From assembly GCA_937925685.1 (NCBI GenBank), contig CALAMI010000007.1, positions 248,001 to 312,000 of the forward strand: 64,000 bases of DNA, written 5' to 3'. Position numbers and translations under genes: made by a program. This document shows positions 1-64,000 of the stretch, one piece after another. Below the pieces are notes generated by a model. It had not been told where the DNA came from. It ran no database searches and saw only the letters and a list, made by a program, of their open reading frames with translations. Within the stretch, counting starts at the first letter, position 1. The number at the start of each line of letters is the position of its first letter. This DNA is from Candidatus Binatia bacterium (GTDB taxonomy: Bacteria; Desulfobacterota; Binatia; HRBIN30).

Positions 1-2439
1 ATCGAGCGAGTCGACGACTTTCGCCGACTCATCATCGGCAATGTGCAGGGTCGGCCGATCCACTTGGGCGACGTTGCCACCGTCATCGATGGTTTTGTCG
101 AACCACGCACCATGGCCCGGCTCGACGGCAACCCCGCCGTCAACCTGCTGGTGCGCAAGCAAAATGGCCAAAACACCGTCGACGTCATCAAGCGAATCAA
201 GAATCGGCTCCACGAACTGCAGGCGGTCCTCCCAGGCGACGTTCGCATGCAGATCGTGCGCGACCATTCGCGGTTTATCGAGCGATCCATCGAGGAAGTA
301 CAATTTCACCTCGTGTTGGCTGCGTTCTTAGTCAGCCTCACCGTGCTGTTGTTCATCGCCAATTGGCGAGCCACGCTGATTGCAGCCGTAGCCATACCGA
401 CGTCGATCATCGCCACCTTCACCCTAATGCGCTGGCTGGGGTTTACCATCAACAACATCACCATGTTGGGATTGGTGTTGGCCACGGGCATCGTCATCGA
501 CGACGCTGTGGTCGTTCTCGAAAACATTTTTCGTTACGCGGAAGAAAAGGGGTTGCCCCCGCAGAAGGCAGCGGCGGCGGCCACCAAAGAAATCAGCCTC
601 GCTGTCATGGCGACCACGCTGTCCCTGGTGGTGATTTTCCTGCCCGTGGCATTCATGGAAGGCCGGGTGGGACGCTTTTTCAACAGCTACGGAGTGACGG
701 TGGCCTGTGCCATTATGGTGTCGCTGCTGGTATCGTTCACCTTGACCCCAATGCTTTGCGCCCGATTTCTCAAAGTCTCGCCGGAACGAGCGCAGAGCAG
801 TCGACAGCGAAGATTTTATGCTGCCATCGACCGCGGCTATGGAGCATTGTTGCGCTGGTCCTTGCAACACCGCTGGGCCATCGTGCTGGGGTCACTGCTC
901 ACGGTGGCCACCACCGTCCCGCTGTTCCGTCTGGTGGGTAAGGATTTTTTACCCCAAGACGACCAAAGCGAGTTCGAAGTGATCGTACAGACCCCTGAAG
1001 GTTACAGCTTATCCCGTACTGACGCGACGATGCAGGCACTCGAGGCGAAGTTGCGCGAACTGCCCCACATCGAGCATATGCTCACAACCATCGGGGACGC
1101 CACTGGCACCCTGCGCGCGGGGGAAGGACCCGTGACCGAAGCTTCGATTTACGTGCAGCTCACAGACTTGCGCCACCGTAAGCAGTCGCAGTTCGAACTG
1201 ATGCAGCGGGCACGCGAGATTTTGGCAACGTTTCCGGACCTCCGCGCCAGCGTGCAAAATATCAACCTGTTCATGGGAGGCGGCCAGCGTTACACCGAAA
1301 TCGAGCTCGATCTCACTGGGCCGAGCTTGACCAAGCTGGAAGAATATTCTCGGCGCCTGATGAACGGTATGCGCGCCGTCCCTGGGATTGTCGACGTGGA
1401 CACGACCTTATCCATGCGCCAGCCGGAACTGCGGGTGCGCATTCATCGGGAAAAGGCTGCCGATCTGGGTCTGCGAGTAGAAGATATCGCGACCGCTCTA
1501 CGCACCTTCGTCGCTGGCGAGGCAGTGACCAAATACAAAGAGGACCAGGAGCAGTACGACGTTTGGTTGCGCGCCCGCGGCCGCGATCGGGTCGACGCCC
1601 AAACCCTCGGCGATCTCAGCATCGCGACACCGCACGGTTCTCTCGTGAAACTCGCAAACGTGGCCACTCTTCAAGAAGAACTCGGCCCTGCGCAGATCGA
1701 CCATTTCCGCCGGCAACGCAAAGTGACGATCGTCGCGAATCTCGAAAATCTCCCCTTGTCCGAGGCCATCGCGCACATCGAGAAAATCCTGACGAGCTTG
1801 GATCTGCCACCGACCTACAAAGCCGAATTCGGTGGTCGCGCCAAAGCCCTGGGCGAAACTGGCTCGAACTTTGCCGTCGCGTTTATCTTGAGCTTGGTGT
1901 TCATGTACATGATCCTGGCAGCGCAGTTCGAGAGCTTACTCCACCCGATTACGATTCTCCTAGCGTTGCCCCTATCCGTGCCCTTTGCCCTGCTATCGCT
2001 CTGGCTCTTAGGGGAGACGTTGAACATTTACAGCGTGCTCGGACTTTTCATGCTGTTCGGCATCGTGAAAAAGAATGGAATTTTGCAAATCGATTACACC
2101 AATACTCTCCGCGCACAAGGAATCGAGCGAGACACCGCCATTCTCGAGGCCAACCACGTTCGCTTGCGCCCGATTCTCATGACCACGCTGATGCTCATCG
2201 CCGGCATGATTCCCATTGCCCTGGGACAAGGACCCGGATCGAGCACCCGAGCCTCGATGGCAAAAGTGATCATCGGTGGGCAGGCGCTGTGCCTACTACT
2301 CACCTTGCTCCTGACACCGGTAGCGTATTCCTTGTTCGACGATTTGAGCAAGGCCCGCGTGCTGCAAGCGCTGCTGCACTGGGTGCGAGCGCGCGGGTAC
2401 CAAATCCTTGGCGTGGCAAACGGTCGAGCAAAAGCGTAA
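1..2439 (+). CDS. RND efflux permease, AcrB/HAE1 type (5' truncated by window edge)
   Basis: An inner-membrane proton-driven pump subunit that exports drugs or hydrophobic compounds through a TolC-type channel. The reading frame is open from base 1, so the true start lies upstream. About 812 residues are visible of the usual ~1040. The TM4 motif VIDDAVVVLEN (about 490-527) carries the paired Asp residues of proton-relay RND pumps. The C-terminal half has the family motifs SLVFMYMILAAQFES and GIVKKNGILQIDY. The next gene is a TolC-type protein 38 bp downstream, as expected for a tripartite pump; the adaptor gene must lie upstream of the window. The family is certain; the substrate cannot be read from sequence. 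Confidence 0.96.
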   Translation: MERVDDFRRLIIGNVQGRPIHLGDVATVIDGFVEPRTMARLDGNPAVNLLVRKQNGQNTVDVIKRIKNRLHELQAVLPGDVRMQIVRDHSRFIERSIEEVQFHLVLAAFLVSLTVLLFIANWRATLIAAVAIPTSIIATFTLMRWLGFTINNITMLGLVLATGIVIDDAVVVLENIFRYAEEKGLPPQKAAAAATKEISLAVMATTLSLVVIFLPVAFMEGRVGRFFNSYGVTVACAIMVSLLVSFTLTPMLCARFLKVSPERAQSSRQRRFYAAIDRGYGALLRWSLQHRWAIVLGSLLTVATTVPLFRLVGKDFLPQDDQSEFEVIVQTPEGYSLSRTDATMQALEAKLRELPHIEHMLTTIGDATGTLRAGEGPVTEASIYVQLTDLRHRKQSQFELMQRAREILATFPDLRASVQNINLFMGGGQRYTEIELDLTGPSLTKLEEYSRRLMNGMRAVPGIVDVDTTLSMRQPELRVRIHREKAADLGLRVEDIATALRTFVAGEAVTKYKEDQEQYDVWLRARGRDRVDAQTLGDLSIATPHGSLVKLANVATLQEELGPAQIDHFRRQRKVTIVANLENLPLSEAIAHIEKILTSLDLPPTYKAEFGGRAKALGETGSNFAVAFILSLVFMYMILAAQFESLLHPITILLALPLSVPFALLSLWLLGETLNIYSVLGLFMLFGIVKKNGILQIDYTNTLRAQGIERDTAILEANHVRLRPILMTTLMLIAGMIPIALGQGPGSSTRASMAKVIIGGQALCLLLTLLLTPVAYSLFDDLSKARVLQALLHWVRARGYQILGVANGRAKA

Positions 2440-2477
2440 AAGCCTCGCACCTCTGGGCGTGGAAGGAGGGGAAGGAT

Positions 2478-4247
2478 ATGAGGCAAGCGGCCTACAGCCT
2501 GATCGGGATTAGCGCAGTGCTGGCCGTGGGTCTGGGTGTTCGCGCCGCCGCGGAGCCCATCGACATGCGCCAGATTTCAGGGGCAACGTTACGCGCGGTC
2601 GAAACCCTCGAGCAACTGCCTGGGATCGGAGAGATCCTACGCGACCAATGGAGCGGAGAACTCCCAGCCGACGCTCAAGAAGCGGAAGCCGACTTATCGC
2701 ACTATGGCCTACTGCTGGAAGCTAAGATGCAGCCGACAACTTTGGCGCAATGCATCGCGCTAGCACTAGAGAACAACACAGGCCTGCAAGTGCAACGCCT
2801 AAACCCGATCGCTGCAAGCGCCGAGGTGCGGCGAGCCCGCGCGAGCTTCGACCCACGCTTTTTCGCCACCTTGACGCGCGACCGAGCCACGCAACCTGCC
2901 ACTACGTTCCTGTTCGCCGGCCGCTCCCCGGTCCTGTTCAACCAAAACTTCACCTTGAACGCTGGCGTCCGCAAAACCTTGCTGACCGGCGGACAAATCT
3001 CCGTTCAGTTCAGCAACAACCGTAGGCTCACCAATCCCTCCCTCGCAAATCCGCTGGTGCCTCTGTACACGACGTCTTTGAGTTTGAACGTTGTCCAACC
3101 GCTCTTGCAAAATTTTGGTTGGCGCTATGCGCTTCTTCTCGTCGACGTTGCAAGTGCGGCACAGGAAGCGGCTTATCACCAGTACGTTGCCGCGATCACG
3201 AACTTGGTTGCACAAGTGGAGCGCGCATACTGGAGCCTGGTGCTCGCCAAAGAAAACGTGCAACTTCAAGAGCGAGGGCTGGAGCTCGCCAAAGAGATCC
3301 TCAGGCAAAACGAAGGGAAATACAAAGTAGGGGCACTCCCCCACGCGGCCGTGCTCGAAGCGCAAGCCAATGTAGCCAGCCGCGAGGCTGCTCTTATTCG
3401 GGCAAGGAATGCCGTGGTTGTCGCTCGCGACCAATTGCGCGCATTGATCAACGCCAAGACGGAAGACCAGTCAGCCCTCCTTATGCTCGACCCGGAGGAT
3501 CGTCCCACGGTGGAGCCTTACTCGACGGATTTAAACACGAGCCTCAATCGTGCCCTGGAACAACGCCCCGAATTGGCAGCCGCACGCACGGATGTACGGG
3601 CGAAAGGATTACAACGAAAAATGGCGCAAAACCAACTGCTCCCTCAACTGAACCTGGTCGGAGGTATTGGAGTGAACGGCTTGGCCGGAGCGGAGCAGCG
3701 GGTTTTGTTTGGCGACCCGCCGCAGCCGGTTCGCGTAAACCCGTCGTACGTCGGCGGTTACGGCGATGCCCTCGCTCTTCTACCCGACGGGCGGTTCTAC
3801 AATTACGCCATCGGCGCAACCATCGAAGTGCCCTTGGCCAACGCCCAGTCGAAGGCCGCCTACGCGCAATCGAATATCAACTTCCAGCAATCGCGTTTAA
3901 CCCTGCAACAGCTCCAGGAAGCAATCACCTTGGAGGTCAAAACCGCTTTGGCCAATTTGGACAGCGACCTCAAGGCCATCGATGCCACACGTGCCGCACG
4001 CCTGGCAGCAGAAGAAAACGTGCGCAATCAAAGAGCACGCTATGAGGTGGGCTTGGCGACGACTAAAGACTTGCTCGACTACACCGAGCAACTAACTCGC
4101 GCCCAATTTGCCGAAGCAGAAGCGCTGGTCCGCTACAATACCGATTTGGCTGAGCTCCGCCGCGTGGAAGGCACATTGCTGCAGGCGCGAAACGTGGTCG
4201 TAGAACCGCTGCGCCCGGAAAAACCCTCGTGGTGGGCCCGGTTTTGA
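2478..4247 (+). CDS. TolC-family outer membrane efflux protein
   Basis: Outer-membrane channel partner of the upstream RND pump, 589 aa. The ATG at 2478 is preceded by a purine-rich GGAGGGGAAGG site and gives a typical signal peptide (MRQAAYSLIGISAVLAVGLG, then RAAAEP). The frame stays open far upstream, but that part overlaps the RND gene and is a shadow. Two OEP repeats are visible, with long Ala/Gln/Glu-rich helices (for example around YHQYVAAITNLVAQVERAYWS and QAITLEVKTALANLDSDLK region). It is longer than E. coli TolC because of an extra ~80-residue N-terminal segment before the first OEP repeat. Operon with the RND permease. Confidence 0.93.
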   Translation: MRQAAYSLIGISAVLAVGLGVRAAAEPIDMRQISGATLRAVETLEQLPGIGEILRDQWSGELPADAQEAEADLSHYGLLLEAKMQPTTLAQCIALALENNTGLQVQRLNPIAASAEVRRARASFDPRFFATLTRDRATQPATTFLFAGRSPVLFNQNFTLNAGVRKTLLTGGQISVQFSNNRRLTNPSLANPLVPLYTTSLSLNVVQPLLQNFGWRYALLLVDVASAAQEAAYHQYVAAITNLVAQVERAYWSLVLAKENVQLQERGLELAKEILRQNEGKYKVGALPHAAVLEAQANVASREAALIRARNAVVVARDQLRALINAKTEDQSALLMLDPEDRPTVEPYSTDLNTSLNRALEQRPELAAARTDVRAKGLQRKMAQNQLLPQLNLVGGIGVNGLAGAEQRVLFGDPPQPVRVNPSYVGGYGDALALLPDGRFYNYAIGATIEVPLANAQSKAAYAQSNINFQQSRLTLQQLQEAITLEVKTALANLDSDLKAIDATRAARLAAEENVRNQRARYEVGLATTKDLLDYTEQLTRAQFAEAEALVRYNTDLAELRRVEGTLLQARNVVVEPLRPEKPSWWARF

Positions 4248-4251
4248 CAAC

Positions 4252-4270
4252 CCGCACCCTGCTTGTGCGG
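4252..4270 (+). terminator. Possible hairpin terminator after TolC gene
   Basis: A perfect 6-bp stem CCGCAC/GTGCGG with a 7-base loop begins 4 bases after the TolC stop codon. No U-run follows, so it may only stabilise the 3' end of the mRNA. Confidence 0.3.
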
Positions 4271-5718
4271 CGACACCTCATGGACTGCACTTTGCCCGGG
4301 ACACAACACCGTACCCGGCTGTCCCGGCATCGGACGAAAAGGACAAAGCCTCGAGCACTGCACGATTGGCTATCGTTCTCATCAGAAAACCGGGAGCAGT
4401 GTAATCGCAGTTTTGAGCGGTCCATGAGGGAATGAAATGGCCGAGCCGCTTTTTTCCCGGGACTCCATGCTTTCAGCGCGCCCGTGCAACAAGCAGCGTT
4501 CCAGATGTCCCTCCATGGACAGAAAAGATGTGAGCGAAAACTAGCGCGTTCGGGATCCACTCCGGAAACGCTCGACCATGCCACTGGTGTCTTGATGGCT
4601 GAGCCGGCGCAAGCATGATTTGGTGATTCTGCGGGCCAAAGTTGATCGAGAGGATTTTTTTTCTTTCATCGGTCTACGCTTACTGCTGGCCGCGAAACGA
4701 TTAGCGAATTCCTTCCTGTAAACCGCAAGCTATGGTGAATCGAACGGCTCTTCTTCACGATGGGCTCTTTGTGCGAACACCTAGAACACTGCGGACGGTC
4801 GTGGATGGGCAAGAGCTCGGGACACATTGAGCCCGTGGCCGGTCGATGGGAACAAAGACCTAGGGGCGGCAAGGCTCAGCGGGCTGGCGCGGCGGCGTCC
4901 CTAGCATCTAAATGCACTCGGGCCGGCGCCGAACCGTGGAACGCCTTGTGTTGCCAGAGCCAACCTTTCGACCGATTGCCCCCGTCGCTTCTCAGGAATA
5001 CGGCCAGCGAGCTTGGCCTCCCATAACGGCTCAGGCAGTAAGCAGGCTCGGAACGGGAGGTATGCAACCAAGAGCTCATCCAGGAGAAAGAACCGGCAAC
5101 CACCGAAATCCGTGACTACGCGCCCGGGGGCGGGGTTCACGGTAATGTGCAGGTGGTGGGGCTGGCGCAAACCATGGTCCGTCTCCTGTTCCTGATGCTC
5201 TGAGCGCATCGTGGAGCTGTCGCCTCTCTTGTGGTACCGACGCTCGTATTGGGCCAGGCGGCGGGGCAGGTAGAGCTCATACCGTTGGGCGGAGGAAGTC
5301 GGACAGTGCGGGCGTTCGTATGCAGGGGGGATCGTGGTGCTGTGTTTTTGTGGTCCGTGATTCGTCCTCGATCCCCGCCATTGCATCCGAGAGCGCAGGA
5401 TGAAGAAGGTCACGTGGTCAGTGCCGTGTTCTTTATGGCAGGCGGCAAGTGCCCGGGGGCCAGAGTCCGATCCTCTCGCAAGCCTGCTCGATCAGCTCCG
5501 CGGAACCGAGCGCAAAAAAACAATGCGGCGGCACAGCGTTCAACGCTGTGCACAATCGTACGACAAGAACCACCAAGCTTACAGTATCCCCCATATCCAC
5601 TGCGAAGGCCGCCCTCATCGTGATTCCCGCTGACTTAGTCAAAGGTCGTGTCGCCGATGGCTGGGCTGGCGGCGCGAAGAATTTGCCTTGAGAACTACGT
5701 TGGCCATGGCTTCAGGGC
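4271..5718. other. 1.4 kb with no recognisable gene
   Basis: Short open frames exist on both strands (the longest on minus, about 4901-5413). None has a ribosome binding site, a recognisable family motif or neighbour-like composition. Runs such as RRLAQYERRYHKRGDSS on the minus strand look protein-like but I cannot assign them. The stretch could be decayed coding DNA or a remnant of an insertion. I saw no terminal inverted repeats. Confidence 0.5.
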
Positions 5719-5747
5719 TTGACCCTTCGAGCGTGCCCGGGTACTTT
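5719..5747 (+). promoter_or_regulatory. Candidate sigma70-type promoter for the efflux operon
   Basis: TTGACC at 5719-5724 and TACTTT at 5742-5747 are separated by 17 bases, 20 bases upstream of the TetR start. Spacing is ideal; the -10 match is only fair. Confidence 0.4.
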
Positions 5748-5751
5748 GTGA

Positions 5752-5761
5752 ACTCGCGAGT
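5752..5761. promoter_or_regulatory. Candidate TetR operator (10-bp palindrome)
   Basis: ACTCGCGAGT is a perfect palindrome between the candidate -10 element and the ATG of the TetR gene. This position suits autorepression. It is short, so chance is possible. Confidence 0.3.
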
Positions 5762-5767
5762 CAGTAA

Positions 5768-6442
5768 ATGGCGGCAACGAAGACGGCCACGATCACCCCT
5801 AAGGCCTCTTTCCCCCCGACACCGCGGGGTCGGCCGCCAATCCCGGGTTTGCGAAAACGAATCCTCGCTGCTGCTGTTCATGTGTTTGCCAGGCGTCCCT
5901 TCCACGAGGTTCGCGTCGAAGATGTCGCTTCAGAAGCTGGCGTCGCAAAAGGCACAGTGTATCGGTACTTCAGGAACAAAGAACAACTCTTTCTCGCCTC
6001 ACTGCTCCAAGGCATCGACGGACTCCAAGAGGAGCTCCAGCGGGTAGCTGCGTCCGAACCAGATCCAGTGCGACGACTCGGGGCCCTAGTCACGTCTCTC
6101 CTCGAGTTTTTCTGGGGGCGCGACCTGTTCTTCCTTCTCTTGCATCGCAGTGAAGAGGCGGGGGATGCAGCAAACGTTCGCGCTTGGCGAGCCCGCCGGC
6201 AAAGTTTCGCGCAACTGATCGCGCGAGCACTGAAGGAAGGCATCGCAGCCGGAAAGATCCGCCGTGTGAACGTCCGTCTAGCCACCGAGGCCCTGCTGGG
6301 CATGTTGCGCGGGGTCCACCGTTATCGTGTTACGGGAGACACGGCTCAGGAATCCGTGAGCATCGTTCTGGATGTGTTTCTTCACGGGGTGCTCGCGCGC
6401 ACCCCGTCGAGGCACACGGCCTTGTTCCAGAGGAAACCGTGA
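5768..6442 (+). CDS. TetR/AcrR family regulator of the efflux operon
   Basis: 224 aa DNA-binding repressor. An N-terminal TetR helix-turn-helix spans roughly residues 28-75, with the canonical recognition helix VAKGTVYRYFRNKEQLF. The ligand-binding C-terminal half is divergent, as usual. Its stop codon overlaps the GTG start of the TolC gene (GTGA at 6439-6442), so it is the first gene of the efflux operon and probably controls it in response to an exported compound. A candidate promoter and a short palindrome lie just upstream. Confidence 0.93.
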   Translation: MAATKTATITPKASFPPTPRGRPPIPGLRKRILAAAVHVFARRPFHEVRVEDVASEAGVAKGTVYRYFRNKEQLFLASLLQGIDGLQEELQRVAASEPDPVRRLGALVTSLLEFFWGRDLFFLLLHRSEEAGDAANVRAWRARRQSFAQLIARALKEGIAAGKIRRVNVRLATEALLGMLRGVHRYRVTGDTAQESVSIVLDVFLHGVLARTPSRHTALFQRKP

Positions 6443-7731
6443 AGTTGGTTTTGAGCATCCTTCTGTACGTATGCATGTGCGCCACTGCACCGGCACAAGG
6501 GCAGAACTCTCTCCAGGAGTGCATCGCGCTGGCACCGCGCCATCACCCTGCGCTCCAAGCTCGGGCCGCGCAGGCTCGCATTCGGCGAGCTGCATCAACC
6601 TACCTCCGCAAACTCGATGCCACCTATTCCGCTAACCGCCGTAGCACAAGCGTGACGGCACGGGCGGGAGCAACCCTCGGCACCACCACGGAAACGTTCA
6701 ATAGCTTCGATACGGGCCTCAGCTTCAGCCAACCGCTATCCGACTTCGGGCAAGCATTTTACGCCATCGAGTCCGCGCAATCTGCGGCCAAGGCTTCCAG
6801 AGCAGACTGGGAGACCCCACGACAGCAGATGATCCTTCGGGTCCGGCAGGCCTACTTCACCTTGCTCACCGCTCAGAACTTACGAGCGGTGGCTGCCGAA
6901 GCCATTCGCCGCAGCGAGAAACACCTCGAGCTAGCCAAAGCCCGATACGACGTGAGACTGGCAACGCGGCCCGATGCCACAAGGGAGCGAGCGCAGCTAG
7001 CTGCAAACCAACTCGACCCGCTGCGGGGCGAACACAATGTCCGTCTAGGCTACGTAACGTTGCGCCAGACGCTCGGACTCGATGCACCCGGATACTTTGC
7101 CCTGGAAGAGATCTTCGTTCTCCCGGCGATTTTGGCCGAGGAAGACACGCTGATCAGACGCGCGTGGGAGAACAGACCGAAACTGCGTCGGCTGGCAGCG
7201 CGAATCTGCGCTGCCGAGCAAGCACTGACAGCGCTCGAGCGCCATCACCTACCGGCGATCGCTGCAGGTGGCCAGGAGCCACGGTCTGAAGCAGCCTTCC
7301 CCTTGCGACCCAACGGGAACACCGGTGCTGCCATGACCCTGCCCCTGTTTCGTGGTGGCCTCACAGTCGCCGAGACCGAGGCCGCCAAACACACCGTGGG
7401 CGCACTCGGACATGATACGGACACTTTCCGCCAACGCATCGCTCTCGAGGTGCGAGAGGCACGGTTGCGTTTGGGAGCAGCTGCAAAAAGCATTCAGGTT
7501 TCGCAAGAGGGGGCGAAGCACGCACGCCAAAACCTGGCGCTAGCGGGAGGACGCTACGCAAGCAGCGAGGGGAGCGTCCTCGAGATGAACGGCGGGCCAC
7601 GTACGTTTTTTACCGCCAAGACTCGAGAAAGCCAGGCGCTTTACAATCACCATCGAGCAGCCGTTGCTCTCGAGAGGGCGATCGGCGCCGCGCTCGCGCG
7701 GCCTAGTGTTTCTTCCGTACAATGGGAGTGA
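6439..7731 (+). CDS. TolC-family outer membrane efflux protein
   Basis: 430 aa outer-membrane channel protein. I chose the GTG at 6439 because it overlaps the TetR stop and begins a signal peptide (MKLVLSILLYVCMCATAPAQ). The upstream open frame overlaps the TetR gene and is not coding. Two OEP repeats are visible; typical segments are LQECIALAPRHHPALQARA near the start and ALYNHHRAAVALERAIGA near the end. Residues 100-200 form the long Ala/Arg/Glu-rich helices. It is the only outer-membrane channel of the operon, so it may serve both the RND and the MacAB-like pump encoded downstream. Confidence 0.9.
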   Translation: MKLVLSILLYVCMCATAPAQGQNSLQECIALAPRHHPALQARAAQARIRRAASTYLRKLDATYSANRRSTSVTARAGATLGTTTETFNSFDTGLSFSQPLSDFGQAFYAIESAQSAAKASRADWETPRQQMILRVRQAYFTLLTAQNLRAVAAEAIRRSEKHLELAKARYDVRLATRPDATRERAQLAANQLDPLRGEHNVRLGYVTLRQTLGLDAPGYFALEEIFVLPAILAEEDTLIRRAWENRPKLRRLAARICAAEQALTALERHHLPAIAAGGQEPRSEAAFPLRPNGNTGAAMTLPLFRGGLTVAETEAAKHTVGALGHDTDTFRQRIALEVREARLRLGAAAKSIQVSQEGAKHARQNLALAGGRYASSEGSVLEMNGGPRTFFTAKTRESQALYNHHRAAVALERAIGAALARPSVSSVQWE

Positions 7732-7734
7732 ACT

Positions 7735-8877
7735 GTGCGTTCGCGAATCCGTAAGCAATTCGTTTTGTTCGCTGTGACCTTTTGCTTCATCTCAGGCTGC
7801 CGCTCCGGAGAACTTGGCTCGGCAGCGGAATCGTTGCCGGTCGCAGTCAGCGTCGCGGAAGTGACGCGGCGGAATGTTTCCCGCACTGTCAAGGCAATTG
7901 GCACAGTAGAGTCGTATCACGTAGTGCGCCTCATGCCTCAGGTGGACGGGCAACTTCTCTCGGTCGAAGTGCGGGAGGGAGAGTTCGTTCAGGCCGGAAC
8001 TCTTCTCTTCCGCATCGATCCACGGCCGTTCGAAAATTTGTTGCGGCAACGCCAAGCTGCCCTGCAGCGCAACTTGGCCGATTTGCACGTGGCCGAAGCG
8101 GAGGCAAAACGACGCGCGGCACTGTTCGAGCAAGGAGTGGTCTCGGTGGAGGAGAACGAGCAGGCGCAAGCGCGAGCAGAAACTTTGCGTGCGACGGTGG
8201 AGGCAGACCGCGCCGCCATCGAAGAGGCGCGCCTGCAACTCTCGTACTGCTCCATTTACGCGCCGATCTCCGGCCGCTTGGGCCAAGTGCTCGTCCATCC
8301 CGGCAACATCGTGCGCAAAAACGACACGATCTTAACCACGTTGCAGCAAATGCATCCGATTCGCGTTGCCTTCGCGGTCCGCGAGGCAGAATTGCCTCGA
8401 GTCCTCAAACAAGCGGGCGAGCAGGCTTTAGTCGCACTCGTGTATCCGTTGGAGGATGGGGCATCCCCCGTGCGTGGCCAAGTGGAGTTCATCGACAACC
8501 AAGTAAACCGTTCCACCGGCACCGTGCTCCTCAAAGCTCGATTCGACAACCCAGCGGAGGTTCTTTGGCCCGGCCAGTTTCTTCCCGTGGAACTTGTGAT
8601 CGACGAGCTCGAACAAGCCCTCGTGCTCCCCCGGGTCGCCCTACAATTAGGGCAAGAAGGACCCTACGTATTCACTCTCGAAAACGAGAACACGGTGCGC
8701 GTTCGACCGGTGAAGGTTGCCTTCGAACTGGCAAACGACATCGTCGTGCAATTCGGCGTCCGCGCCGGAGAATGGGTTATCACCGAAGGGCACTTTCGGC
8801 TGTCGGACGGGGCTGTCGTCGAGGTCAAACAGCGTCAACCGGCCGTTGCTGCACCGCACTGGCGAGATTCCCAATGA
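7735..8877 (+). CDS. RND efflux periplasmic adaptor lipoprotein (MFP)
   Basis: 380 aa membrane fusion protein linking the RND permease to the outer-membrane channel. It starts with GTG at 7735, 3 bases after the TolC stop. The N-terminus ends in a lipobox (ISGC, Cys22), so it is probably lipidated like AcrA/MexA. The family order is lipoyl-like half motif (VRLMPQVDGQLLSVEVREGE), alpha hairpin, second half motif (IYAPISGRLGQVLVHPGN), then beta-barrel. Its stop overlaps the start of the RND gene (ATGA), indicating translational coupling. Confidence 0.95.
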   Translation: MRSRIRKQFVLFAVTFCFISGCRSGELGSAAESLPVAVSVAEVTRRNVSRTVKAIGTVESYHVVRLMPQVDGQLLSVEVREGEFVQAGTLLFRIDPRPFENLLRQRQAALQRNLADLHVAEAEAKRRAALFEQGVVSVEENEQAQARAETLRATVEADRAAIEEARLQLSYCSIYAPISGRLGQVLVHPGNIVRKNDTILTTLQQMHPIRVAFAVREAELPRVLKQAGEQALVALVYPLEDGASPVRGQVEFIDNQVNRSTGTVLLKARFDNPAEVLWPGQFLPVELVIDELEQALVLPRVALQLGQEGPYVFTLENENTVRVRPVKVAFELANDIVVQFGVRAGEWVITEGHFRLSDGAVVEVKQRQPAVAAPHWRDSQ

Positions 8878-11800
8878 ACGTCTCGGAGTTGTTCATTCGC
8901 CGTCCCGTGGCCACCACCCTGTTGATGGCTGCCTTGGTTGCCTTTGGCCTCCTCGGCTACCGCTCGTTGCCGGTCAGCGATCTACCCAATGTGGATTTCC
9001 CAACCATCCTGGTTTCGGCAAGTCTGCCGGGGGCCAGTCCGGAAACCATGGCGTCCGCCGTCGCCACACCGCTCGAGCGGCAGTTCTCGACGCTTTCCGG
9101 CCTCGAATCCATGAACTCGGTAAGTTCAATCGGCACCACGCAGATCACCCTGCAGTTCGACCTCGGCCGCAATATCGATGCGGCCGCGCAGGATGTGCAA
9201 GCAGCCATTGCGCGTGCCGCGCCGCTGCTGCCCGCGGATATGCCATCCCCGCCGACGTTTCAGAGGGTCAACCCGGCTGATCAACCGATTTTGTTTCTGA
9301 GCTTGACTTCGCCCATCTTGCCGCTGTGGCAGCTCGATGAGTTCGGCCAAACACTGCTGGCTCAGAGAATATCCATGGTCAGTGGGGTCGCCCAGGTGTT
9401 GGTGTTCGGCTCGCAGAAATACGCGGTGCGAGTAAAAGTCGATCCGCGGCAGCTTGCCAGCCGTGGCCTCGGCATTGACGAGGTCGAAGCTGCCATCCGT
9501 GCATCCAACGTCAATCTGCCCACGGGAATCCTGCAAGGTCCTAAGCAACGCTTTACCGTGCAAGCAACTGGGCAACTTACGACGGCGGAACAATTCGAGC
9601 CCGTGATCGTCAGCTACCGCAACGGCGCTCCCGTCCGTCTTGGGGAAATTGCCCAGGTGATCACCGGAGTGGAGGATGATCGTGCAGCATCGTGGTACGG
9701 CGACCAAAAGCGGCGCCAGCGAGCGATTGTACTCGCAGTACAACGGCAACCGGGCACGAACACGGTGGAAGTTGCCACCGCAGTCAAAGCGCTTCTCCCA
9801 CAACTTCGGCAATTCCTACCCCCGGCTGTAGAGTTGCACATCCTCTTCGACCGCTCGCAGTCCATTCATCAGTCAGTGCACGAAGTGCAATTTACGATGA
9901 TGCTCGCCCTCGTTTTGGTCGTGCTCGTTATCTTTTTGTTCCTTCGCGACCCCTCGGCAACGGTCATTCCGAGTCTGGCCCTGCCGGTGTCGTTAGTGGG
10001 CACGTTCGCATGGATGTATCCGCTTGGCTTCAGCATCGACAACTTGTCCCTCCTCGCGCTCACGCTCTCCATTGGTTTCGTCGTCGACGATGCGATCGTG
10101 ATGCTGGAAAACATCGTCCGCCACCGCGAAGCTGGAGAACCCCCTTTGCGAGCAGCGATCGAAGGGGCCCGGCAGATCGGCTTTACGATTGTCTCGATGA
10201 CGTTGTCGCTGGTTGCCGTTTTCATCCCGGTGTTCTTCATGCCCGGCATCGTGGGGCGACTCTTCCACGAGTTCGCGGTTACGATCTCGATTGCCATCTT
10301 GCTCTCCGCTGTCGTTTCTCTCACGCTCACGCCCATGCTGTGCAGCCGCTTCCTTCGTCACCAACCGGGAAGCAGCCGGTCCGGCTGGCAAGGCATGTTC
10401 GAACGTGCGTTTGCCACGACTCTTCGCTGGTACGAGCGGAGTCTGCGGGCCACGCTACGCTGGCGTAGCTGGATGTTGGCGCTGTCTCTGGCGTTGCTTG
10501 CCGCCACGCTGTGGTTGTTTCTTCGAGCGCCCAAAGGGTTCATCCCCAACGACGACATTGGGTCGATTTTTGCGGTCGTCGAAGCTGATCAAGGTGTATC
10601 GTTCGATGCAATGCGCCAGTACCACACCGCGGTGGCCGACATTGTTCGAGCGGATCCAGCAGTTCGGGCCCTGTCTGCAAGCCTCATCGGGGCCAATGCC
10701 GCGGCGGGAAGCACCGTCAACCAGGGGCGCCTGTTCATCTTTTTGAAGCCACGATCGGAGCGGGAACCGATTTCCGTCGTGCTGGCTCGCCTCCGAAAAA
10801 AAACGGCCGGGATTCCCGGCGTGCGTGTCTTCATGCAAGAAACACCAGCCATTCGCATCGGCGGCCAACTGACCAAGAGCCTCTACCAGTTCACGCTGCA
10901 AAGCCCCGACACGCAGGTGCTGTATGCTGCCGCCGAAAAGCTCGAACGGGAACTCAAACAACTGCCTGCGCTCCGCGATGTGACAAGCGACCTGCAGTTG
11001 CGCAACCCCTACTTGGACGTGGTCATCGACCGCGATCGGGCGACGGCGCTTGGCCTGTCCGCAGAACAAATCGAAACCGCTTTGCACGCAGCTTATGGCG
11101 ACCGTTGGATCTCCACCATCTACGCGCCGAACAACCAGTATCGCGTGATTCTCGAAGTCGCAGATGCCTTTCAGACCGACCCCACGGAACTGCCCTGGTT
11201 GTACCTCCGCTCGCAGCAAGGGGCATTGGTCCCGTTGACAACAGTGGCACGCCTGGAACGGCGCTACGGTCCCCTCACCGTCAACCACTCAGGTCAGCTG
11301 CCCGCGGTCACGATTTCCTTCAATCTCACCAGCGGAAGCTCGCTTAGCGAGGCGGTACGCGCCGTGGAACGAACTGCCCAAGGGCACTTGCCCGCCGGCG
11401 TGACGACAACGTTCCAGGGAGCCGCCCAAGCGTTTACCAGTTCCCTAGCTGGGATGTGGGCACTGTTGGTGGCCGCGGTCTTGGTCATCTACCTCGTGCT
11501 GGGGATTCTATACGAAAGCTTCTTTCACCCGATTACGATTTTGTCGGGTTTGCCATCGGCCGCGTTCGGTGCCCTCGTCGCCCTCGAACTGTTTGGCATG
11601 GAACTGAACATCTATAGCTTTGTTGGCATCATCTTGCTGATCGGCATCGCCAAGAAGAATGCGATCATGCAAATCGACTTCGCCCTCGACGCCCAGCGGC
11701 AGCAGCATAAAAGCCCTGTGGAGGCGATCATCCAGGGCTGCGTCGTCCGCTTTCGGCCGATCATGATGACCACGATGGCTGCACTTCTGGGTGCGCTACC

Positions 11801-12008
11801 CATCGCTCTCGCCGCCGGCGGCGGCGCGACTTCGCGTCGGCCCTTGGGCGTTGCCGTAGTCGGAGGCCTGCTGTTCTCGCAACTCGTTACCTTGTATCTG
11901 ACACCAGTCTACTACACCTATCTCGAGTCGTTCTCGAGTTGGTTACGCCGCACTCGCGAGGGAGAGCAAACCGATTCAACGATTTTCTTGGAAACCCGTC
12001 GTGGTTAG
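8874..12008 (+). CDS. RND multidrug efflux permease, AcrB/HAE1 type
   Basis: Full-length 1044 aa proton-driven inner-membrane pump. The ATG at 8874 overlaps the adaptor stop and gives the family N-terminus MNVSELFIRRPVATTLLMAA. The TM4 motif FVVDDAIVMLENI carries the two conserved Asp residues. Conserved LYESFFHPITI and GIAKKNAIMQIDF motifs mark the second half. The gene lies between its own adaptor and a second, MacA-like adaptor. The substrate is unknown. Confidence 0.97.
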   Translation: MNVSELFIRRPVATTLLMAALVAFGLLGYRSLPVSDLPNVDFPTILVSASLPGASPETMASAVATPLERQFSTLSGLESMNSVSSIGTTQITLQFDLGRNIDAAAQDVQAAIARAAPLLPADMPSPPTFQRVNPADQPILFLSLTSPILPLWQLDEFGQTLLAQRISMVSGVAQVLVFGSQKYAVRVKVDPRQLASRGLGIDEVEAAIRASNVNLPTGILQGPKQRFTVQATGQLTTAEQFEPVIVSYRNGAPVRLGEIAQVITGVEDDRAASWYGDQKRRQRAIVLAVQRQPGTNTVEVATAVKALLPQLRQFLPPAVELHILFDRSQSIHQSVHEVQFTMMLALVLVVLVIFLFLRDPSATVIPSLALPVSLVGTFAWMYPLGFSIDNLSLLALTLSIGFVVDDAIVMLENIVRHREAGEPPLRAAIEGARQIGFTIVSMTLSLVAVFIPVFFMPGIVGRLFHEFAVTISIAILLSAVVSLTLTPMLCSRFLRHQPGSSRSGWQGMFERAFATTLRWYERSLRATLRWRSWMLALSLALLAATLWLFLRAPKGFIPNDDIGSIFAVVEADQGVSFDAMRQYHTAVADIVRADPAVRALSASLIGANAAAGSTVNQGRLFIFLKPRSEREPISVVLARLRKKTAGIPGVRVFMQETPAIRIGGQLTKSLYQFTLQSPDTQVLYAAAEKLERELKQLPALRDVTSDLQLRNPYLDVVIDRDRATALGLSAEQIETALHAAYGDRWISTIYAPNNQYRVILEVADAFQTDPTELPWLYLRSQQGALVPLTTVARLERRYGPLTVNHSGQLPAVTISFNLTSGSSLSEAVRAVERTAQGHLPAGVTTTFQGAAQAFTSSLAGMWALLVAAVLVIYLVLGILYESFFHPITILSGLPSAAFGALVALELFGMELNIYSFVGIILLIGIAKKNAIMQIDFALDAQRQQHKSPVEAIIQGCVVRFRPIMMTTMAALLGALPIALAAGGGATSRRPLGVAVVGGLLFSQLVTLYLTPVYYTYLESFSSWLRRTREGEQTDSTIFLETRRG

Positions 12009-13203
12009 AAAATTCGCCATTTTCTCGATCGCCGCTGCGGTTGTTGCCGGCGGCGTTTACGCTGCTTGGAGGGGGTTTTCCCACGAAGATCGGAGCCCTT
12101 ACGAAACCATTGAGGTCGACCGCGGCGACGTTCGGACCACCGTAACCGCCACGGGCACGCTCAATCCTGTCACCGCCGTGCAAGTCGGCACCTACGTGTC
12201 AGGCCGGATCATTGCGATCGACGTGGATTTCAACTCGCCGGTACAACGGAACCAACGCGTCGCAAAGATCGACCCTGCACCTTTCGAAGTCAAAGTACGG
12301 AAAGCGGAAGCCATCCTGGCGAATGCGCGTGCAGCATTAGCCAAAAGCTTAGCGAACCTTGCCTTCAAAGAGCTCACCTGGAAACGTTACCACGAGCTGT
12401 TCGAGCGAGATTTAATTGCCCGTGCAGATCTCGACCAAGCCCGGAGCGATTACGAACAAGCACGGGCACAAGTGGAACTGGACAAAGCCGCCATCCGACA
12501 AGCCGAAGCGGATCTAGCCGAAGCGCGCATCAATTTGCAGTACACGGACATCGTCTCTCCGGTCGACGGCATCGTCGTCTCGCGCAACGTCAACGTCGGC
12601 CAAACCGTGGCTGCCAGCTTTCAGACACCCACGTTATTCCTCATTGCCGACGACCTGACAAAGATGCAAGTCAACGCGGCCGTCAGCGAGTCGGACATCG
12701 GTCTGGTGCACGAAGGGCAGCAAGCCTCCTTCACGGTCGATGCTTACGGGGAGCGCCGTTTCCACGGAACCATTGTGCAGGTACGCAATGCGCCTGTGAC
12801 GGTGCAGAATGTCGTGACCTACGACGTGGTCATTGCCGTGGACAATCCGGACCTCGCTCTCAAGCCGGGAATGACCGCCACCGTCACGATCGTAACCGCC
12901 GAGCGGCGCAACGTTGTCCGGGTACCAACACGCGCTCTTCGCTTCCATCCGGAAGGTACAAGGGGCGAACAGGCCAGCGCTCGATCTTCTGGCTCGCCAG
13001 GCCACCGGGTTTGGGTGCTTCGTGAGGGCCGCCTGACCCCAATAAACCTAGAACTGGGCCTGCAAAGCGAGACCCATGCCGAGGTCCTCCAAGGCGATAT
13101 TACCCCGGGAGAGCGCGTCGTCGTGGCGATGGAACGGCGGTCATCGCAAAGCGGCGCCACAACCGGGCTTCGACCCCTTCCGGGAACGTTCCGTTTTCGT
13201 TGA
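12001..13203 (+). CDS. MacA-like periplasmic adaptor (HlyD/MFP family)
   Basis: 400 aa membrane fusion protein with an N-terminal membrane anchor (MVRKFAIFSIAAAVVAGGVYAAW) and no lipobox, as in MacA. The GTG start at 12001 overlaps the end of the RND gene by 8 bp. Lipoyl half motifs (VQVGTYVSGRIIAIDVDFNS and DIVSPVDGIVVSRNVNVGQT) flank a helical hairpin. It precedes an ABC ATPase and a MacB/FtsX-type permease, so it most likely links that ABC transporter to the outer membrane rather than to the RND pump. Confidence 0.93.
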   Translation: MVRKFAIFSIAAAVVAGGVYAAWRGFSHEDRSPYETIEVDRGDVRTTVTATGTLNPVTAVQVGTYVSGRIIAIDVDFNSPVQRNQRVAKIDPAPFEVKVRKAEAILANARAALAKSLANLAFKELTWKRYHELFERDLIARADLDQARSDYEQARAQVELDKAAIRQAEADLAEARINLQYTDIVSPVDGIVVSRNVNVGQTVAASFQTPTLFLIADDLTKMQVNAAVSESDIGLVHEGQQASFTVDAYGERRFHGTIVQVRNAPVTVQNVVTYDVVIAVDNPDLALKPGMTATVTIVTAERRNVVRVPTRALRFHPEGTRGEQASARSSGSPGHRVWVLREGRLTPINLELGLQSETHAEVLQGDITPGERVVVAMERRSSQSGATTGLRPLPGTFRFR

Positions 13204-13210
13204 GGAACCC

Positions 13211-13906
13211 GTGTCAGCGCCATTCATCCAGGTCGAGAATCTCTGGAGAGTTTACAGCAACGGCGCAGTAGAGGTGCCAGCGTTGCGGGGCGTGTCGACC
13301 GTCATCGAGCGAGGCGAGTTCGTGGCAGTAATGGGTGCGTCGGGTTCCGGCAAGTCGACGTTTTTGAACATTCTCGGCTTTCTTGACCGACCGACACGGG
13401 GCCGATACCTTTTCCAAGGGCGCGATGTCACTGCCCTCAGCGCCGATGCTCGGGCAGAAATTCGTAACCGCGAAACTGGCTTTGTTTTTCAAAACTTCAA
13501 CTTGCTTCCCCGCGCCACAGTGGTGGAAAACGTCGAGCTACCTCTGTTTTACGGGCCCCTACCCTACGCCGAACAACGACCTCGCGCTGTCGCTGTACTG
13601 ACAGCCCTTGGGCTTTCGGATCGCGCTTTTTACTACCCGAATCAATTGTCCGGCGGCCAGCAACAAAGGGTTGCCATTGCCAGAGCCCTCGTGAGCCAAC
13701 CTTCCCTCTTGCTGGCGGACGAGCCCACAGGCAATCTCGATTCTGCGGCAAGTAAGGCGCTCATGGACCTTCTCGTCAACCTCAACGGGGAGCGAGGGCT
13801 TACGATCGTGCTCGTCACGCACGAACCCGAGATTGCAGCATACGCGCGGCGTGTCCTGCAGTTCCGCGACGGCCTCATTGTGTCCGACCAAGCGCAGCGG
13901 CTGTAG
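13211..13906 (+). CDS. ABC transporter ATPase, MacB/LolD type
   Basis: 231 aa ATP-binding subunit. Walker A GASGSGKS is at residues 42-49, the Q-loop is in FVFQNFN, the signature LSGGQQQR starts at 146, Walker B LLLADEP is at 166-172, and the H-loop is VTHEP. I chose GTG 13211 because it follows the MacA-like gene by 7 bases and gives the usual N-terminus. In E. coli MacB the ATPase and permease are fused; here they are separate genes, as in many MacB-like and LolCDE-like systems. Confidence 0.95.
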   Translation: MSAPFIQVENLWRVYSNGAVEVPALRGVSTVIERGEFVAVMGASGSGKSTFLNILGFLDRPTRGRYLFQGRDVTALSADARAEIRNRETGFVFQNFNLLPRATVVENVELPLFYGPLPYAEQRPRAVAVLTALGLSDRAFYYPNQLSGGQQQRVAIARALVSQPSLLLADEPTGNLDSAASKALMDLLVNLNGERGLTIVLVTHEPEIAAYARRVLQFRDGLIVSDQAQRL

Positions 13907-13908
13907 CG

Positions 13909-15141
13909 ATGAAACTCCTCCGAATGACGCTTCGAGCCGCTTTGGTGGCACTGCGGCGCAACAAACTGCGCTCGGCCTTGACCATGCTCGGAATCGTCAT
14001 TGGCGTAGCTGCCGTCATTGCAATGGTAAGCATTGGCCAAGGGGCCACGGCAGCTGTGCAGGCCCAAATTCGCAGCCTGGGCACGAACTTGTTGATGGTG
14101 ATCCCCGGGGCCACCACGGCTGCAGGGGTCCGCTCCGGCTGGGGTGGGGTTTCGACGTTGACGGTAGCCGATGCCCGGGCAATCGAGCGGGAGTGCCCCG
14201 CCGTGGCAGCCGTCACGTACCTGCGGCGGCAAGTAGTGCAAGTGGTGCACGCGGATCAAAATTGGTCGACGGTCGCCCAAGGCACCACGAGCACTTTCCC
14301 AGCAGTGCGAGAGTGGAACGTGGCGCGGGGAAGGTTTTTTACCACACAGGAGGAAGAGGGTGGCGCGCGCGTTGCGGTGATCGGGCAAACCGTTGCGGAT
14401 CAGCTGTTCGGCGTGGGGCAAGATCCGCTCGGCGCCATCATCCGTGTGCGCAACGTCGGCTTCGAAGTCATCGGTGTTCTCGAAGCCAAAGGTCAAACTA
14501 CCTGGGGACAAGACCAAGACGATGTCCTCGTCATTCCCTTTTCCACAGCCGAAAAGCGTGTCTTCGGAACCCAGGTCTTCAACACGGTCGATATGATCCT
14601 TGTTTCCGCCCATTCCACGGCCGAGATTCTCGAGGCGGCCGAGCAAATCCGCGCACTACTCCGACAGCGACACCGCATCCCTCCGGCAGAGGACGATGAT
14701 TTTACGGTACGCTCCCTCGAGGATATGGCTCGGGCTTCGGAAACCGCGAGCCGAGTGATGACAAACTTGCTCTTTGCGGTAGCGTCCATCTCCCTTGTGG
14801 TTGGCGGCATTGGCATCATGAACATTATGCTTGTTTCGGTAACGGAACGTACGCGGGAAATCGGGCTGCGGATGGCTGTAGGTGCGAAGTCTCGTCATAT
14901 CCTGGTCCAATTTCTCACGGAGGCTGTGGTCCTCAGTGCCATCGGAGGCTGCATCGGAGCTTTCGTAGGCATCCTCGGTTCCCTATTGATCGCCAAGGTC
15001 GGCGGTTGGCCTACTTTGCTGTCCCCTCTAGCCGTGGCCGGGGCCATCGTGTTCTCTGGCGCTGTGGGAATTTTCTTCGGTTACTACCCTTCGTGGAAGG
15101 CCTCGCGTCTCGAACCCATCGCAGCCTTGCGGTACGAGTGA
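13909..15141 (+). CDS. MacB/FtsX-type ABC permease
   Basis: 410 aa inner-membrane subunit of a type VII ABC mechanotransmission transporter. TM1 is near residues 22-42 (LTMLGIVIGVAAVIAMVSIG), followed by a ~220-residue periplasmic MacB_PCD domain. Three C-terminal TM segments contain FtsX motifs (IGIMNIMLVSVTERTREIGL). It starts 2 bases after the ATPase stop and is the last gene of the efflux operon. It likely exports a lipophilic drug, peptide or lipid through the shared TolC protein. Confidence 0.95.
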   Translation: MKLLRMTLRAALVALRRNKLRSALTMLGIVIGVAAVIAMVSIGQGATAAVQAQIRSLGTNLLMVIPGATTAAGVRSGWGGVSTLTVADARAIERECPAVAAVTYLRRQVVQVVHADQNWSTVAQGTTSTFPAVREWNVARGRFFTTQEEEGGARVAVIGQTVADQLFGVGQDPLGAIIRVRNVGFEVIGVLEAKGQTTWGQDQDDVLVIPFSTAEKRVFGTQVFNTVDMILVSAHSTAEILEAAEQIRALLRQRHRIPPAEDDDFTVRSLEDMARASETASRVMTNLLFAVASISLVVGGIGIMNIMLVSVTERTREIGLRMAVGAKSRHILVQFLTEAVVLSAIGGCIGAFVGILGSLLIAKVGGWPTLLSPLAVAGAIVFSGAVGIFFGYYPSWKASRLEPIAALRYE

Positions 15142-15175
15142 GCAGTCGCACACTCCGGGACCGCGCTGCTGCTGG

Positions 15176-15574
15176 TTACCGAATGAGCTGCAGACCAAAG
15201 AACACGTGAGCACCTGCAACCAACATCGCCAACGCACCGACCCAAGGGTGAAGTTGGCGGACGATCATGAGATGCATGAATGAGCGAGACCAAAACAAGA
15301 GCAACAATAGACACACGAGCAAAGTTCCAGAGCGGAAATGCATGGTGGAAGCCGGAGACAAATCAAAGCGTACCGACAGAACCATCAAAATACCGCTTGC
15401 CTGTGCGAGCAGCGCGGCAGCGCACACCCAAGGTCCCAGGCGCGCGTGGAACTGGCGAAATTGCCGAGCCCCTCGCCCCGAACCTCTTCCTCGCAGGCCC
15501 GAATTGCCCAGCGCAAATACAAGTCCTGTCACCAGTGCCCCAAGAATTGGGTGAACGTACGCGGACCAATCCAT
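15176..15574 (-). CDS. Small four-TM membrane protein, DUF4079-like
   Basis: 132 aa from ATG 15574; an in-frame ATG at 15631 would add 19 residues, and neither start has a clear ribosome binding site. Four hydrophobic segments alternate with His-containing turns (HPILGALVTGLVFALG, FHARLGPWVCAAALL, HFRSGTLLVCLLLLLFW, HPWVGALAMLVAGAHV). This resembles the DUF4079/cytochrome b561-like four-helix fold, whose His residues may bind haem. It is convergent with the efflux operon. Function unknown. Confidence 0.6.
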   Translation of the reverse strand: MDWSAYVHPILGALVTGLVFALGNSGLRGRGSGRGARQFRQFHARLGPWVCAAALLAQASGILMVLSVRFDLSPASTMHFRSGTLLVCLLLLLFWSRSFMHLMIVRQLHPWVGALAMLVAGAHVFFGLQLIR

Positions 15575-15631
15575 ACTGACCAGAATAACGAAGTCGACGC
15601 CGGCAGGATGCTCTACCGAACCGACAAACAC

Positions 15632-16722
15632 ATTGGGATCAGGGTTCTATGACTTTTTAGCGGCACCTGGATGGGTCCCTCGTATGGCTGAAGTCCCGCC
15701 GCGAGATGTCCTCGTTACAAAGGGCACGATAACGCAACAAGCTCTCGCGCCGTCACCTATGAGGCATGAAGCCACGGAATCCACAGCTTCCCTCGAACGC
15801 GCCGCCGAAACGCGCAACTCGATCCTTGGCCGCCCAATGGTCGAGCGAAGGGAACCGGTGCTCGACGATCTGCCCAAGGCCGACTCGATGGAAAACAGGC
15901 AGGAAGCTCCGCCTCTACAGCTGCCTGGGTCGCAAAGCGGTAGGTGAACTCCTCGCCGGCAATCGGGAGGCAGCTTGTCAATCTCCCTTGGCCCCTACTC
16001 GACGAGCCGCTTGCGGCAAGCATTGGGTAATGCTGCTCGTTTTGTTCGCCAAAGACTCGGGACAGACCCGCCGGCTGACGGGGTTGAGGCTGACACACCC
16101 GTCTTCACAAGAGCCCTCAGCGGGGGCGTGCAGCAATTCCTTGACTTCGGTATGCACCAGTACTGGCGCACCGGGTGCGTTGAACGTGTTGAGCCAGCTC
16201 GCCTGGTCCTCTTCCCGGCTTGGGCTCTCGAGCCCGCTCACGGCACAGCGAACTCCGGAGGATAAAAAGGACGCGGTAATGAACGACTGGCCGATGGATC
16301 GCGGCGCGAGAGTCCGCGGGTGGGCAAATGGAGCTGGGGCGCGCAGTGCAGATGATAACCGGCTATAGCACCTTCCACGTGCTCTCAGTTGCCATGGCAT
16401 CGCACTCTGTGTGCCGCACTCTATCTGCTTCCTGGAACTACTGCCTGGATCAGGGCCTATCTGCCGAGCAGGATGCCGGGTCAGCCCCCAAGGCCCAAGG
16501 ATCTCAAAAACGCTTCGGCACAAATCCCTGGGATAGCTTCTCTCGAGTCCATCGTCGTAACGGACCATCCACCTAAATCTCGAACAGTGGTCGACGGCGC
16601 TAGGGCGTTATCCACGAAGATGCACGATAGCGCTGAGTTAAGAAACGCAGCGAAGAGAAAGAAGGCTTTAGGTAGTTACCGACTCCTAAGCGCGTGTCTG
16701 CCACTAGTCCGCCGCTGCCGTA
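15632..16722. other. 1.1 kb with no assignable gene
   Basis: Several frames are open for 60-200 codons on both strands, but none shows a known family or a good translation start. The stretch leads directly into an N-terminally shortened ArdC-like gene, so it may contain decayed upstream parts of that gene or of a former mobile element. I could not align any frame convincingly to the missing ArdC N-terminal domain. Confidence 0.45.
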
Positions 16723-17427
16723 ATGTTCCCCCTCGGGCCGTCCAAGCACGTGCCCCCAGGGGCTCGCGCCATTCATATCTTGGCTCCGCAGTTGAAGCCA
16801 GGTCAGAAAGGTCTTACCGGATTCTTCCAAACGGTTAAAGTGTGCGACATCAGTGACACGGAGGGACCCCCGTTAGAAATTCCCTTCACGGGAGAGATCG
16901 TCGACCCGCAAGAGCGCACGGCCAAGCTCCTCGCATTTTTAGAGGATTGGGTCTGCAAAAGTGGCCTAAAGCTCGAGTATCAACCTCCTCCCATGCTCAA
17001 CCGATTGGTGTGGGAAGCCACGAACGGCCTCATCATTTGGGTTCTGCCCGACCTCAAACCAGCCGAGCGTCTGGCTGTGCTCGCTCACGAGATCGCCCAT
17101 ATGAAGCTACATTTTAGGGTGAAGGACCGGGGCGGTGAGCTTTTCGTCGATTTGCCCGCGAACCGCCCTCCTACCCAGGTCAGGGAGCTCGAAGCTGAGC
17201 TGACCTCGTTTCTGCTGCTGGAAATGCTCGGCATCGATAGTTCGCGCAGCGCTGCGGCGTACTTGAACAGCTGGCAAGCCAGCGCGGAAAAGGTTCAGGC
17301 TTGCGCCGAGCGTTGTTTTCTGGTGGCTTGCTCTGTCCTCCGCGAATGCGAACAAAAGCGTCACCGAAAACTGACCAACAACGGACGCATACGGATCACT
17401 TCCGAAGCGTGGGCAGCTCTCCTGTAG
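16723..17427 (+). CDS. ArdC-like zincin metallopeptidase, N-terminally shortened
   Basis: 234 aa. HEIAH at residues 122-126 is a zincin HExxH site, and the ELEAE segment near 155-159 supplies the likely third ligand. The segment GARAIHILAP followed by KVCDISDTEG matches the junction between the ssDNA-binding and protease domains of ArdC antirestriction proteins. In ArdC about 60-80 residues precede this point; here the frame is closed by TAG at 16705 and no ribosome binding site is visible, so the 5' end looks truncated. ArdC proteins normally travel on plasmids and integrative elements. The protease domain itself looks intact. Confidence 0.6.
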   Translation: MFPLGPSKHVPPGARAIHILAPQLKPGQKGLTGFFQTVKVCDISDTEGPPLEIPFTGEIVDPQERTAKLLAFLEDWVCKSGLKLEYQPPPMLNRLVWEATNGLIIWVLPDLKPAERLAVLAHEIAHMKLHFRVKDRGGELFVDLPANRPPTQVRELEAELTSFLLLEMLGIDSSRSAAAYLNSWQASAEKVQACAERCFLVACSVLRECEQKRHRKLTNNGRIRITSEAWAALL

Positions 17428-17722
17428 CCAAAACACTGCCGAGTCCGCTGAGCTTGACGTAGCACGAACCGAGCCGATACGTTTGCAGCAACGTTTAGCG
17501 GCTCCGAACAAGGCACCGAGTCCCACCCACCAATTCACGTTCCGCTGGGCGACAAGCAACGAGGCTCTTCGACACAAAGCAGCACCGCTTTTATCCTCAA
17601 GTCCTGCGGGCAGAGAGAAAAAGCATTTCCCAAAGAATCTCCAAACTGGTTATCGAGCTTCTTTCAGCAAGGCACTGATCCGATGGTCGAACCCACGACC
17701 AGTTCTGTCCCGAACTGGTGAT
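17428..17722. other. Intergenic between convergent genes
   Basis: No gene or clear hairpin is visible. Confidence 0.4.
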
Positions 17723-18970
17723 TCACGGCCTGCTATTCGAGGCAGCGGGGAACACGAACAGTACTTTCACCGCCCGATGGGCACCTTGATCGTAGCACGC
17801 CAAAAATGCGCGCTTGTACTCTTCGAGGGGGAAACGGTGGGTGATAATCGGGGTACAGTCCAATCCATACCTCCGTACGATTTCGAAGTACCACTCCATG
17901 GCGTGCTGCCGTCGCCCTTCCCACTCCTCGACGCCGAAGGCATTCGAGCCAATCAGGGAAATTTCTTTGAAGTACAGCGGCGTCCACTCGAAGCGCTCAG
18001 GCATCTCCACTCCGGTGACGACGATCTTGCCACGGCTGCGGGTAACTCGTACGCCCACCTCGATGCTTTCCGGGGAGCCCACAGAGTCGTAGACCACGTC
18101 TACTCCGCGATCGAGCATCGGCAAGCCTCGCCAGGGCCGCCATACCTCGCTGCCGGTCAGTTCCGCGAGCCGCTCGACAACGCTCAACTTTGGGCGCCAG
18201 GGGATGACTTCAAGCGCACCCAAAAGCCGCGCCAAATCCATTTGATGGGGGAAACGGGCAATGGCCAAGACTCGAGTTGTGGGAAAAAGGGTTCGCAAAA
18301 TCGCAATGCTCAGCAGCCCGAGCGTTCCGCAGCCATAAACCACCGCGGTTCCGTCTGCCGGCGGAGGGTGGCGCAAAGTTGCGTGCAAGGAGACGGAAAA
18401 CGGATCGGCGAGCACTGCAGTGTCGAACGACACGTCGTCCGGAATGGCGATCAGTTGCGAGCAATGGGCCGGGACGAACTCGGCGAAGCCGCCAGTAACT
18501 TCGCTACAATTGCCGTGGTGGATACCCGGAGGTAAGGAGCCGCGCACAAAGTTCAGGCACTGGGCGTAGGCCCCCGTTGCGCACCATGGGCACGGCGGAT
18601 CGATTCCGCGCGGCCTGCAGGACAACCAGGGATTCAACACGACGCGTCGACCCAGCCAGCTTCGCTCGACACCTGGACCAGCGGCCTCCACGTACCCCAC
18701 CACTTCATGGCCAAGAACCTGAGGAAAGGAGATCACGGCGGTCATGGGGTTGTCCCAAGCGCCTTTCAAGAACACTTGCTTGTAATCGCTGCCGCACAAA
18801 CCGCACAACACGGTACGAATACGCACCCAGCCTGGCCGCAAAGGCGGGCTGGGCAAATCCCGTAGATACAAGGGCGCAAAGCGACTGACGTACGCTCGAG
18901 GTGTGGCCAGCGCGAATACACGGGTGAGAACGATCCTTGCAATTTCGTTGGTCACCAACAACGCTTTCAC
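17723..18970 (-). CDS. Zinc-dependent medium-chain (MDR) dehydrogenase
   Basis: 415 aa NAD(P)-dependent alcohol/polyol dehydrogenase. The catalytic zinc site is visible as CGLCGSD and GHE. A Cys-rich structural zinc lobe follows (PCPWCATGAYAQC), and the nucleotide-binding motif is VYGCGTLG. The GIDPPCPW insertion and a long N-terminus differ from classical alcohol dehydrogenases. It is the last gene of the minus-strand operon, 30 bases after the aminotransferase. It could reduce the aldehyde made by LuxC or oxidise the alcohol that feeds the aminotransferase. The substrate is not deducible. Confidence 0.88.
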   Translation of the reverse strand: MKALLVTNEIARIVLTRVFALATPRAYVSRFAPLYLRDLPSPPLRPGWVRIRTVLCGLCGSDYKQVFLKGAWDNPMTAVISFPQVLGHEVVGYVEAAGPGVERSWLGRRVVLNPWLSCRPRGIDPPCPWCATGAYAQCLNFVRGSLPPGIHHGNCSEVTGGFAEFVPAHCSQLIAIPDDVSFDTAVLADPFSVSLHATLRHPPPADGTAVVYGCGTLGLLSIAILRTLFPTTRVLAIARFPHQMDLARLLGALEVIPWRPKLSVVERLAELTGSEVWRPWRGLPMLDRGVDVVYDSVGSPESIEVGVRVTRSRGKIVVTGVEMPERFEWTPLYFKEISLIGSNAFGVEEWEGRRQHAMEWYFEIVRRYGLDCTPIITHRFPLEEYKRAFLACYDQGAHRAVKVLFVFPAASNSRP

Positions 18971-19000
18971 GTTGGCAGCCCTTTGCCCTTCTTCTATCCT

Positions 19001-20221
19001 TCACACAGCTTGCGCGGCAAGGCGCATCTTTTGAGTTGCCAGCTCGAGCTCAGCCGGCCGGATGCATAAAGGGGGCGCCAACCTTACGACGGTGTCGCAG
19101 TGCAGCGTCCAATTCACAATCAGGCCGAGCTCTAAACAACGGGCCGTGAAGCGACGAGTAAAGTCTGCACTGGCAAACTCGATCCCCACCAAGAGCCCCT
19201 TTCCTCGCACTTCACGCGCGTACGGAGCGAGTTCTTTTGCAAGCTCCCGCCGCCAATCTTCGCCGAGCTCAAGGGCGCGCTCTATGAGTCCCTCGTTTTG
19301 CAACACCTCCAAAGCTGCCAAACCCGCGGCACAACTGAGCGGGTGCCCACCAAAGGTCGTCACATGAGCCAAAGCTGGGTCGTGACTCAAAGTAGCCATC
19401 GCCTCTTCCGGGCCAATGAATGCGCCCAACGGCAGCCCACCTCCCAGCGCCTTCGCCAGAACCAACAGATCCGGAACGACCTCCCAGTGGTTGCAGGCAA
19501 ACAACTTTCCCGTACGGCCGAACCCAGTGAGCACTTCGTCCGAGACCAAGAGGGCACCCACCTCGTGACAGCGGTGGCGCAATGCAGGCAGAAAGTCGTC
19601 CGGGGGAATCCGTACCCCTCCCTCGCTTTGAATGGGTTCTACGAATACAGCCGCAACGTCGTGCCCGATCCGACCGATAGCTTCCACATCCCCAAAAGGG
19701 AGAAAATCCACTATTGGCAGTAAAGGCTCGAACGCTTCACGGTACCTTGGGTTCCCGTTCAAAGACAATGCCCCGAATGTGTCTCCGTGAAACGAGCCCT
19801 GGAACGCCACAAACCGCGGCCGCTCGGTAAATTTGCGGGCGGTTTTCATGGCCCCCTCGATGGCCTCGGCCCCGCTGTTCGAGAAGTACACCACGGAGAG
19901 GTCGCCCGGGCTCAGCGCTGCCAGCTTCTCCGCTAGCAACACCTGTGCTTCCTGAATCATCTCCCCGTACACGGAAACGTGCAGGTGACGGCTCAGTTGC
20001 CGCTCCACCGCAGCCACCACCTGCGGGTGACTGTGGCCGACGTTGGCCACACCCATGCCTGAGAGAAGATCCAAGTATTTCTTCCCTTCGTGGTCGACGA
20101 TCTCACAGCCCGAGGCGGAGCGGACCACGATGCCGAGCGGCGCCGGAGACGTTTGGCATACGTGGCGCAAGAATTTCGCACGCAGCTCTGCGGCCGAGAA
20201 TTCGGACGACGTCACAACCAT
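19001..20221 (-). CDS. Class III (omega) PLP aminotransferase
   Basis: 406 aa. The start is ATG 20221, which overlaps the LuxC-like stop by 10 bp and gives a normal N-terminus; the longer frame overlaps luxC. The PLP Lys is in LAKALGGG (Lys257), the conserved Asp in SDEVLTGFGRTG (Asp228), and the phosphate-cup residues in SNSGAEA. Family members move amino groups between amines and aldehydes or ketones, as in acetylornithine, putrescine and omega-amino acid transaminases. Placement directly after an acyl-CoA reductase suggests amination of the aldehyde made by LuxC, or the reverse. Confidence 0.92.
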   Translation of the reverse strand: MVVTSSEFSAAELRAKFLRHVCQTSPAPLGIVVRSASGCEIVDHEGKKYLDLLSGMGVANVGHSHPQVVAAVERQLSRHLHVSVYGEMIQEAQVLLAEKLAALSPGDLSVVYFSNSGAEAIEGAMKTARKFTERPRFVAFQGSFHGDTFGALSLNGNPRYREAFEPLLPIVDFLPFGDVEAIGRIGHDVAAVFVEPIQSEGGVRIPPDDFLPALRHRCHEVGALLVSDEVLTGFGRTGKLFACNHWEVVPDLLVLAKALGGGLPLGAFIGPEEAMATLSHDPALAHVTTFGGHPLSCAAGLAALEVLQNEGLIERALELGEDWRRELAKELAPYAREVRGKGLLVGIEFASADFTRRFTARCLELGLIVNWTLHCDTVVRLAPPLCIRPAELELATQKMRLAAQAV

Positions 20222-21516
20222 TCCTTGATGCGGTCGCGCCCGCCGGGTCGCCACTCTAAGGAGGGACGTTGCATCGAACCCAAACCAGTCACCCAGTGCA
20301 CTCCCACACTTCGAAGCCAGCGATTCAGGCTTGGCCAACGCTGCGCCGGCGCCGCCATTCCCGCTCCTTCCAAAAGTTCATGGTGAGGAGAAAGAACTGG
20401 TCCAACGTCTTCGATCTCTTCGACCGCCTGCACCCGCAAGCAGCGATGCTGGGGCGTGGGAACAAAGCGGGCCCGAGGCTCGACGGTCACCGTCCAGCTC
20501 AAACCTCCGCGGCTGGCCACAACGTGTATACCAGGTTCCCACTCTGCCTCGTCGCGAAAGGCGCGCACCGCTGCTTGTTCTTCGAGGTTAAGGGTTCGAG
20601 GGGGAAGCTCTACACAAAGGTCCGCCAGTGCTCGAGCCACCATATGCGCAAAGCTCATGACGTCCACATTCCCCCCCTGCTCGACAAACGCGATTTGGGG
20701 GGAGAGGCAGCCGCGTTGATCCCAAAGACTCACGTCGTAGGCTAACGCCCGTGCCCAGCGACGAGCTTCGCTTGGCACACGCAAACACTCGCGTGCCACC
20801 ACCGCAAAGCTCAGCCGCGGACCATAGGCACGCAGCTTTCTGCCCACACGCTTTTGCAGAGCCGACATCGCCTCTTTGCCGCCCATGGCAACGACAACGT
20901 CGGCCTCGGCAAAGACCAGTTGCTCGACCGCCGCCGAGCCACCTTGCCAGCCAATCACGGCTACGGCCCCCGCAAGGTCAGGATCGAGAGCGCGTAAGGA
21001 CTGATGAAACAAATACGGGAACACGGGGTCACCCATCGCCGGCTTCACCACGGTCGCTTGCTTCGCCATCACACCAAGCACCATCGGCACCGCGGCAAGC
21101 GCCGGGATATTGCCCGCCATGACGTGGACGACCAAACGTTGCGGCCACTCCGGGTCGTCCAACACGGCCAGGCTTTCGAACTCGCGCTCGACTAGCCACC
21201 GCATACTACCGGGACTCAGAGCTTCGAGCTGAAACGGCAGCGCATGCGCGATCATTGCAGGGTGAAATCCAGTAGCGGCTGGTAATTGCGCCCGAGCCAT
21301 TTCCATCCACGGAGATTTCGGTTGCAGCCAAGCGTCGACGATGCGCCCCAATCGGTGGATGATTTCGCAAACCGGAATCGACCTAAGTTTTCTTGCGCCT
21401 GCACGCACTTCTTCCAGGATCCGGCCAACCTCCGCTGGTGCCAGTACCACCGGCACTCGATCGCGGTCCTCAACGAGATTTCCCTGGAAGGCGCCCAAGC
21501 TGTGCGACACAACCAA
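20212..21516 (-). CDS. luxC: LuxC-type acyl-CoA/acyl-protein reductase
   Basis: 434 aa NADPH-dependent reductase family that converts an activated acyl group to an aldehyde. The catalytic Cys270 lies in DQRGCLSPQ, matching the LuxC active site DQxxCLSPQ. The aldehyde-dehydrogenase-like core motifs HVMAGNIPALAAVP and VAVIGWQGG are present. The start is TTG 21516 or the in-frame GTG at 21510; no strong ribosome binding site is seen. It sits between a LuxE synthetase and an aminotransferase, with no luciferase luxAB genes next to it, so the aldehyde is not for light production. Confidence 0.9.
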   Translation of the reverse strand: MVVSHSLGAFQGNLVEDRDRVPVVLAPAEVGRILEEVRAGARKLRSIPVCEIIHRLGRIVDAWLQPKSPWMEMARAQLPAATGFHPAMIAHALPFQLEALSPGSMRWLVEREFESLAVLDDPEWPQRLVVHVMAGNIPALAAVPMVLGVMAKQATVVKPAMGDPVFPYLFHQSLRALDPDLAGAVAVIGWQGGSAAVEQLVFAEADVVVAMGGKEAMSALQKRVGRKLRAYGPRLSFAVVARECLRVPSEARRWARALAYDVSLWDQRGCLSPQIAFVEQGGNVDVMSFAHMVARALADLCVELPPRTLNLEEQAAVRAFRDEAEWEPGIHVVASRGGLSWTVTVEPRARFVPTPQHRCLRVQAVEEIEDVGPVLSPHHELLEGAGMAAPAQRWPSLNRWLRSVGVHWVTGLGSMQRPSLEWRPGGRDRIKEWL

Positions 21517-21558
21517 AGTCTATCGCGCCAAGGAACCCCGATCCAGAAGACTGTTTTC

Positions 21559-22629
21559 TCATCGGGCAACGAAATCAGCCAAAGCGAGCGAACAACCCCT
21601 GAGCTCCGCCTGTGCGGCGCGGCCGAGCACTTCCAGGCCGCCGTCCGTAAGCCGGCCCAAATCTTCTGTGAGAACCGCTACCGCAGATCCCGCGTTGGCC
21701 AAATCCACGTGGCAAAGCAAACCCACCTGGCCGCTAGGCAGGTCGGACAAAGTTGCGGGATCCAGCACCCGAGTGCGGAGCCACGGCGGCGCCTGTTTTC
21801 GCCGCGGCGCAAACACGCCGGCCACGCGGTTGGCGATGACATTATCGAAGTACTGCGAGGACAATTCGCTCATTCCGTATTCGTTCACCACGAAATAACC
21901 AGGGATGGCTAACGTGCTCCAGGTCGCATGAAGCAATCCTTTGCGGGAAAGCGGGTGCGGGGCACCTTTGTCGCCTCCGGTATCCATCAGGCGGCTGCCG
22001 TGGGGCAGCCGAACGCTCCAACGTTCGGCCCGGCAAAAATCGAGAAAGCGGATCCACGCTCCAGTTGTAGTCATGAGGCACACCGGCTCACCCGAGCATG
22101 CCGCTTGTTCCAAAGCCAACTGCAAGCCGCGGAAGTCCAACGTTTCCTGGCGAGCAAATGTAGCCGAGTCACTCGTGCCAAAAACCTCCTGGGCCCAGGA
22201 AATCATTTGCGCCAACGAGGAGTGCGGCCATTCCACCGCCGACGGCACCAGAGAGTAAATCCGCATGGCTTCGACGTCCGGGAAGAGGAACGCTCGCATT
22301 GCGCGAACTGCTGACTCTCGGTACAGGCGCAAGTCGGGCATGGCGTGTCGGCTACGGTGCTCACGGCCACGCGTCGTCCCGCTGCTCCAAAAGACCCGCT
22401 CTGGCGCAGCGCAGCATAACCGTTCGTGCCGGAAGGCTGCCGTTGGCACAGCGGGGATTTCCTGCCAGTGGCGCAGGCGTTGCACTTGCAACCCGCGTCG
22501 GTTGCACCACTGCTGGATCGCCGGAATATGTTCGTACTGATGCAAGAAAACCCGCACCGCTAACTCGGAAAAGGCAGCTTCGTAGGGAGAAGCCAAAAAC
22601 TGCAAAACTTCCTCGTGAACCCGATGCAT
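21559..22629 (-). CDS. luxE: LuxE-type acyl-protein synthetase
   Basis: 356 aa AMP-forming acyl activator. The adenylation motif SSGTTRG is at residues 82-88, and a late motif VNEYGMSELSSQYFD is typical of LuxE and related adenylating enzymes. In Lux systems LuxE activates a fatty acid and passes it to LuxC. The ATG at 22629 lies 6 bases after the trmL stop, and luxC follows after 42 bases. Together LuxE and LuxC can reduce a free carboxylic acid to an aldehyde. An aryl or other carboxylate substrate is possible. Confidence 0.88.
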   Translation of the reverse strand: MHRVHEEVLQFLASPYEAAFSELAVRVFLHQYEHIPAIQQWCNRRGLQVQRLRHWQEIPAVPTAAFRHERLCCAAPERVFWSSGTTRGREHRSRHAMPDLRLYRESAVRAMRAFLFPDVEAMRIYSLVPSAVEWPHSSLAQMISWAQEVFGTSDSATFARQETLDFRGLQLALEQAACSGEPVCLMTTTGAWIRFLDFCRAERWSVRLPHGSRLMDTGGDKGAPHPLSRKGLLHATWSTLAIPGYFVVNEYGMSELSSQYFDNVIANRVAGVFAPRRKQAPPWLRTRVLDPATLSDLPSGQVGLLCHVDLANAGSAVAVLTEDLGRLTDGGLEVLGRAAQAELRGCSLALADFVAR

Positions 22630-22635
22630 CGCCGC

Positions 22636-23103
22636 TCACGTCCGCAGTTGGCGCAGCGCCTCGTAAACGACAATGGACACGGCATTGGCGAGATTGAGGC
22701 TGCGCACATGAGGGTGGTCAATGGGAATGACGAACATGCGCTCCGAGTATCGCTCGCGGATTTCCTCCGGCAAGCCTCTGGTTTCGCTGCCGAACACGAG
22801 GGCGTCGCCAAGCCGGTACTGGGCAGACCAGTACGGCTGTTTGGACCGCGCTGAAAAGAAAAAGAGCCTGGCATCGCACAGCTCGGCGCTGCACCGTTCC
22901 CAGTTGTCGTGCAAACGCCAGTCGACGTATGGCCAGTAATCCAGCCCTGCACGTTTCAGGTAGCGGTCTTCCAAGGAAAAACCCAAGGGTCGCACCAAGT
23001 GCAAGCGGCAGTAAGTGGCGGCACACAGGCGTGCGATGCTGCCTGTGTTTTGTGGAATTTCGGGAGCCACCAGCACCACGTGCAATGCCGGCCGCTCACT
23101 CAT
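22636..23103 (-). CDS. trmL: tRNA (cytidine34-2'-O)-methyltransferase
   Basis: 155 aa SPOUT-family enzyme that methylates the wobble base of tRNA-Leu. ATG 23103 gives the family N-terminus ALHVVLVAPEIPQNTGSIAR; the longer frame overlaps the upstream gene. SPOUT motifs 2 and 3 are present (LVFGSETRGLP and IPIDHPHVRSLNLANAVSI), forming the trefoil-knot SAM site. Start and upstream stop overlap by 8 bp, so it is coupled to the DUF1285 gene. Length matches E. coli TrmL. Confidence 0.95.
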   Translation of the reverse strand: MSERPALHVVLVAPEIPQNTGSIARLCAATYCRLHLVRPLGFSLEDRYLKRAGLDYWPYVDWRLHDNWERCSAELCDARLFFFSARSKQPYWSAQYRLGDALVFGSETRGLPEEIRERYSERMFVIPIDHPHVRSLNLANAVSIVVYEALRQLRT

Positions 23104-23560
23104 AGCGAATGGGATAGTGCCCTTCGCCGACATGAAGGCACCACTGCTCGTCGTGTTCCTCGAGGTAGGGAACGAGATCCGCTTGTGCGGAACGCAAAAA
23201 ACGCGCACGCTCTTGCCCCTTCTTGACCCAACAAACGACCACGCCATCCGCCCCGACGGTGAGGCTTACCGGATCGAGGGTCTCGATGGAGTCGTCGTTC
23301 AGCCGCACCTGTAGTCGGCCGTCAGACACCGGTAGGATCGCCGTCACCACGTACGGGGTGTCTTCCACCTCGACGTCGGCGTGAAAACGTTCATCGAACC
23401 AGATCTCGTACCCATCGCCGCCGGGCTTGCGCCGCAAATAGCGGGTGAAAAAGCGAGCGAGTCTCTCGTGGGTCACTGGTTCGTCACCTGCGTACCAGCG
23501 GCCGTCCTTACGAAAAACCAGCTTAGCCGACGGAATCGCCCAGAATCCCGCGCCCACCAT
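23096..23560 (-). CDS. DUF1285 family protein
   Basis: 154 aa cytosolic protein of unknown function. Family features are an N-terminal FRKDGRWYAGDEPV segment, then RFFTRYLRRKPGGDGYEIW, then VEVEDTPYVVTAI. This order is typical of DUF1285. The operon position between dtd and trmL suggests housekeeping expression but gives no specific role. Confidence 0.75.
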   Translation of the reverse strand: MVGAGFWAIPSAKLVFRKDGRWYAGDEPVTHERLARFFTRYLRRKPGGDGYEIWFDERFHADVEVEDTPYVVTAILPVSDGRLQVRLNDDSIETLDPVSLTVGADGVVVCWVKKGQERARFLRSAQADLVPYLEEHDEQWCLHVGEGHYPIRYE

Positions 23561-23571
23561 GGAAGCGGGAT

Positions 23572-24018
23572 TTATCGTTTTGGCGAGTCGATCACAATGG
23601 TGACAGGGCCGTCGTTAACCAGTTCCACCTCCATGCGAGCCCCAAACTCACCGGTGGCACAAAGCAAACCAGCCCCACGCACAAGCGAGGTGAAATACTC
23701 GTAAAGGTGGCGCGCCTGCTCCGGGGGTGCGGCCTCGGAAAACGACGGCCTTCGCCCCTTCGCCACCTCGGCCAGGAGCGTGAACTGCGAAACCACGAGC
23801 ACCTGCCCACCCACATCGCGCACCGAACGATCGAATTTGCCGCAATCGTTCGGGAAAATGCGGAGGTGCAGAGTCTTATCGCAAAGCCAACGGGCGTCGT
23901 CCTCGGTATCCGACACACCGACGCCCAACAACACCAGTAGTCCAGGGCCAATAGCCCCGACCACGCGGCCGTCGACGCGAACGCAAGCGCGGCTTACGCG
24001 CTGAACCACGGCCCGCAT
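23572..24018 (-). CDS. dtd: D-aminoacyl-tRNA deacylase
   Basis: 148 aa enzyme that hydrolyses D-aminoacyl-tRNA (and Gly-tRNA-Ala), protecting translation from mischarged tRNA. The two active-site motifs SQFTL and NDGPVT (family NxGPVT) are both present. The N-terminus [17 protein letters not shown] is canonical. It lies 11 bases before the DUF1285 gene and 12 bases after the hyperacidic small ORF. Confidence 0.97.
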
Positions 24019-24030
24019 CAGCCAGCGGGG

Positions 24031-24198
24031 TCAATAATCCTCTTCTTCGTCTTCCTCGTCCTCTTCCCAGTCTTCCTCGTCGAGGTCAAAATCCTCGTCT
24101 TCCTCATCCCACTCCTCGTCCCAATCTTCCTCCTCTTCCTCCTCCCACTCCTCTTCTTCTTCTTCCTCGCGTCGTTTGGCCCACCATTGTTGATCCAT
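24031..24198 (-). CDS. Hyperacidic 55-residue protein with spaced Trp
   Basis: A small gene with an excellent ribosome binding site: AAGGAGG, 4 bases before ATG 24198. It starts MDQQWWAKRRE and ends EEEDY. Of 55 residues 27 are Glu and 12 Asp, with Trp at 5, 6, 18, 26, 30 and 44 and a short basic patch (KRR, 8-10). On the plus strand it appears as a CTC/TTC-rich repeat-like tract. It is the first gene of the minus operon, 12 bases before dtd. No function is known to me; a protein-binding or nucleic-acid-mimic role is possible but speculative. Confidence 0.75.
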   Translation of the reverse strand: MDQQWWAKRREEEEEEEWEEEEEEDWDEEWDEEDEDFDLDEEDWEEDEEDEEEDY

Positions 24199-24602
24199 GA
24201 TTCCTCCTTGCGCTGGCCACGCTCAAGTGCCCCAGCGACTAACGACAGTGTTCGCTGAAGTCAATTACCGCACAAGTGCCCTGCCCATCTTCCGCACTCT
24301 GGTCGGCTCCTGGGTAGCATACCGCCATCAGGTTGCACACCCGAGCAGCGACAGCAACCTTGTGCGGAGCCATTCCGCTACACCTCTGTGCAGGGATTTC
24401 ACGCCCCCCACTGCTCGCCCACGCAGCTCGTCCAGGCCCGGTCGAGCCTAGGAATCCTTTTGCGAGCGGCGCCTGTCCACACGATTCATGCGACCATTGA
24501 CAACCATCGGGGATCTCCCGTAAACGTGCTGTTCAATCGATCGATTAAAGCAGGGAACAGAGTCCGATGCGCACAGCACTCCAAAGGGTTCGCGAAGAGC
24601 CA
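24199..24602. other. Divergent regulatory region
   Basis: This 400-bp stretch separates the minus-strand operon from the plus-strand TetR operon. It holds the ribosome binding site of the acidic-protein gene, a candidate promoter (TTGACA at 24497-24502 and TAAACG at 24521-24526) and the palindrome described at 24532-24549. I see no gene in it. An alternative TetR start (ATG 24567) would shorten it. Confidence 0.5.
24532..24549. promoter_or_regulatory. Probable TetR operator (AATCGATCGATT core)
   Basis: The 12-bp perfect palindrome AATCGATCGATT at 24535-24546 is extended by two further complementary pairs after one mismatch, giving an 18-bp site. It sits just downstream of a candidate -10 element and upstream of the TetR gene, a classic autorepression geometry. 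Confidence 0.55.
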
Positions 24603-25217
24603 ATGTCCACAAAGGCCCGCATTTTGGCCGCAGCCGAGGAGGTCTTTGCCGCTAAAGGTTTCGCTGGGGCATCGACACGCGAGATTGCGGAAAAGGCCGG
24701 CGTGAATATTTCGAGTTTACACTACCACTGGGAGTCGAAAGAAACGCTTTATTTCGCGGTGTTTCAAGACGTCTACGACCGGATCGTCCAGGTGATCAGG
24801 CTAGCCCTCGAGAACGTACGGCCAACGAAACAACGCCGCAATACCATAGAAATCGTCATGGGCACGTTGTTCGACTTCTTTGCCGATCACCCCAACATCC
24901 CGCAGCTCCTCGTGCGGCGGTTGGTGGAAAACGACGAGGGTCACACGGACATTGAAAAGCGGGTGCTGGTGCCGGCGTGGAACGTGTTCGCGCAATGGAC
25001 GCGCAACTACGGCGCCTTACATCGCAACGAACTCCACGCCAATTTGTTCATGTTGACGATGGAAAGCGTCGTGCTGTTTTTTCTCCTGGATAGTGCCCAC
25101 GTGAAAACTCTCCTCGGTGGGAGTGTGCGCGCACCGGAACTCCGCGCGAAGGTGCGTGATTACATCATCCGCCTCGTGCCTACGATGCTCGGCGTGCGGG
25201 AGCGTAAAGAGCCGTGA
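24603..25217 (+). CDS. TetR family transcriptional regulator
   Basis: 204 aa from ATG 24603 (MSTKARILAAAEEVFAAKG). An upstream in-frame ATG at 24567 is an alternative adding 12 residues. The helix-turn-helix includes STREIAEKAGVNISSLHYHW, close to CerR/AcrR-type repressors. Its stop overlaps the GTG start of the following 2-hydroxyacid dehydrogenase gene. It probably represses its own operon (dehydrogenase, kinase) through the palindrome upstream, and might also affect the divergent operon. Confidence 0.92.
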   Translation: MSTKARILAAAEEVFAAKGFAGASTREIAEKAGVNISSLHYHWESKETLYFAVFQDVYDRIVQVIRLALENVRPTKQRRNTIEIVMGTLFDFFADHPNIPQLLVRRLVENDEGHTDIEKRVLVPAWNVFAQWTRNYGALHRNELHANLFMLTMESVVLFFLLDSAHVKTLLGGSVRAPELRAKVRDYIIRLVPTMLGVRERKEP

Positions 25218-26248
25218 AGGCGTTTGTGACAGCGACATTTCACCCGCGGGAGCTCGAACGCCTACGGTCCTGGATGCCAGTGGACTACCAGGACTGGCGA
25301 CAAGGTGGAAAAATTTATTTTGACGGTGGCGCGTTCGCCCAGCGGATCAACGAGGCTGGGGCTGACATCCTCATCGTCGAGGCCGACTTGGTGCACGACG
25401 ACGTTCTTGAGCATACGAATCTTCGGCTGATTGCCTGCTGCCGAGGTGACCCGATCAACATCGGCCTTGCCAAAGCAACCGCTCTCGGGATCCCAGTTTT
25501 GTACACCCCGGCGCGCAATGCTCGTGCTGTTGCCGAACTGACCATCGCGTACATGTTGGCGCTGGCGCGGCATATCTTTGCGGTGAATGAAGGGTTGAAA
25601 CACGGCACTCTGAGATTTGAACAAACCAGTGACTACCTTGCCGCGTACGAGCGCTACGGTGGCTTCGAACTCGGCTCGGCTACCGTGGGCATCGTGGGAT
25701 TCGGCGCCATTGGTCAGCGGGTGGCGCAGTTGGTGCACGCGTTCGGAGCACGGGTGTTGGCCTACGATCCACACGTGGCCGCAGAGGTGTTTCGCACCAT
25801 GGACGCGGAGCGTTGCGCCTCTCTGGAAGAACTCCTGCCGCAAGTCACCTTTCTTACGTTGCACTGCCCCCTCACTCCGCAAACCTTCGGGCTCATTGGT
25901 GCCCGCGAACTCAGTTTGCTGCCCCGAGGTGCATATTTTCTCAACCTTGCGCGAGCGCAAATTGTCAACGAGGACGCGCTGTTCCAAGCACTGACGACGG
26001 GGCATCTGGCTGGAGCTGCTCTCGACGTATTTACCGAAGAACCCGTGCAACCGGAAAACCGATTCGTGCAGTTGCCCCATGTGTTGGTTTCCCCGCATCT
26101 CGGCGGGGCCACGCGCAACGTGGTGGAACACCAAAGCAAAATGGTCGTGGACGATATCGCTCTCTGGCTTGCCGGGAAACGCCCCCGACACCTCGCCAAT
26201 CCCGACGTCTGGGATCATCCCCGGCGCCAGCAGCCGGTTTCTCCATGA
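25214..26248 (+). CDS. D-isomer 2-hydroxyacid dehydrogenase (phosphoglycerate dehydrogenase-like)
   Basis: 344 aa NAD-dependent oxidoreductase. The Rossmann motif is VGIVGFGAIGQRVA. Catalytic Arg is in CCRGDPINIGL, Glu in LDVFTEEPV, and His in SPHLGGAT. GTG 25214 overlaps the TetR stop. The following FGGY kinase suggests catabolism of a polyol, sugar acid or hydroxy acid. SerA is unlikely: no C-terminal ACT domain is present and the context is not serine biosynthesis. Confidence 0.9.
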   Translation: MKAFVTATFHPRELERLRSWMPVDYQDWRQGGKIYFDGGAFAQRINEAGADILIVEADLVHDDVLEHTNLRLIACCRGDPINIGLAKATALGIPVLYTPARNARAVAELTIAYMLALARHIFAVNEGLKHGTLRFEQTSDYLAAYERYGGFELGSATVGIVGFGAIGQRVAQLVHAFGARVLAYDPHVAAEVFRTMDAERCASLEELLPQVTFLTLHCPLTPQTFGLIGARELSLLPRGAYFLNLARAQIVNEDALFQALTTGHLAGAALDVFTEEPVQPENRFVQLPHVLVSPHLGGATRNVVEHQSKMVVDDIALWLAGKRPRHLANPDVWDHPRRQQPVSP

Positions 26249-26296
26249 CCGCAAATGGGGCTGTCATTCTTCTTTTGCGAACCATAGGCGCAGCCG

Positions 26297-27793
26297 ATGG
26301 AATATTTTCTCGCCATTGACGCCGGGACCGGAAGCGGCAAGTGCTTGATCTTCGATCGAGAAGGAACGGTGCGGGCACGGGCGGCTGAACCGTGGTCGTA
26401 CGAGGTGACGCCTGACCCCGAGCTACCATCCGTGAATTGGGCTGCCTTCGATCCGCAGGCCTTTTGGGCAACCCTTTGTCGGTGCATACGCGCCGCCTTA
26501 GAACAAGCAAGGGTGTCCCCTCGTCAAATTGCCGGGGTTGCGGCCACCAGCCAGCGGGAGGCGTGCGTTTTTGTCGGGCCGAACGGCACCGAGGTCTACG
26601 CCGGCCCGAACATAGACGCCCGGGGGTTCCGCGAGGGGTTGGAGGTGCTGCAGTCGTTCGGGGCCGAGCGGCTGTACCAAGCCACCGGTCATTCGGCTCC
26701 ATTTATTTTTCCCTTGTGTCGATACCTTTGGTACCGCAAGCAAGGCGGAGCTGAGGTCGCTCGGATCCTAATGATGAACGATTGGATCCATTGGCGCCTC
26801 ACGGGAGAGTTCGTCGCGGAACCTTCCAACGCCACAGAATCCATGCTGTTCGACATTACTCGCCGCACGTGGTCGGACGAAATCCTCGACGCCTTCTGCA
26901 TCCCCCGCTGGATCTTGCCCGAAGTGCATCAGCCGGGAGAGCACGTGGGCGAGGTGCGACCAGAGGTGGGCAACGACACCGGCCTTATGGCTGGCACGCC
27001 CGTGTTCGTCGGTGGGGCGGACACACAGTGCTCCCTGCTCGGCGCTGGGGCCCTCGATCCAGGGGTCGTTGGCGCCATCCTCGGGACGACCACACCGATT
27101 CAAGCCGTTACGGACCAGCTTCAGCTCGACCCGCAAGCGACTCTGTGGGCTGGCTGCCATGTCGTGCCGGGACGTTGGGTCTTGGAAAGCAACGCTGGCG
27201 ATACTGGCGATGCTTACCGTTGGTTGGTGGAATTGCTGGGCCAGCAGCCATCGCATGAGGAAGCACGATCACAACTGGAAGCCAGGGCGGCTGCTTGCTC
27301 CGACACCTCGGCCATGCTCTTCATTGGCCCGTCTATATTCGACGTGCAAAGGATGGCTTTGCGCCGACCGGGCGGCATTTTGTTTCCCTATCCGACGTTG
27401 CATGTGCGGCCGAGCGCCGGTGAAATCGCGCGCGCATTCTTCGAGAGCATCGCTTTCGCCGTCCGCGCCAACCTGGAGCAACTGGAGCGCGTTCTCGGCG
27501 GAAGCTCCTACCGGCTCATTCTCAGTGGAGGGATGACACGCAGCCCTACGTTGCTTCGCATCGTTGCCGATGTGCTCGGGCGAGAAATCGAGGTCGCTCT
27601 CGAAGCGGAAAGCGCTGCTTTAGGCTGTGCGATACTCGGCGCAAGCGGTGGTCGGGTAGAAGGCTTGCGACAAACCGCCCGCGCTTGGGTTCGACACGAT
27701 ATCGTGCAACCTTCCGGAGCCGTAGAACAATACATGACACGATACCGGAAGTGGCGTCAGTTGTACGAGGAATTTTTCCACCTGGAGTTGTAA
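26297..27793 (+). CDS. FGGY-family carbohydrate kinase
   Basis: 498 aa ATP-dependent sugar/polyol kinase. The N-terminal phosphate-binding motif is FLAIDAGTGSGKCLIFD. FGGY signature regions include MMNDWIHWRLTGEF and LILSGGMTRSPTLLRIVADV. Overall appearance is close to autoinducer-2 kinase (LsrK) and xylulokinase-like members. It is 48 bp after the dehydrogenase gene in the same operon. No transport or other lsr genes are nearby, so an AI-2 role is not supported beyond similarity. Confidence 0.9.
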   Translation: MEYFLAIDAGTGSGKCLIFDREGTVRARAAEPWSYEVTPDPELPSVNWAAFDPQAFWATLCRCIRAALEQARVSPRQIAGVAATSQREACVFVGPNGTEVYAGPNIDARGFREGLEVLQSFGAERLYQATGHSAPFIFPLCRYLWYRKQGGAEVARILMMNDWIHWRLTGEFVAEPSNATESMLFDITRRTWSDEILDAFCIPRWILPEVHQPGEHVGEVRPEVGNDTGLMAGTPVFVGGADTQCSLLGAGALDPGVVGAILGTTTPIQAVTDQLQLDPQATLWAGCHVVPGRWVLESNAGDTGDAYRWLVELLGQQPSHEEARSQLEARAAACSDTSAMLFIGPSIFDVQRMALRRPGGILFPYPTLHVRPSAGEIARAFFESIAFAVRANLEQLERVLGGSSYRLILSGGMTRSPTLLRIVADVLGREIEVALEAESAALGCAILGASGGRVEGLRQTARAWVRHDIVQPSGAVEQYMTRYRKWRQLYEEFFHLEL

Positions 27794-27868
27794 CCGCCCG
27801 ACCACAGACCGTGGACGAGCCCGGCAACAAACTTGGCTCAGAGTTGGTCTTTCGCCTACAAAGGAAAC

Positions 27869-28528
27869 ATGCGACTCGTTCACGCAATCTACGAACCCAA
27901 AGGTGAGGGCCCTCACCCCGCAGTTCTCGCTCTTCACGGTTGGGGAGCCAACGCTCTCGATCTCCTCGCTCTGGCCCCACTTATTGCCCACGGGCGATTT
28001 CTCTTCTTGTGCCCCCAGGGTCCAATCGACGTCCCATTAGGGTCCATGCGAGGTTACGGATGGTTCCCCATCACTATGGGGGCACCACCCGACCCATACG
28101 CTTTCGCAGCCGCAGTGCGGGAGCTTCGCCACTTTCTCGACGAGGCCGCTCGGCGTTACCCGATTCACCCGCGCAAACTCGTGTGCTTGGGCTTCAGTCA
28201 AGGAGGCGTCATGGCATATGCCCTGGCGTTAAACCAGCCGGAACGTTTCGCTGCCTTGGTAGCACTGAGTTCGTGGCTTCCCGCAGCGCTGCTGCACGAG
28301 CTGCCGCCAGCAGACCGCTCGCAGTTGCCCACTCTCGTTCACCACGGAATACGAGACGAACTCATCGATGTCAGCCGGGGGCGGGAATCCCTGGAGAATT
28401 TACGCTCCCTGAGGGTCCCAGCGACTTACCGCGAGTTCGACATGGGTCACGAAATAAATGGCGAGAGCCTTACTGACCTCTCGCGCTGGCTCGAGGAAAA
28501 GGTGTTGTCCCCGATCGTCACCCTATAA
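27869..28528 (+). CDS. Alpha/beta hydrolase, phospholipase/carboxylesterase family
   Basis: 219 aa. I chose ATG 27869, preceded by AAAGGA; an upstream TTG at 27833 is possible. The fold elements are the oxyanion turn LALHGWGANALD, nucleophile elbow GFSQGG, acid in HHGIRDELI and catalytic His in MGHEING. This is the YpfH/PlpD-like small carboxylesterase type. It follows the kinase gene after 75 bp and is convergent with the next gene. Confidence 0.88.
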   Translation: MRLVHAIYEPKGEGPHPAVLALHGWGANALDLLALAPLIAHGRFLFLCPQGPIDVPLGSMRGYGWFPITMGAPPDPYAFAAAVRELRHFLDEAARRYPIHPRKLVCLGFSQGGVMAYALALNQPERFAALVALSSWLPAALLHELPPADRSQLPTLVHHGIRDELIDVSRGRESLENLRSLRVPATYREFDMGHEINGESLTDLSRWLEEKVLSPIVTL

Positions 28529-28568
28529 AGGGGGGTACGTCACCGCCAGGTCGCGTGACCAACGAAAA

Positions 28569-28606
28569 CGGCCCTCAAGGGGTTTCCCTCTTTAGCCTCA
28601 GGGCCG
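28569..28606. terminator. Likely bidirectional terminator between convergent genes
   Basis: CGGCCCT (28569-28575) and AGGGCCG (28600-28606) form a perfect 7-bp stem around a 24-base loop that includes the TTTAG end of the minus-strand gene. It lies between convergent stops. There is no strong U-run, so efficiency is uncertain. Confidence 0.45.
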
Positions 28607-29437
28607 CATCCACACCGTGATGGATCCCCCGAAGCCCCAATCGGGAGACTCCTCATTGATCCCGTACGTTCCGGTAGGACGGAGCAACACGTCGTAGCCG
28701 TCCATCGGTAGGCGGATGTCTACGCCTGGTTGCCAAACGATCAAGTCGAGGTTTTCCTTACCCACCACGTCGACAATGGCCCCGTTGATCTCCGAGCGCA
28801 AAGCTAGTTGATCGTTCCAAGGGTAGAAAATGCCTCCACCGTAAACGATTGCTTCGCGAGCAAAGGCTGTGACGCTGGAAACAAAGTGGTAACCGCCATG
28901 AGCACGCACATCGATCGGGGCAAGATGTGCCGCTACTGTGGCAAAGGGAAGAAAGCCGAACCGACCGATCCCCGTGCCTTTGTCTTCATCTCCGGTTGGA
29001 GTAATAACTTCGAGACCGGCACCAGCGTCGAACCATTCGGTCCGCACCGGCAGCACCTTGGCGAAGAGCGACAGATCCCCCAGGCCTTCCTCTCCCCGGG
29101 AACTTACATTCCTTCCCTGGCGTGTCTCTAACTCGTTGTGCAGCCAAAACGGGAACGTGATCCCCGCTTCGAACATGTCCATGCCGTAACTCGCACGCAG
29201 CCCACCGAAATCCGTCGATGCTGTCGTCTTGTTCCCCACCTGATCCTTGACAACATCCTGAAGGTAACCGGCTAAACCTTCCACCCAAATACCTTCGCTG
29301 ATTGCCGCTTCCTGTTCGAAGCGCTCAAAGCTACGGGTAATTCCAGATGGCTTCTTTGGCGACTCTTGCGCCCACCCTACCACCGCTCCACTCAGCCACA
29401 CACACGATAACGTTACGATGCCCACACGCTTGACCAT
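28598..29437 (-). CDS. Outer-membrane beta-barrel protein (transporter-like, MetA/phenol family type)
   Basis: 279 aa. ATG 29437 has an AAGGAGGTG ribosome binding site; earlier ATGs lack one. A signal peptide is present (MVKRVGIVTLSCVWLSGAVVGWA). The mature part is rich in alternating amphipathic strands and ends in an aromatic-containing last strand (GGSITVWMRP). Segments such as LSLFAKVLPVRTEWFDAGAGLEVITPTGDED resemble the MetA-pathway/DUF3187-type outer-membrane family. The substrate is unknown. A monocistronic unit. Confidence 0.7.
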   Translation of the reverse strand: MVKRVGIVTLSCVWLSGAVVGWAQESPKKPSGITRSFERFEQEAAISEGIWVEGLAGYLQDVVKDQVGNKTTASTDFGGLRASYGMDMFEAGITFPFWLHNELETRQGRNVSSRGEEGLGDLSLFAKVLPVRTEWFDAGAGLEVITPTGDEDKGTGIGRFGFLPFATVAAHLAPIDVRAHGGYHFVSSVTAFAREAIVYGGGIFYPWNDQLALRSEINGAIVDVVGKENLDLIVWQPGVDIRLPMDGYDVLLRPTGTYGINEESPDWGFGGSITVWMRP

Positions 29438-29780
29438 GTTCGCCACCTCCTTCATTCCCTCCGGTCCGCCACCGTTTCGGCAGGGTGTTTTCCCGCACTT
29501 TTGCTTCCACAATTACCGCACCCCTGTCAAGGCAACACTGGGGAGAAATTGCTTCCGAGGAGAGTCTGCCCACAAACAGCCTTAAAACCTGGGCGACGAA
29601 TGCAGCCACGAGGCCGCAACGGCCCCGAGGAGAGCACGTACAGGGCGCGCTCACCACGCGCCCGACCTGAAGGGCGGGAGCCCAACTCCCGGGTTCTGAC
29701 TGAAAAGTTGCACCGCACGAACCAAACCCTTCGCGCCGATCACGTAGGGCGACCTCGTGATCACCAGCAAGGAGAAACTC
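29438..29780. other. Divergent intergenic region
   Basis: It holds the ribosome binding site of the outer-membrane protein gene and, near 29770, an AAGGAG site for the broken surface-protein gene. No gene is seen. Confidence 0.4.
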
Positions 29781-32700
29781 ATGGGATGCAACCACCACGC
29801 AGCTACCCCGCGAATTCTCGGGTGCACAGGGTTGATCATCGCCCTGTTCGCAGAACCCCATGGTGGGGCCGCCTCTTTGCCCACCTCGCCGGCGCCAGCG
29901 CAAGCGGCCATTTCCGCAATACTGGGAAGCAGCGACGAAGGTGATCACGCCCGCACCAGCGAGAACGGCTGGGAAGCTGCGAACGAGTTGCACCACTTTG
30001 GTGTGACCTTCGGCAGTGGCGGCACGACCTTGCGAACGGAGCACAACGAAGGTGTCGCCTTGCGACCTCTTCGCCAGGGCCGACGTTGCCCCCGGGTACA
30101 AGCTCGAGAAAGCCACCGTAGGGCTTTGGCAAGCGAACCGACGGGAGGAACGATTCGCCAGCGAAAAAGTGGTCGCCTGGTACCTCAAGGGCCCGCTCGC
30201 AGTGGAGCACAGCTTTACCATCGAAGCGTCTCCGCCAGTTGTGGACGCCTCGACTGCGGGCGCGCTGTTGCTCTTGGTCGTGGAACTGCAACTAAACGGG
30301 CTCCAAGCAACCATGGGTCGTGAGAAAGACACCCTCACGAATCGGAACGGAAACGTCGTCCTCTGCTACGGAGGCATGGCCGCGTGGCATCAAACAGGCT
30401 ACCCTTTGCGCGTCCAGGGGAGCCTGAGCGGCCACCGCTGTCAAACCCAGCGCCCCCGGCACCGTCGTCAATGGTGCTCCGTTGGACGACGGTACGGCCA
30501 CTGACCAACGGGCCATCTACGTTTTCCAGGTATCTGCTGGGGGCGAGACCAGAGTGCTCACGCAAGCGGCGAAACTCGTTGCTAGCGACGTCACCGACGG
30601 GTTCCAACTTGGGGCAGCACTCAGTGCCAATTGTCTCCTGCCCCCCTGCACTGTGTCGCCGGGGCTCCGTTTGGTTTCGGTCCGGACAGCACGAGCGAAG
30701 AAGCAGCCTATGTGTTCGTGAAACCGAGCACCGATTGGACGAACGCCACCCACGGCCCCAAGCTCAATGGTGAGCTTGTAGCAAGTAACGACAACCTCGG
30801 CTTCTCCGTGTCTATGCGACTGGACTATATTCTGCTTGGTGCAAGCCGGGGTACGGGAAACGCCGGCGACAGTGGAGCAGCGTATCTCTTCATACGAGGT
30901 CCTTCGTGGATTCGTGGAACGGGAACATCGCAAGTTCGCGCCGACTCGTTGCTTCGGATGGCGTGAACAACCAAGGTTTCGGTCAGTCGGTTGCCCTGAG
31001 CGATGAGCGCGAGCTGGCTTTGATCGGTGCCCCCAACGGCACCACGGCTTGCTTGTTCGACCTCGGTCTCTGATCGAGTTTTCCCCTTCTGGAACAGCAA
31101 AAGATTCTGGCTCCCCCGCATTTCGTTGCTCTCGACCAGTTCGGTTGTTCCATTGGCTTATCCGACTGGACTTGGAGCCCGGGCAACCTGCTTGCCGGTT
31201 TGGCTGCTCAAACCGATCACGTAAGGGGTCGAATACCGACCAAGGCTCCGTATACGTTTTCCGCGACAGTCCTCCCACGATGAGCCCCCCGTTCACTGCC
31301 ACGACCACTCCCGCAAGAACGCGTGGTTCGCCGGAACGCCAACCGCGTCGGGCACGGCCACTCCGACAGCCTCCGTTTACCCACACTGCAACCTTGACCT
31401 TAACGGCAAAGGCTACGCCAACCCCATCGTTACCCGCCTGCATTCAGCCGGGCGAAAACTCGGTTGGCTGGTGGCCTCTGGAAGAAACCTCCGGCTCCAC
31501 GGTATGGCGACATTAGCGGGGCAGCAGCGAACAACGGCACTTGGATGAATCACCCCAGCCCAGTGTTCGCCAAAGCAAGTCGAGCGCTGCAGTTCGACGG
31601 AATCGACGATGCGGTCGTCGTTCCGGACGACCCGGAGCTCAATGTCGGCGCTAGCGACTTCACCTTTCGCGCTTGGGTTCGAACCATCGAGATCAGCGGG
31701 GTTACTGTGCTTCTCGATGGGCGCAGCGGAGCGGAGGATCCTTTTGTCGGTGATCGCCTGTTCTACGTGGATGCCTATCTCGGATTCCAAATGAGCGACG
31801 AAGCAACTTACCAAAACTACCCTTGGGGATGGATCGCCAATGCTGCGTGGCATCACGTGGCTACGGTCGTGGAAAGGGCGAGCCGCTCGAGGGGTGTCCG
31901 CCTTTACGTTGACGGGGGTAGAGGTCCTATCCGGCCCGCCGCTTACGGGAAAGCTCGAGAACACCAGTCACCCTGTGCGTCGCACGCCGCACCGATGGTG
32001 CCAGTGAGGCCAGCTCAGCAGGCCCTGGGTTTTTCCCGGGTGAGTTGGATGGAGTCGAGCTGTTCCGACGACTTCTCGCCGCGGAGGAAATCTATGTCAT
32101 TCTACCCCAGCCGAGGCGGCGGAGAAGTTTCTGTCGAGTTGCACGCCCATACCGACCAGTACGGCAACGTTCGCACCCACGTCCACACTGTCGCCCACCG
32201 TGGCTGCTTCGGCAGAACCCAGTCCAACGCCAACCCATATACCCCCTACTTCCACGGAGACACCAACGATTCCACCAGCCCCGTCCGCTACCGCCACGCT
32301 TCTGCCCGCAAGCCAAACACCATCCCTGACGCCAACGAACACGGCCACGAACGCGCCAAAGCAGACACCCACCACAACACCTACCAACTCGCCACCACCG
32401 ACGACTTCCGCATCGGCACTACCCGCACCAACCCCTAGGGCAGCCAAGGTGCCCTCACCTTCGGCCACCGTCACCGCGACTCGCTCAGCTATCAGCACGC
32501 CAAATCTCGCATCGGGCAATGGGACTAGCGACCTTCGGGAGCCATGCGACGATGGAAACTTCGCCGGCGGCGATTGCTGCCGTACCACGTGCGAGTTCGA
32601 GCCTGCTGCCAGTGCCTGTCGCGACCACGGCCAGGTCTGCATTTCTCACACCGACGACGGCGCGCGGACATGCGCCCACACGTCGCTACCCACGTCTGCC

Positions 32701-32937
32701 TGCCCCAGACGGTACGCGATTCTCCAGGACCCGAACTCGACAACGGCTACGGGCGAGCTGTTCCCCGGACCGAGCACCAGGAATTTACGCATTGCTGCTG
32801 GGCATGGTCCTCGCACCGGGGTCTCGCACTTTCCCAGCCTGAAAGAGAAAACCGCGACCAATGCCTCGGCGCACGAGAACAACCGCTACGCAAAGCAGCC
32901 GTTGCGGCCTACGATTGCCATGCCTTCCGCACCGTGA
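29781..32937 (+). pseudogene. Broken FG-GAP/LamG/Cys-rich surface protein gene
   Basis: Starts with a good AAGGAG site, ATG 29781 and a signal peptide (MGCNHHAATPRILGCTG...). Homology-like segments then continue in changing frames. An FG-GAP protein N-terminus contains WYLKGPLAVEHSFTI. FG-GAP repeats follow, for example ASDVTDGFQLGAALS (about 30570), GAPFGFGPDST (about 30661) and DGVNNQGFGQSVALSDE (about 30954). A LamG/concanavalin domain (LQFDGIDDAVVVPDDPELN, about 31590-31920) ends in a different frame with ELDGVELFRRLLAAEEI (about 32046). A Thr/Pro linker and the Cys-rich motif CDDGNFAGGDCC follow. At least six frame changes are needed, so it cannot make one protein. An ancestral extracellular protein of about 1000 residues is inferred. 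Confidence 0.75.
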
Positions 32938-33055
32938 TAGCTCCGGGCCAGCTCAGGCCCGGAGGAGGGCGGTGGTTCATGCTCACTCGAGAAGTAACCA
33001 GCGAAGCGGGACGTCTCCAAGGAGGCTCTCCGATCCACCCCCGATAGATTGGAGT

Positions 33056-33857
33056 ATGTCGCCTGTAAGCAGTCATGCACGTCTCTTCCCCGCCGAGGTG
33101 GGCCTGGCATGGGCTGCTTTTGATCGCGCCGACGTCCCCGACGCGCGGAAGGACCACACGGGCGAGGCGCTTCAAGAGCAAGTCGCCCGAGCGGCTCGTC
33201 GGGTGGGGGTTCGAGCAATGGTACGGATCGTAACCCGTGACGCGTGTTGCCCCTGGGCGCGCTTGTGCAGCCGGCACGGAGGCGATCTCGAGTCGACCGA
33301 TGCTTTGGTGCAGACAACCATGAAGAAGAACTCCCAAGGCTCGATCTCGGCCGCTCTCGACGCCGAACGACCGCGGATCGCTGCGCTCGACGGTATCGCT
33401 GCGGGTGCCGTCGCGTACCTCACGCTTGCGCACGATCTGGCGATTGCAACACCTCAGAAGCGTTTCCTCGAGGTCTTGACCGGTCGACGTTTGGTCGTCG
33501 ACGGTGATGAGGCTTTCTCGCCTTGCCCGCTGGTTCGCATGCGAAAGGCGAAGGAGCGGGTCTTCCCGCGCGACTACTGGAGCACCGACAAAGCGCTCGG
33601 CATTGGTCTTTGCACTCAAGTAGCGGAAGAGGAACTGAAGCCAATTCGCTCGAGAGAGGAGCAGGGCTACTGCAATGCACCCGGTCCGCAAGTGCCTTCG
33701 GGTCGCTCGGAGCAAACGGTTGGGATCTGATCTTGCCTGGCAAAAGACGACCGACCGGTGCTCCGCGACCCAGGCGTGGAGCGTTTGCCAAGAAGCCGAT
33801 GGGGAGCGTCCGCAGGTTTTCGACCTTTCCCGGTGCGGATTCCGCTGCATGGCAGCG
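33056..33857 (+). pseudogene. Decayed enoyl-CoA hydratase/isomerase gene
   Basis: The open frame from ATG 33056 to 33730 resembles the crotonase family: IAALDGIAAGAVAYLTLAHD corresponds to the oxyanion-hole segment, followed by LVRMRKAKE and KALGIGLCTQVAEEEL. The first half has lost the usual ADFCAGGDL-type loop (only SRHGGDLES remains). The C-terminal end continues in other frames (around 33760-33850) after a premature stop. It sits directly upstream of the beta-oxidation-type operon, so it is probably a dead or dying member of that pathway. A functional short protein cannot be fully excluded. Confidence 0.6.
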
Positions 33858-33877
33858 AAACCGAGGGGGCGCAGTTC

Positions 33878-34672
33878 ATGAAAGGCGAGCTGGAAGGCAA
33901 GGTCGCTGTAGTTACGGGTGCAAGCAAGGGAATTGGTCGGGAGATCGCGTTACAGTTGGCGGACGCCGGAGCCGACCTTGTCGTTTGCGCGCGGGGAGAG
34001 GCGGCACTCGAGGAGGTGGCACGGTGCATCGAAGAGCGCGGGCGGAGCGCGGAACCTGTAGTTGCCGACGTCGCGACCCCGCAGGGCTGTGCCGTGCTTC
34101 TCGAGCGGGCGCGTGCCCGTCATGGGTGCGTCGATATTCTGGTCAACAATGCCGGCAAAGGTTCCCCGAAGAAAATGCTCGATCTCAGCGAGGAAGATTG
34201 GCACGCCAGCTTCGAGCTAAACTTCATGAGCGCTGTGCGCCTCAGTCTCGGCTGCGTGCCGATCATGCGGGCACACGGTGGCGGGCGCATCATTAACATC
34301 TCTTCGCGCGTCGGACGCCAACCGGATCCCTTCTTTGCCCCCTATTCGGCGGCAAAAGCGGCGCTCATCAATTTCACGAAGAATCTGGCCAACGCGTTTT
34401 CGAAGGATGGCGTCCTGTGCAATTGTGTCGTTCCAGGCCTGGTGCGCACCGAGGCCGTGGAAGAAGCTGCAAGAAAGAGCGCCGAGGCAACGGGCAAAAC
34501 GGTGGAAGAGGTCTTCGCCGCTACCTTACGCAAGCGGCCGATCCCAGTCGGGCGGCTAGGCGAGCCAGCGGATGTCGCGGCGCTCGTGGTCTTTCTTGCC
34601 TCGCCGCGAGCCAGTTGGATTACCGGCAGCACGTTCACGGTGGACGGAGGCATCGTTCCAACCGTGCCCTGA
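33878..34672 (+). CDS. SDR-family dehydrogenase/reductase (3-oxoacyl/3-hydroxyacyl type)
   Basis: 264 aa. ATG 33878 is preceded by GAGGGGG with 8-base spacing. The NAD(P) site is TGASKGIG (13-20). The catalytic triad is Ser near 142, Tyr156 and Lys160 (YSAAK), with NNAG at 90-93. The C-terminus ITGSTFTVDGG is classical SDR. It heads a run of acyl-CoA catabolic genes and may act as a 3-hydroxyacyl-CoA or hydroxysteroid dehydrogenase. FabG of fatty-acid synthesis is less likely given this context. Confidence 0.92.
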   Translation: MKGELEGKVAVVTGASKGIGREIALQLADAGADLVVCARGEAALEEVARCIEERGRSAEPVVADVATPQGCAVLLERARARHGCVDILVNNAGKGSPKKMLDLSEEDWHASFELNFMSAVRLSLGCVPIMRAHGGGRIINISSRVGRQPDPFFAPYSAAKAALINFTKNLANAFSKDGVLCNCVVPGLVRTEAVEEAARKSAEATGKTVEEVFAATLRKRPIPVGRLGEPADVAALVVFLASPRASWITGSTFTVDGGIVPTVP

Positions 34673-34691
34673 AGGAAGGCGGACAGGCCCA

Positions 34692-35873
34692 ATGGATTTC
34701 GCTTTCACACCCGAGGAAGAGCGCTTCCGGCAAGAGCTGAAAGAGTTCCTGCGGCGGGAGCTTCCGGAGTGGTGGCGCGGGATGTTCGTGCACGATGATC
34801 GTGTTTTCCCGCAAACGCGCCGTTTCTGCCAAGAGCTAGCCGAACGAGGTTGGCTCACCATGGCGTGGCCACCGGAACATGGGGGCCAGAACGCCAGCGT
34901 CTGGAAGCAAGCCATCTTGCGCGAGGAGATGTGGGCGCACGAAGAACCGCGAGGCCCACAGTATATGAACCTCAATTACATCGGCCCGTGTATCATGCGC
35001 TATGGCACGGAAGAGCAAAAGCGCCGATTTCTGCCGCCCATGGCAAAGGGCACTGTGATTTGGACCCAAGGGTTCTCCGAGCCCGAGGCCGGCTCGGATC
35101 TCGCCTCGGTTCGAACCCGCGCAGAGGAAGTTGCCGATGGGTTCGTCGTCAATGGGCAGAAGATCTGGAGTAGCTATGCGGACGCTCCGGCCGACTGGTG
35201 CTTTCTTCTCGTTCGGACCGACCCTTCGGCGCCGAAGCATCGTGGCCTGTCGGTGCTGCTGGTAGACATGCGTACGCCGGGGATTACCGTCCGTCCCATC
35301 GACAGTATGGCCGGGCCGCACGAGCTAAACGAGATTTTCTTCGACGACGTCAAGGTGCCTCGTAACTGCTTGCTCGGCGAGAAGAACCGCGGATGGGAGA
35401 TCGTGACGGCAGGTCTCGCCTTCGAGCGTGCAGGGATTGCCCGCTATGCCCGCGCCGGCCGGGTCATCGAGCTACTCACCGAGTATGTGCAACAGACCCA
35501 CTGTGATGGGCAGCCGCTCGCGGCCAACCTCGACGTGCGACGCAAGTTGGCAGAACTCCGCGTACGCTACGAGGCAGCGCGCCTTCTTAACTATCGCGCC
35601 ATCTCCTTGCAGGCGCGAGGTCAAGTCCCGGTTGTCGAAGCTTCCATCGCACGTTTGCACAACACTCAGTTGGAACAGCTCGTGGGCCACGTCGGCATGG
35701 AGATTCTCGGTCTCGGAGGATTGCTGACCCATGCCGATCCCCAGGCACCACTTTCGGGAAGCGTGTATCGACAGTGGGTGCGCAACATTCCCACGACGAT
35801 TGCCGCGGGAACGCTGGAAATTCAGAAAAACATCATCGCTGCCCAAGGTCTCGGATTGCCCCGGCAGAGGTAA
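34692..35873 (+). CDS. Acyl-CoA dehydrogenase (large, catalytically typical subunit)
   Basis: 393 aa FAD enzyme oxidising acyl-CoA to enoyl-CoA. ATG 34692 is 20 bases after the SDR stop. Signatures are TQGFSEPEAGSDLASVRT, ending in the conserved IPTTIAAGTLEIQKNIIA. Together with the next ACAD gene it forms an adjacent pair like the heteromeric FadE pairs of actinobacterial steroid catabolism. This member retains the canonical C-terminal FAD/CoA signature. Confidence 0.95.
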   Translation: MDFAFTPEEERFRQELKEFLRRELPEWWRGMFVHDDRVFPQTRRFCQELAERGWLTMAWPPEHGGQNASVWKQAILREEMWAHEEPRGPQYMNLNYIGPCIMRYGTEEQKRRFLPPMAKGTVIWTQGFSEPEAGSDLASVRTRAEEVADGFVVNGQKIWSSYADAPADWCFLLVRTDPSAPKHRGLSVLLVDMRTPGITVRPIDSMAGPHELNEIFFDDVKVPRNCLLGEKNRGWEIVTAGLAFERAGIARYARAGRVIELLTEYVQQTHCDGQPLAANLDVRRKLAELRVRYEAARLLNYRAISLQARGQVPVVEASIARLHNTQLEQLVGHVGMEILGLGGLLTHADPQAPLSGSVYRQWVRNIPTTIAAGTLEIQKNIIAAQGLGLPRQR

Positions 35874-35880
35874 AGTCCCC

Positions 35881-36999
35881 ATGGACCTCCATCTCAGCCC
35901 CGAGCAAACGCTTCTCGTCGAATCGGCCCGATCCTTTTTGTCGCGGGTGTGGTCGCTGGAACGAACGAGAGCCATAGAAGCAAGCCCTTCCGGCTTCGAT
36001 CGCCACCTGTGGCTACAGATGGCAGAGTTGGGTTGGCTTGGCATCGCTCTTCCGCAAGGGTTCGGGGGCTCGGAACAAACCTTCCTGGAAGCCACCCTCC
36101 TTCTCGAAGAAATGGGACGTGCCCTTTTACCTTCACCGTTCGTGCCCTGCGTTGTCGTGGCAGCACCTCTCGTTCAGGCGCTGGGAAGCGCCGAACAGCA
36201 GCGGCGTTGGTTGCCGCTCATCGCCGCGGGCCGTGCCATTGCCACTCTGGCGCTCGTCGAGCCTGGTTGGCGAGATGAATGGCGGCGCCCCGAGGTGCGT
36301 GCGCTGCGCGAAGGGACCCGCCTAAGGTTGCGGGGGCGAAAATGCTTCGTGCCTTACGCGGAGAGCGCCGATCTCACGATCGTTGCGGTGACCATCGAAG
36401 GCGAGGGGCCATCCGTGCTCGCCATCGATCGCGAGATCCCAGGATGTTCGTATTCGCGTCTGGACACGTTCGGTGGGGAACCGCAGTTCGACATGGAGTT
36501 CGACGTTGCCGTTCCCGCTACCACCTTGCTCGGGAAGCCCGGAGAAGCCGGCGCGGAAATCGACAATGCGTGTCAGCGCGCAATGGTAGCCTCGCTCGCC
36601 TTTATGGTGGGAGCGTCGGAACGAGTCTTGGAAATGACCGTAGAGTACGCAAAGACTCGCAGTCAGTTCGGACGTCCGATTGGCAGCTTCCAAGCCGTAG
36701 CGCATCGCTGCGTGGACATGCGCAGCGACATCGACGCTCTGCGTTACCTCGTTTATCAAGCCGCCTGGAACATCGCCTCTGGAAAGGTTGACGCACTGGA
36801 AGTAGCCGCGGCCAAGGCCTACGGCAACGAAGCCTTACGGCGGATCTACATGAACGCGCACCAGGTTCACGGCGCCATCGGTTTCTCCATGGAGTACGAT
36901 CTACAGCTGTTCACTCGCCGAGCGAAAGCGGTGGAATTGCAGTGGGGATCGACAAGCTTTCACCTCGAGCGGGTCGCTGCTCGCATGGGCCTCGAATGA
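35881..36999 (+). CDS. Acyl-CoA dehydrogenase (small, divergent partner)
   Basis: 372 aa, ATG 35881, 7 bases after the first ACAD. The fold is recognisable (WLQMAELGWLGIALPQGFGG and TRSQFGRPIGSFQAVAHRCVDM). The middle FAD-binding signature is degenerate (ALVEPGW in place of a TEPxAGSD motif), and the C-terminal AAGTxEI motif is absent. This asymmetry is what is seen in alpha2-beta2 heterotetrameric ACADs (ChsE/FadE pairs), where one subunit carries the catalytic and FAD residues. A heteromer is inferred. Confidence 0.92.
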   Translation: MDLHLSPEQTLLVESARSFLSRVWSLERTRAIEASPSGFDRHLWLQMAELGWLGIALPQGFGGSEQTFLEATLLLEEMGRALLPSPFVPCVVVAAPLVQALGSAEQQRRWLPLIAAGRAIATLALVEPGWRDEWRRPEVRALREGTRLRLRGRKCFVPYAESADLTIVAVTIEGEGPSVLAIDREIPGCSYSRLDTFGGEPQFDMEFDVAVPATTLLGKPGEAGAEIDNACQRAMVASLAFMVGASERVLEMTVEYAKTRSQFGRPIGSFQAVAHRCVDMRSDIDALRYLVYQAAWNIASGKVDALEVAAAKAYGNEALRRIYMNAHQVHGAIGFSMEYDLQLFTRRAKAVELQWGSTSFHLERVAARMGLE

Positions 37000-38633
37000 A
37001 ATTCCAGCAAGATCACCTCGGTGCGCAACGAGCGCTTCTTCACGGCGCGTACTGGTCGAACGAAACCTTTTCCCAGGTTCTGAGCCGCGCCGTTGCAAAG
37101 TTCCGAGAGAAAACAGCCGTCGTGGATGATCGGACCCGACTCACCTATGGAGAGCTGGATCGACGCGCGAGCCAGTTGGCCTCCGGCTTGGCAGCGCACG
37201 GAGTTCGAGCTGGCGATGCAGTCTCTTCCCTGCTTCCGAATCGAGCCGAAGCGGTGCTCTTGTTCCATGCCCTGAACCGTTTGGGTGCGATCCACAATCC
37301 CATCGTTCCGATTTACGGTGCGCGGGAGATTCGCTTCATCCTTCGTCAGATGGGAGCAGTGGCCGTGGTCGTCCCACACCGCTTCCGCAACGTCGACTTC
37401 CCGGCCTTGATCCAGCGTGTCCGCGACGATGTCCCGTCACTGCAACAAGTTTTTGTCGTCGGCGATGCGCCTTCGACGGGGGCAGTGGCCTTCGAGCATT
37501 TGCTTACCGCGGGCACGTGCGGCCACGAAGTTTGGCCGAGCGTGGATGCAAGCGATCCGGCCGTTGTCCTGTACACCTCGGGGACCACGGCAGATCCCAA
37601 AGGAGTCTTGCACAGCAACAACACCCTCCTGGCAGAATGTTTGGCAACCCAGCGCTATCACCGCCTTGGCCCCGACGAAGTGTTCGTCATGCCTTCGCCG
37701 GTGAGTCACATCTCCGGGCTCCTCTATGGAATCCTGCTGCCCACTTTCCTCGGCGCGACCAGTGTTCTCATGGAAGTTTGGGAGCCAGAGCGTTTTCTGG
37801 CACTGGTCGAGCGTGAACGCGGCACCTATTCGGCTGGTGCCACCCCTTTCCTACAGGGGGTGATCGAATGTCCTCGTCTCGAGCGTTACGATGTCCGTTC
37901 CCTTCGTCTCTTTCCGTGCGGAGGCGCAGACGTGCCGCCGGAGCTCATTCGCCAGGCCATCCGCCGGCTCGGGGTTCGTTCCGGCCGCGGCTATGGTTCG
38001 ACGGAGTTTCCCAGTATCACCAGCTCTGCAGGGCCCGAAGTTCCACAGGAGAAAAGAGCCGAAACCGACGGCGCTCCCATTGCGCCCAATGAAATCGAGC
38101 TGCGCGACCTCGACGGAAACCTCGTTCCTCCTGGGAAAGAGGGGCAAATTTGGGCCCGTGGGCCTGAGCTTTTTCTCGGGTACCGCGATTCGTCTTTGAA
38201 CCATTCCGCATTCGACGAACGGGGATTCTTTGCCACCGGTGACCTCGGGGTGATCGATCGAGACGGCTATTTGACCATCACCGGTCGTCTGAAAGACATC
38301 ATCGTTCGCAGCGGCGAGAAGTTCAGTGCCAAGGAAATTGAAGATCTCCTTTCGGAACACCCGAAAGTGCACAGCGTTGCCGTCGTTCCCGTGCCGGACC
38401 CGAAGGTCGGTGAACGCGTCTGCGTGGTCGTCGTGCCTCGACCGGGAGTCGAGCCACCGACTCTGCCCGAACTCACGGCTTTTCTCGAATCGCGGGAACT
38501 CTCGCGAAGAAAGCTGCCAGAGCAGATGTTGCTGGTCGAGGAGATGCCACTGACGGCAAGCGGCAAGATCCACAAACACTTGTTGAAGCAACGCGTCGCG
38601 CGGGAGTTCGGCACGGGTGGGCAGCGCCAGTGA
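36996..38633 (+). CDS. Acyl-CoA synthetase / AMP-dependent ligase
   Basis: 545 aa ANL-superfamily ligase that activates a carboxylic acid to its CoA ester. ATG 36996 overlaps the ACAD stop (ATGA). Adenylation motifs are LYTSGTTADPKGVLHSNN, RGYGSTEFPS, FFATGDLGVIDRDGYL and the C-terminal catalytic Lys in LTASGKIHK. Closest in appearance to cyclohexanecarboxylate-CoA ligase and FadD13-like enzymes. It feeds the two acyl-CoA dehydrogenases of the operon. Confidence 0.95.
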   Translation: MKFQQDHLGAQRALLHGAYWSNETFSQVLSRAVAKFREKTAVVDDRTRLTYGELDRRASQLASGLAAHGVRAGDAVSSLLPNRAEAVLLFHALNRLGAIHNPIVPIYGAREIRFILRQMGAVAVVVPHRFRNVDFPALIQRVRDDVPSLQQVFVVGDAPSTGAVAFEHLLTAGTCGHEVWPSVDASDPAVVLYTSGTTADPKGVLHSNNTLLAECLATQRYHRLGPDEVFVMPSPVSHISGLLYGILLPTFLGATSVLMEVWEPERFLALVERERGTYSAGATPFLQGVIECPRLERYDVRSLRLFPCGGADVPPELIRQAIRRLGVRSGRGYGSTEFPSITSSAGPEVPQEKRAETDGAPIAPNEIELRDLDGNLVPPGKEGQIWARGPELFLGYRDSSLNHSAFDERGFFATGDLGVIDRDGYLTITGRLKDIIVRSGEKFSAKEIEDLLSEHPKVHSVAVVPVPDPKVGERVCVVVVPRPGVEPPTLPELTAFLESRELSRRKLPEQMLLVEEMPLTASGKIHKHLLKQRVAREFGTGGQRQ

Positions 38634-38656
38634 AACTGAGAATGGAGGTGACGCGG

Positions 38657-39532
38657 ATGAAGATCGGACTCCCCCTTTTTCGCCTTCGCTCCGAGCAGAT
38701 GGCAGCGATTGCGCAGCACGCCGAGAAGTTAGGGTTCGAATCGGTTTGGATCCCGGAGCATCTCGTTCTTCCAACGCGGATCACGAGCCGCTACCCCTAC
38801 TCCGCCGACGGCGTTGCGCCGTTTCGCGTGGACACTCCCCACCTCGACCCGCTCATCTTGCTCGCACAAATCGCGGCGGTGACAAACCGAATCAGGCTCG
38901 GAACCAACATTTATCTACTGCCGCTCCGGCACCCCATCGCCGTCGCCCGTATGGCGATGAGTCTCGATGTCGTGTCGAAAGGCCGTTTCACCCTCGGTGT
39001 CGGCATCGGTTGGCTTGCCGAGGAGTTCGATGCCGTCGGAGTGGACTTTACGACGCGAGCGGCTCGCACACGGGAAAGTATCCGTGTCCTGAGATTACTC
39101 TGGAGCGAGCCGGAGATCGAGTTTCATGGTCGTTTTTTTTCCTTTGGCCCGGTTAAGTTCGAGCCGAAGCCTGTGCAACAACCCCGTCTGCCGATTGTCT
39201 TGGGCGGGGAGACGGAGGCGGCGCTTCGACGGGCGGCTTCCCTCGGGGACGGCTGGTACGGAGTTGGCCATACACCAGAGACAGCAGCGCTCCAGGTGAG
39301 GAAACTGCGCGAATTGTTGGCACAGTGCGGCCGCCCACAGGAACCGTTCGAGATCACGGTAAGCCACGCAGGAGAAACGCTCACCCGAGAGGAGGTGGAA
39401 CGCTACGCCGAGATCGGGGTGCAGCGTGTGGTGGTTCTACCGTGGCGCCGCAGCCAGGATGCCGAAGCGGAAATCGAACGACTAGCCGCGGCCGTGCTAC
39501 CTCCTGCTGGCTCGCTAGGCTCGTCAGCCTGA
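38657..39532 (+). CDS. LLM-class (F420-type) oxidoreductase
   Basis: 291 aa luciferase-like monooxygenase fold, probably F420-dependent. ATG 38657 has a GGAGGTG ribosome binding site; a longer start at 38630 lacks one. Family motifs are ESVWIPEHLVLP, RIRLGTNIYLLPLRHP and RFTLGVGIGWLAEEFDAVGVDF. Last gene of the plus-strand catabolic operon. The reaction is not predictable: members oxidise or reduce many substrates. Unlike true luciferase there is no luxB partner. Confidence 0.93.
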   Translation: MKIGLPLFRLRSEQMAAIAQHAEKLGFESVWIPEHLVLPTRITSRYPYSADGVAPFRVDTPHLDPLILLAQIAAVTNRIRLGTNIYLLPLRHPIAVARMAMSLDVVSKGRFTLGVGIGWLAEEFDAVGVDFTTRAARTRESIRVLRLLWSEPEIEFHGRFFSFGPVKFEPKPVQQPRLPIVLGGETEAALRRAASLGDGWYGVGHTPETAALQVRKLRELLAQCGRPQEPFEITVSHAGETLTREEVERYAEIGVQRVVVLPWRRSQDAEAEIERLAAAVLPPAGSLGSSA

Positions 39533-39699
39533 ACGAGCTCCCGCGCAAGAACCGCAACAACCTCGAACCACACGCCCCTCGGGACATCCACCGGGGCCCG
39601 GCTCTTTCCGCCCTCAGCGGGTTCGAAACTCGGCTCATGGAACGTTGGTCGGGGCACCGTCGAGACCGGTACGGCGCCTACTGCTTCGCTGCTCCGAAC

Positions 39700-40788
39700 T
39701 CAAAACACGACCACGGTGCGCGCCACGGTACCGTTTTCCATGTCGATCAAAGCCTCGTTGACGGCCTCGAGTTCGATGCGTTTCGAGATCAGCTCGTCAA
39801 GCTTGAGCCTACCCCGCTGGTAGAGTTCGACGAGCCAGGGCATATCGCGCCTGGTATTGGCCGATCCGTAAAGAGAGCCCATCACAGACTTCTCCTCGCC
39901 TGCGATCATATAACCCGGGATCTCGACCATCTGGCCAACGCCAGGCATGCCAACCACCACGAGCTTACCTCCTCGCTTGACGGACAGGTAAGCCTCGCTG
40001 ATTACCGTGGGCAGGCCAATCGCCTCGAAGGCGTAATCGACCCCAAGGCCGTCGGTTAGGGCACGGATTTGCTCAGGCGCATTGCCATCCTTGGCGCTCA
40101 CCACGTCCGTTGCGCCGAACGTCCTCGCTAGATCGAGCTTGGTCGGTGCGACATCGACCGCGATGATCCGGGAAGCGCCGCAAAGGGCAGCTCCCTGGAT
40201 GATGTTCAGTCCCACACCTCCGCAACCGTAGACGGCCACCGTCTCTCCTGCTTTTACCTTGGCTGTGTTGACGGCTGCACCTACCCCCGTCATCACGCCG
40301 CAGCCCACCAGGCAGGCACGGTCGAGCGGCACTTCGTGGGGGATCTTAATTGCAGCGGTCGCACGAACAACCGTTCGCTCGGCAAACGAGGCCACACCAG
40401 CCATGCGCGCGATCTGGATACCGTTTTTCTCGAACGCGAACCCCCGGCCAGCCATCATGGACTGCACCATGGCTTCGCACAGGTGCGTACGGCCGGCGAT
40501 GCAGTAATGGCAGCGCCCACAGTTCTCGACCCACGACAGCACAACGTGGTCGCCTGGCTTCAAGTGGCGCACCTCCTTGCCAACCTCCTCCACGATCCCA
40601 GCCCCCTCGTGCCCGAGCACCACCGGTAACAAGAAGGGTAGCCTTCCTTGCTGCACGGAGAGATCGGAGTGGCACACTCCGCTAGCGGCAAGCTTCACAA
40701 CGACCTCGTCGTCGCCAGGTGCTCGCAACCTCACCGTATCGACCTTGAGCGTTTCGCCAAAATTGTACAGGACCGCTGCCTTCACCAT
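39700..40788 (-). CDS. Zinc-dependent alcohol dehydrogenase (class III-like MDR)
   Basis: 362 aa. The catalytic zinc site is SGVCHSDLSV and GHEGAG, and the structural zinc lobe with four Cys is CGRCHYCIAGRTHLC. The cofactor motif is VYGCGGVGLNIIQG. Length and motifs match Zn-alcohol dehydrogenases of the Rxyl_3153/AdhD family, some of which need a bound cofactor or N,N-dimethyl-4-nitrosoaniline acceptor. Transcribed against the neighbouring operon. Probably oxidises an alcohol intermediate, for example after P450 hydroxylation. Confidence 0.93.
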   Translation of the reverse strand: MVKAAVLYNFGETLKVDTVRLRAPGDDEVVVKLAASGVCHSDLSVQQGRLPFLLPVVLGHEGAGIVEEVGKEVRHLKPGDHVVLSWVENCGRCHYCIAGRTHLCEAMVQSMMAGRGFAFEKNGIQIARMAGVASFAERTVVRATAAIKIPHEVPLDRACLVGCGVMTGVGAAVNTAKVKAGETVAVYGCGGVGLNIIQGAALCGASRIIAVDVAPTKLDLARTFGATDVVSAKDGNAPEQIRALTDGLGVDYAFEAIGLPTVISEAYLSVKRGGKLVVVGMPGVGQMVEIPGYMIAGEEKSVMGSLYGSANTRRDMPWLVELYQRGRLKLDELISKRIELEAVNEALIDMENGTVARTVVVF

Positions 40789-40928
40789 GGCGTGCCTCCG
40801 AGTTGTCCGCGCCTAGCGAACGCCACATATTCCCGGCGCAGACGCGGAGTCAAGGCGCGCGGCGCCCCGGTATCCCCCGCTACCGACGGGCCCAGTTCCA
40901 CTCTGCCCCCACCGTGGGTGGCTCGGGC

Positions 40929-41735
40929 TCAAAAAAAATCCGTTCCCCCGTCGATGGGAATGATCGCTCCGACCGTGTAGCTTGCCAGGGGAGAGCACAA
41001 GAGCACCGCCATCGCAGCCACTTCCTCTGCTCGCCCGATCCGGCCAATGTCGTTCCCCGCTCCGTACTTGGCCACCCCTGCTCGAAAGGCCGCGTCATGA
41101 TCGTCAGGTTCGAGGCCAAGTCGGGTGGACAACTGCCGCAAGTAGCCGGCAATGGACGGTGTCAGCACCCAGCCCGGACAAATGCAGTTCACGAGGATGC
41201 CTTCGGGGGCGAGGCTACGTGCCAGGTTCTTCGTGATGCTCACGAGCGCCGACTTTGCAGCCGTATAAGCGATCAAACGAGGGTTCTGATGCCGCGTCGA
41301 CGTCGCTGCCAAAGTCACGATGCGGCCGAACGATGCCCGCCGCAGCGCCGGTAGCGCTGCACGCACGCACCGCACCGCTGACATCACCCCCTCGTCGAAG
41401 GCGTGAAACCACGCGCAATCGTCAAGCTCTTCGATCGTGCCATCACCTGATGGCCCAGCGGCGCACACGAGGGCATTGAGTGCGTTCCAGCGTGACTCCA
41501 CCGCAGCCACCGCCGCATTCACTTGCGCCGTATCGAGCAAATTGGTTGCAAACACCAGCACCTCGGGGGCACCCTTCGCATAGAGGCGGGCCTCGACATC
41601 TCGAAGGTCTGCCTCCGTGCGCCCCAGCACGGCCACACGACATCCCTCCACTGCAAGGAGTTCCGCGATGGCTCGCCCCATGCCGCGACTGCCACCGGCG
41701 ACCAACGCCGTCGCGTTGCGAAGCCCGAGTTCCAT
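40929..41735 (-). CDS. SDR-family oxidoreductase
   Basis: 268 aa. The cofactor motif is AGGSRGMG (13-20) and the catalytic residues are Tyr157 and Lys161 (YTAAK). The usual NNAG is replaced by CAAG (91-94), a common variant. The C-terminus AIIPIDGGTDFF is normal. It is divergent from the TetR gene at 41884 and shares the intergenic region with the TGACAA-CTA-TTGTCT palindrome, so it may be part of that regulon. Confidence 0.92.
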   Translation of the reverse strand: MELGLRNATALVAGGSRGMGRAIAELLAVEGCRVAVLGRTEADLRDVEARLYAKGAPEVLVFATNLLDTAQVNAAVAAVESRWNALNALVCAAGPSGDGTIEELDDCAWFHAFDEGVMSAVRCVRAALPALRRASFGRIVTLAATSTRHQNPRLIAYTAAKSALVSITKNLARSLAPEGILVNCICPGWVLTPSIAGYLRQLSTRLGLEPDDHDAAFRAGVAKYGAGNDIGRIGRAEEVAAMAVLLCSPLASYTVGAIIPIDGGTDFF

Positions 41736-41848
41736 GTCGCCTGCCTAGCAAGCCGGTAGACCCCAACACAACCCAGAATGATCTGCGCTCGGACAACACA
41801 CTGGAACGCACGGCAACCCGGATCGACCTCGCCTCCGTTCGATACAGA

Positions 41849-41865
41849 TTGACAACTATTGTCTC
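41849..41865. promoter_or_regulatory. Probable TetR operator TGACAA-CTA-TTGTCT
   Basis: An inverted repeat TGACAA (41850-41855) and TTGTCT (41859-41864) around a CTA centre has 5 of 6 pairs matching. It is 20 bases upstream of the TetR start and overlaps a TTGACA -35-like hexamer (41849-41854). Divergent genes on both sides make it a good candidate for autorepression and control of the SDR gene. Confidence 0.55.
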
Positions 41866-41883
41866 ATGTGTTTTAGAGGCCGC

Positions 41884-42558
41884 ATGTCGTCGCTTACCCG
41901 AGATCGGATCCTCGACGGTGCGGCCGAGGCAGTGGCACGTCACGGAATTTCGAAGTTGGACATGGGCGATGTCAGCGCCAGCTCCGGTGTTTCACGGCCT
42001 ACGATTTACCGCTACTTCCCGCGCCGCAACGTTCTCTTGACCGAGCTTGCCCGGCGGGAGGGGCTGCGCTTCCGCGAGCGGATGATCCGCGCCATCGAAG
42101 AGGCACCGCGCGGGCCGGATCGGATCCTGGTGGCGCTCGAGCACGCCACCCGCCACGTGCGTGACCATGCCGTGTTGCAGCGCTTGTTGGAAACCGACCC
42201 GGGTTTGCTCTTGCGGGGGCTCCGACTTTACCTTCCGTTCGTGAGGGATGACCTCGTGCGGGTGCTGGGTCCGCTCCTACAGGAAACGGAGTTCGTGCGG
42301 CGGGGACTCGTCACCACCGAGCAACTCGTCGACTGGCTGCTGCGGCTCATGGTGTCGGCATTTCTCCTGCCGGACGCAAAACCCGACCAGATGGCTCAGG
42401 GTCTCACCGCTGTCTACCGCTTGCTCACCTCACCCACCAGTACACGCCCCGGACGCAGTGGAGGAACCCATTCCTCGCCAGCCCGGGGGCGCAAGGCTGG
42501 ATCGCGGCGGAACCGTAAACCCCTCGATGAGGTAGGCAGTTCGAACGTTGGAGCGTGA
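41884..42558 (+). CDS. TetR family regulator of the P450 cluster
   Basis: 224 aa from ATG 41884 (MSSLTRDRILDGAAEAVARHG), with a GAGG at short distance; an in-frame ATG at 41866 is possible. The recognition helix is SSGVSRPTIYRYFPRRNVLL. A basic Ser/Arg-rich tail follows the ligand domain (about 185-224). The P450 gene starts 12 bases after its stop, so it is the first gene of the P450-ferredoxin-LLM unit and probably senses a pathway substrate. Confidence 0.93.
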   Translation: MSSLTRDRILDGAAEAVARHGISKLDMGDVSASSGVSRPTIYRYFPRRNVLLTELARREGLRFRERMIRAIEEAPRGPDRILVALEHATRHVRDHAVLQRLLETDPGLLLRGLRLYLPFVRDDLVRVLGPLLQETEFVRRGLVTTEQLVDWLLRLMVSAFLLPDAKPDQMAQGLTAVYRLLTSPTSTRPGRSGGTHSSPARGRKAGSRRNRKPLDEVGSSNVGA

Positions 42559-42570
42559 GGAGAGGAGTCC

Positions 42571-43776
42571 ATGCCACGACCAAACCCCGACCCCAATACA
42601 GGCGCTCTTAACGTCCAGGATCCGGCGTTCGCCGCCCGGCCACAACCCATCTACGCTTGGCTTCATGAGCACTTCCGCGTGGCCACCACCCTGGGGCTTG
42701 GCGCTCCGATCCTATCGCGCTACGAAGACGTTGTCTTCGCGCTGCGCCATCCGAAGATTTTTTCTTCGGAGATGGAAGTCCACATGGCTCTGGGCAACGA
42801 GCGGCCGATGATTCCGCAGCAAATCGATCCCCCGGCACAAACCAGCTACCGCAAAATCCTGGATTCGCAGTTTTCCCGTCAGCGCGTGCTGGCCCTCGAG
42901 CCCGCGATCCGCCGCCACGCCAACGAGCTGATCGATGCCGTCATCGATCGAGGGGAATGCGAGTTCGACCGCGCCTTCGCCATTCCTCTCCCGGGCCGAG
43001 CTTTTCTCTCACTGATGGGCTTGCCGCAAGAGCACCTCGAGCTTTTCCTCGAGCTCAAGAACGGGATCATTCGCCCACCCGTCCCGCCAGGCGATCTCGC
43101 GGCCGCCTACGAATTCCGTGCCAAAACGAGCAAGCGAATTTACGCTTACTTCGAGCAAGTGATCGACGATCGCCTTGCGTCACCTCGCGAAGATCTCGTC
43201 ACCTACTTTACCCGTGTGGAAATGGACGGCCGCAAGTTGTCCCGCGAGGAGATCCTCGACATTTGCTACGTGTTTTTTCTCGGCGGGCTCGACACGGTCA
43301 CCGCCACACTCGGGTGCAGCATTGCGTATCTCGCGGCCAACCCGGCGCAGCGCCAACGCCTCGTGGAAGATCCAGCCATCATGCCGCTCGCAGTCGAGGA
43401 GTTGCTGCGCTGGGAGACTCCCGTGATGCTCGTGCCACGGCTCGTGAGAGAGGACGTGACCATCGGGGACGTCACGCTCAAGGCAGGAACGCTCGTGAAC
43501 CTGCTCTTGGGCGCAGCCGACGTCGACGAGCGCGAGTTCCCCGAGGCGCACCGAGTCGATTTCAACCGTCAGCGCAATCGCCATCTTGCCTTTGGCGCTG
43601 GTCCACATCGTTGCCTCGGTTCGCACCTGGCCCGCATGGAACTGCGGGTGGCGCTCGAGGAATGGCACCGTCGCATTCCCGACTATGCCATCAAGCCAGG
43701 CGAGACACCCCGGGTGAGCCCAGGCATCCGCGAGGTAACCTATCTGCCGCTGGTATGGCCGAAGCGAGGTTCGTGA
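42571..43776 (+). CDS. Cytochrome P450 monooxygenase
   Basis: 401 aa soluble bacterial class I P450. The haem-ligand loop is FGAGPHRCLGSHLAR with Cys348. The K-helix ExxR is in VEELLRWETP. The I-helix motif is FFLGGLDTVTA; the usual acid-Thr pair reads D-T. The ferredoxin gene overlaps its stop codon, a typical redox-partner arrangement. It probably hydroxylates a hydrophobic substrate such as a terpenoid, steroid or alkyl chain that is then handled by the dehydrogenases and acyl-CoA enzymes nearby. The substrate is unknown. Confidence 0.96.
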   Translation: MPRPNPDPNTGALNVQDPAFAARPQPIYAWLHEHFRVATTLGLGAPILSRYEDVVFALRHPKIFSSEMEVHMALGNERPMIPQQIDPPAQTSYRKILDSQFSRQRVLALEPAIRRHANELIDAVIDRGECEFDRAFAIPLPGRAFLSLMGLPQEHLELFLELKNGIIRPPVPPGDLAAAYEFRAKTSKRIYAYFEQVIDDRLASPREDLVTYFTRVEMDGRKLSREEILDICYVFFLGGLDTVTATLGCSIAYLAANPAQRQRLVEDPAIMPLAVEELLRWETPVMLVPRLVREDVTIGDVTLKAGTLVNLLLGAADVDEREFPEAHRVDFNRQRNRHLAFGAGPHRCLGSHLARMELRVALEEWHRRIPDYAIKPGETPRVSPGIREVTYLPLVWPKRGS

Positions 43777-43970
43777 TGAAGGTACGAGTCGATCCCGAAA
43801 AGTGTGTCGGGCACGGCCGCTGCTACGAACTCGCCCCAGAGGTGTTTGGCGAGGACGAGCGCGGCCACTGTCGCGTGCTCTGGGAAATTGTTCCGCCGCA
43901 ACTCGAAGAGAAGGCGCGCCTCGGGGAGGCTAACTGCCCCGAGGACGCGATCAGTACCAGCGAGGTTTGA
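43776..43970 (+). CDS. [3Fe-4S] ferredoxin, P450 redox partner
   Basis: 64 aa. ATG 43776 overlaps the P450 stop by one base. Three Cys ligands are at residues 10, 16 and 54 (CVGHGRC ... NCPEDAI), the pattern of [3Fe-4S] ferredoxins; the fourth position is His13 as in many P450-associated members. An additional Cys32 is not expected to be a ligand. It passes electrons from a ferredoxin reductase, not encoded here, to the P450. Confidence 0.93.
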   Translation: MKVRVDPEKCVGHGRCYELAPEVFGEDERGHCRVLWEIVPPQLEEKARLGEANCPEDAISTSEV

Positions 43971-44162
43971 CAAGGAGGCGAGCCACGCAGGACGACGGTG
44001 AAATCGTGCGCGCGAGCGCCTACGTCTGCGAGCAGCGGTATCACATCGCCACCCACGTGAAGGGCTCCGGCGGGCTGCTCCCAGCGCCACGCAAAGAGAA
44101 ATGGTCGCAACCTGCGCCCTCTTCCTCCAAGCCACAAGCTCGTACAACGTAGGAGGTGAATC
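43971..44162 (+). other. Short spacer with possible tiny ORF
   Basis: AAGGAGG at 43972 is followed by an open frame to a TAG at 44150-44152 with only GTG or TTG starts (for example VRASAYVCEQRYHIATH). It has no known family and poor start spacing. It could be a remnant or a leader. The ribosome binding site of the next gene (TAGGAGGTG) is at its 3' end. Confidence 0.25.
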
Positions 44163-45227
44163 ATGGAAGTCGGAATCCTGCAGATTTTCCAGAACTACCA
44201 GGGACGCAGCCGCGATGCCGATGTGGTGAACGGCGAGAAGCGCATCGCTCGCCTAGCCGAGGAACTCGGCTACGACAAACTGTGGGCTGTGGAGCACCAT
44301 TTCACCGACTACGCCGCCTGCCCGGACAATGTGGCGTACCTCTCTTGGCTGGCAGGCTGCACCGAACGCATCCGCCTGGCAACCGGTGCCGTCATCGTTC
44401 CCTGGAACAACCCGTTGCGGGTGGCAGAAAAAATCACGCTGCTCGACCACCTCTCGGGTGGCCGGGCGGTGCTCGGCCTTGGGCGCGGGCTTTCGCGCAT
44501 CGAGTACGGACATTTCGGCATCGACATGAGCGAGAGCCGCGAGCGCTTCGACGAGGCGGCGCGCATGATCATCGATGCGCTCGAGACGGGTTGGATCGAG
44601 GGTTCAGGACCCTTTTACCCGCAACCGCGGACGGAAATTCGCCCGCGGCCGCTCCGGAGCTTTCGCGACCGCCTGTATTGCGTCGGTATGTCCCCCGATT
44701 CAGTCGAGCAGGCAGCAGTTCTCGGTGGCCGGCTCATGACCTTCACCCAGCAGGTGTGGCAGCAGTACGTAGAGGGACCGCTGGCGAGCTATCGTGCCTC
44801 TTACCGCCGGCACCACGGGACCGAGCCACCGCCACCGCTCTCTGGAGACTTGATGTACTGCCACCCCGATCCTGCGGTAGCCGAATCGAAGGGACTGGAA
44901 TACATGACCAACTATTTCCTCACCATCGTGCATCACTACGAACTCATGGGGGACCACTTCAAGCAGGTGAAGGGGTACGCCAGCTACGCAAGCGCGAGTG
45001 AATTGTTTCGACAGGTCGGGCTCGAACCAGCGGCTCGTGGCTACTGCGCACTCAATACGTATGGCACCCCCGAGCAAATTATCGAGAAGCTGCAAGCACG
45101 CCGCACCCTGATTGGAGACTTCGAACTCACGATGATTGTAAACTATGGGGGCATGTCTCAAGCCGAGGCCGAGGCGAGCGTTCGACTCTTCGCCAAGGAG
45201 GTCCTACCGGAGTTGCACAAGTGGTGA
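44163..45227 (+). CDS. LLM-class flavin-dependent oxidoreductase
   Basis: 354 aa luciferase-like protein, ATG 44163 after a strong AGGAGGTGAATC site. Conserved segments are KLWAVEHHFTDYAACPDN, RIRLATGAVIVPWNNPLRVAEK and AVLGLGRGLSRIEYGHFGIDM. The EHHF motif and length are like alkanal monooxygenase alpha-type and hypothetical LLM enzymes that use FMN with a flavin reductase. In operon with TetR, P450 and ferredoxin. It may catalyse a Baeyer-Villiger or hydroxylation step. No light-emitting role is suggested. Confidence 0.92.
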   Translation: MEVGILQIFQNYQGRSRDADVVNGEKRIARLAEELGYDKLWAVEHHFTDYAACPDNVAYLSWLAGCTERIRLATGAVIVPWNNPLRVAEKITLLDHLSGGRAVLGLGRGLSRIEYGHFGIDMSESRERFDEAARMIIDALETGWIEGSGPFYPQPRTEIRPRPLRSFRDRLYCVGMSPDSVEQAAVLGGRLMTFTQQVWQQYVEGPLASYRASYRRHHGTEPPPPLSGDLMYCHPDPAVAESKGLEYMTNYFLTIVHHYELMGDHFKQVKGYASYASASELFRQVGLEPAARGYCALNTYGTPEQIIEKLQARRTLIGDFELTMIVNYGGMSQAEAEASVRLFAKEVLPELHKW

Positions 45228-45573
45228 AGGCTTAGCGCGGTCCCAGCCCGGGTCCCGCAAGGAGGCGACCAGAGTATCACGGGAAACAAATTGGTGCATT
45301 GAGGCCCCATTCCATGGGAACCGCCACCTAACCTATCGCCATCCCGGGGACTAATCGACGCCCCCGGGACGGAAGAAGCGCAAGGCTTCTCCGGGGTCGA
45401 CACCAGCGATCACCCCAGTGGCCGACTTGGCGACCGTGGCCGAGCTGTACGGACGGGCCCTGGTGGACAGCACGGCGTCCACCCGATCGCCCAGCCTTGC
45501 CACGAGACCGTCATCCACCTCGCCACCGCGCGAGGCGAGACAAGGTGGCTTTTTACGCCTCGCAAGCTTTCCA
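45228..45573. other. Intergenic with unassigned coding-like remnant
   Basis: On the minus strand about 45357-45530 is an open frame reading DDGLVARLGDRVDAVLS and ending GEALRFFRPGGVD before TAG. It looks like the 3' end of a protein but has no upstream continuation. I could not assign a family. Confidence 0.3.
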
Positions 45574-46509
45574 TTAGCTTCCGAACGCTTGCTGTAGTGC
45601 TGCAGCCGACTCGGCCATCGCTGCCTTCGCCTGCTCCCAAACCGGGCTCATCCCCAAGAAGCCGTGGATCATGCCCTGGTAGCGATGCATCCGCACCGGC
45701 ACTCGAGCCTCAGCGAGGCGCCGACCGTATGCCTCGCCTTCGTCGCGCAGCGGGTCGTACTCTGCGGTGATGATCAGTGCGGACGGTAGGCCATGCAAGT
45801 CCGGGGCGCGGAGCGGCGACGCATAGGGCTCCTCCCCGTGCACTGGCGAGGGCAAGTAGTGGCTCCAAAACCACATCATAGCTTCCTTCTCCAGAAGGTA
45901 GCCGTTGGCGTTCTCGCGGTACGACGGTGTATCGAAAGCATAGTTCGTAACCGGGTAAACGAGGAGCTGGAAACACACCGCCGGCCCGCCCCGGTCGCGA
46001 GCCATCATCGCTACCACGCACGCGAGGTTGCCGCCGGCACTGTCACCAGCAAGCGCAATCCGCAAGGCATCGATGCCGAGCACCCCAGCATTCGCTGCAG
46101 CCCAGACCAAGGCCGCGTAGCAATCATGAATCGCTGCCGGATAGCGATACTCAGGCGCCAACCGATAACCGACCGACATGACGACCGCCTGGGCAGCGGC
46201 AGCAAGCTGCCGGCAAATGGAGTCGTGAGTCTCGAGGCTTCCCAATACCCACCCCCCGCCATGGAAGTACACAACAAGGGGAAAGGGCGCGCGTCCGACC
46301 GGCGTGTAAACGCGCACGGGAACGGTACCCGCTGGTCCAGGAATGGTCCGATCGGCGATCCCCGCGAGGGTGACGTCCGTGACCGCGGACATGCCTGCAA
46401 AGTTTGCCATCATGGCGCGGGCGTCGGCAACCGACAAAGTGTGAAGCCGGGGAGCGTCGATGGCGGCAAGCTGATCGAGGAGCGCCTTCGCCTGAGGATC
46501 GAGAGGCAT
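45574..46509 (-). CDS. HSL-family (type IV) esterase/lipase
   Basis: 311 aa alpha/beta hydrolase of the hormone-sensitive lipase group. The HGGGWVLGS oxyanion motif, the GDSAGGN nucleophile elbow, Asp in EYDPLRDEG and His in MIHGF are all present. Probably a cytosolic esterase for short acyl esters. It stands alone or after the small minus-strand ORF at 46543. Confidence 0.95.
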   Translation of the reverse strand: MPLDPQAKALLDQLAAIDAPRLHTLSVADARAMMANFAGMSAVTDVTLAGIADRTIPGPAGTVPVRVYTPVGRAPFPLVVYFHGGGWVLGSLETHDSICRQLAAAAQAVVMSVGYRLAPEYRYPAAIHDCYAALVWAAANAGVLGIDALRIALAGDSAGGNLACVVAMMARDRGGPAVCFQLLVYPVTNYAFDTPSYRENANGYLLEKEAMMWFWSHYLPSPVHGEEPYASPLRAPDLHGLPSALIITAEYDPLRDEGEAYGRRLAEARVPVRMHRYQGMIHGFLGMSPVWEQAKAAMAESAAALQQAFGS

Positions 46510-46542
46510 GGGCTCGTGCCATACTGGGCAACGTCCAAGTTG

Positions 46543-46866
46543 TCAACGACGCCACGCGCCCCGCTCCCTCGACCGCAGGCACGCCATGATGTTCCTCGAA
46601 TCAGGGCTGACGATGCCGAAGAAACGTCCTGGATAGGGCGCGCAGCTTTCGGCCCCCCACGCGGCGTCCGTGCTGTGAATTCCAGCCATTTGCGCTTCTG
46701 CAGCGTGCGCCCGGGCCACCAATTGCTCGAGCTCGGTCCCTTGCCGAAGGACCTCAAGCTGGCCGTACCGGCCGAAGATGCGCTCGCCTTCACGGCGGTC
46801 CGGTCGATCGGCCATCGGGTAAAGCAGCTTCCCCCACACATCGATCACCCATAGCTTCGCTGGCAT
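46543..46866 (-). CDS. Possible small hypothetical protein
   Basis: 107 aa from ATG 46866, no ribosome binding site recognised and no family known. The amino-acid pattern (MPAKLWVIDVWGKLLYP, then an acidic/helical stretch) is protein-like. It is placed head to head with the hydantoinase B gene and 33 bases upstream of the esterase. It could be a spurious open frame. Confidence 0.35.
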   Translation of the reverse strand: MPAKLWVIDVWGKLLYPMADRPDRREGERIFGRYGQLEVLRQGTELEQLVARAHAAEAQMAGIHSTDAAWGAESCAPYPGRFFGIVSPDSRNIMACLRSRERGAWRR

Positions 46867-46906
46867 CGCGTTGCGTTATCACAACCTCTCATGGTACTCG
46901 GAACCA

Positions 46907-48829
46907 ATGGCGTCTAATCGTCACGCAATAGGCGGAGGGTCCCGCCGCCAGCGGCCCCGCCGGCTTGCGTCCGCACAAACTCGGCGCAAGCCAGCACTGC
47001 AAGTGGATCCTGTAACTGCTGAGATCATCCGCGGGGCGATGGAGACGATCGCTTACGAAATGGCCACACACGTGAGTTTGACGGCAACGACGCCGATTCT
47101 CAACCAATCCAACGAGCGCAATGCTACCATTCTCGATGCTTCCGGGGCGTTGGCCGCACTGAGCGTCGGCATCCCGCAATTCATGCTCTCCTCGACACTC
47201 CCGGTGCGCTTCGCGCTGGAGTTCTTTGGCTGCGACGGGCTTTACGACGGCGATGTCCTGGTGGCCAACGATCCTTACCACGGCGGTGGACACCTTCCCG
47301 ACTACAACATCTTCGCGCCGGTGTTTTGGGATGGCGAGCTGGTGCTCATTGCCTCGATCCAGTGCCATCACGCGGATACTGGCGGAGGCATGCCAGGGGG
47401 GTACAACGCGGATGCACTCGATATCTGGGCCGAAGGGGTGCGCTTCCCAGCGGTGAAGTTGTACGAGAAAGGGATCGAACGACGCGACGTTATCTACATG
47501 CTCCAGGTCAACAATCGCACACCAACGTTCCTCGGCGACTTACGGGCTCAGATCGGCGCTGCCCAGCTGGGCGTACGGCGCCTCAAAGAGCTGCTGAGCC
47601 GGTATGGTACGAGCCAAGTACGAGCGGCTGTGGCGTACATGATCGAGTTCGCCGCCCGCCGCTTCCGGGAAGAAGTGTCGCGCTGGCCGGATGGAGAGTA
47701 CGAATCGGACGTTTACGTCGACCATGACCCCAAGGGGAACCCAGACATTCACTTGCACTGCAAGGTGACCGTGGCCGGTGACCAGCTCACGGTCGACTTC
47801 ACCGGTTCGGACACGCGGCCCGAAATCCAGGCATATTCCTCCTTCGGCAACACCCGTGGTTACGTGGTCGCCCAACTGGCCTCCATGATGGATCCTACGA
47901 TCCCGAAGAACGAGGGCTTCTTCCGCAGCATCAACTTAATCGTACCCGAGGGATGCTGCCTGAACCCACCACCCGGCCGATCGGTCGCTGCCGGCACGCA
48001 CCACCCAGGCACAGAGGTGGGTGAGGCAATTGCCAAAGCTTTGGAAGCGGTCGTGCCGCAACGCTGTTGCCCGCAAATCTACAAAATCGGCATGCCAACG
48101 GTGTCTTTTGGCACTCACCCACGAACCGGCCGGTTCTTTATCGACAACTCCGCCGATACCATTGCAGCCCACTGCAGCGCGGTTTATGGCCAAGACGGTT
48201 GGGGTTCGATGAACGTGAGCTTCGGCAACCTGATCCGCGCCACTGCGGAGATCAACGAGAGCATCTTTCCCCAGCGCCAATTGGCGCGCGACTACATTAC
48301 AGACAGCGGCGGAGCGGGCCAGTGGCGCGGTGGTCTTGGCACGCTCTACCGCAAACAGTTCACTGCCCCAGTAACGGTTTACACCTACGTCGTGGGCCGG
48401 AAGTACCCCATGCCTGGCATAGCCGGCGGGAAACCGGGTGCACCCAATCGACTCTTTCTGCGCGTCGGTGGTCCAATGGAAGAAGCCGGGGAGACCACAC
48501 GACTCGTCCACCACGAAGCGGGGGAGTCCATTGCCTACCACTACGGCGGGGGCGGCGGTTGGGGGGACCCACTCGATCGCGATCCGGAGAAAGTCTTGGA
48601 GGACGTTCTTGACGAGTACGTATCCGAGCGCAGCGCGCGAGAGGACTATGGCGTGGTGCTGACCGGCTCCCTCCAGGCATTGGATCTTGCGGTGGATATG
48701 GACGCAACAGCACGCTTGCGTGCCGAACTGCGTGCCGCCAGAAACAGCCGAAAGACGCAAGGGAGAGAAACGCAGCGTCGCAGCGGGTCCTTGAACTCCG
48801 CTACCGATGCAAGCAGCCGCGGTCGATAG
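46907..48829 (+). CDS. hyuB: Hydantoinase B / oxoprolinase family protein
   Basis: 640 aa. ATG 46907 is used; a TTG at 46871 is an unlikely longer start. Family motifs are VDPVTAEIIRGAMETIAYEM, YDGDVLVANDPYHGGGHLPD, HHADTGGGMPGGYN and the C-terminal YHYGGGGGWGDPLDRDPE. HyuB subunits normally pair with HyuA for ATP-dependent ring opening of hydantoins, 5-oxoproline or acetone-type carboxylation. No hyuA gene is next to it in this window. The basic N-terminal 30 residues are atypical. Confidence 0.9.
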   Translation: MASNRHAIGGGSRRQRPRRLASAQTRRKPALQVDPVTAEIIRGAMETIAYEMATHVSLTATTPILNQSNERNATILDASGALAALSVGIPQFMLSSTLPVRFALEFFGCDGLYDGDVLVANDPYHGGGHLPDYNIFAPVFWDGELVLIASIQCHHADTGGGMPGGYNADALDIWAEGVRFPAVKLYEKGIERRDVIYMLQVNNRTPTFLGDLRAQIGAAQLGVRRLKELLSRYGTSQVRAAVAYMIEFAARRFREEVSRWPDGEYESDVYVDHDPKGNPDIHLHCKVTVAGDQLTVDFTGSDTRPEIQAYSSFGNTRGYVVAQLASMMDPTIPKNEGFFRSINLIVPEGCCLNPPPGRSVAAGTHHPGTEVGEAIAKALEAVVPQRCCPQIYKIGMPTVSFGTHPRTGRFFIDNSADTIAAHCSAVYGQDGWGSMNVSFGNLIRATAEINESIFPQRQLARDYITDSGGAGQWRGGLGTLYRKQFTAPVTVYTYVVGRKYPMPGIAGGKPGAPNRLFLRVGGPMEEAGETTRLVHHEAGESIAYHYGGGGGWGDPLDRDPEKVLEDVLDEYVSERSAREDYGVVLTGSLQALDLAVDMDATARLRAELRAARNSRKTQGRETQRRSGSLNSATDASSRGR

Positions 48830-49531
48830 CCTTATCATAAAGCTTGACGACCAAAGCGCGAACGCTCTGCCACACAACCAGCAGCATCAGGAGGACGACC
48901 CAGAAGGCTCGACCACAACTTGGCTGTCGTCGTGAATTTATATCCTCGAACCATCTGCCCTTTCTCCAAGCCACCCAACAGACCCGGCTGCGCTTCCCTT
49001 CCCCTCAGAACGCCCGCGAACCGCAACGCGCAACCGCCCCACGCGCACCCGCGTTCGTCATTCGCATTCACCCGTACCCCCAACCGCGCCGTCGCCCCCG
49101 CCACACGCTGGCACATAGACCTCTTCCGAACCCGCGACCAACCGTCACAGAAACCTTGGTGCGGCAAAGGGCCCCGTGGTCAAGCCAAGGGCGACGGAAC
49201 TGATCAAGCGGGCGTACAAACAGCAGTCACGGCATCTCCCGTCCCCGATGTCGCTCCAGAGGGGCATACTGGCCTCCCCTCCTACCGCAGAAAAACAGAT
49301 TCGTGCCCTTGCCTGTGAAACTTTCTTCCGGACGGATCGGGGCAGTTGGGCTTGCTACTGCGAGAGGTCTGCGCAACTTTGCAACGTTGGGTTTGCAATG
49401 GCGACCACGGCCAGTTCGCCCGACGCGGGTGTTTGGTGCACCCTCGTTCCTCGTTGCCGAAGCGGCATTCTACGTACCCCGCCACTGGAATGCACCTTGC
49501 GCGTTTCCCAGTGAAGCAATAACCGTAAGAC
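48830..49531. other. 0.7 kb without a clear gene
   Basis: Both strands have short open frames in several phases but no ribosome binding sites or family motifs. Composition is C-rich on the plus strand between 48950 and 49200. I see no hairpin terminator beyond background. Confidence 0.4.
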
Positions 49532-49921
49532 ATGCATTTTCCCCATTTCATGAGGCGTGTGAATCGGGTGTTCACCAACCCGATGATGCTGACCTTCGCC
49601 TGGCTGCTTCCGCCTCTCGCAGTGGTCCATCACGTGGGGCGCAAGAGCGGGCGCGCTTACAAAACACCAGTGGTCGCGTTTCGTACGGAGAAAGGCTTTG
49701 TCGTCCCCCTCACCTACGGGCGCGATGTGGACTGGGCGCAAAATCTCTTGAAAGCGCGCCACGGAGTCATCGAACAGCTAGGGAAAAAGTACGAACTCAT
49801 CAACCCGCGCATCGTCGATCGAGAGCAAGCCTACAGCTGGCTGCCTCCGCTGGTGCGCGGAGCACTGTACGCAGCCGACCTACCGGGTTACGTGCTACTG
49901 GATTTTCCCCGGAAACGGTAA
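49532..49921 (+). CDS. Deazaflavin (F420)-dependent nitroreductase-family protein
   Basis: 129 aa Ddn/DUF385-like split beta-barrel protein. The typical N-terminal helix is followed by the signature VVHHVGRKSGRAYKTPVVAF and a later VVPLTYGRDVDWAQNLLKA. Some family members reduce quinones or nitro compounds with F420H2. A short hydrophobic C-terminus is present (LPGYVLLDFPRKR). It is monocistronic here. With the LLM enzymes upstream it supports F420 use by this organism. Confidence 0.88.
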   Translation: MHFPHFMRRVNRVFTNPMMLTFAWLLPPLAVVHHVGRKSGRAYKTPVVAFRTEKGFVVPLTYGRDVDWAQNLLKARHGVIEQLGKKYELINPRIVDREQAYSWLPPLVRGALYAADLPGYVLLDFPRKR

Positions 49922-50090
49922 CTTCGATAAAGACCCACCGCCCCTCACTGCATGCAACGGGTCTAGGCGCCCTTGCCTGAGTAGACGAGCAGGCTCCTTT
50001 AACGGTCCGTACTTCACTGCGCGGCCGGACCGCTTCCCGGAGCTGCGCGATCTGCTCATTCGCCTAGGAAATCGTCGCCGGGCACTGAAG

Positions 50091-51167
50091 CTAAGGGTAA
50101 AAGCATCGTTGCTCGCGGCGTAAGAGATAAAGAAAGAATGGCCCGCCAGTGAGCGCTGTCACCACCCCAACAGGGATCTCTACTCCCGCTGCCGCGCTCC
50201 GTGCGATCGTGTCGGCAAGCAGCAGGAAAATAGCACCCCCTAAAGCGGAAGCCGGCAGTAACAAGCGATGATCGGCGCCCAAAATGGCGCGCAATGTATG
50301 CGGGACGATCAAACCCACGAACCCGATCATCCCGCTTACGGCGACCACGGCCCCTACCAGCAATGACGAGCCGAGGAACGCCACCCGCCGGACACGATCG
50401 ACGTCGACCCCCAGTTGCCACGCATTTTCCTCGCCCAAGCTCAGCAAATCGAGTCCCCGCGCGTGCCGGCAAAGCCAGGCGCCCGCCAACGCGCAGTACG
50501 CAGCGGCCGGAGCCACCAGATCGTAACCGTATCCAGCCACACTGCCGACCAGCCACGAAAGCAACCCTTGCGCCTGGTAGAAGTCGGCAAGAAAATTCAC
50601 GAACAAAATAAACGCCCCCGCGAAGGCGTTGTAGACCACACCAGCCAGTAACAACACATGGGGCTGCAAGCGTCCGTGGACCAACGAGATTCTGTAAAGA
50701 AGGGCAACCGAGACCAGGGCACCAGCCGCGGCAGCAAGAGGCAAAAGCCACATGCTCGCCAGCACCATCCGGCCACTAACAACGATTGCGATGGTGGCGC
50801 CGAGCGCTGCTCCCCCAGAGACGCCAATCAAATGCGGCTCAGCCAGAGGATTTCGCAAAAGTCCTTGCAACGTGGCTCCAGCTAGTCCCAGTGCAGCGCC
50901 CACGATGGCCGCGAGCAAAATGCGTGGTAGCCGCGTTTCGAACAAGATCACCCGGTCAACGTTTCTTTCCGGGCCCCATAAAACTCGATCCCAGTGCAAA
51001 GGCACGTTACCCACTCCTGCTGCCGCTACCGCTGTGAGCGCTAACAAGACAGCCAACGCTGCTAACACGGTCACGAGGCGCCCGCGGGTCAGATAAGGCC
51101 GTTTCTGCTCCCAGCGCAGAAACGAAGGAGGCGTGCAAGCGGGTAAGCCAGCCCCATTAGCGTGCAT
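50091..51167 (-). CDS. btuC: Cobalamin ABC transporter permease BtuC
   Basis: 358 aa inner-membrane permease of the FecCD/BtuC family with about ten hydrophobic segments. Signatures are RLPRILLAAIVGAALGLAGA, QGLLRNPLAEPHLIGVSGGA and GMIGFVGLIVPH. Its start overlaps the end of btuF. The cobalamin assignment comes from the operon's riboswitch and neighbours, as sequence alone would also fit haem or siderophores. No ATPase gene follows before the window feature at 49921. Confidence 0.92.
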   Translation of the reverse strand: MHANGAGLPACTPPSFLRWEQKRPYLTRGRLVTVLAALAVLLALTAVAAAGVGNVPLHWDRVLWGPERNVDRVILFETRLPRILLAAIVGAALGLAGATLQGLLRNPLAEPHLIGVSGGAALGATIAIVVSGRMVLASMWLLPLAAAAGALVSVALLYRISLVHGRLQPHVLLLAGVVYNAFAGAFILFVNFLADFYQAQGLLSWLVGSVAGYGYDLVAPAAAYCALAGAWLCRHARGLDLLSLGEENAWQLGVDVDRVRRVAFLGSSLLVGAVVAVSGMIGFVGLIVPHTLRAILGADHRLLLPASALGGAIFLLLADTIARSAAAGVEIPVGVVTALTGGPFFLYLLRREQRCFYP

Positions 51168-52080
51168 CGCTTTCCTCCGAGGTCTCGTCGTGGTGTGCGA
51201 AAAGCTCCGGATGAATCACCCGCGCCAACGCCCGCAAACCGTCCGGCAGCCGTGGCCCAGGGCGCAACACCCGGTCATCAGCGAAAAAAACAATGCGGCG
51301 GTTGTTGGTCGCCGCCACCGAGGAAAACCACTGCCAGAAAGCAACTGCGGTGGCGTCGCTCGTAGACTCCGTTCCCATCGTGGCGTCGATCACCACGTCG
51401 GGTGCCTCGCGAAGCACGAACTCCATGGAAACCTTGGGCCACCCGTGCGCAGTAACCACGTTCACCCCTCCCGCCAGGCGGATGGTCTCATCCTGAATTG
51501 TTTCGTGGCCAACCGCAATTAACGGATTACGACCCACCACAAACAGCACGCGGCGTGGCTGTGCCCGCGCCACTCGCCGTCGAACCTCTTCGATCGACGC
51601 CGAGAAACGCTGAGAAAGCTCTTGCCCACGGTCAGGGACGCCCAACTCCGCCGCAACCATGCGGATGACTTCCGCCAGGGCCGCCACACTCTGGGGATCC
51701 ACCACCAACACACGCAAACCTAAATGGAGCAGTCGCTCCACAACTCGGCGATTCCCCGGGCTCGGCGTGGCCAACACGAGCTGCGGTTGCAAGGCAAGCA
51801 CGGCTTCTACGTTTGGCGCCAAGAATGTTCCTACCTTCGGCAGCGTCCGCACCTCGGGTGGAAAGTCACACTGCGCAGTTACCCCAACCACCTGCTCGCC
51901 GACGCCCAGGGCAAAGGCCAGCTCCGTCATGGACGGCGCCAGGGACACGACGCGTGGTCGAGCTGGACTCGCAGCTTCTGCCGCTACGGCCCCGAGCGTC
52001 ACACACATGCAGAAAACAACCGCGCAGCGACGGAGCCACAATCCGAGAGCGTGGCACCACTTATGGGAAAGTGCACTCAT
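51157..52080 (-). CDS. btuF: Periplasmic cobalamin-binding protein BtuF
   Basis: 307 aa. A signal peptide is present (RRCAVVFCMCVTLGAVAAEA). The mature protein starts RVVSLAPSMTELAFALG, the classic first strand of class III substrate-binding proteins. Middle segment LVLATPSPGNRRVVERLLHLGL and later FWQWFSSVAA fit BtuF. It ends a few bases inside the permease gene and starts within the propeller gene's stop (overlap of 4 bp). It delivers B12 from the outer-membrane receptor to BtuC. Confidence 0.9.
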   Translation of the reverse strand: MSALSHKWCHALGLWLRRCAVVFCMCVTLGAVAAEAASPARPRVVSLAPSMTELAFALGVGEQVVGVTAQCDFPPEVRTLPKVGTFLAPNVEAVLALQPQLVLATPSPGNRRVVERLLHLGLRVLVVDPQSVAALAEVIRMVAAELGVPDRGQELSQRFSASIEEVRRRVARAQPRRVLFVVGRNPLIAVGHETIQDETIRLAGGVNVVTAHGWPKVSMEFVLREAPDVVIDATMGTESTSDATAVAFWQWFSSVAATNNRRIVFFADDRVLRPGPRLPDGLRALARVIHPELFAHHDETSEESDAR

Positions 52081-53357
52081 CGGAGGAAAACCAAGTCGAA
52101 CGGAGGCAAGCCTGTAAACAAAGGCGTCATGGTCAACTCCGTAGCGTCAGCAGCCCGAAAAATCCGAACCCCAGGCCGGCGAATATTGCGGTCGCTCAGA
52201 AACACGTAACCCTCGACGCTCAATTCCACGTCCGACAACCCATCGCCCCTCGGCACCACGGAGAACACGCTGCGCGTTCGGGCACTAAAGCGAACCAAAT
52301 CCGTGGAAAAATCCGGCCCAGACACAATCGCGTAGCCCACCTCATCGTCCAGCAACACAAAGTCAGTGATATCGCCACCGAGTTCTTGCTCCGTCAGCAA
52401 AAAGCCTTTGGACATCAGCGTGCCGAGATCGACCACCTCGATGCCACCGTCCAGTACGCCAAACTGGCCTACCAACGAAACGTAAAGCTGATTACCGCGT
52501 ACGGTCAGGCCCTTAGTCATGCCAAATGGATTTGCCGCACTTAACTCAATGGCGGCGACCACGCGATCCTCGATCGTGTCGACCACCAGCAACAGTCCAT
52601 TTCTCACCGGCACGAAGTTCTCCAGCCGCTCGAGGGTGACGAACAGTCGATCGCCGACGACGACCGCCTGATTCGCTTCAGGACTGCCATCGGCATCCGC
52701 AAAGCCGGTCAAGTCGATTCGTCCCTGAACAAAATCCGCGCAATCCGGCCTGGGGTGGGGATTGACCCGAAGGAGCCACGGACGCGCCAGCAAGGGGACG
52801 TACGCTTGCAAGCCGCTGCGAAAGGCAATGTCTTGCGGATTCGAGCCGTTACCCGTGGAACACTGCGCTACCGTGCGAAAGTCCTCGGCGGCATCGAGCA
52901 CTTGCAGGTTGTCGCTGCCGAACCGATTTACCACGTACACGCGCCGACCGAAAACCCGAGCCACCGGATCCGCGCCAAGGCGCCGCTGAGGCCGGGCCGG
53001 TTCCACGGAAAACGGAGGATCCAAAGCAACCAACGCGAAGCTGCCTGTTTGAAAATCCGTAGCGGTGACAAAGGCGACGTTCGGCAACGAAGGGGAGGAG
53101 AGCAGCATGTGGACTGCCAAGACAAGCTCCTCGATGGTGACCACGCCATCGCCATTGGCATCTCCGGCCGAGCAGCGACGGACGTCATCCTCGCCCAACG
53201 CGATGCGCACCAACGTAACCACCTCCTCGACGGTCACCAAGTCGTCGACATTGCAATCCCCGGGAGATCCGCTCCGCGTTGGCAAAGCCCAAACAGCGTG
53301 AGCCGCAAGGAAGAGTGGAACCCACGCAACCCGTACTCGTGCTAGAGGTCGGTTCAT
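52077..53357 (-). CDS. Secreted YncE-like beta-propeller with EF-hand/dockerin-like motifs
   Basis: 426 aa. ATG 53357 overlaps the TonB receptor stop (ATGA). After a signal peptide (LARVRVAWVPLFLAAHAVWA) come two EF-hand/dockerin-like motifs (GDCNVDDLVTVEEVVTLV and GDANGDGVVTIEELVLAV, about residues 32-80). Then follow about seven blades with repeated V-N-R/V-D-type strands (RVYVVNRFGSDNLQVLDAA, NQLYVSLVGQFGVLDGGIEVVD). The fold is YncE/BtuG-like. Its position between btuB and btuF suggests capture or handover of B12 at the surface or periplasm. That role is inferred by analogy with Bacteroides BtuG. Confidence 0.8.
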   Translation of the reverse strand: MNRPLARVRVAWVPLFLAAHAVWALPTRSGSPGDCNVDDLVTVEEVVTLVRIALGEDDVRRCSAGDANGDGVVTIEELVLAVHMLLSSPSLPNVAFVTATDFQTGSFALVALDPPFSVEPARPQRRLGADPVARVFGRRVYVVNRFGSDNLQVLDAAEDFRTVAQCSTGNGSNPQDIAFRSGLQAYVPLLARPWLLRVNPHPRPDCADFVQGRIDLTGFADADGSPEANQAVVVGDRLFVTLERLENFVPVRNGLLLVVDTIEDRVVAAIELSAANPFGMTKGLTVRGNQLYVSLVGQFGVLDGGIEVVDLGTLMSKGFLLTEQELGGDITDFVLLDDEVGYAIVSGPDFSTDLVRFSARTRSVFSVVPRGDGLSDVELSVEGYVFLSDRNIRRPGVRIFRAADATELTMTPLFTGLPPFDLVFLR

Positions 53358-55438
53358 TTTCGTTTCTCCCTGGGATGCCAGTTGACCGTGGCAAAGACAG
53401 AGCGACCGGGAAGTGGAAAGCCACCGACATCGGAAATCTGGTTGTCCGTCACGTTCCGCAACTGGACTCCGAGCTCCAGTGCCTCGCCCCATGTGTACCT
53501 GAAGCCCATGGTATGGATGGCTCGGCTGGGAACGAGATCGAAGTTCGCTTGGTCGAGGTAGTTCCCACTCACGAAGTTGAACTCGTAGTAAGGGTGTGTC
53601 GGGCCAATCGACGTGCCCAAGCGCAGGTAGGCTTCCTGTTGCGGCCGTCCTGGCAGGTGCTTGCCCCGATAAATCCCACCGAGGGCAAAGCTGCGATTCT
53701 CCAAGTCTTGCCAAGTATAGTTGCCGTCCAAAAGCCAATGTTTCCGCCAGCGAATGCGCAGGCCCAGTTCGTGTCCGCGCAATCGCGCGGCTCCAATGTT
53801 CTCCGCTTTAAAGATGGCTGCGGAACGCTGAACGAACACGATCAAGCGTTCCACATCGTTGTGGAAATAAGCGTACTCTCCTTGAACGAAAAGATCTGCG
53901 ACCGAAAAGCGCCGTTCGGCACGCAAGCCGACGTCTCGATTCCAGGCGCGCTCCGGGACGAGCTCTGGGTTACCGATCACGGCACCGGTGTTGCCGAAGA
54001 GTTCCGTAAAGTTCGGCGCACGCTCGTAGCGGCCGAGGTTGGCGCGCACCGAGACTCCCTCGAAAACGCGCCACTCGGAACCCAGACTCGGCCCCCACAA
54101 CACGTGTTCGCGGCCGAGCTTGGGGATGCTTCGACCAAAGTTTTGCCAGGCCCCCTGCGATGCGTCGTTCACCCATTCAAGTCGCAGCGTCGGTACGAGC
54201 ACAAGGATGTTGGGCCACAGCTCCCACTGATGCTGGGCAGCCGAGGTAGCCCGCCAACGTAACGCTTGCGGTTCCTGGGGTGCGTTCGGGGCCTCGTTCT
54301 CGGGGAAGAAGGCTTCGCGCGCAACCTCGAGGAAGAGCGTCAGTGCATGCGCCGCGGCTGGATATGCTGTCCAAGTACTATTCGCCCCAACGAGCCAAGA
54401 ATCGTCCGTTCGCCGCTGCTGTCCCGCGCCGAGCTCGCCCAAAGGGTCGCGAAACTGGTTGCGATCGAATGTGACGAAGAGGAGGCCCGTCGTATCGATT
54501 GTGTCCGTGGGCCAGCCGGCAAGCCGACCACGAAGAGCGTGGAGCACACGCAACCTTCCTGCCGCAGCGTGCAGCGAGGGGTTCGCCCCCCGCCCCGGAA
54601 GCTCGCCTTCTTTCCAAAATACGTCCTGCAACAGATCCAAGCTCACGCCGGATCCCCACTCGCGACGGCCGCGCAGAAGGGCAGCCAAACTGTCGAACGA
54701 GTTGTGCACCCGGGTGACCTTGCGATCGTCCCAGGGGTTGAAGGGAGTGTCATTGTCGGTGCGGAAACGAAAGTTGCCTGCACTCCCCAGGTATGTCAGG
54801 TTGCCGAAGAGCTGGTACGCGCCAACTGTTTGTGCCAGCGTTCCAGTCGTTTTGCGAGTCGTGAACGAACCGTAACCCACGGAGAGATTGCGATAGGGCG
54901 CAACCCCTGGCTCCCTCGGCACTAGGTTCACCGCCCCACCAATGCCGCCGATACCGAAATTCACCGGAGTGGCTCCCCGATAGATGTCGATCCGCTCGAG
55001 AGCGTCGAGAGGAAGGTCAGCAAGGTTCACGACCTCGTTTTGGGCGCGCGCCAGCGGAATGCCATCAAAGTACACCTGCACTTGGTTGGACGCAGCACCG
55101 CGAATGGACAACGTGCTGAACGCACCGAGACCACCGTACCGGCGCACGCTCACACCGACAGTGTCGCTGATCGCATCGGCCACTGTCTCGAGCTCCTCCA
55201 CGTAGTCGGAAGGGTCCACGCTATTTATAAAGGCAGTCGGTGCGTGCTGCGCGTTCTCTTCCAGGGGCGAAGCGCGCACTGTCACGGTTTCGTGGACCTG
55301 CGTTTCCGCGTGAACGCTTCCTACCATCGGGAAAAACATCCCCGCGGCCACGGTCTGCAGGAAAAGAGGCTCGGCTACTCCCCCGCCAGCCACGATCCCC
55401 ACTGCGAACGCCACTAGAAGTCGTCTCGACTCGAGCAC
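53354..55438 (-). CDS. btuB: TonB-dependent outer-membrane cobalamin receptor (BtuB-like)
   Basis: 694 aa. A signal peptide ends near residue 44 (SVHA), and a TonB box ETVTV is at 50-54. The plug domain carries SVRRYGGLGAFSTLSIRGAA and QVYFDGIPLARA, and the barrel ends with VGGFPLPGRSVFATVNW. The barrel region is shorter than FepA-type receptors and similar to BtuB in length (~600-700). The operon's riboswitch supports cobalamin as ligand. The stop overlaps the next gene's ATG, so translation is coupled. Confidence 0.9.
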   Translation of the reverse strand: MLESRRLLVAFAVGIVAGGGVAEPLFLQTVAAGMFFPMVGSVHAETQVHETVTVRASPLEENAQHAPTAFINSVDPSDYVEELETVADAISDTVGVSVRRYGGLGAFSTLSIRGAASNQVQVYFDGIPLARAQNEVVNLADLPLDALERIDIYRGATPVNFGIGGIGGAVNLVPREPGVAPYRNLSVGYGSFTTRKTTGTLAQTVGAYQLFGNLTYLGSAGNFRFRTDNDTPFNPWDDRKVTRVHNSFDSLAALLRGRREWGSGVSLDLLQDVFWKEGELPGRGANPSLHAAAGRLRVLHALRGRLAGWPTDTIDTTGLLFVTFDRNQFRDPLGELGAGQQRRTDDSWLVGANSTWTAYPAAAHALTLFLEVAREAFFPENEAPNAPQEPQALRWRATSAAQHQWELWPNILVLVPTLRLEWVNDASQGAWQNFGRSIPKLGREHVLWGPSLGSEWRVFEGVSVRANLGRYERAPNFTELFGNTGAVIGNPELVPERAWNRDVGLRAERRFSVADLFVQGEYAYFHNDVERLIVFVQRSAAIFKAENIGAARLRGHELGLRIRWRKHWLLDGNYTWQDLENRSFALGGIYRGKHLPGRPQQEAYLRLGTSIGPTHPYYEFNFVSGNYLDQANFDLVPSRAIHTMGFRYTWGEALELGVQLRNVTDNQISDVGGFPLPGRSVFATVNWHPREKRK

Positions 55439-56322
55439 GCAGATTCCCGAACTGCAGCCACCAAATCGGCTGCAGAGATTCGGCCGTCGTTGTTCCAGTC
55501 AGCGCCGTCCTGGCGGGCAAACACTGCGCCGATCAAACCCTGCACCACGGGACAAGAAGCCGTTGCTGTCGGTGAAGGGAACACCCAAGGGGTAAAACTT
55601 GGTGTAGCACTCGGAAGTCTCGTCGGCGTACTCGTGGGCTCGGCGATCGGAGTGGGCGTCGGGCTACGGTCTAACGGATCACATGCGTGCACTGCGGCCA
55701 CAGCGTCCAAGTCGAAACCGGCCATACCGCCACCGGGCAAACGGTTGCCCGGATCTGGCACCTGATCGCCAGCATCTGTTATGCGAACGAAGCGAATCCA
55801 CGGTAACCCCACTTCGTCGAGATCGAACGCGTCGCCGCCGGCAGCCACCGGGTCGCGCGGGTCGATGCCATTCTCCGGATTGCTGAACACAGGGGTTTTC
55901 CCGGCAAGCCCGCGCCAACTTTGGCTATCCCAAGGGAACTCGCGGAAATGGACACCGTCTTGACTTACCGCGACAAAGGCCAGTTCAGCGAACACCGGTC
56001 CGTTGCTGTCTCCGATGCGGAACGCGTTTTCGAACACGATGATGTCCGGCCCTGGGCCATTGCAGGCTATCGGCGGATCGAATCGCAGGACGATTTCTCC
56101 TCCATGCCCTAAGGAGACCACGTCCAGGGAACCTTCCAACAGTCCGCCGCCTCGAGGGGGCCCCAGCACAACCTGAGGCAAGCGCTCCTGCCCAAATCCG
56201 GCGCCTGCGCCCGGGCGAAATGCGACGACTGCATCGGCAAAGGGACCAGCAAAGGCTGTACGTGTGGCGAACGCCACTACCGCCACCGCCGCAAAGCAGA
56301 CAGGACGCACTCCCCGCTGCAT
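55414..56322 (-). CDS. Secreted cell-surface protein with C-terminal dockerin-like module
   Basis: 302 aa. ATG 56322 gives a signal peptide (MQRGVRPVCFAAVAVVAFA); the frame's earlier ATG lacks one. Segments GGEIVLRFDPPIACNGPGPDIIVFENAF and GGDAFDLDEVGLPWIRFVRITD resemble surface proteins found beside BtuB in other phyla. A Pro/Thr-rich linker (TPTPIAEPTSTPTRLPSATP) leads to a dockerin-like EF-hand, DWNNDGRISAADLVAAV. It overlaps the receptor's start by 25 bp, so it is translationally coupled. Probably a surface partner for B12 capture; unproven. Confidence 0.8.
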   Translation of the reverse strand: MQRGVRPVCFAAVAVVAFATRTAFAGPFADAVVAFRPGAGAGFGQERLPQVVLGPPRGGGLLEGSLDVVSLGHGGEIVLRFDPPIACNGPGPDIIVFENAFRIGDSNGPVFAELAFVAVSQDGVHFREFPWDSQSWRGLAGKTPVFSNPENGIDPRDPVAAGGDAFDLDEVGLPWIRFVRITDAGDQVPDPGNRLPGGGMAGFDLDAVAAVHACDPLDRSPTPTPIAEPTSTPTRLPSATPSFTPWVFPSPTATASCPVVQGLIGAVFARQDGADWNNDGRISAADLVAAVRESACSSRDDF

Positions 56323-56419
56323 GTGGCCACGGGTCGCCGCTGGCCGACGTGCGGCTTCCAGGCAGCGGGGAGAACGATCCATTCTTTTCTTTTGTCCTTC
56401 GCCCCGAAGGTCCAGAGGG

Positions 56420-57808
56420 TTAAGGCACGCAGCGCAAGGTCAAACGGTCCGTGTCCGCTTTCGAGCTGGCTGCCCGCACCTGCACACGGAGCCTCTTTTT
56501 GCTGGGCCGAAGCCCTTGGGGCGTAGAGAGCAAGGGCACTTGTACCGGTGCGGGGCCCACACACTCGGCCGAGCTACCTCCGAGAATCGCTTGCGCTGCG
56601 TTCAACAAGCCTTGGAGGCTTGGGTCCAGCATGGACTGCCCTAGCTGGGCCATTTGGATGCTCGACAACGGTGGAGCGACGCAACCACTGCGAGGCACCC
56701 GTAGACACAAGCCGACGGCAAACGTGCACACGCCATTTGCCGCACCGTCGCGGTCGCACGGGTCCCCATCGCGGCAAACCACCTTCGAGGTCGGCTGACC
56801 TTGCTGATTAAGGACAGGAGAGACATCCGAAAACTCAGACCAGCAATCTGTTGCCTGAGGGCCACCGCCGGGGAACAACCGATCGACTGGAGTCAACGTG
56901 GTGATGTTCGCCGACCCAAAGTCGACGACATACACCCGGCCGGAGTTCTGGTCGACGTCGATCCCCGTCGTGAAGCTGAAGCCACTAGCGAACTGGGTCA
57001 CGTTGTTTGACGCATCCACGGCCACGATGGTGCTCGAGGTAAAAGTGCTGTCAAACCCACCGGTTACCAGCAGGTTGCCGAGATGATCGAACGCTTGGTC
57101 GTACACTCCCGACAGTCCACTGACGACAGTCGTCTGCGTGTTCGTGACCGGGTCGTAGCGAACAATGCTCCCTTGGAAGGTGGAAGAGTTCAAGTCTCCG
57201 ACGTAAAGGAAGCCATTGTTGGCGAATGCAAGGCCGGCGACGTAGTCCAGCCCGCCCAGGAGCAGCACAAACGGCGGATAACCGAATGCACGGTGGCGAA
57301 GCACTCGCCCTGCACCGGAACCGGCGGCGTCACCCACGTAAGGTTGACCATCAGGCCCCAAGGCGATGCCCTGCGCAAATGGAATGGACCCCGGCGCATC
57401 AATTTCCAAACCTGATGCACTGACCGGGCTAACCACTCCGACTGGATTCGGAAGAGCAAAGGCCGTGTCCCCCGTGAGCGCTCCCGCGAGCTCACCGCCG
57501 TTGTCCGTAATGAACAAGTACGCATGGTTTCCTGCGAGACCACCGATGGAGTTCAAGCCAGTCACCACGGTCGTCAACGTCCCATCCCAATCGCGGCGCA
57601 CCACGGACTGCGTTCCGGCGCCGAACGCACCCTGTCCGGTGAATACGGAAGTGCCGATCACCGCGACATCACCGGTGGCCGCGCTGGGAAAGGAAAGCTG
57701 GCCGACGATGTAGCCCGGTGGTCCAATGACCAGGGCGAGCGCACGGCACGCCCACAGGCAACTCAATACCCAACTGCAAAAAACCCAATGACCCAAACGT
57801 AGCTGCAT
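56420..57808 (-). CDS. Secreted NHL-type beta-propeller protein, first gene of the B12 operon
   Basis: 462 aa. ATG 57808 has a GGGGAGG ribosome binding site 7 bases upstream and encodes a signal peptide (LGHWVFCSWVLSCLWACRALA). Repeats of the type GLDYVAGLAFANNGFLYVGDL and GVYDQAFDHLGNLLVTGG mark NHL/SMP-30-like blades. The C-terminal ~130 residues are Cys-rich (CRDGDPCDRDGAANGVC). It lies 98 bases after the terminator of the B12 riboswitch, so its expression should rise when cobalamin is scarce. A surface B12-binding role is inferred from context only. Confidence 0.85.
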   Translation of the reverse strand: MQLRLGHWVFCSWVLSCLWACRALALVIGPPGYIVGQLSFPSAATGDVAVIGTSVFTGQGAFGAGTQSVVRRDWDGTLTTVVTGLNSIGGLAGNHAYLFITDNGGELAGALTGDTAFALPNPVGVVSPVSASGLEIDAPGSIPFAQGIALGPDGQPYVGDAAGSGAGRVLRHRAFGYPPFVLLLGGLDYVAGLAFANNGFLYVGDLNSSTFQGSIVRYDPVTNTQTTVVSGLSGVYDQAFDHLGNLLVTGGFDSTFTSSTIVAVDASNNVTQFASGFSFTTGIDVDQNSGRVYVVDFGSANITTLTPVDRLFPGGGPQATDCWSEFSDVSPVLNQQGQPTSKVVCRDGDPCDRDGAANGVCTFAVGLCLRVPRSGCVAPPLSSIQMAQLGQSMLDPSLQGLLNAAQAILGGSSAECVGPAPVQVPLLSTPQGLRPSKKRLRVQVRAASSKADTDRLTLRCVP

Positions 57809-57905
57809 GACAAACCTCCCCGTGTCATGCGCGCTCCAGCGGAAGCGCGGGTGGTCGCCGGGCCGATGAGCGAGGGCGCACGCAGCTCGTTTGGCTTCAC
57901 CCGTG

Positions 57906-57937
57906 AAAAAACCCGGCAGCGCCACTGCGCCCCGGGT
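57906..57937 (-). terminator. Intrinsic terminator, expression platform of the B12 riboswitch
   Basis: On the minus strand ACCCGG and CCGGGT flank an inner GCGC/GCGC stem with an AGTG loop, followed directly by TTTTTT. The stem is very G+C-rich and the U-run is six long. It lies between the riboswitch aptamer and the first gene. Confidence 0.85.
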
Positions 57938-57977
57938 ATGAGCTTTTCCAACCGATCCCGCATTGGCCCTCACACCC

Positions 57978-58175
57978 CGGAAGGCACCTTTTCTCCTCGC
58001 TGCGGGGCCAGGTCTCCTGGCTCTCGGCTACCTACTCGCGGCGCCTTCCCATCCGGCCTTTCCGGACAGTGGCACGCTTGCCGCTTTCGTTCCGAATACA
58101 GTGGCGGGGGCCGCGCCGGCTTCTCACCGGCTTCCCTCAACCACGCAGCAATCGCCTTGGGTACCGGAACCATGT
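57978..58175 (-). ncRNA. Cobalamin (B12) riboswitch
   Basis: Read on the minus strand the conserved elements occur in order. The 5' GGTTCCGGTACCC is at about 58160-58172. The GGGAA..CCGGTGAGAAGCCGG stem is at 58116-58138. GCCACTG occurs at 58099-58105 and again at 58067-58073. GATGGGAAGG is near 58044-58053. The B12 box, GAGCCAGGAGACCTGG, is at 58008-58023. These match the cobalamin aptamer family. The intrinsic terminator at 57906-57937 downstream makes it a transcription-attenuation switch. Regulated genes are the six minus-strand genes down to btuC. Confidence 0.93.
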
Positions 58176-58377
58176 CTGCGTGTCAACACCCCCAGGGGGT
58201 CCCGCTGGTGGTGTCGTCGGCACCGAACAGCAGCGCGAGTCTCAAAAAAGGCACTGCCCCATCTTGAGGAAGAGCCCCAGACTGGGCAAAATCTGTTCTC
58301 GACCCCAAAGGTCAACAGGTAGCGGTTTGGGGTTGCGCAAGGCGGTCGGATGAACCGGGGTCAGCAAGGAGGCTCCG

Positions 58378-58851
58378 ATGCGGAACGTAAACGAAGTGCT
58401 GGAACGCAAGGGGCGGGATGTGTGGACCATTCAAGCCTCGCAGACCGTCTACGAGGCGCTCGAAGTGCTCGCCGCTAAAGACATTGGCGCGCTCTTAGTG
58501 TGCGAGGGAGAGCGTGCTGTAGGCATGTTTTCCGAACGCGACTATGCACGCCAGGTCATCCTCAAGGGCAAGGCATCCAAGGAAACTCTTGTTCGCGAGG
58601 TCATGAGTGCGCCGATCATTTTCGCTCGGCCCGAACTGAAACTCGAAGAGTGCATGGCTCTCATGACCGAACGGCGGATTCGCCACTTGCCAGTGGAAGA
58701 CAAGGGTCGAGTGGTGGGAATGATTTCGATTGGCGACGTTGTCAAAGCGATTCTGGAGGAAAAGCAGTTTCTCATCGAGCAACTCGAGGGATATATCGCC
58801 ACCGGGGGTTGGGCAGAGTTGACGACGACCACCCTGGTGGAACGGACTTAG
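58378..58851 (+). CDS. Two-CBS-domain protein
   Basis: 157 aa. ATG 58378 follows AAGGAGG with 5-base spacing. Two CBS domains (roughly 10-70 and 75-135) carry the conserved pattern IGALLVCEGERAVGMFSERDYAR and IRHLPVEDKGRVVGMISIGDVVK. Such proteins bind adenosine nucleotides (AMP, ATP, NADH) and act as energy sensors; a single-protein role is rarely known. It precedes the EF-P gene by 43 bp and may be cotranscribed with it. Confidence 0.93.
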   Translation: MRNVNEVLERKGRDVWTIQASQTVYEALEVLAAKDIGALLVCEGERAVGMFSERDYARQVILKGKASKETLVREVMSAPIIFARPELKLEECMALMTERRIRHLPVEDKGRVVGMISIGDVVKAILEEKQFLIEQLEGYIATGGWAELTTTTLVERT

Positions 58852-58894
58852 TCGAAGGTTGCCGTGAAAGAAACGGAAAATAGGAGGAGAGTTG

Positions 58895-59479
58895 ATGCCC
58901 ACCGTTTCGCCAGCCGAGTTCAAGCGCGGAATGGTCTTGTTGCTCGACGGAGTGCCTCACATCATTGAAGAGATGCACAGTACCGGTACGGCCAAGTTCA
59001 AGCAAAAAATTCATGCGAGAATGCGCCACTTGGCAAGCGGCCGGGTGATTGAACGGACTTTTGCCGACAATGAAGTCCTGCCTGCGGCAGACCTCGAACA
59101 GCGCAAAGCGCAGTTCAGTTATCAGCAGGGCGACACCTTTGTGTTTCTGGACAGCGAAACTTTCGAACCGCTCGAGTTATCCAGCGCGCAAATCGGCGAC
59201 AAAAGGTGGTTCCTAAAGGAAGGAGAGGAATACAAGACACTCTTTATCGACGGCAAGCTCGTCGACGTCGTGCTTCCCGATCAAGTCGTCCTCGCCGTGG
59301 TGGAGACCGGGCCGCCGCAACGGGGTAGTTCCGATTCTACGTGGAAGGCAGCCAAGCTAGAAACCGGACTCGAGATCATGGTCCCCTTGTTTATCGAAAC
59401 CGGTGAACGTGTTCGGGTGGACACAGCGGAACGGAAATACGTCGGGAAAGAGTCGGAGAAAAAGCCGGCACGCGGCTGA
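58895..59479 (+). CDS. efp: Elongation factor P family protein, divergent loop
   Basis: 194 aa with the three-domain EF-P architecture. The ATG at 58895 follows TAGGAGG. The N-terminal KOW-like domain has the loop HSTGTAKFKQ (28-37) where E. coli EF-P has KPGKGQ. An ungapped alignment still places Lys34 at the modified position, but the flanking Pro and Gly residues differ. The domain III signature MVPLFIETGERVRVDTAERKYVGK is intact. The protein helps ribosomes at polyproline stretches or is an EF-P paralog with another role. No epmA/epmB gene is seen nearby. Confidence 0.85.
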   Translation: MPTVSPAEFKRGMVLLLDGVPHIIEEMHSTGTAKFKQKIHARMRHLASGRVIERTFADNEVLPAADLEQRKAQFSYQQGDTFVFLDSETFEPLELSSAQIGDKRWFLKEGEEYKTLFIDGKLVDVVLPDQVVLAVVETGPPQRGSSDSTWKAAKLETGLEIMVPLFIETGERVRVDTAERKYVGKESEKKPARG

Positions 59480-60309
59480 AACCTCGACGTGCGCCGTGGT
59501 TCGGCGTTCCTGAAGGGAGCCCCCGAGCGACGAGAAAGAAAAGCTACCCTGTCCTACCCGGCTCAACCAACGTAGCGGTGTCGGGCCTGTGGCTCACCCA
59601 GGGGTGCCAAGGCCTTTTGTACAGCCAGGAGACGCGCCGCTCACACGCCTCCGCCATGGAGCGATGCACGCGCCCCCGACCCGAATTGCCCTGCAGACCA
59701 ACGCCCGCGCCCAAGCAGCCAACCGCTTGGGCGCCTAACACCCTCTCCATTCATTCCACCCAACACCTCGACGACCGGATCCTTTACTCCGCTACTCCAC
59801 CGCGATCGGACGACGATCGCGGGCTCTGCACTTCGAATTTCTCGCGCCTCTTCCTCGCCCCGCTTCCCCGCATCCCCGAGCAACTCGCGCAGTATTGCCA
59901 CTTCCTCCACTGGCAGCTCAGCGGTTTTCGGAAGAACGACGCAAAACACGGCGTTGCCCCTCGCGCTCGAGATTGCCCTTCTCCCCGCTCAAAAGTGTAC
60001 CTCCCCCTTCGAACCCACTGCGACATCTCGTTCCAAGTGCGCTCACTCCTCCGCCAAAGGCCAAGGTTCGTTTGCGACAGTAGAAAGAAACAGGAAACGA
60101 GCCCTCATTCGCTCAGTGGGTGGAGTCGCTCCATCCGCGATCAGATTCGTTCGCGTCAACCCGCAAACTCGTCCATCCGAGCTCCGAGCCCAACCTCCCA
60201 AAAGCGTGGCCTCAGTGTCGGATTGGGGTGGCTCTGAGTTTAGTTTGGAGCAAAGAACTTTCCCGCCCTTTGGGCGCGACTTCGTCACGCTCGCAGCAGA
60301 GGTTTGCAC
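59480..60309. other. 0.8 kb without an assignable gene
   Basis: Open frames exist in both directions. One on minus (59641-59949) starts with a protein-like helix (VVLPKTAELPVEEVAILREL) but has no ribosome binding site and a low-complexity Gly/Arg C-terminus. I do not annotate it as a gene. No terminator or repeat is seen. Confidence 0.35.
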
Positions 60310-62028
60310 TCAGGGTTTTACGGTCACCGTATCTTGGCCCGACCGCAAAACAACGCCCGGCAGTGCTCCGGTCAAGCGCCCCTGACTCACCACGGCAACT
60401 CCATTGACGAGAACGTACTCCACCCCTGTGGCTTCGGCGTACAGTCGGTCCGCGCCCCCTGGTAGATCGTTTCGTGATCGAATGGGTGCGCTCCCGATCC
60501 GGGCTGGGTCGAACAACACGAAATCTGCGGAGTATCCTCGATCGATCCGACCCCGCCTTTTGAGCCCGAAATAGCGAGCGGGGACATCTGTCATCAGGCG
60601 GATAGCTTCTTGCCACGAGAGCAAGCCCCGCTCGCGGACACTTTGAGCTAGAAATGCCGTAGGGTACCGGGCCCCGCACATGCGGTCCAAGTGTGCGCCA
60701 GCGTCCGACCCGCCAATCATCGCCCGAGGATCGCGCCAGACCTGCACGCGCAAGCGCCAACTTTCGTCGTCGTCATCTGCCGGCTGGGGCCACAAGCCGG
60801 TGCGTAGCTCGTCTGCAACGACGATGTCGAGCAACGTATCAAAAGGATCCCGTCCCCGCTGCGCCGCGATTTCGCCAACCGAGCGCCCCGTAAGACCCGC
60901 GTTTTCTGGAGCAAAAGTGTCTCCGATCTCGTACGCTCCCCAGCGAACCAAACTGGCGAGTGCACCGGTGACACTTTCCGCGCTCGCCCGCAGCTTGCGG
61001 CGCATTTCTGGGTCGCGTAAAGCCTGCAAGCGCTCCGGCACCGGAGAGGCAAGCACCGCGCCCCACCCGGGCAACGAGTTCAGGGCACAATGGTCGAGAA
61101 AGCTCATCTTGAGGCCCCCTAGGATCGGCATCGTCAAGGCAACCACGCGAGCCCCCTGTTTCTGCGCTCTCGTGCCCGCTTCTAGCTGGTGCTCGTGTCG
61201 GTCGCGATTCGCTGCCGAGACCCCCAATACGTTCCAGTTGAGCGGCCGCTGGGCAGTTCGTGACATGGCAATCATCAGATTTACCTCGGTGTCGTTCAGT
61301 CGGGTGAGGCAGCCATCGACGATCAGCTCGAGAGTCGTACCCGGGTGCATTCCGGTGGCGCGGGACAGTGCAAGTATCTCTTCCGGTCCTGCGAAGCGGG
61401 ACGGTACAGGGGCGCCACTCCCATCGGCATGGGTAAATGCCTGCGACGAAGAGAACCCGAGGCCACCGGCGCGTAGCGCCTCCCGCAGCAAGCCTGCCAT
61501 CGCACGAATCTCTTCCGCACGCGCCGCATAGCCCACAGCGCGTTCGCCCATCACGGCGCGGCGTAGCGCGCAGTGACCGACGAGAAAACCAATGTTCAAA
61601 GCGACTTTACCCTGGAGCTGATCCAAATACTCACCGAAGCTGCGCCAGCTCCACGGCACGCCCTGTTCGAGAGCCGACAAAGGCATGCCCTCCACTTTGA
61701 CCATCATGTGTCGAAGGTACTCCGCGTCTCTCTCGCTCCCGACCGGCGCCAGAGTAAACCCGCAGTTTCCTGCGATGACGGTGGTCACGCCATGGAGGCT
61801 CGAAGGCGTCAATGCCGGGTCCCACCAAATTTGCGCGTCGTAGTGCGTGTGCGGGTCGATGAATCCGGGAGTAACCATTAACCCGCTGGCGTCGATTCTC
61901 CCACGCGCTTCCACAGAGACCCGGCCCAGGGCGACAATGCGCCCATTGAGGACACCGATAGAACCCAATCGCGGCTCTGTCCCGGAGCCGTCAACAATGA
62001 GGCCGTTGTCAATTTTTAGATCCAGCAT
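60310..62028 (-). CDS. N-acyl-D-amino-acid deacylase / D-aminoacylase-like amidohydrolase
   Basis: 572 aa metal-dependent hydrolase of the D-aminoacylase branch of the amidohydrolase superfamily. ATG 62028 is preceded by GGAGCGG; the longer frame upstream has no family match. Metal ligands are HTH in FIDPHTHYDAQIWWDP, and the later GNCGF, NLLIA-like and MIGGSDAGAHLDRMCG segments hold the catalytic Asp. Branch members remove N-acyl groups from D-amino acids or hydrolyse dihydropyrimidinase-like rings. The upstream region to the M28 gene is short (58 bp) and divergent. Confidence 0.9.
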   Translation of the reverse strand: MLDLKIDNGLIVDGSGTEPRLGSIGVLNGRIVALGRVSVEARGRIDASGLMVTPGFIDPHTHYDAQIWWDPALTPSSLHGVTTVIAGNCGFTLAPVGSERDAEYLRHMMVKVEGMPLSALEQGVPWSWRSFGEYLDQLQGKVALNIGFLVGHCALRRAVMGERAVGYAARAEEIRAMAGLLREALRAGGLGFSSSQAFTHADGSGAPVPSRFAGPEEILALSRATGMHPGTTLELIVDGCLTRLNDTEVNLMIAMSRTAQRPLNWNVLGVSAANRDRHEHQLEAGTRAQKQGARVVALTMPILGGLKMSFLDHCALNSLPGWGAVLASPVPERLQALRDPEMRRKLRASAESVTGALASLVRWGAYEIGDTFAPENAGLTGRSVGEIAAQRGRDPFDTLLDIVVADELRTGLWPQPADDDDESWRLRVQVWRDPRAMIGGSDAGAHLDRMCGARYPTAFLAQSVRERGLLSWQEAIRLMTDVPARYFGLKRRGRIDRGYSADFVLFDPARIGSAPIRSRNDLPGGADRLYAEATGVEYVLVNGVAVVSQGRLTGALPGVVLRSGQDTVTVKP

Positions 62029-62086
62029 GTTTCCGCTCCGCAAAAAGGTTTGTTCCCTAGCATGACAAAGAAATGAACATTTGTTA

Positions 62087-63433
62087 ATGGGCAGCCACGT
62101 GTTCGTCGGGAAGGAGCGCTTGCAATCCAGGGCCGCTCGCGGCTTCATGTGGACCATGGGTGGGACCGCTGAAGCCGCCGGGAATTGGGATGCTTTGCTC
62201 GCTCCTCTTGCGACCGTGCCACGCGAAAACGGCTCGCAGGCGTTGTTGCAGACAGCACGCTGGCTGACCGAGCACCTCGAGGCAGCCGGCTGGGAGGTGA
62301 CGCAGCACTGGTACACGGCCTACCCGTACGAGCAACGCGCGCTCGGGCTGGTGCTCCTCGTCGGCGGGCTTACGTATGCCGTCTGCATGTGGCGACGCCG
62401 GTTTGGCTGGGCCGCCCTTTTAGCGATCTCGTTACCGCTGCTCGTGGTGGCTCAGATCGACTTCCGCTTGCCCCTGACCTGGTTCGCTCCTTTTCCGCAA
62501 CCGAACGTGGTAGCTCGCTGGCCCAACCCAAATGCAAGGGAAATTTTGGTGTTCTCGGCCCATTTCGATACCAAAACCGATGTCTTCGACCATGTGACTC
62601 GCGCCCCGATCCTCCTATTTTCGGTGCCGGCAACGTTGCTCATGTCCGCGGTAGCGGCAGGCAGTTTCGTTGCCCAGCAAGCGGGAAGTTTGACCGTCGG
62701 TCGGCTCGCGCTCGCCCGCATTCTCGGTTGGATGGGTGCAGCCTACAGCGCGCTGGTTGCCGCTGCATTTAGCGGCGGGATGCTGTTGGACCGCCGCAGC
62801 GCGGGCGCGTTGGATAACGGGGCAGCTTGCGCAGTGCTTCTGCGTTTCGCTGAAGAGCTACGCAAGGATCCCCCGCATGGCGTCGAGGTTTACCTCGTGC
62901 TGTTCTCCGGAGAGGAGTTGGCCGCACAAGGTTCGGCGGCTTTGTTGCAAGGGTGGAAGCCGAGCCCGGCGGGCCGGTCCGTCAAGGTCATCAATTTGGA
63001 CCCTTGGGGCGCGTCGACCGAGATCCGAGTCCTCGGCGCCGAACGCGGATTTCTACGGGGGAGCGCGCCCAGCCCCGAGGTCATTGCCTTGCTCGACGAG
63101 GCACATCGCAAGGTCAAGGCGGTTTCCGTTCCGACGCTCCCGCTCATGGGCTTGACCGACGCCTGGATGTGGCTTCAGCACGGTTATTTGGCAGCAACCA
63201 TCTTCACTGCCGTGCCTCCCTTCGAGCTGCCACGAGCCCTCCACTCTGCCGACGACAACATCGCGCGGGTGGATCCCCACTCGCTCGATTTTTCCGTTGA
63301 GTTTTTAGGCACGATCGTACGCATCCTAGAGAGCAACGCGAACGCCCCTTCCCCAGAGATTCACCTCCCTACGGCCGTACAGGAGAACCAGGGAGCCATG
63401 GAAAAGGAGCTCAGCCATGCATACGAGCAGTAG
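62087..63433 (+). CDS. M28 family zinc metallopeptidase, membrane-linked
   Basis: 448 aa from ATG 62087; later in-frame ATGs at 62147 and 62156 are possible, and no start has a clear ribosome binding site. A cocatalytic di-zinc centre is visible: His/Asp in SAHFDTK, Asp in GALDNGAAC, Glu pair in FSGEEL, Asp in INLDPWG and His in ALHSADD. A hydrophobic pair (LGLVLLVGGLTYAVCM and AALLAISLPLLVVAQI) before the peptidase core suggests membrane anchoring. It is an aminopeptidase-like enzyme with unknown target. Confidence 0.88.
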   Translation: MGSHVFVGKERLQSRAARGFMWTMGGTAEAAGNWDALLAPLATVPRENGSQALLQTARWLTEHLEAAGWEVTQHWYTAYPYEQRALGLVLLVGGLTYAVCMWRRRFGWAALLAISLPLLVVAQIDFRLPLTWFAPFPQPNVVARWPNPNAREILVFSAHFDTKTDVFDHVTRAPILLFSVPATLLMSAVAAGSFVAQQAGSLTVGRLALARILGWMGAAYSALVAAAFSGGMLLDRRSAGALDNGAACAVLLRFAEELRKDPPHGVEVYLVLFSGEELAAQGSAALLQGWKPSPAGRSVKVINLDPWGASTEIRVLGAERGFLRGSAPSPEVIALLDEAHRKVKAVSVPTLPLMGLTDAWMWLQHGYLAATIFTAVPPFELPRALHSADDNIARVDPHSLDFSVEFLGTIVRILESNANAPSPEIHLPTAVQENQGAMEKELSHAYEQ

Positions 63434-63602
63434 GACAAGTAGCGAGTGTCCCGATTCCACCACACGCCGCTGGGCGAGAACGGGGAACGAACTGCACGCG
63501 GAATCTCCTTTGAACGAACCAGGGCTATCAGCCGAGGTCCGGTTGACTCATTCTTGAGCCCCGCCGTATAAGGCGAGTTTGTTGCGTCAAGTGAGAGATG
63601 TT

Positions 63603-64000
63603 GTGAATCACCAGTCATCCGAGCACGTGTGGATCCGCCTTCTAAGGGTGTCCGGATTCCTGCCCATCTTGCTGTTCACTGTGGCAGTGGCTCGCGCAAA
63701 CGACAGGCCTGTTCGCGTGGTCGACAACCTCTACGGGACCGCGTTCGTCAGCCCCGACGAAGGGTGGGCCGTTGGTGCGTTCGGCTCAATTTACCACACC
63801 ACCGACGGCGGGAAGAACTGGCGCTTGCAACATGCGGGAACCCTCGAACAACTTTTTGGAGTTGCCTTTGCCAATCGCGAGGTGGGCTGGGTCGTCGGGC
63901 GTACCGGCATCGTGTTGCACACACGGGATGGAGGTAAAACGTGGAGCAAACAAGCAACTCTCGGCAAGCATCTGTTTCACGTTTCTGCCCTCGATGAAAA
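63603..64000 (+). CDS. Ycf48/BNR-repeat protein (3' truncated by window edge)
   Basis: 133 codons are visible before the window ends. It starts with GTG 63603 after a GTGAGAG site, with a hydrophobic N-terminus (LRVSGFLPILLFTVAVARA). Repeats GWAVGAFGSIYHTTDGGKNW and GWVVGRTGIVLHTRDGGKTW are Ycf48/HCF136-like beta-propeller blades. In phototrophs Ycf48 helps photosystem II assembly; in other bacteria such proteins are generic secreted propellers. The rest is outside the window. Confidence 0.85.
   Translation, partial: MNHQSSEHVWIRLLRVSGFLPILLFTVAVARANDRPVRVVDNLYGTAFVSPDEGWAVGAFGSIYHTTDGGKNWRLQHAGTLEQLFGVAFANREVGWVVGRTGIVLHTRDGGKTWSKQATLGKHLFHVSALDE

Follow-up and report, generated by a model that had tools for sequence, protein, structure and literature searches.

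Introduction

In Bacteroides thetaiotaomicron, the receptor BtuB and the propeller protein BtuG form a lid complex (8blw, 8bmx, 8p97; PMC10404256) whose locus, like the one described here, places the receptor gene before the propeller gene and carries a cobalamin riboswitch; BtuG has been called exclusive to Bacteroidetes in print. Bacteroides further possesses BtuH and a BtuGH fusion (7biz, 8blw; PMC8941943, PMC12751083), likewise associated with btuB operons, and B12 is reported to be contacted in BtuH2 by Asn399, Phe401, Gln333, His476, Tyr510, Trp511, Trp577, and Leu578. Three other systems are relevant for comparison, namely, the E. coli-type BtuB-BtuCDF import route, the cohesin-dockerin pairs of the cellulosome, and the Leptospira lipoprotein LIC_13355 (NCBIfam NF033170), which has been studied as a laminin and plasminogen binder in a report whose main text contains neither the word B12 nor cobalamin (PMC11891782).

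Here we describe a well-supported vitamin B12-controlled import operon, capture proteins included, from a Candidatus Binatia bacterium. The operon lies within a 64,000-nucleotide stretch of contig CALAMI010000007.1 (hereafter the window).

Results and Discussion

Organization and regulation of the operon

As shown in Table 1, a riboswitch and a terminator hairpin were located upstream of six minus-strand genes. The conserved cobalamin aptamer and the intrinsic terminator proposed in the initial annotation were both borne out: the Infernal search with the Rfam model scored the aptamer above the cut-off, as the single RF00174 match of its own genome, and the fold of the hairpin, which is followed by a T run, was equaled by only 1 of 200 shuffles. 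A pattern scan of positions 49000-59500 returned 16 terminator-like sites against 14.3 (sd 4.0) in shuffles, which is chance level, and a single promoter-like site where 2.1 were expected; the terminator assignment is thus based on how the hairpin folds and on its location behind the aptamer, and the pattern scan gives it no support. The proposed gene layout also held. Gene 1 and gene 2 are separated by a gap of 37 bases, and the last four junctions (genes 2/3, 3/4, 4/5, and 5/6) overlap by about 25, 4, 4, and 11 bases, respectively, given the starts used.

Table 1. Features of the operon (positions in the window)
Feature	Position	Strand	Evidence
Cobalamin riboswitch aptamer (RF00174)	58010..58137	-	86.6 bits (cut-off 31.5); E 5.7e-20
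Intrinsic terminator hairpin, then T run	57911..57937	-	-19.3 kcal/mol; z -3.12
Gene 1, secreted NHL-type propeller with C-terminal cysteine-rich module	56420..57808	-	PF01436, 5.9e-7
Gene 1 C-terminal module	56423..56875	-	Many matches in the class outside gene 1
Gene 2, BtuH-type protein with dockerin-like tail	55414..56382	-	Structure match to BtuH2 and BtuG1
Gene 2 BtuH-type domain (modelled part)	55675..56250	-	pLDDT 96.1; 84-row alignment A4
Gene 2 EF-hand/dockerin-like tail	55447..55503	-	EF-hand_1, E 0.029, below cut-off
Gene 3, BtuB-type TonB-dependent receptor	53354..55438	-	PF00593, 6.7e-31
Gene 4, dockerin-like head and BtuG-type propeller	52077..53357	-	PDB profile, Foldseek, and VIA matches
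Gene 4 dockerin-like head	53100..53264	-	Dockerin_1 similarity
Gene 4 BtuG-type propeller (modelled part)	52080..53084	-	pLDDT 90.3
Gene 5, BtuF-type periplasmic binding protein	51157..52080	-	PF01497, 1.9e-29
Gene 6, BtuC-type permease	50091..51167	-	PF01032, 2.5e-88

Gene 4 encodes a BtuG-type propeller

The gene 4 product, initially read as an EF-hand propeller, was confirmed to be a propeller and could be assigned more sharply to the BtuG type. When the profile A2 was searched against the PDB, the best nine matches were all BtuG/YncE-type (E 1.4e-4 to 2.2e-3), the next one standing at 0.54; a single-sequence search gave no BtuG match, the homology being seen with the profile only. The structural model of the propeller gave BtuG-type proteins at Foldseek ranks 1-9 and in VIA rows 1-11 (Z 29.7-32.2), followed in the next row by an archaeal surface propeller that was nearly as close (Z 29.5), and XusB was found at Z 25.9. 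Gene 4 is, by homology and fold, a BtuG-type protein and a remote relative of a known B12 catcher, and its product is predicted to bind B12. While it matches the propeller of the Bacteroides lid complex in fold and profile at about 17% identity, it differs in carrying a dockerin-like head, in having no evident lipobox, and in giving no match to the BtuG Pfam family DUF5074 (PF16819), which was matched by 3 of 36 relatives (best 8.4e-4).

Gene 2 encodes a BtuH-type protein

VIA-align, run over the 1000 best matches of the gene 2 model, placed BtuH2 (7biz) first (Z 14.1, 150 aligned residues, rmsd 2.7); BtuG1 (8blw) scored Z 13.3 and the next unrelated fold 9.3. Plain Foldseek returned 570 matches, none with E < 0.001, with CBM32/discoidin-type folds on top and no BtuH entry among the best 50 of the 570, and the sequence profile match to BtuH was weak (8blw, E 0.021; 7biz, 0.8). 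An N-x-F motif that is invariant in alignment A4 aligns with the B12-contacting Asn399/Phe401 of BtuH2, with the residue numbering taken from an inferred offset of 100; the aligned stretch does not include the other six contacts (Gln333, His476, Tyr510, Trp511, Trp577, and Leu578), and the BtuH domain of BtuG1 itself has Ser at the Phe position. Gene 2 is thus BtuH-type by homology and fold, a remote relative of a known B12 catcher, and binding of B12 by its product would be expected. It shares its fold, its btuB operon context, and the aligned N-x-F with Bacteroides BtuH, and differs in its 22-24% identity to the BtuH structures, in its dockerin-like tail, and in that neither PKD domains nor an evident lipobox were seen.

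The gene 2 domain also resembled the LIC_13355 family (5.4e-12), although its 44.8 bits lie below the cut-off of 120; the same model was matched by 28 of 28 gene 2 relatives (best 6.1e-12). Assignment to BtuJ was rejected, as no Pfam DUF4465 match was found at E up to 1 in the seven proteins scanned, and the phmmer matches, including maltose-binding protein, were at chance level (best E 0.029).

Since gene 4 is BtuG-type and gene 2 BtuH-type, the BtuB-BtuG-BtuH set of the operon is one already known from Bacteroides. The initial annotation had proposed a B12 capture apparatus in a combination not known as described: capture and import under B12 regulation are well supported for this operon, but the novelty was misplaced. 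What is new is that the set occurs in this class as well as in further phyla, that gene 1 adds another propeller, and that dockerin-like modules stand in the place of the lipid anchors of the Bacteroides proteins.

Conserved linkage and distribution

Recurrence of the propellers beside btuB-type genes and cobalamin riboswitches was observed across the class. A btuB-type gene directly precedes gene 4 in 27 of 36 copies (the window and 26 of 35 relatives), and nine copies have none directly upstream. A putative BtuB-propeller fusion in two genomes (G012 and G013; 1118-1119 aa frames) was discarded, the frames being separate and overlapping. Genes 2 and 4 were both present in 39 of 98 class genomes (Fisher p 1.3e-22, a value that ignores the relatedness of the genomes).

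A cobalamin riboswitch was located no more than 10 kb upstream of 33/38 matches for gene 1, 34/42 for gene 2, and 30/49 for gene 4, with none found within that distance for the remaining 19 gene 4 matches; both controls gave 0/30. The riboswitch set used for these counts was obtained with stricter filters that lose weak matches. Gene 4 matches were taken at about 95 bits or more, by which G012:C7 (73.9 bits) and G045:C11 (55.9 bits) were dropped though full-length; split rows of one gene 2 were merged; and gene 1 matches were those covering the propeller, the last of which (G070:C37) is a fragment. The controls were the first 30 module-only rows each of the gene 1 module and dockerin searches and not a random sample, the dockerin rows coming from 8 genomes and G050:C224, which abuts gene 2, being left out.

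Outside the class, gene 2 relatives were found in loci with a riboswitch in Myxococcota, KSB1, and WOR-3, and Myxococcus xanthus carries a gene 2 homolog (locus L112). In two KSB1 loci (L103 and L106), a propeller is fused to the gene 2 domain behind btuB and a riboswitch, in a BtuG-BtuH-like arrangement similar to the Bacteroides BtuGH fusion. A riboswitch was detected in 25 of 27 loci searched, which is not a rate because the loci were mostly chosen on coordinates already suggesting one; within the 50-locus set, L089 was dropped, its coordinate match being unconfirmed on the locus, and L095 (31.4, just below the cut-off) was left uncounted. B12 auxotrophy as a correlate of gene 4 was not significant: CbiC was found in 1 of the 42 genomes that have gene 4 and in 7 of the 56 that lack it, one of these seven being a fragment (Fisher p 0.13).

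Dockerin-like modules and anchoring

The initial annotation regarded gene 2 as a dockerin-tailed surface protein. The BtuH-type assignment sharpens this description, and the tail, which has one clear EF-hand loop, scored 11.8 bits with Dockerin_1 (PF00404) versus 12.5 bits for the gene 4 head, both under the cut-off of 22.9. No lipobox pattern was seen in gene 2 or gene 4 of the window, and similar dockerin-like modules occur on many other proteins of the genome. These sub-threshold scores, the single clear EF-hand loop, and the wide occurrence of the modules would all fit plain calcium-binding tags for folding or secretion that bind no cohesin, a reading we consider evenly balanced; against it, three cohesin domains (E 1.3e-26) are present in one lipobox protein of the same genome (L152, 997-3402), and the position of the gene 4 head is taken by a lipobox-like sequence in 14 of 35 relatives. 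The lipobox and module tallies were made by eye, and a regular expression alone yields fewer lipoboxes. Cohesin matches were present in 15 of 20 genomes searched.

The modules probably take the role of a lipid in keeping the gene 2 and gene 4 proteins at the surface. More tentatively, and less likely than not, the cohesin lipoprotein might act as a scaffold docking the BtuH- and BtuG-type proteins near BtuB in a cellulosome-like complex for vitamin harvesting, with orthologous propellers of the class using a dockerin-like head, a lipobox, or a third module as interchangeable anchors. The genome shares dockerin-like modules and a three-cohesin lipobox protein with the cellulosome system, whereas here the modules fall below the dockerin cut-off, the pairing is putative, and the cargo would be vitamin-capture proteins.

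The additional propeller encoded by gene 1

Besides its NHL repeats, gene 1 matched the ScyD/ScyE family (1.4e-13, below the cut-off). Its PDB profile matches were generic NHL-type and other propellers, and hhalign against the gene 4 profile gave 44% probability over 152 columns, so that a relationship to BtuG was unsupported. These generic matches, together with a C-terminal module (about residues 300-463) that has many matches away from gene 1 in other proteins of the class, leave it a real possibility, a little short of even, that gene 1 encodes a secreted scaffold or an unrelated propeller riding in the operon and captures no B12. This is countered by the riboswitch linkage of 33 of its 38 relatives and by two loci (L033 and L036) where gene 1 was not found and its slot is taken by a second BtuG-like propeller. 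Gene 1 probably encodes a catcher of corrinoids.

The receptor and the inner membrane components

The operon shares a TonB receptor, a binding protein, and a FecCD family permease with the E. coli-type BtuB-BtuCDF system, and differs from it in the added capture proteins, in the location of btuD outside the operon, and in that all Btu models scored below their cut-offs. Gene 3 gave 5.4e-33 with the B12-receptor model TIGR01779 (114 bits versus the cut-off of 599.7), and BtuB1 was its second-best PDB match (2.4e-13) after 9gbc, which is not named a B12 receptor. Gene 5 gave 5.2e-43 with the BtuF model PRK03379, and BtuC models scored best for gene 6. Loss of btuD was ruled out by an intact btuD-like reading frame elsewhere in the genome.

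That the receptor and propeller import a non-B12 ligand such as a siderophore, with gene 4 as an XusB-like xenosiderophore lid and B12 as a regulator only, is very unlikely: the siderophore receptor model MxcH does outscore TIGR01779 as the best NCBIfam model for gene 3 (5.4e-44, also below its cut-off) and XusB appears among the gene 4 structure matches, but BtuG ranks above XusB there, the partner is BtuH-type, the best models of genes 5 and 6 are BtuF and BtuC, and B12 riboswitch control is found in the window and across the class.

Proposed function and significance

Taken as a whole, the locus is most likely an operon for B12 scavenging and import, combining a terminating riboswitch, BtuH- and BtuG-type capture proteins, a BtuB-type receptor, and BtuF/BtuC. 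In the proposed mechanism, B12 would repress the operon through the terminating cobalamin riboswitch. The BtuH-type protein, and probably the gene 1 propeller, would capture corrinoids outside the cell, and the gene 4 propeller may act as a capture lid on the receptor and pass B12 on to it, the dockerin-like modules of the gene 2 and gene 4 proteins probably keeping them at the surface with no lipid. TonB-driven import would then bring B12 to BtuF and BtuC, with which the BtuD-like ATPase encoded elsewhere is presumed to work.

If this is true, lid-assisted B12 capture would be a wider Gram-negative strategy, extending to this class, Myxococcota, KSB1, and WOR-3, and the exchange of anchoring modules while the capture core stays conserved would constitute a natural experiment on surface retention. 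In addition, the leptospiral lipoprotein LIC_13355 would gain a possible B12-related reading.

Organization of the riboswitch-controlled operon

As summarized in the table, a cobalamin aptamer and a hairpin followed by a T run precede six minus-strand genes encoding an NHL-type propeller (gene 1), a BtuH-type protein with a dockerin-like tail (gene 2), a BtuB-type receptor (gene 3), a propeller with a dockerin-like head (gene 4), BtuF and BtuC. The initial annotation's description of an aptamer, a terminator and six minus-strand genes was right: the Rfam cobalamin model (RF00174) matched the aptamer region far over its cut-off, and the hairpin was stable. With translation-based starts, the last four gene junctions overlapped by about 25, 4, 4, and 11 bases. 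Searching the whole genome (95% complete) returned this riboswitch as the single RF00174 match, while a blind promoter/terminator pattern scan of the operon region gave no more than chance level. The operon is regarded as a real B12 uptake operon.

Features of the operon, its neighbours and related loci
Feature	Position	Strand	Remark
Cobalamin aptamer (RF00174)	58137-58010	minus	86.6 bits, cut-off 31.5
Hairpin, then T run	57937-57911	minus	-19.3 kcal/mol, z -3.12
Gene 1	start 57808	minus	start from translation
Gene 1, C-terminal module	56423-56875	minus	cysteine-rich
Gene 2	55414-56382	minus	
Gene 4	start 53357	minus	start from translation
End of the six genes	50091	minus	
Divergent neighbours upstream of riboswitch	58378-58851, 58892-59479	plus	by-eye likeness to CBS-domain protein and elongation factor P
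Convergent neighbour beyond btuC	49532-49921	plus	weak match, 21.2 bits against a cut-off of 22, to F420H(2)-dependent quinone reductase
btuD-like ATPase gene, own genome	L151 (G000:C2) 3131-3979		
Lipobox protein with three cohesins, own genome	L152 (G000:C24) 997-3402		PF00963, E 1.3e-26
Protein with cohesin-like head, own genome	L153 (G000:C8) 2457-4949		19.8 bits, below cut-off; dockerin-like tail by eye
KSB1 fusion protein	L103 4172-6085		
KSB1 fusion protein	L106 8876-10876		

Gene 4 is of BtuG type

Relatives were drawn from 98 genomes of the class and from 40 fetched stretches. When a profile of 36 propellers was compared with PDB sequences, its best nine matches were BtuG/YncE-type chains (E 1.4e-4 to 2.2e-3), and the tenth followed only at E 0.54. 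Seven of the nine are named BtuG in structure titles or, for 3dsm, in the accessible text of PMC6143338; 8puj and 8baz carry just the names YncE or surface layer protein. Searching with gene 4 as a single sequence found no BtuG chain. For the propeller model (pLDDT 90.3, built with 13 sequences), BtuG entries held ranks 1-9 in Foldseek and rows 1-11 in VIA (Z 29.7-32.2). Because an archaeal surface propeller came close behind and nearly equal (Z 29.5), the fold alone is insufficient to call gene 4 BtuG; taken together, the profile matches and the predicted fold indicated that it is BtuG-type.

Gene 2 is of BtuH type

The first PDB match to a profile of 84 gene-2 domains was the BtuH part of BtuG1 (8blw 433-498, E 0.021), with BtuH2 (7biz) third at E 0.8, a weak sequence link. 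The assignment was decided by the domain model (pLDDT 96.1), which VIA-align placed nearest to BtuH2 (Z 14.1) and BtuG1 (Z 13.3), the next being CBM32-like domains (9.3), and gene 2 is accordingly predicted to be BtuH-type. The 'NAF' of BtuH2 aligned with the family's invariant N-x-F, and its N and F would be Asn399 and Phe401, given an offset of 100 deduced from construct length; these residues are said to touch the phosphate and lower ligand of B12 (PMC8941943, in part). BtuG1 carries Ser in place of this Phe. The NCBIfam model LIC_13355 matched all 28 members of another gene-2 alignment (A1), the window protein scoring below its cut-off.

Linkage within the class

Of the 98 genomes, 42 had gene-4 propellers, 40 had gene 2, and 39 had both; gene-1 propellers occurred in 35. 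A same-strand riboswitch lay within 10 kb upstream for 30/49 gene-4, 34/42 gene-2, and 33/38 gene-1 matches, counts that are lower bounds because some misses lie near contig ends; none was found so placed for gene 1's C-terminal module elsewhere (0/30) or dockerin-like modules elsewhere (0/30). Gene 4 stood behind a same-strand btuB-type gene in 27 of 36 cases, the window counted. The order gene 1, gene 2, btuB, gene 4 recurred in 8 of 40 loci. In one genome (G007) the set was divided between two riboswitch operons, and at L033 and L036 a second BtuG-like propeller took the first slot, gene 1 not being found at either. Locus L047 (G021:C9) carries several gene-4, gene-2, and gene-1 copies in series with btuF and btuC, including three gene-2 matches within one 20 kb stretch; its genome has four riboswitches.

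Gene-2 relatives outside the class

Scanning species genomes with the profile of alignment A1 retained at least 79 loci. Their labels include Myxococcota, Planctomycetes, KSB1, WOR-3, Sumerlaeaceae, and Hydrogenedens, among others, and a few loci come from the window's own class. Of 50 loci searched (one of which, L073, appears to belong to the window's class), 32 had an above-cut-off riboswitch no more than 9 kb upstream of gene 2, 25 being confirmed on the locus and seven via contig coordinates (L076, L082, L100, L102, L111, L115, L148). This count leaves out L089 and takes in L109, L111, L120, and L134, in which the riboswitch, just before the domain, was masked by an over-extended frame start. 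No riboswitch was found near the Planctomycetes loci L092, L114, L125, and L136. Five loci combined matches to the btuB, gene-4, and gene-2 profiles: L093 and L132, both labelled Myxococcota; L134 and L148, both labelled Deltaproteobacteria; and the Hydrogenedens locus L122.

In two KSB1 loci, behind a btuB-type gene and riboswitch, propeller and gene-2 domain were fused in one protein, the same architecture as Bacteroides BtuG1. The L106 propeller matched BtuG chains (8ptf, 2.9e-8; 8blw, 1.9e-7), the generic archaeal surface propeller 1l0q scoring better (4.1e-14), and both fusions gave a DUF5074 match below the cut-off.

Anchoring modules

Neither gene 2 nor gene 4 of the window showed a lipobox pattern. 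By eye, 35 gene-4 relatives comprised 14 with a lipobox-like cysteine, nine with a GDC-type dockerin-like head, six with another EF-hand pair, five with a module like the gene-1 C-terminus (same-frame profile matches for two, L046 and one L047 copy), and one with none. The gene-1 module, also common to many other proteins of the class and preceding some gene-4 propellers (L046, L047), appears to be a surface or sorting module specific to the class. The KSB1 and WOR-3 forms have sorting-type tails, with FlgD_ig in both KSB1 fusions and Por_Secre_tail below the cut-off among these forms.

A three-cohesin lipobox protein is encoded in the own genome, which also gave eight dockerin matches over the cut-off; a cohesin-based anchor is therefore possible. 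Two genes after the three-cohesin protein, another protein begins with a dockerin-like module (17.1 bits, under the cut-off); the L152 and L153 proteins appear as parts of a cohesin-dockerin system. Such proteins are known outside cellulosomes, e.g., in syntrophic sulfate reducers (PMC10553843, in part).

Proposed mechanism and comparison with known systems

Beyond homology, we infer the following scheme. Under scarce B12, most likely no terminator would form and the operon would be read; outside the cell, the BtuH-type and propeller proteins would bind corrinoids, the BtuG-type lid would hand them on to BtuB, and BtuF, BtuC, and a BtuD-like ATPase encoded on another contig would complete import. 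The candidate ATPase gene lies outside the operon and shows 62% identity to the ATPase adjoining btuC in G004; its flanking genes look unrelated. The corrin-ring marker CbiC, present in 8 of 98 genomes, was not found in the own genome, which fits dependence on B12 uptake; across the 98 genomes its correlation with gene 4 was not significant.

In the accessible texts, the BtuB-BtuG lid (PMC10404256), BtuH (PMC8941943), the BtuGH fusion and ten B12 binders of B. thetaiotaomicron (PMC12751083), and B12-binding DUF4465 proteins (PMC13398666) are known. BtuG is termed exclusive to Bacteroidetes (PMC6143338), and three Firmicutes are mentioned for btuH homologs (PMC8941943). What is available of PMC13398666 describes DUF4465 genes in the neighbourhood of PF16819 propellers, with some of the members coming from Myxococcota, and may thereby already imply that BtuG-like genes exist beyond Bacteroidota. 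Our literature search on BtuG/BtuH, cobalamin, dockerin, Binatota, and Myxococc- covered few subscription papers and no preprints, and returned no title on the combination. Of the three proteins initially read as a capture apparatus not known as described, genes 2 and 4 proved to be of a known kind. What is new is the presence of BtuG-/BtuH-type proteins in this lineage, with different anchoring modules. Gene 2 also groups with the LIC_13355 lipoproteins of Leptospira, studied as laminin and plasminogen binders (PMC11891782, in part), for which a B12-related role is possible.
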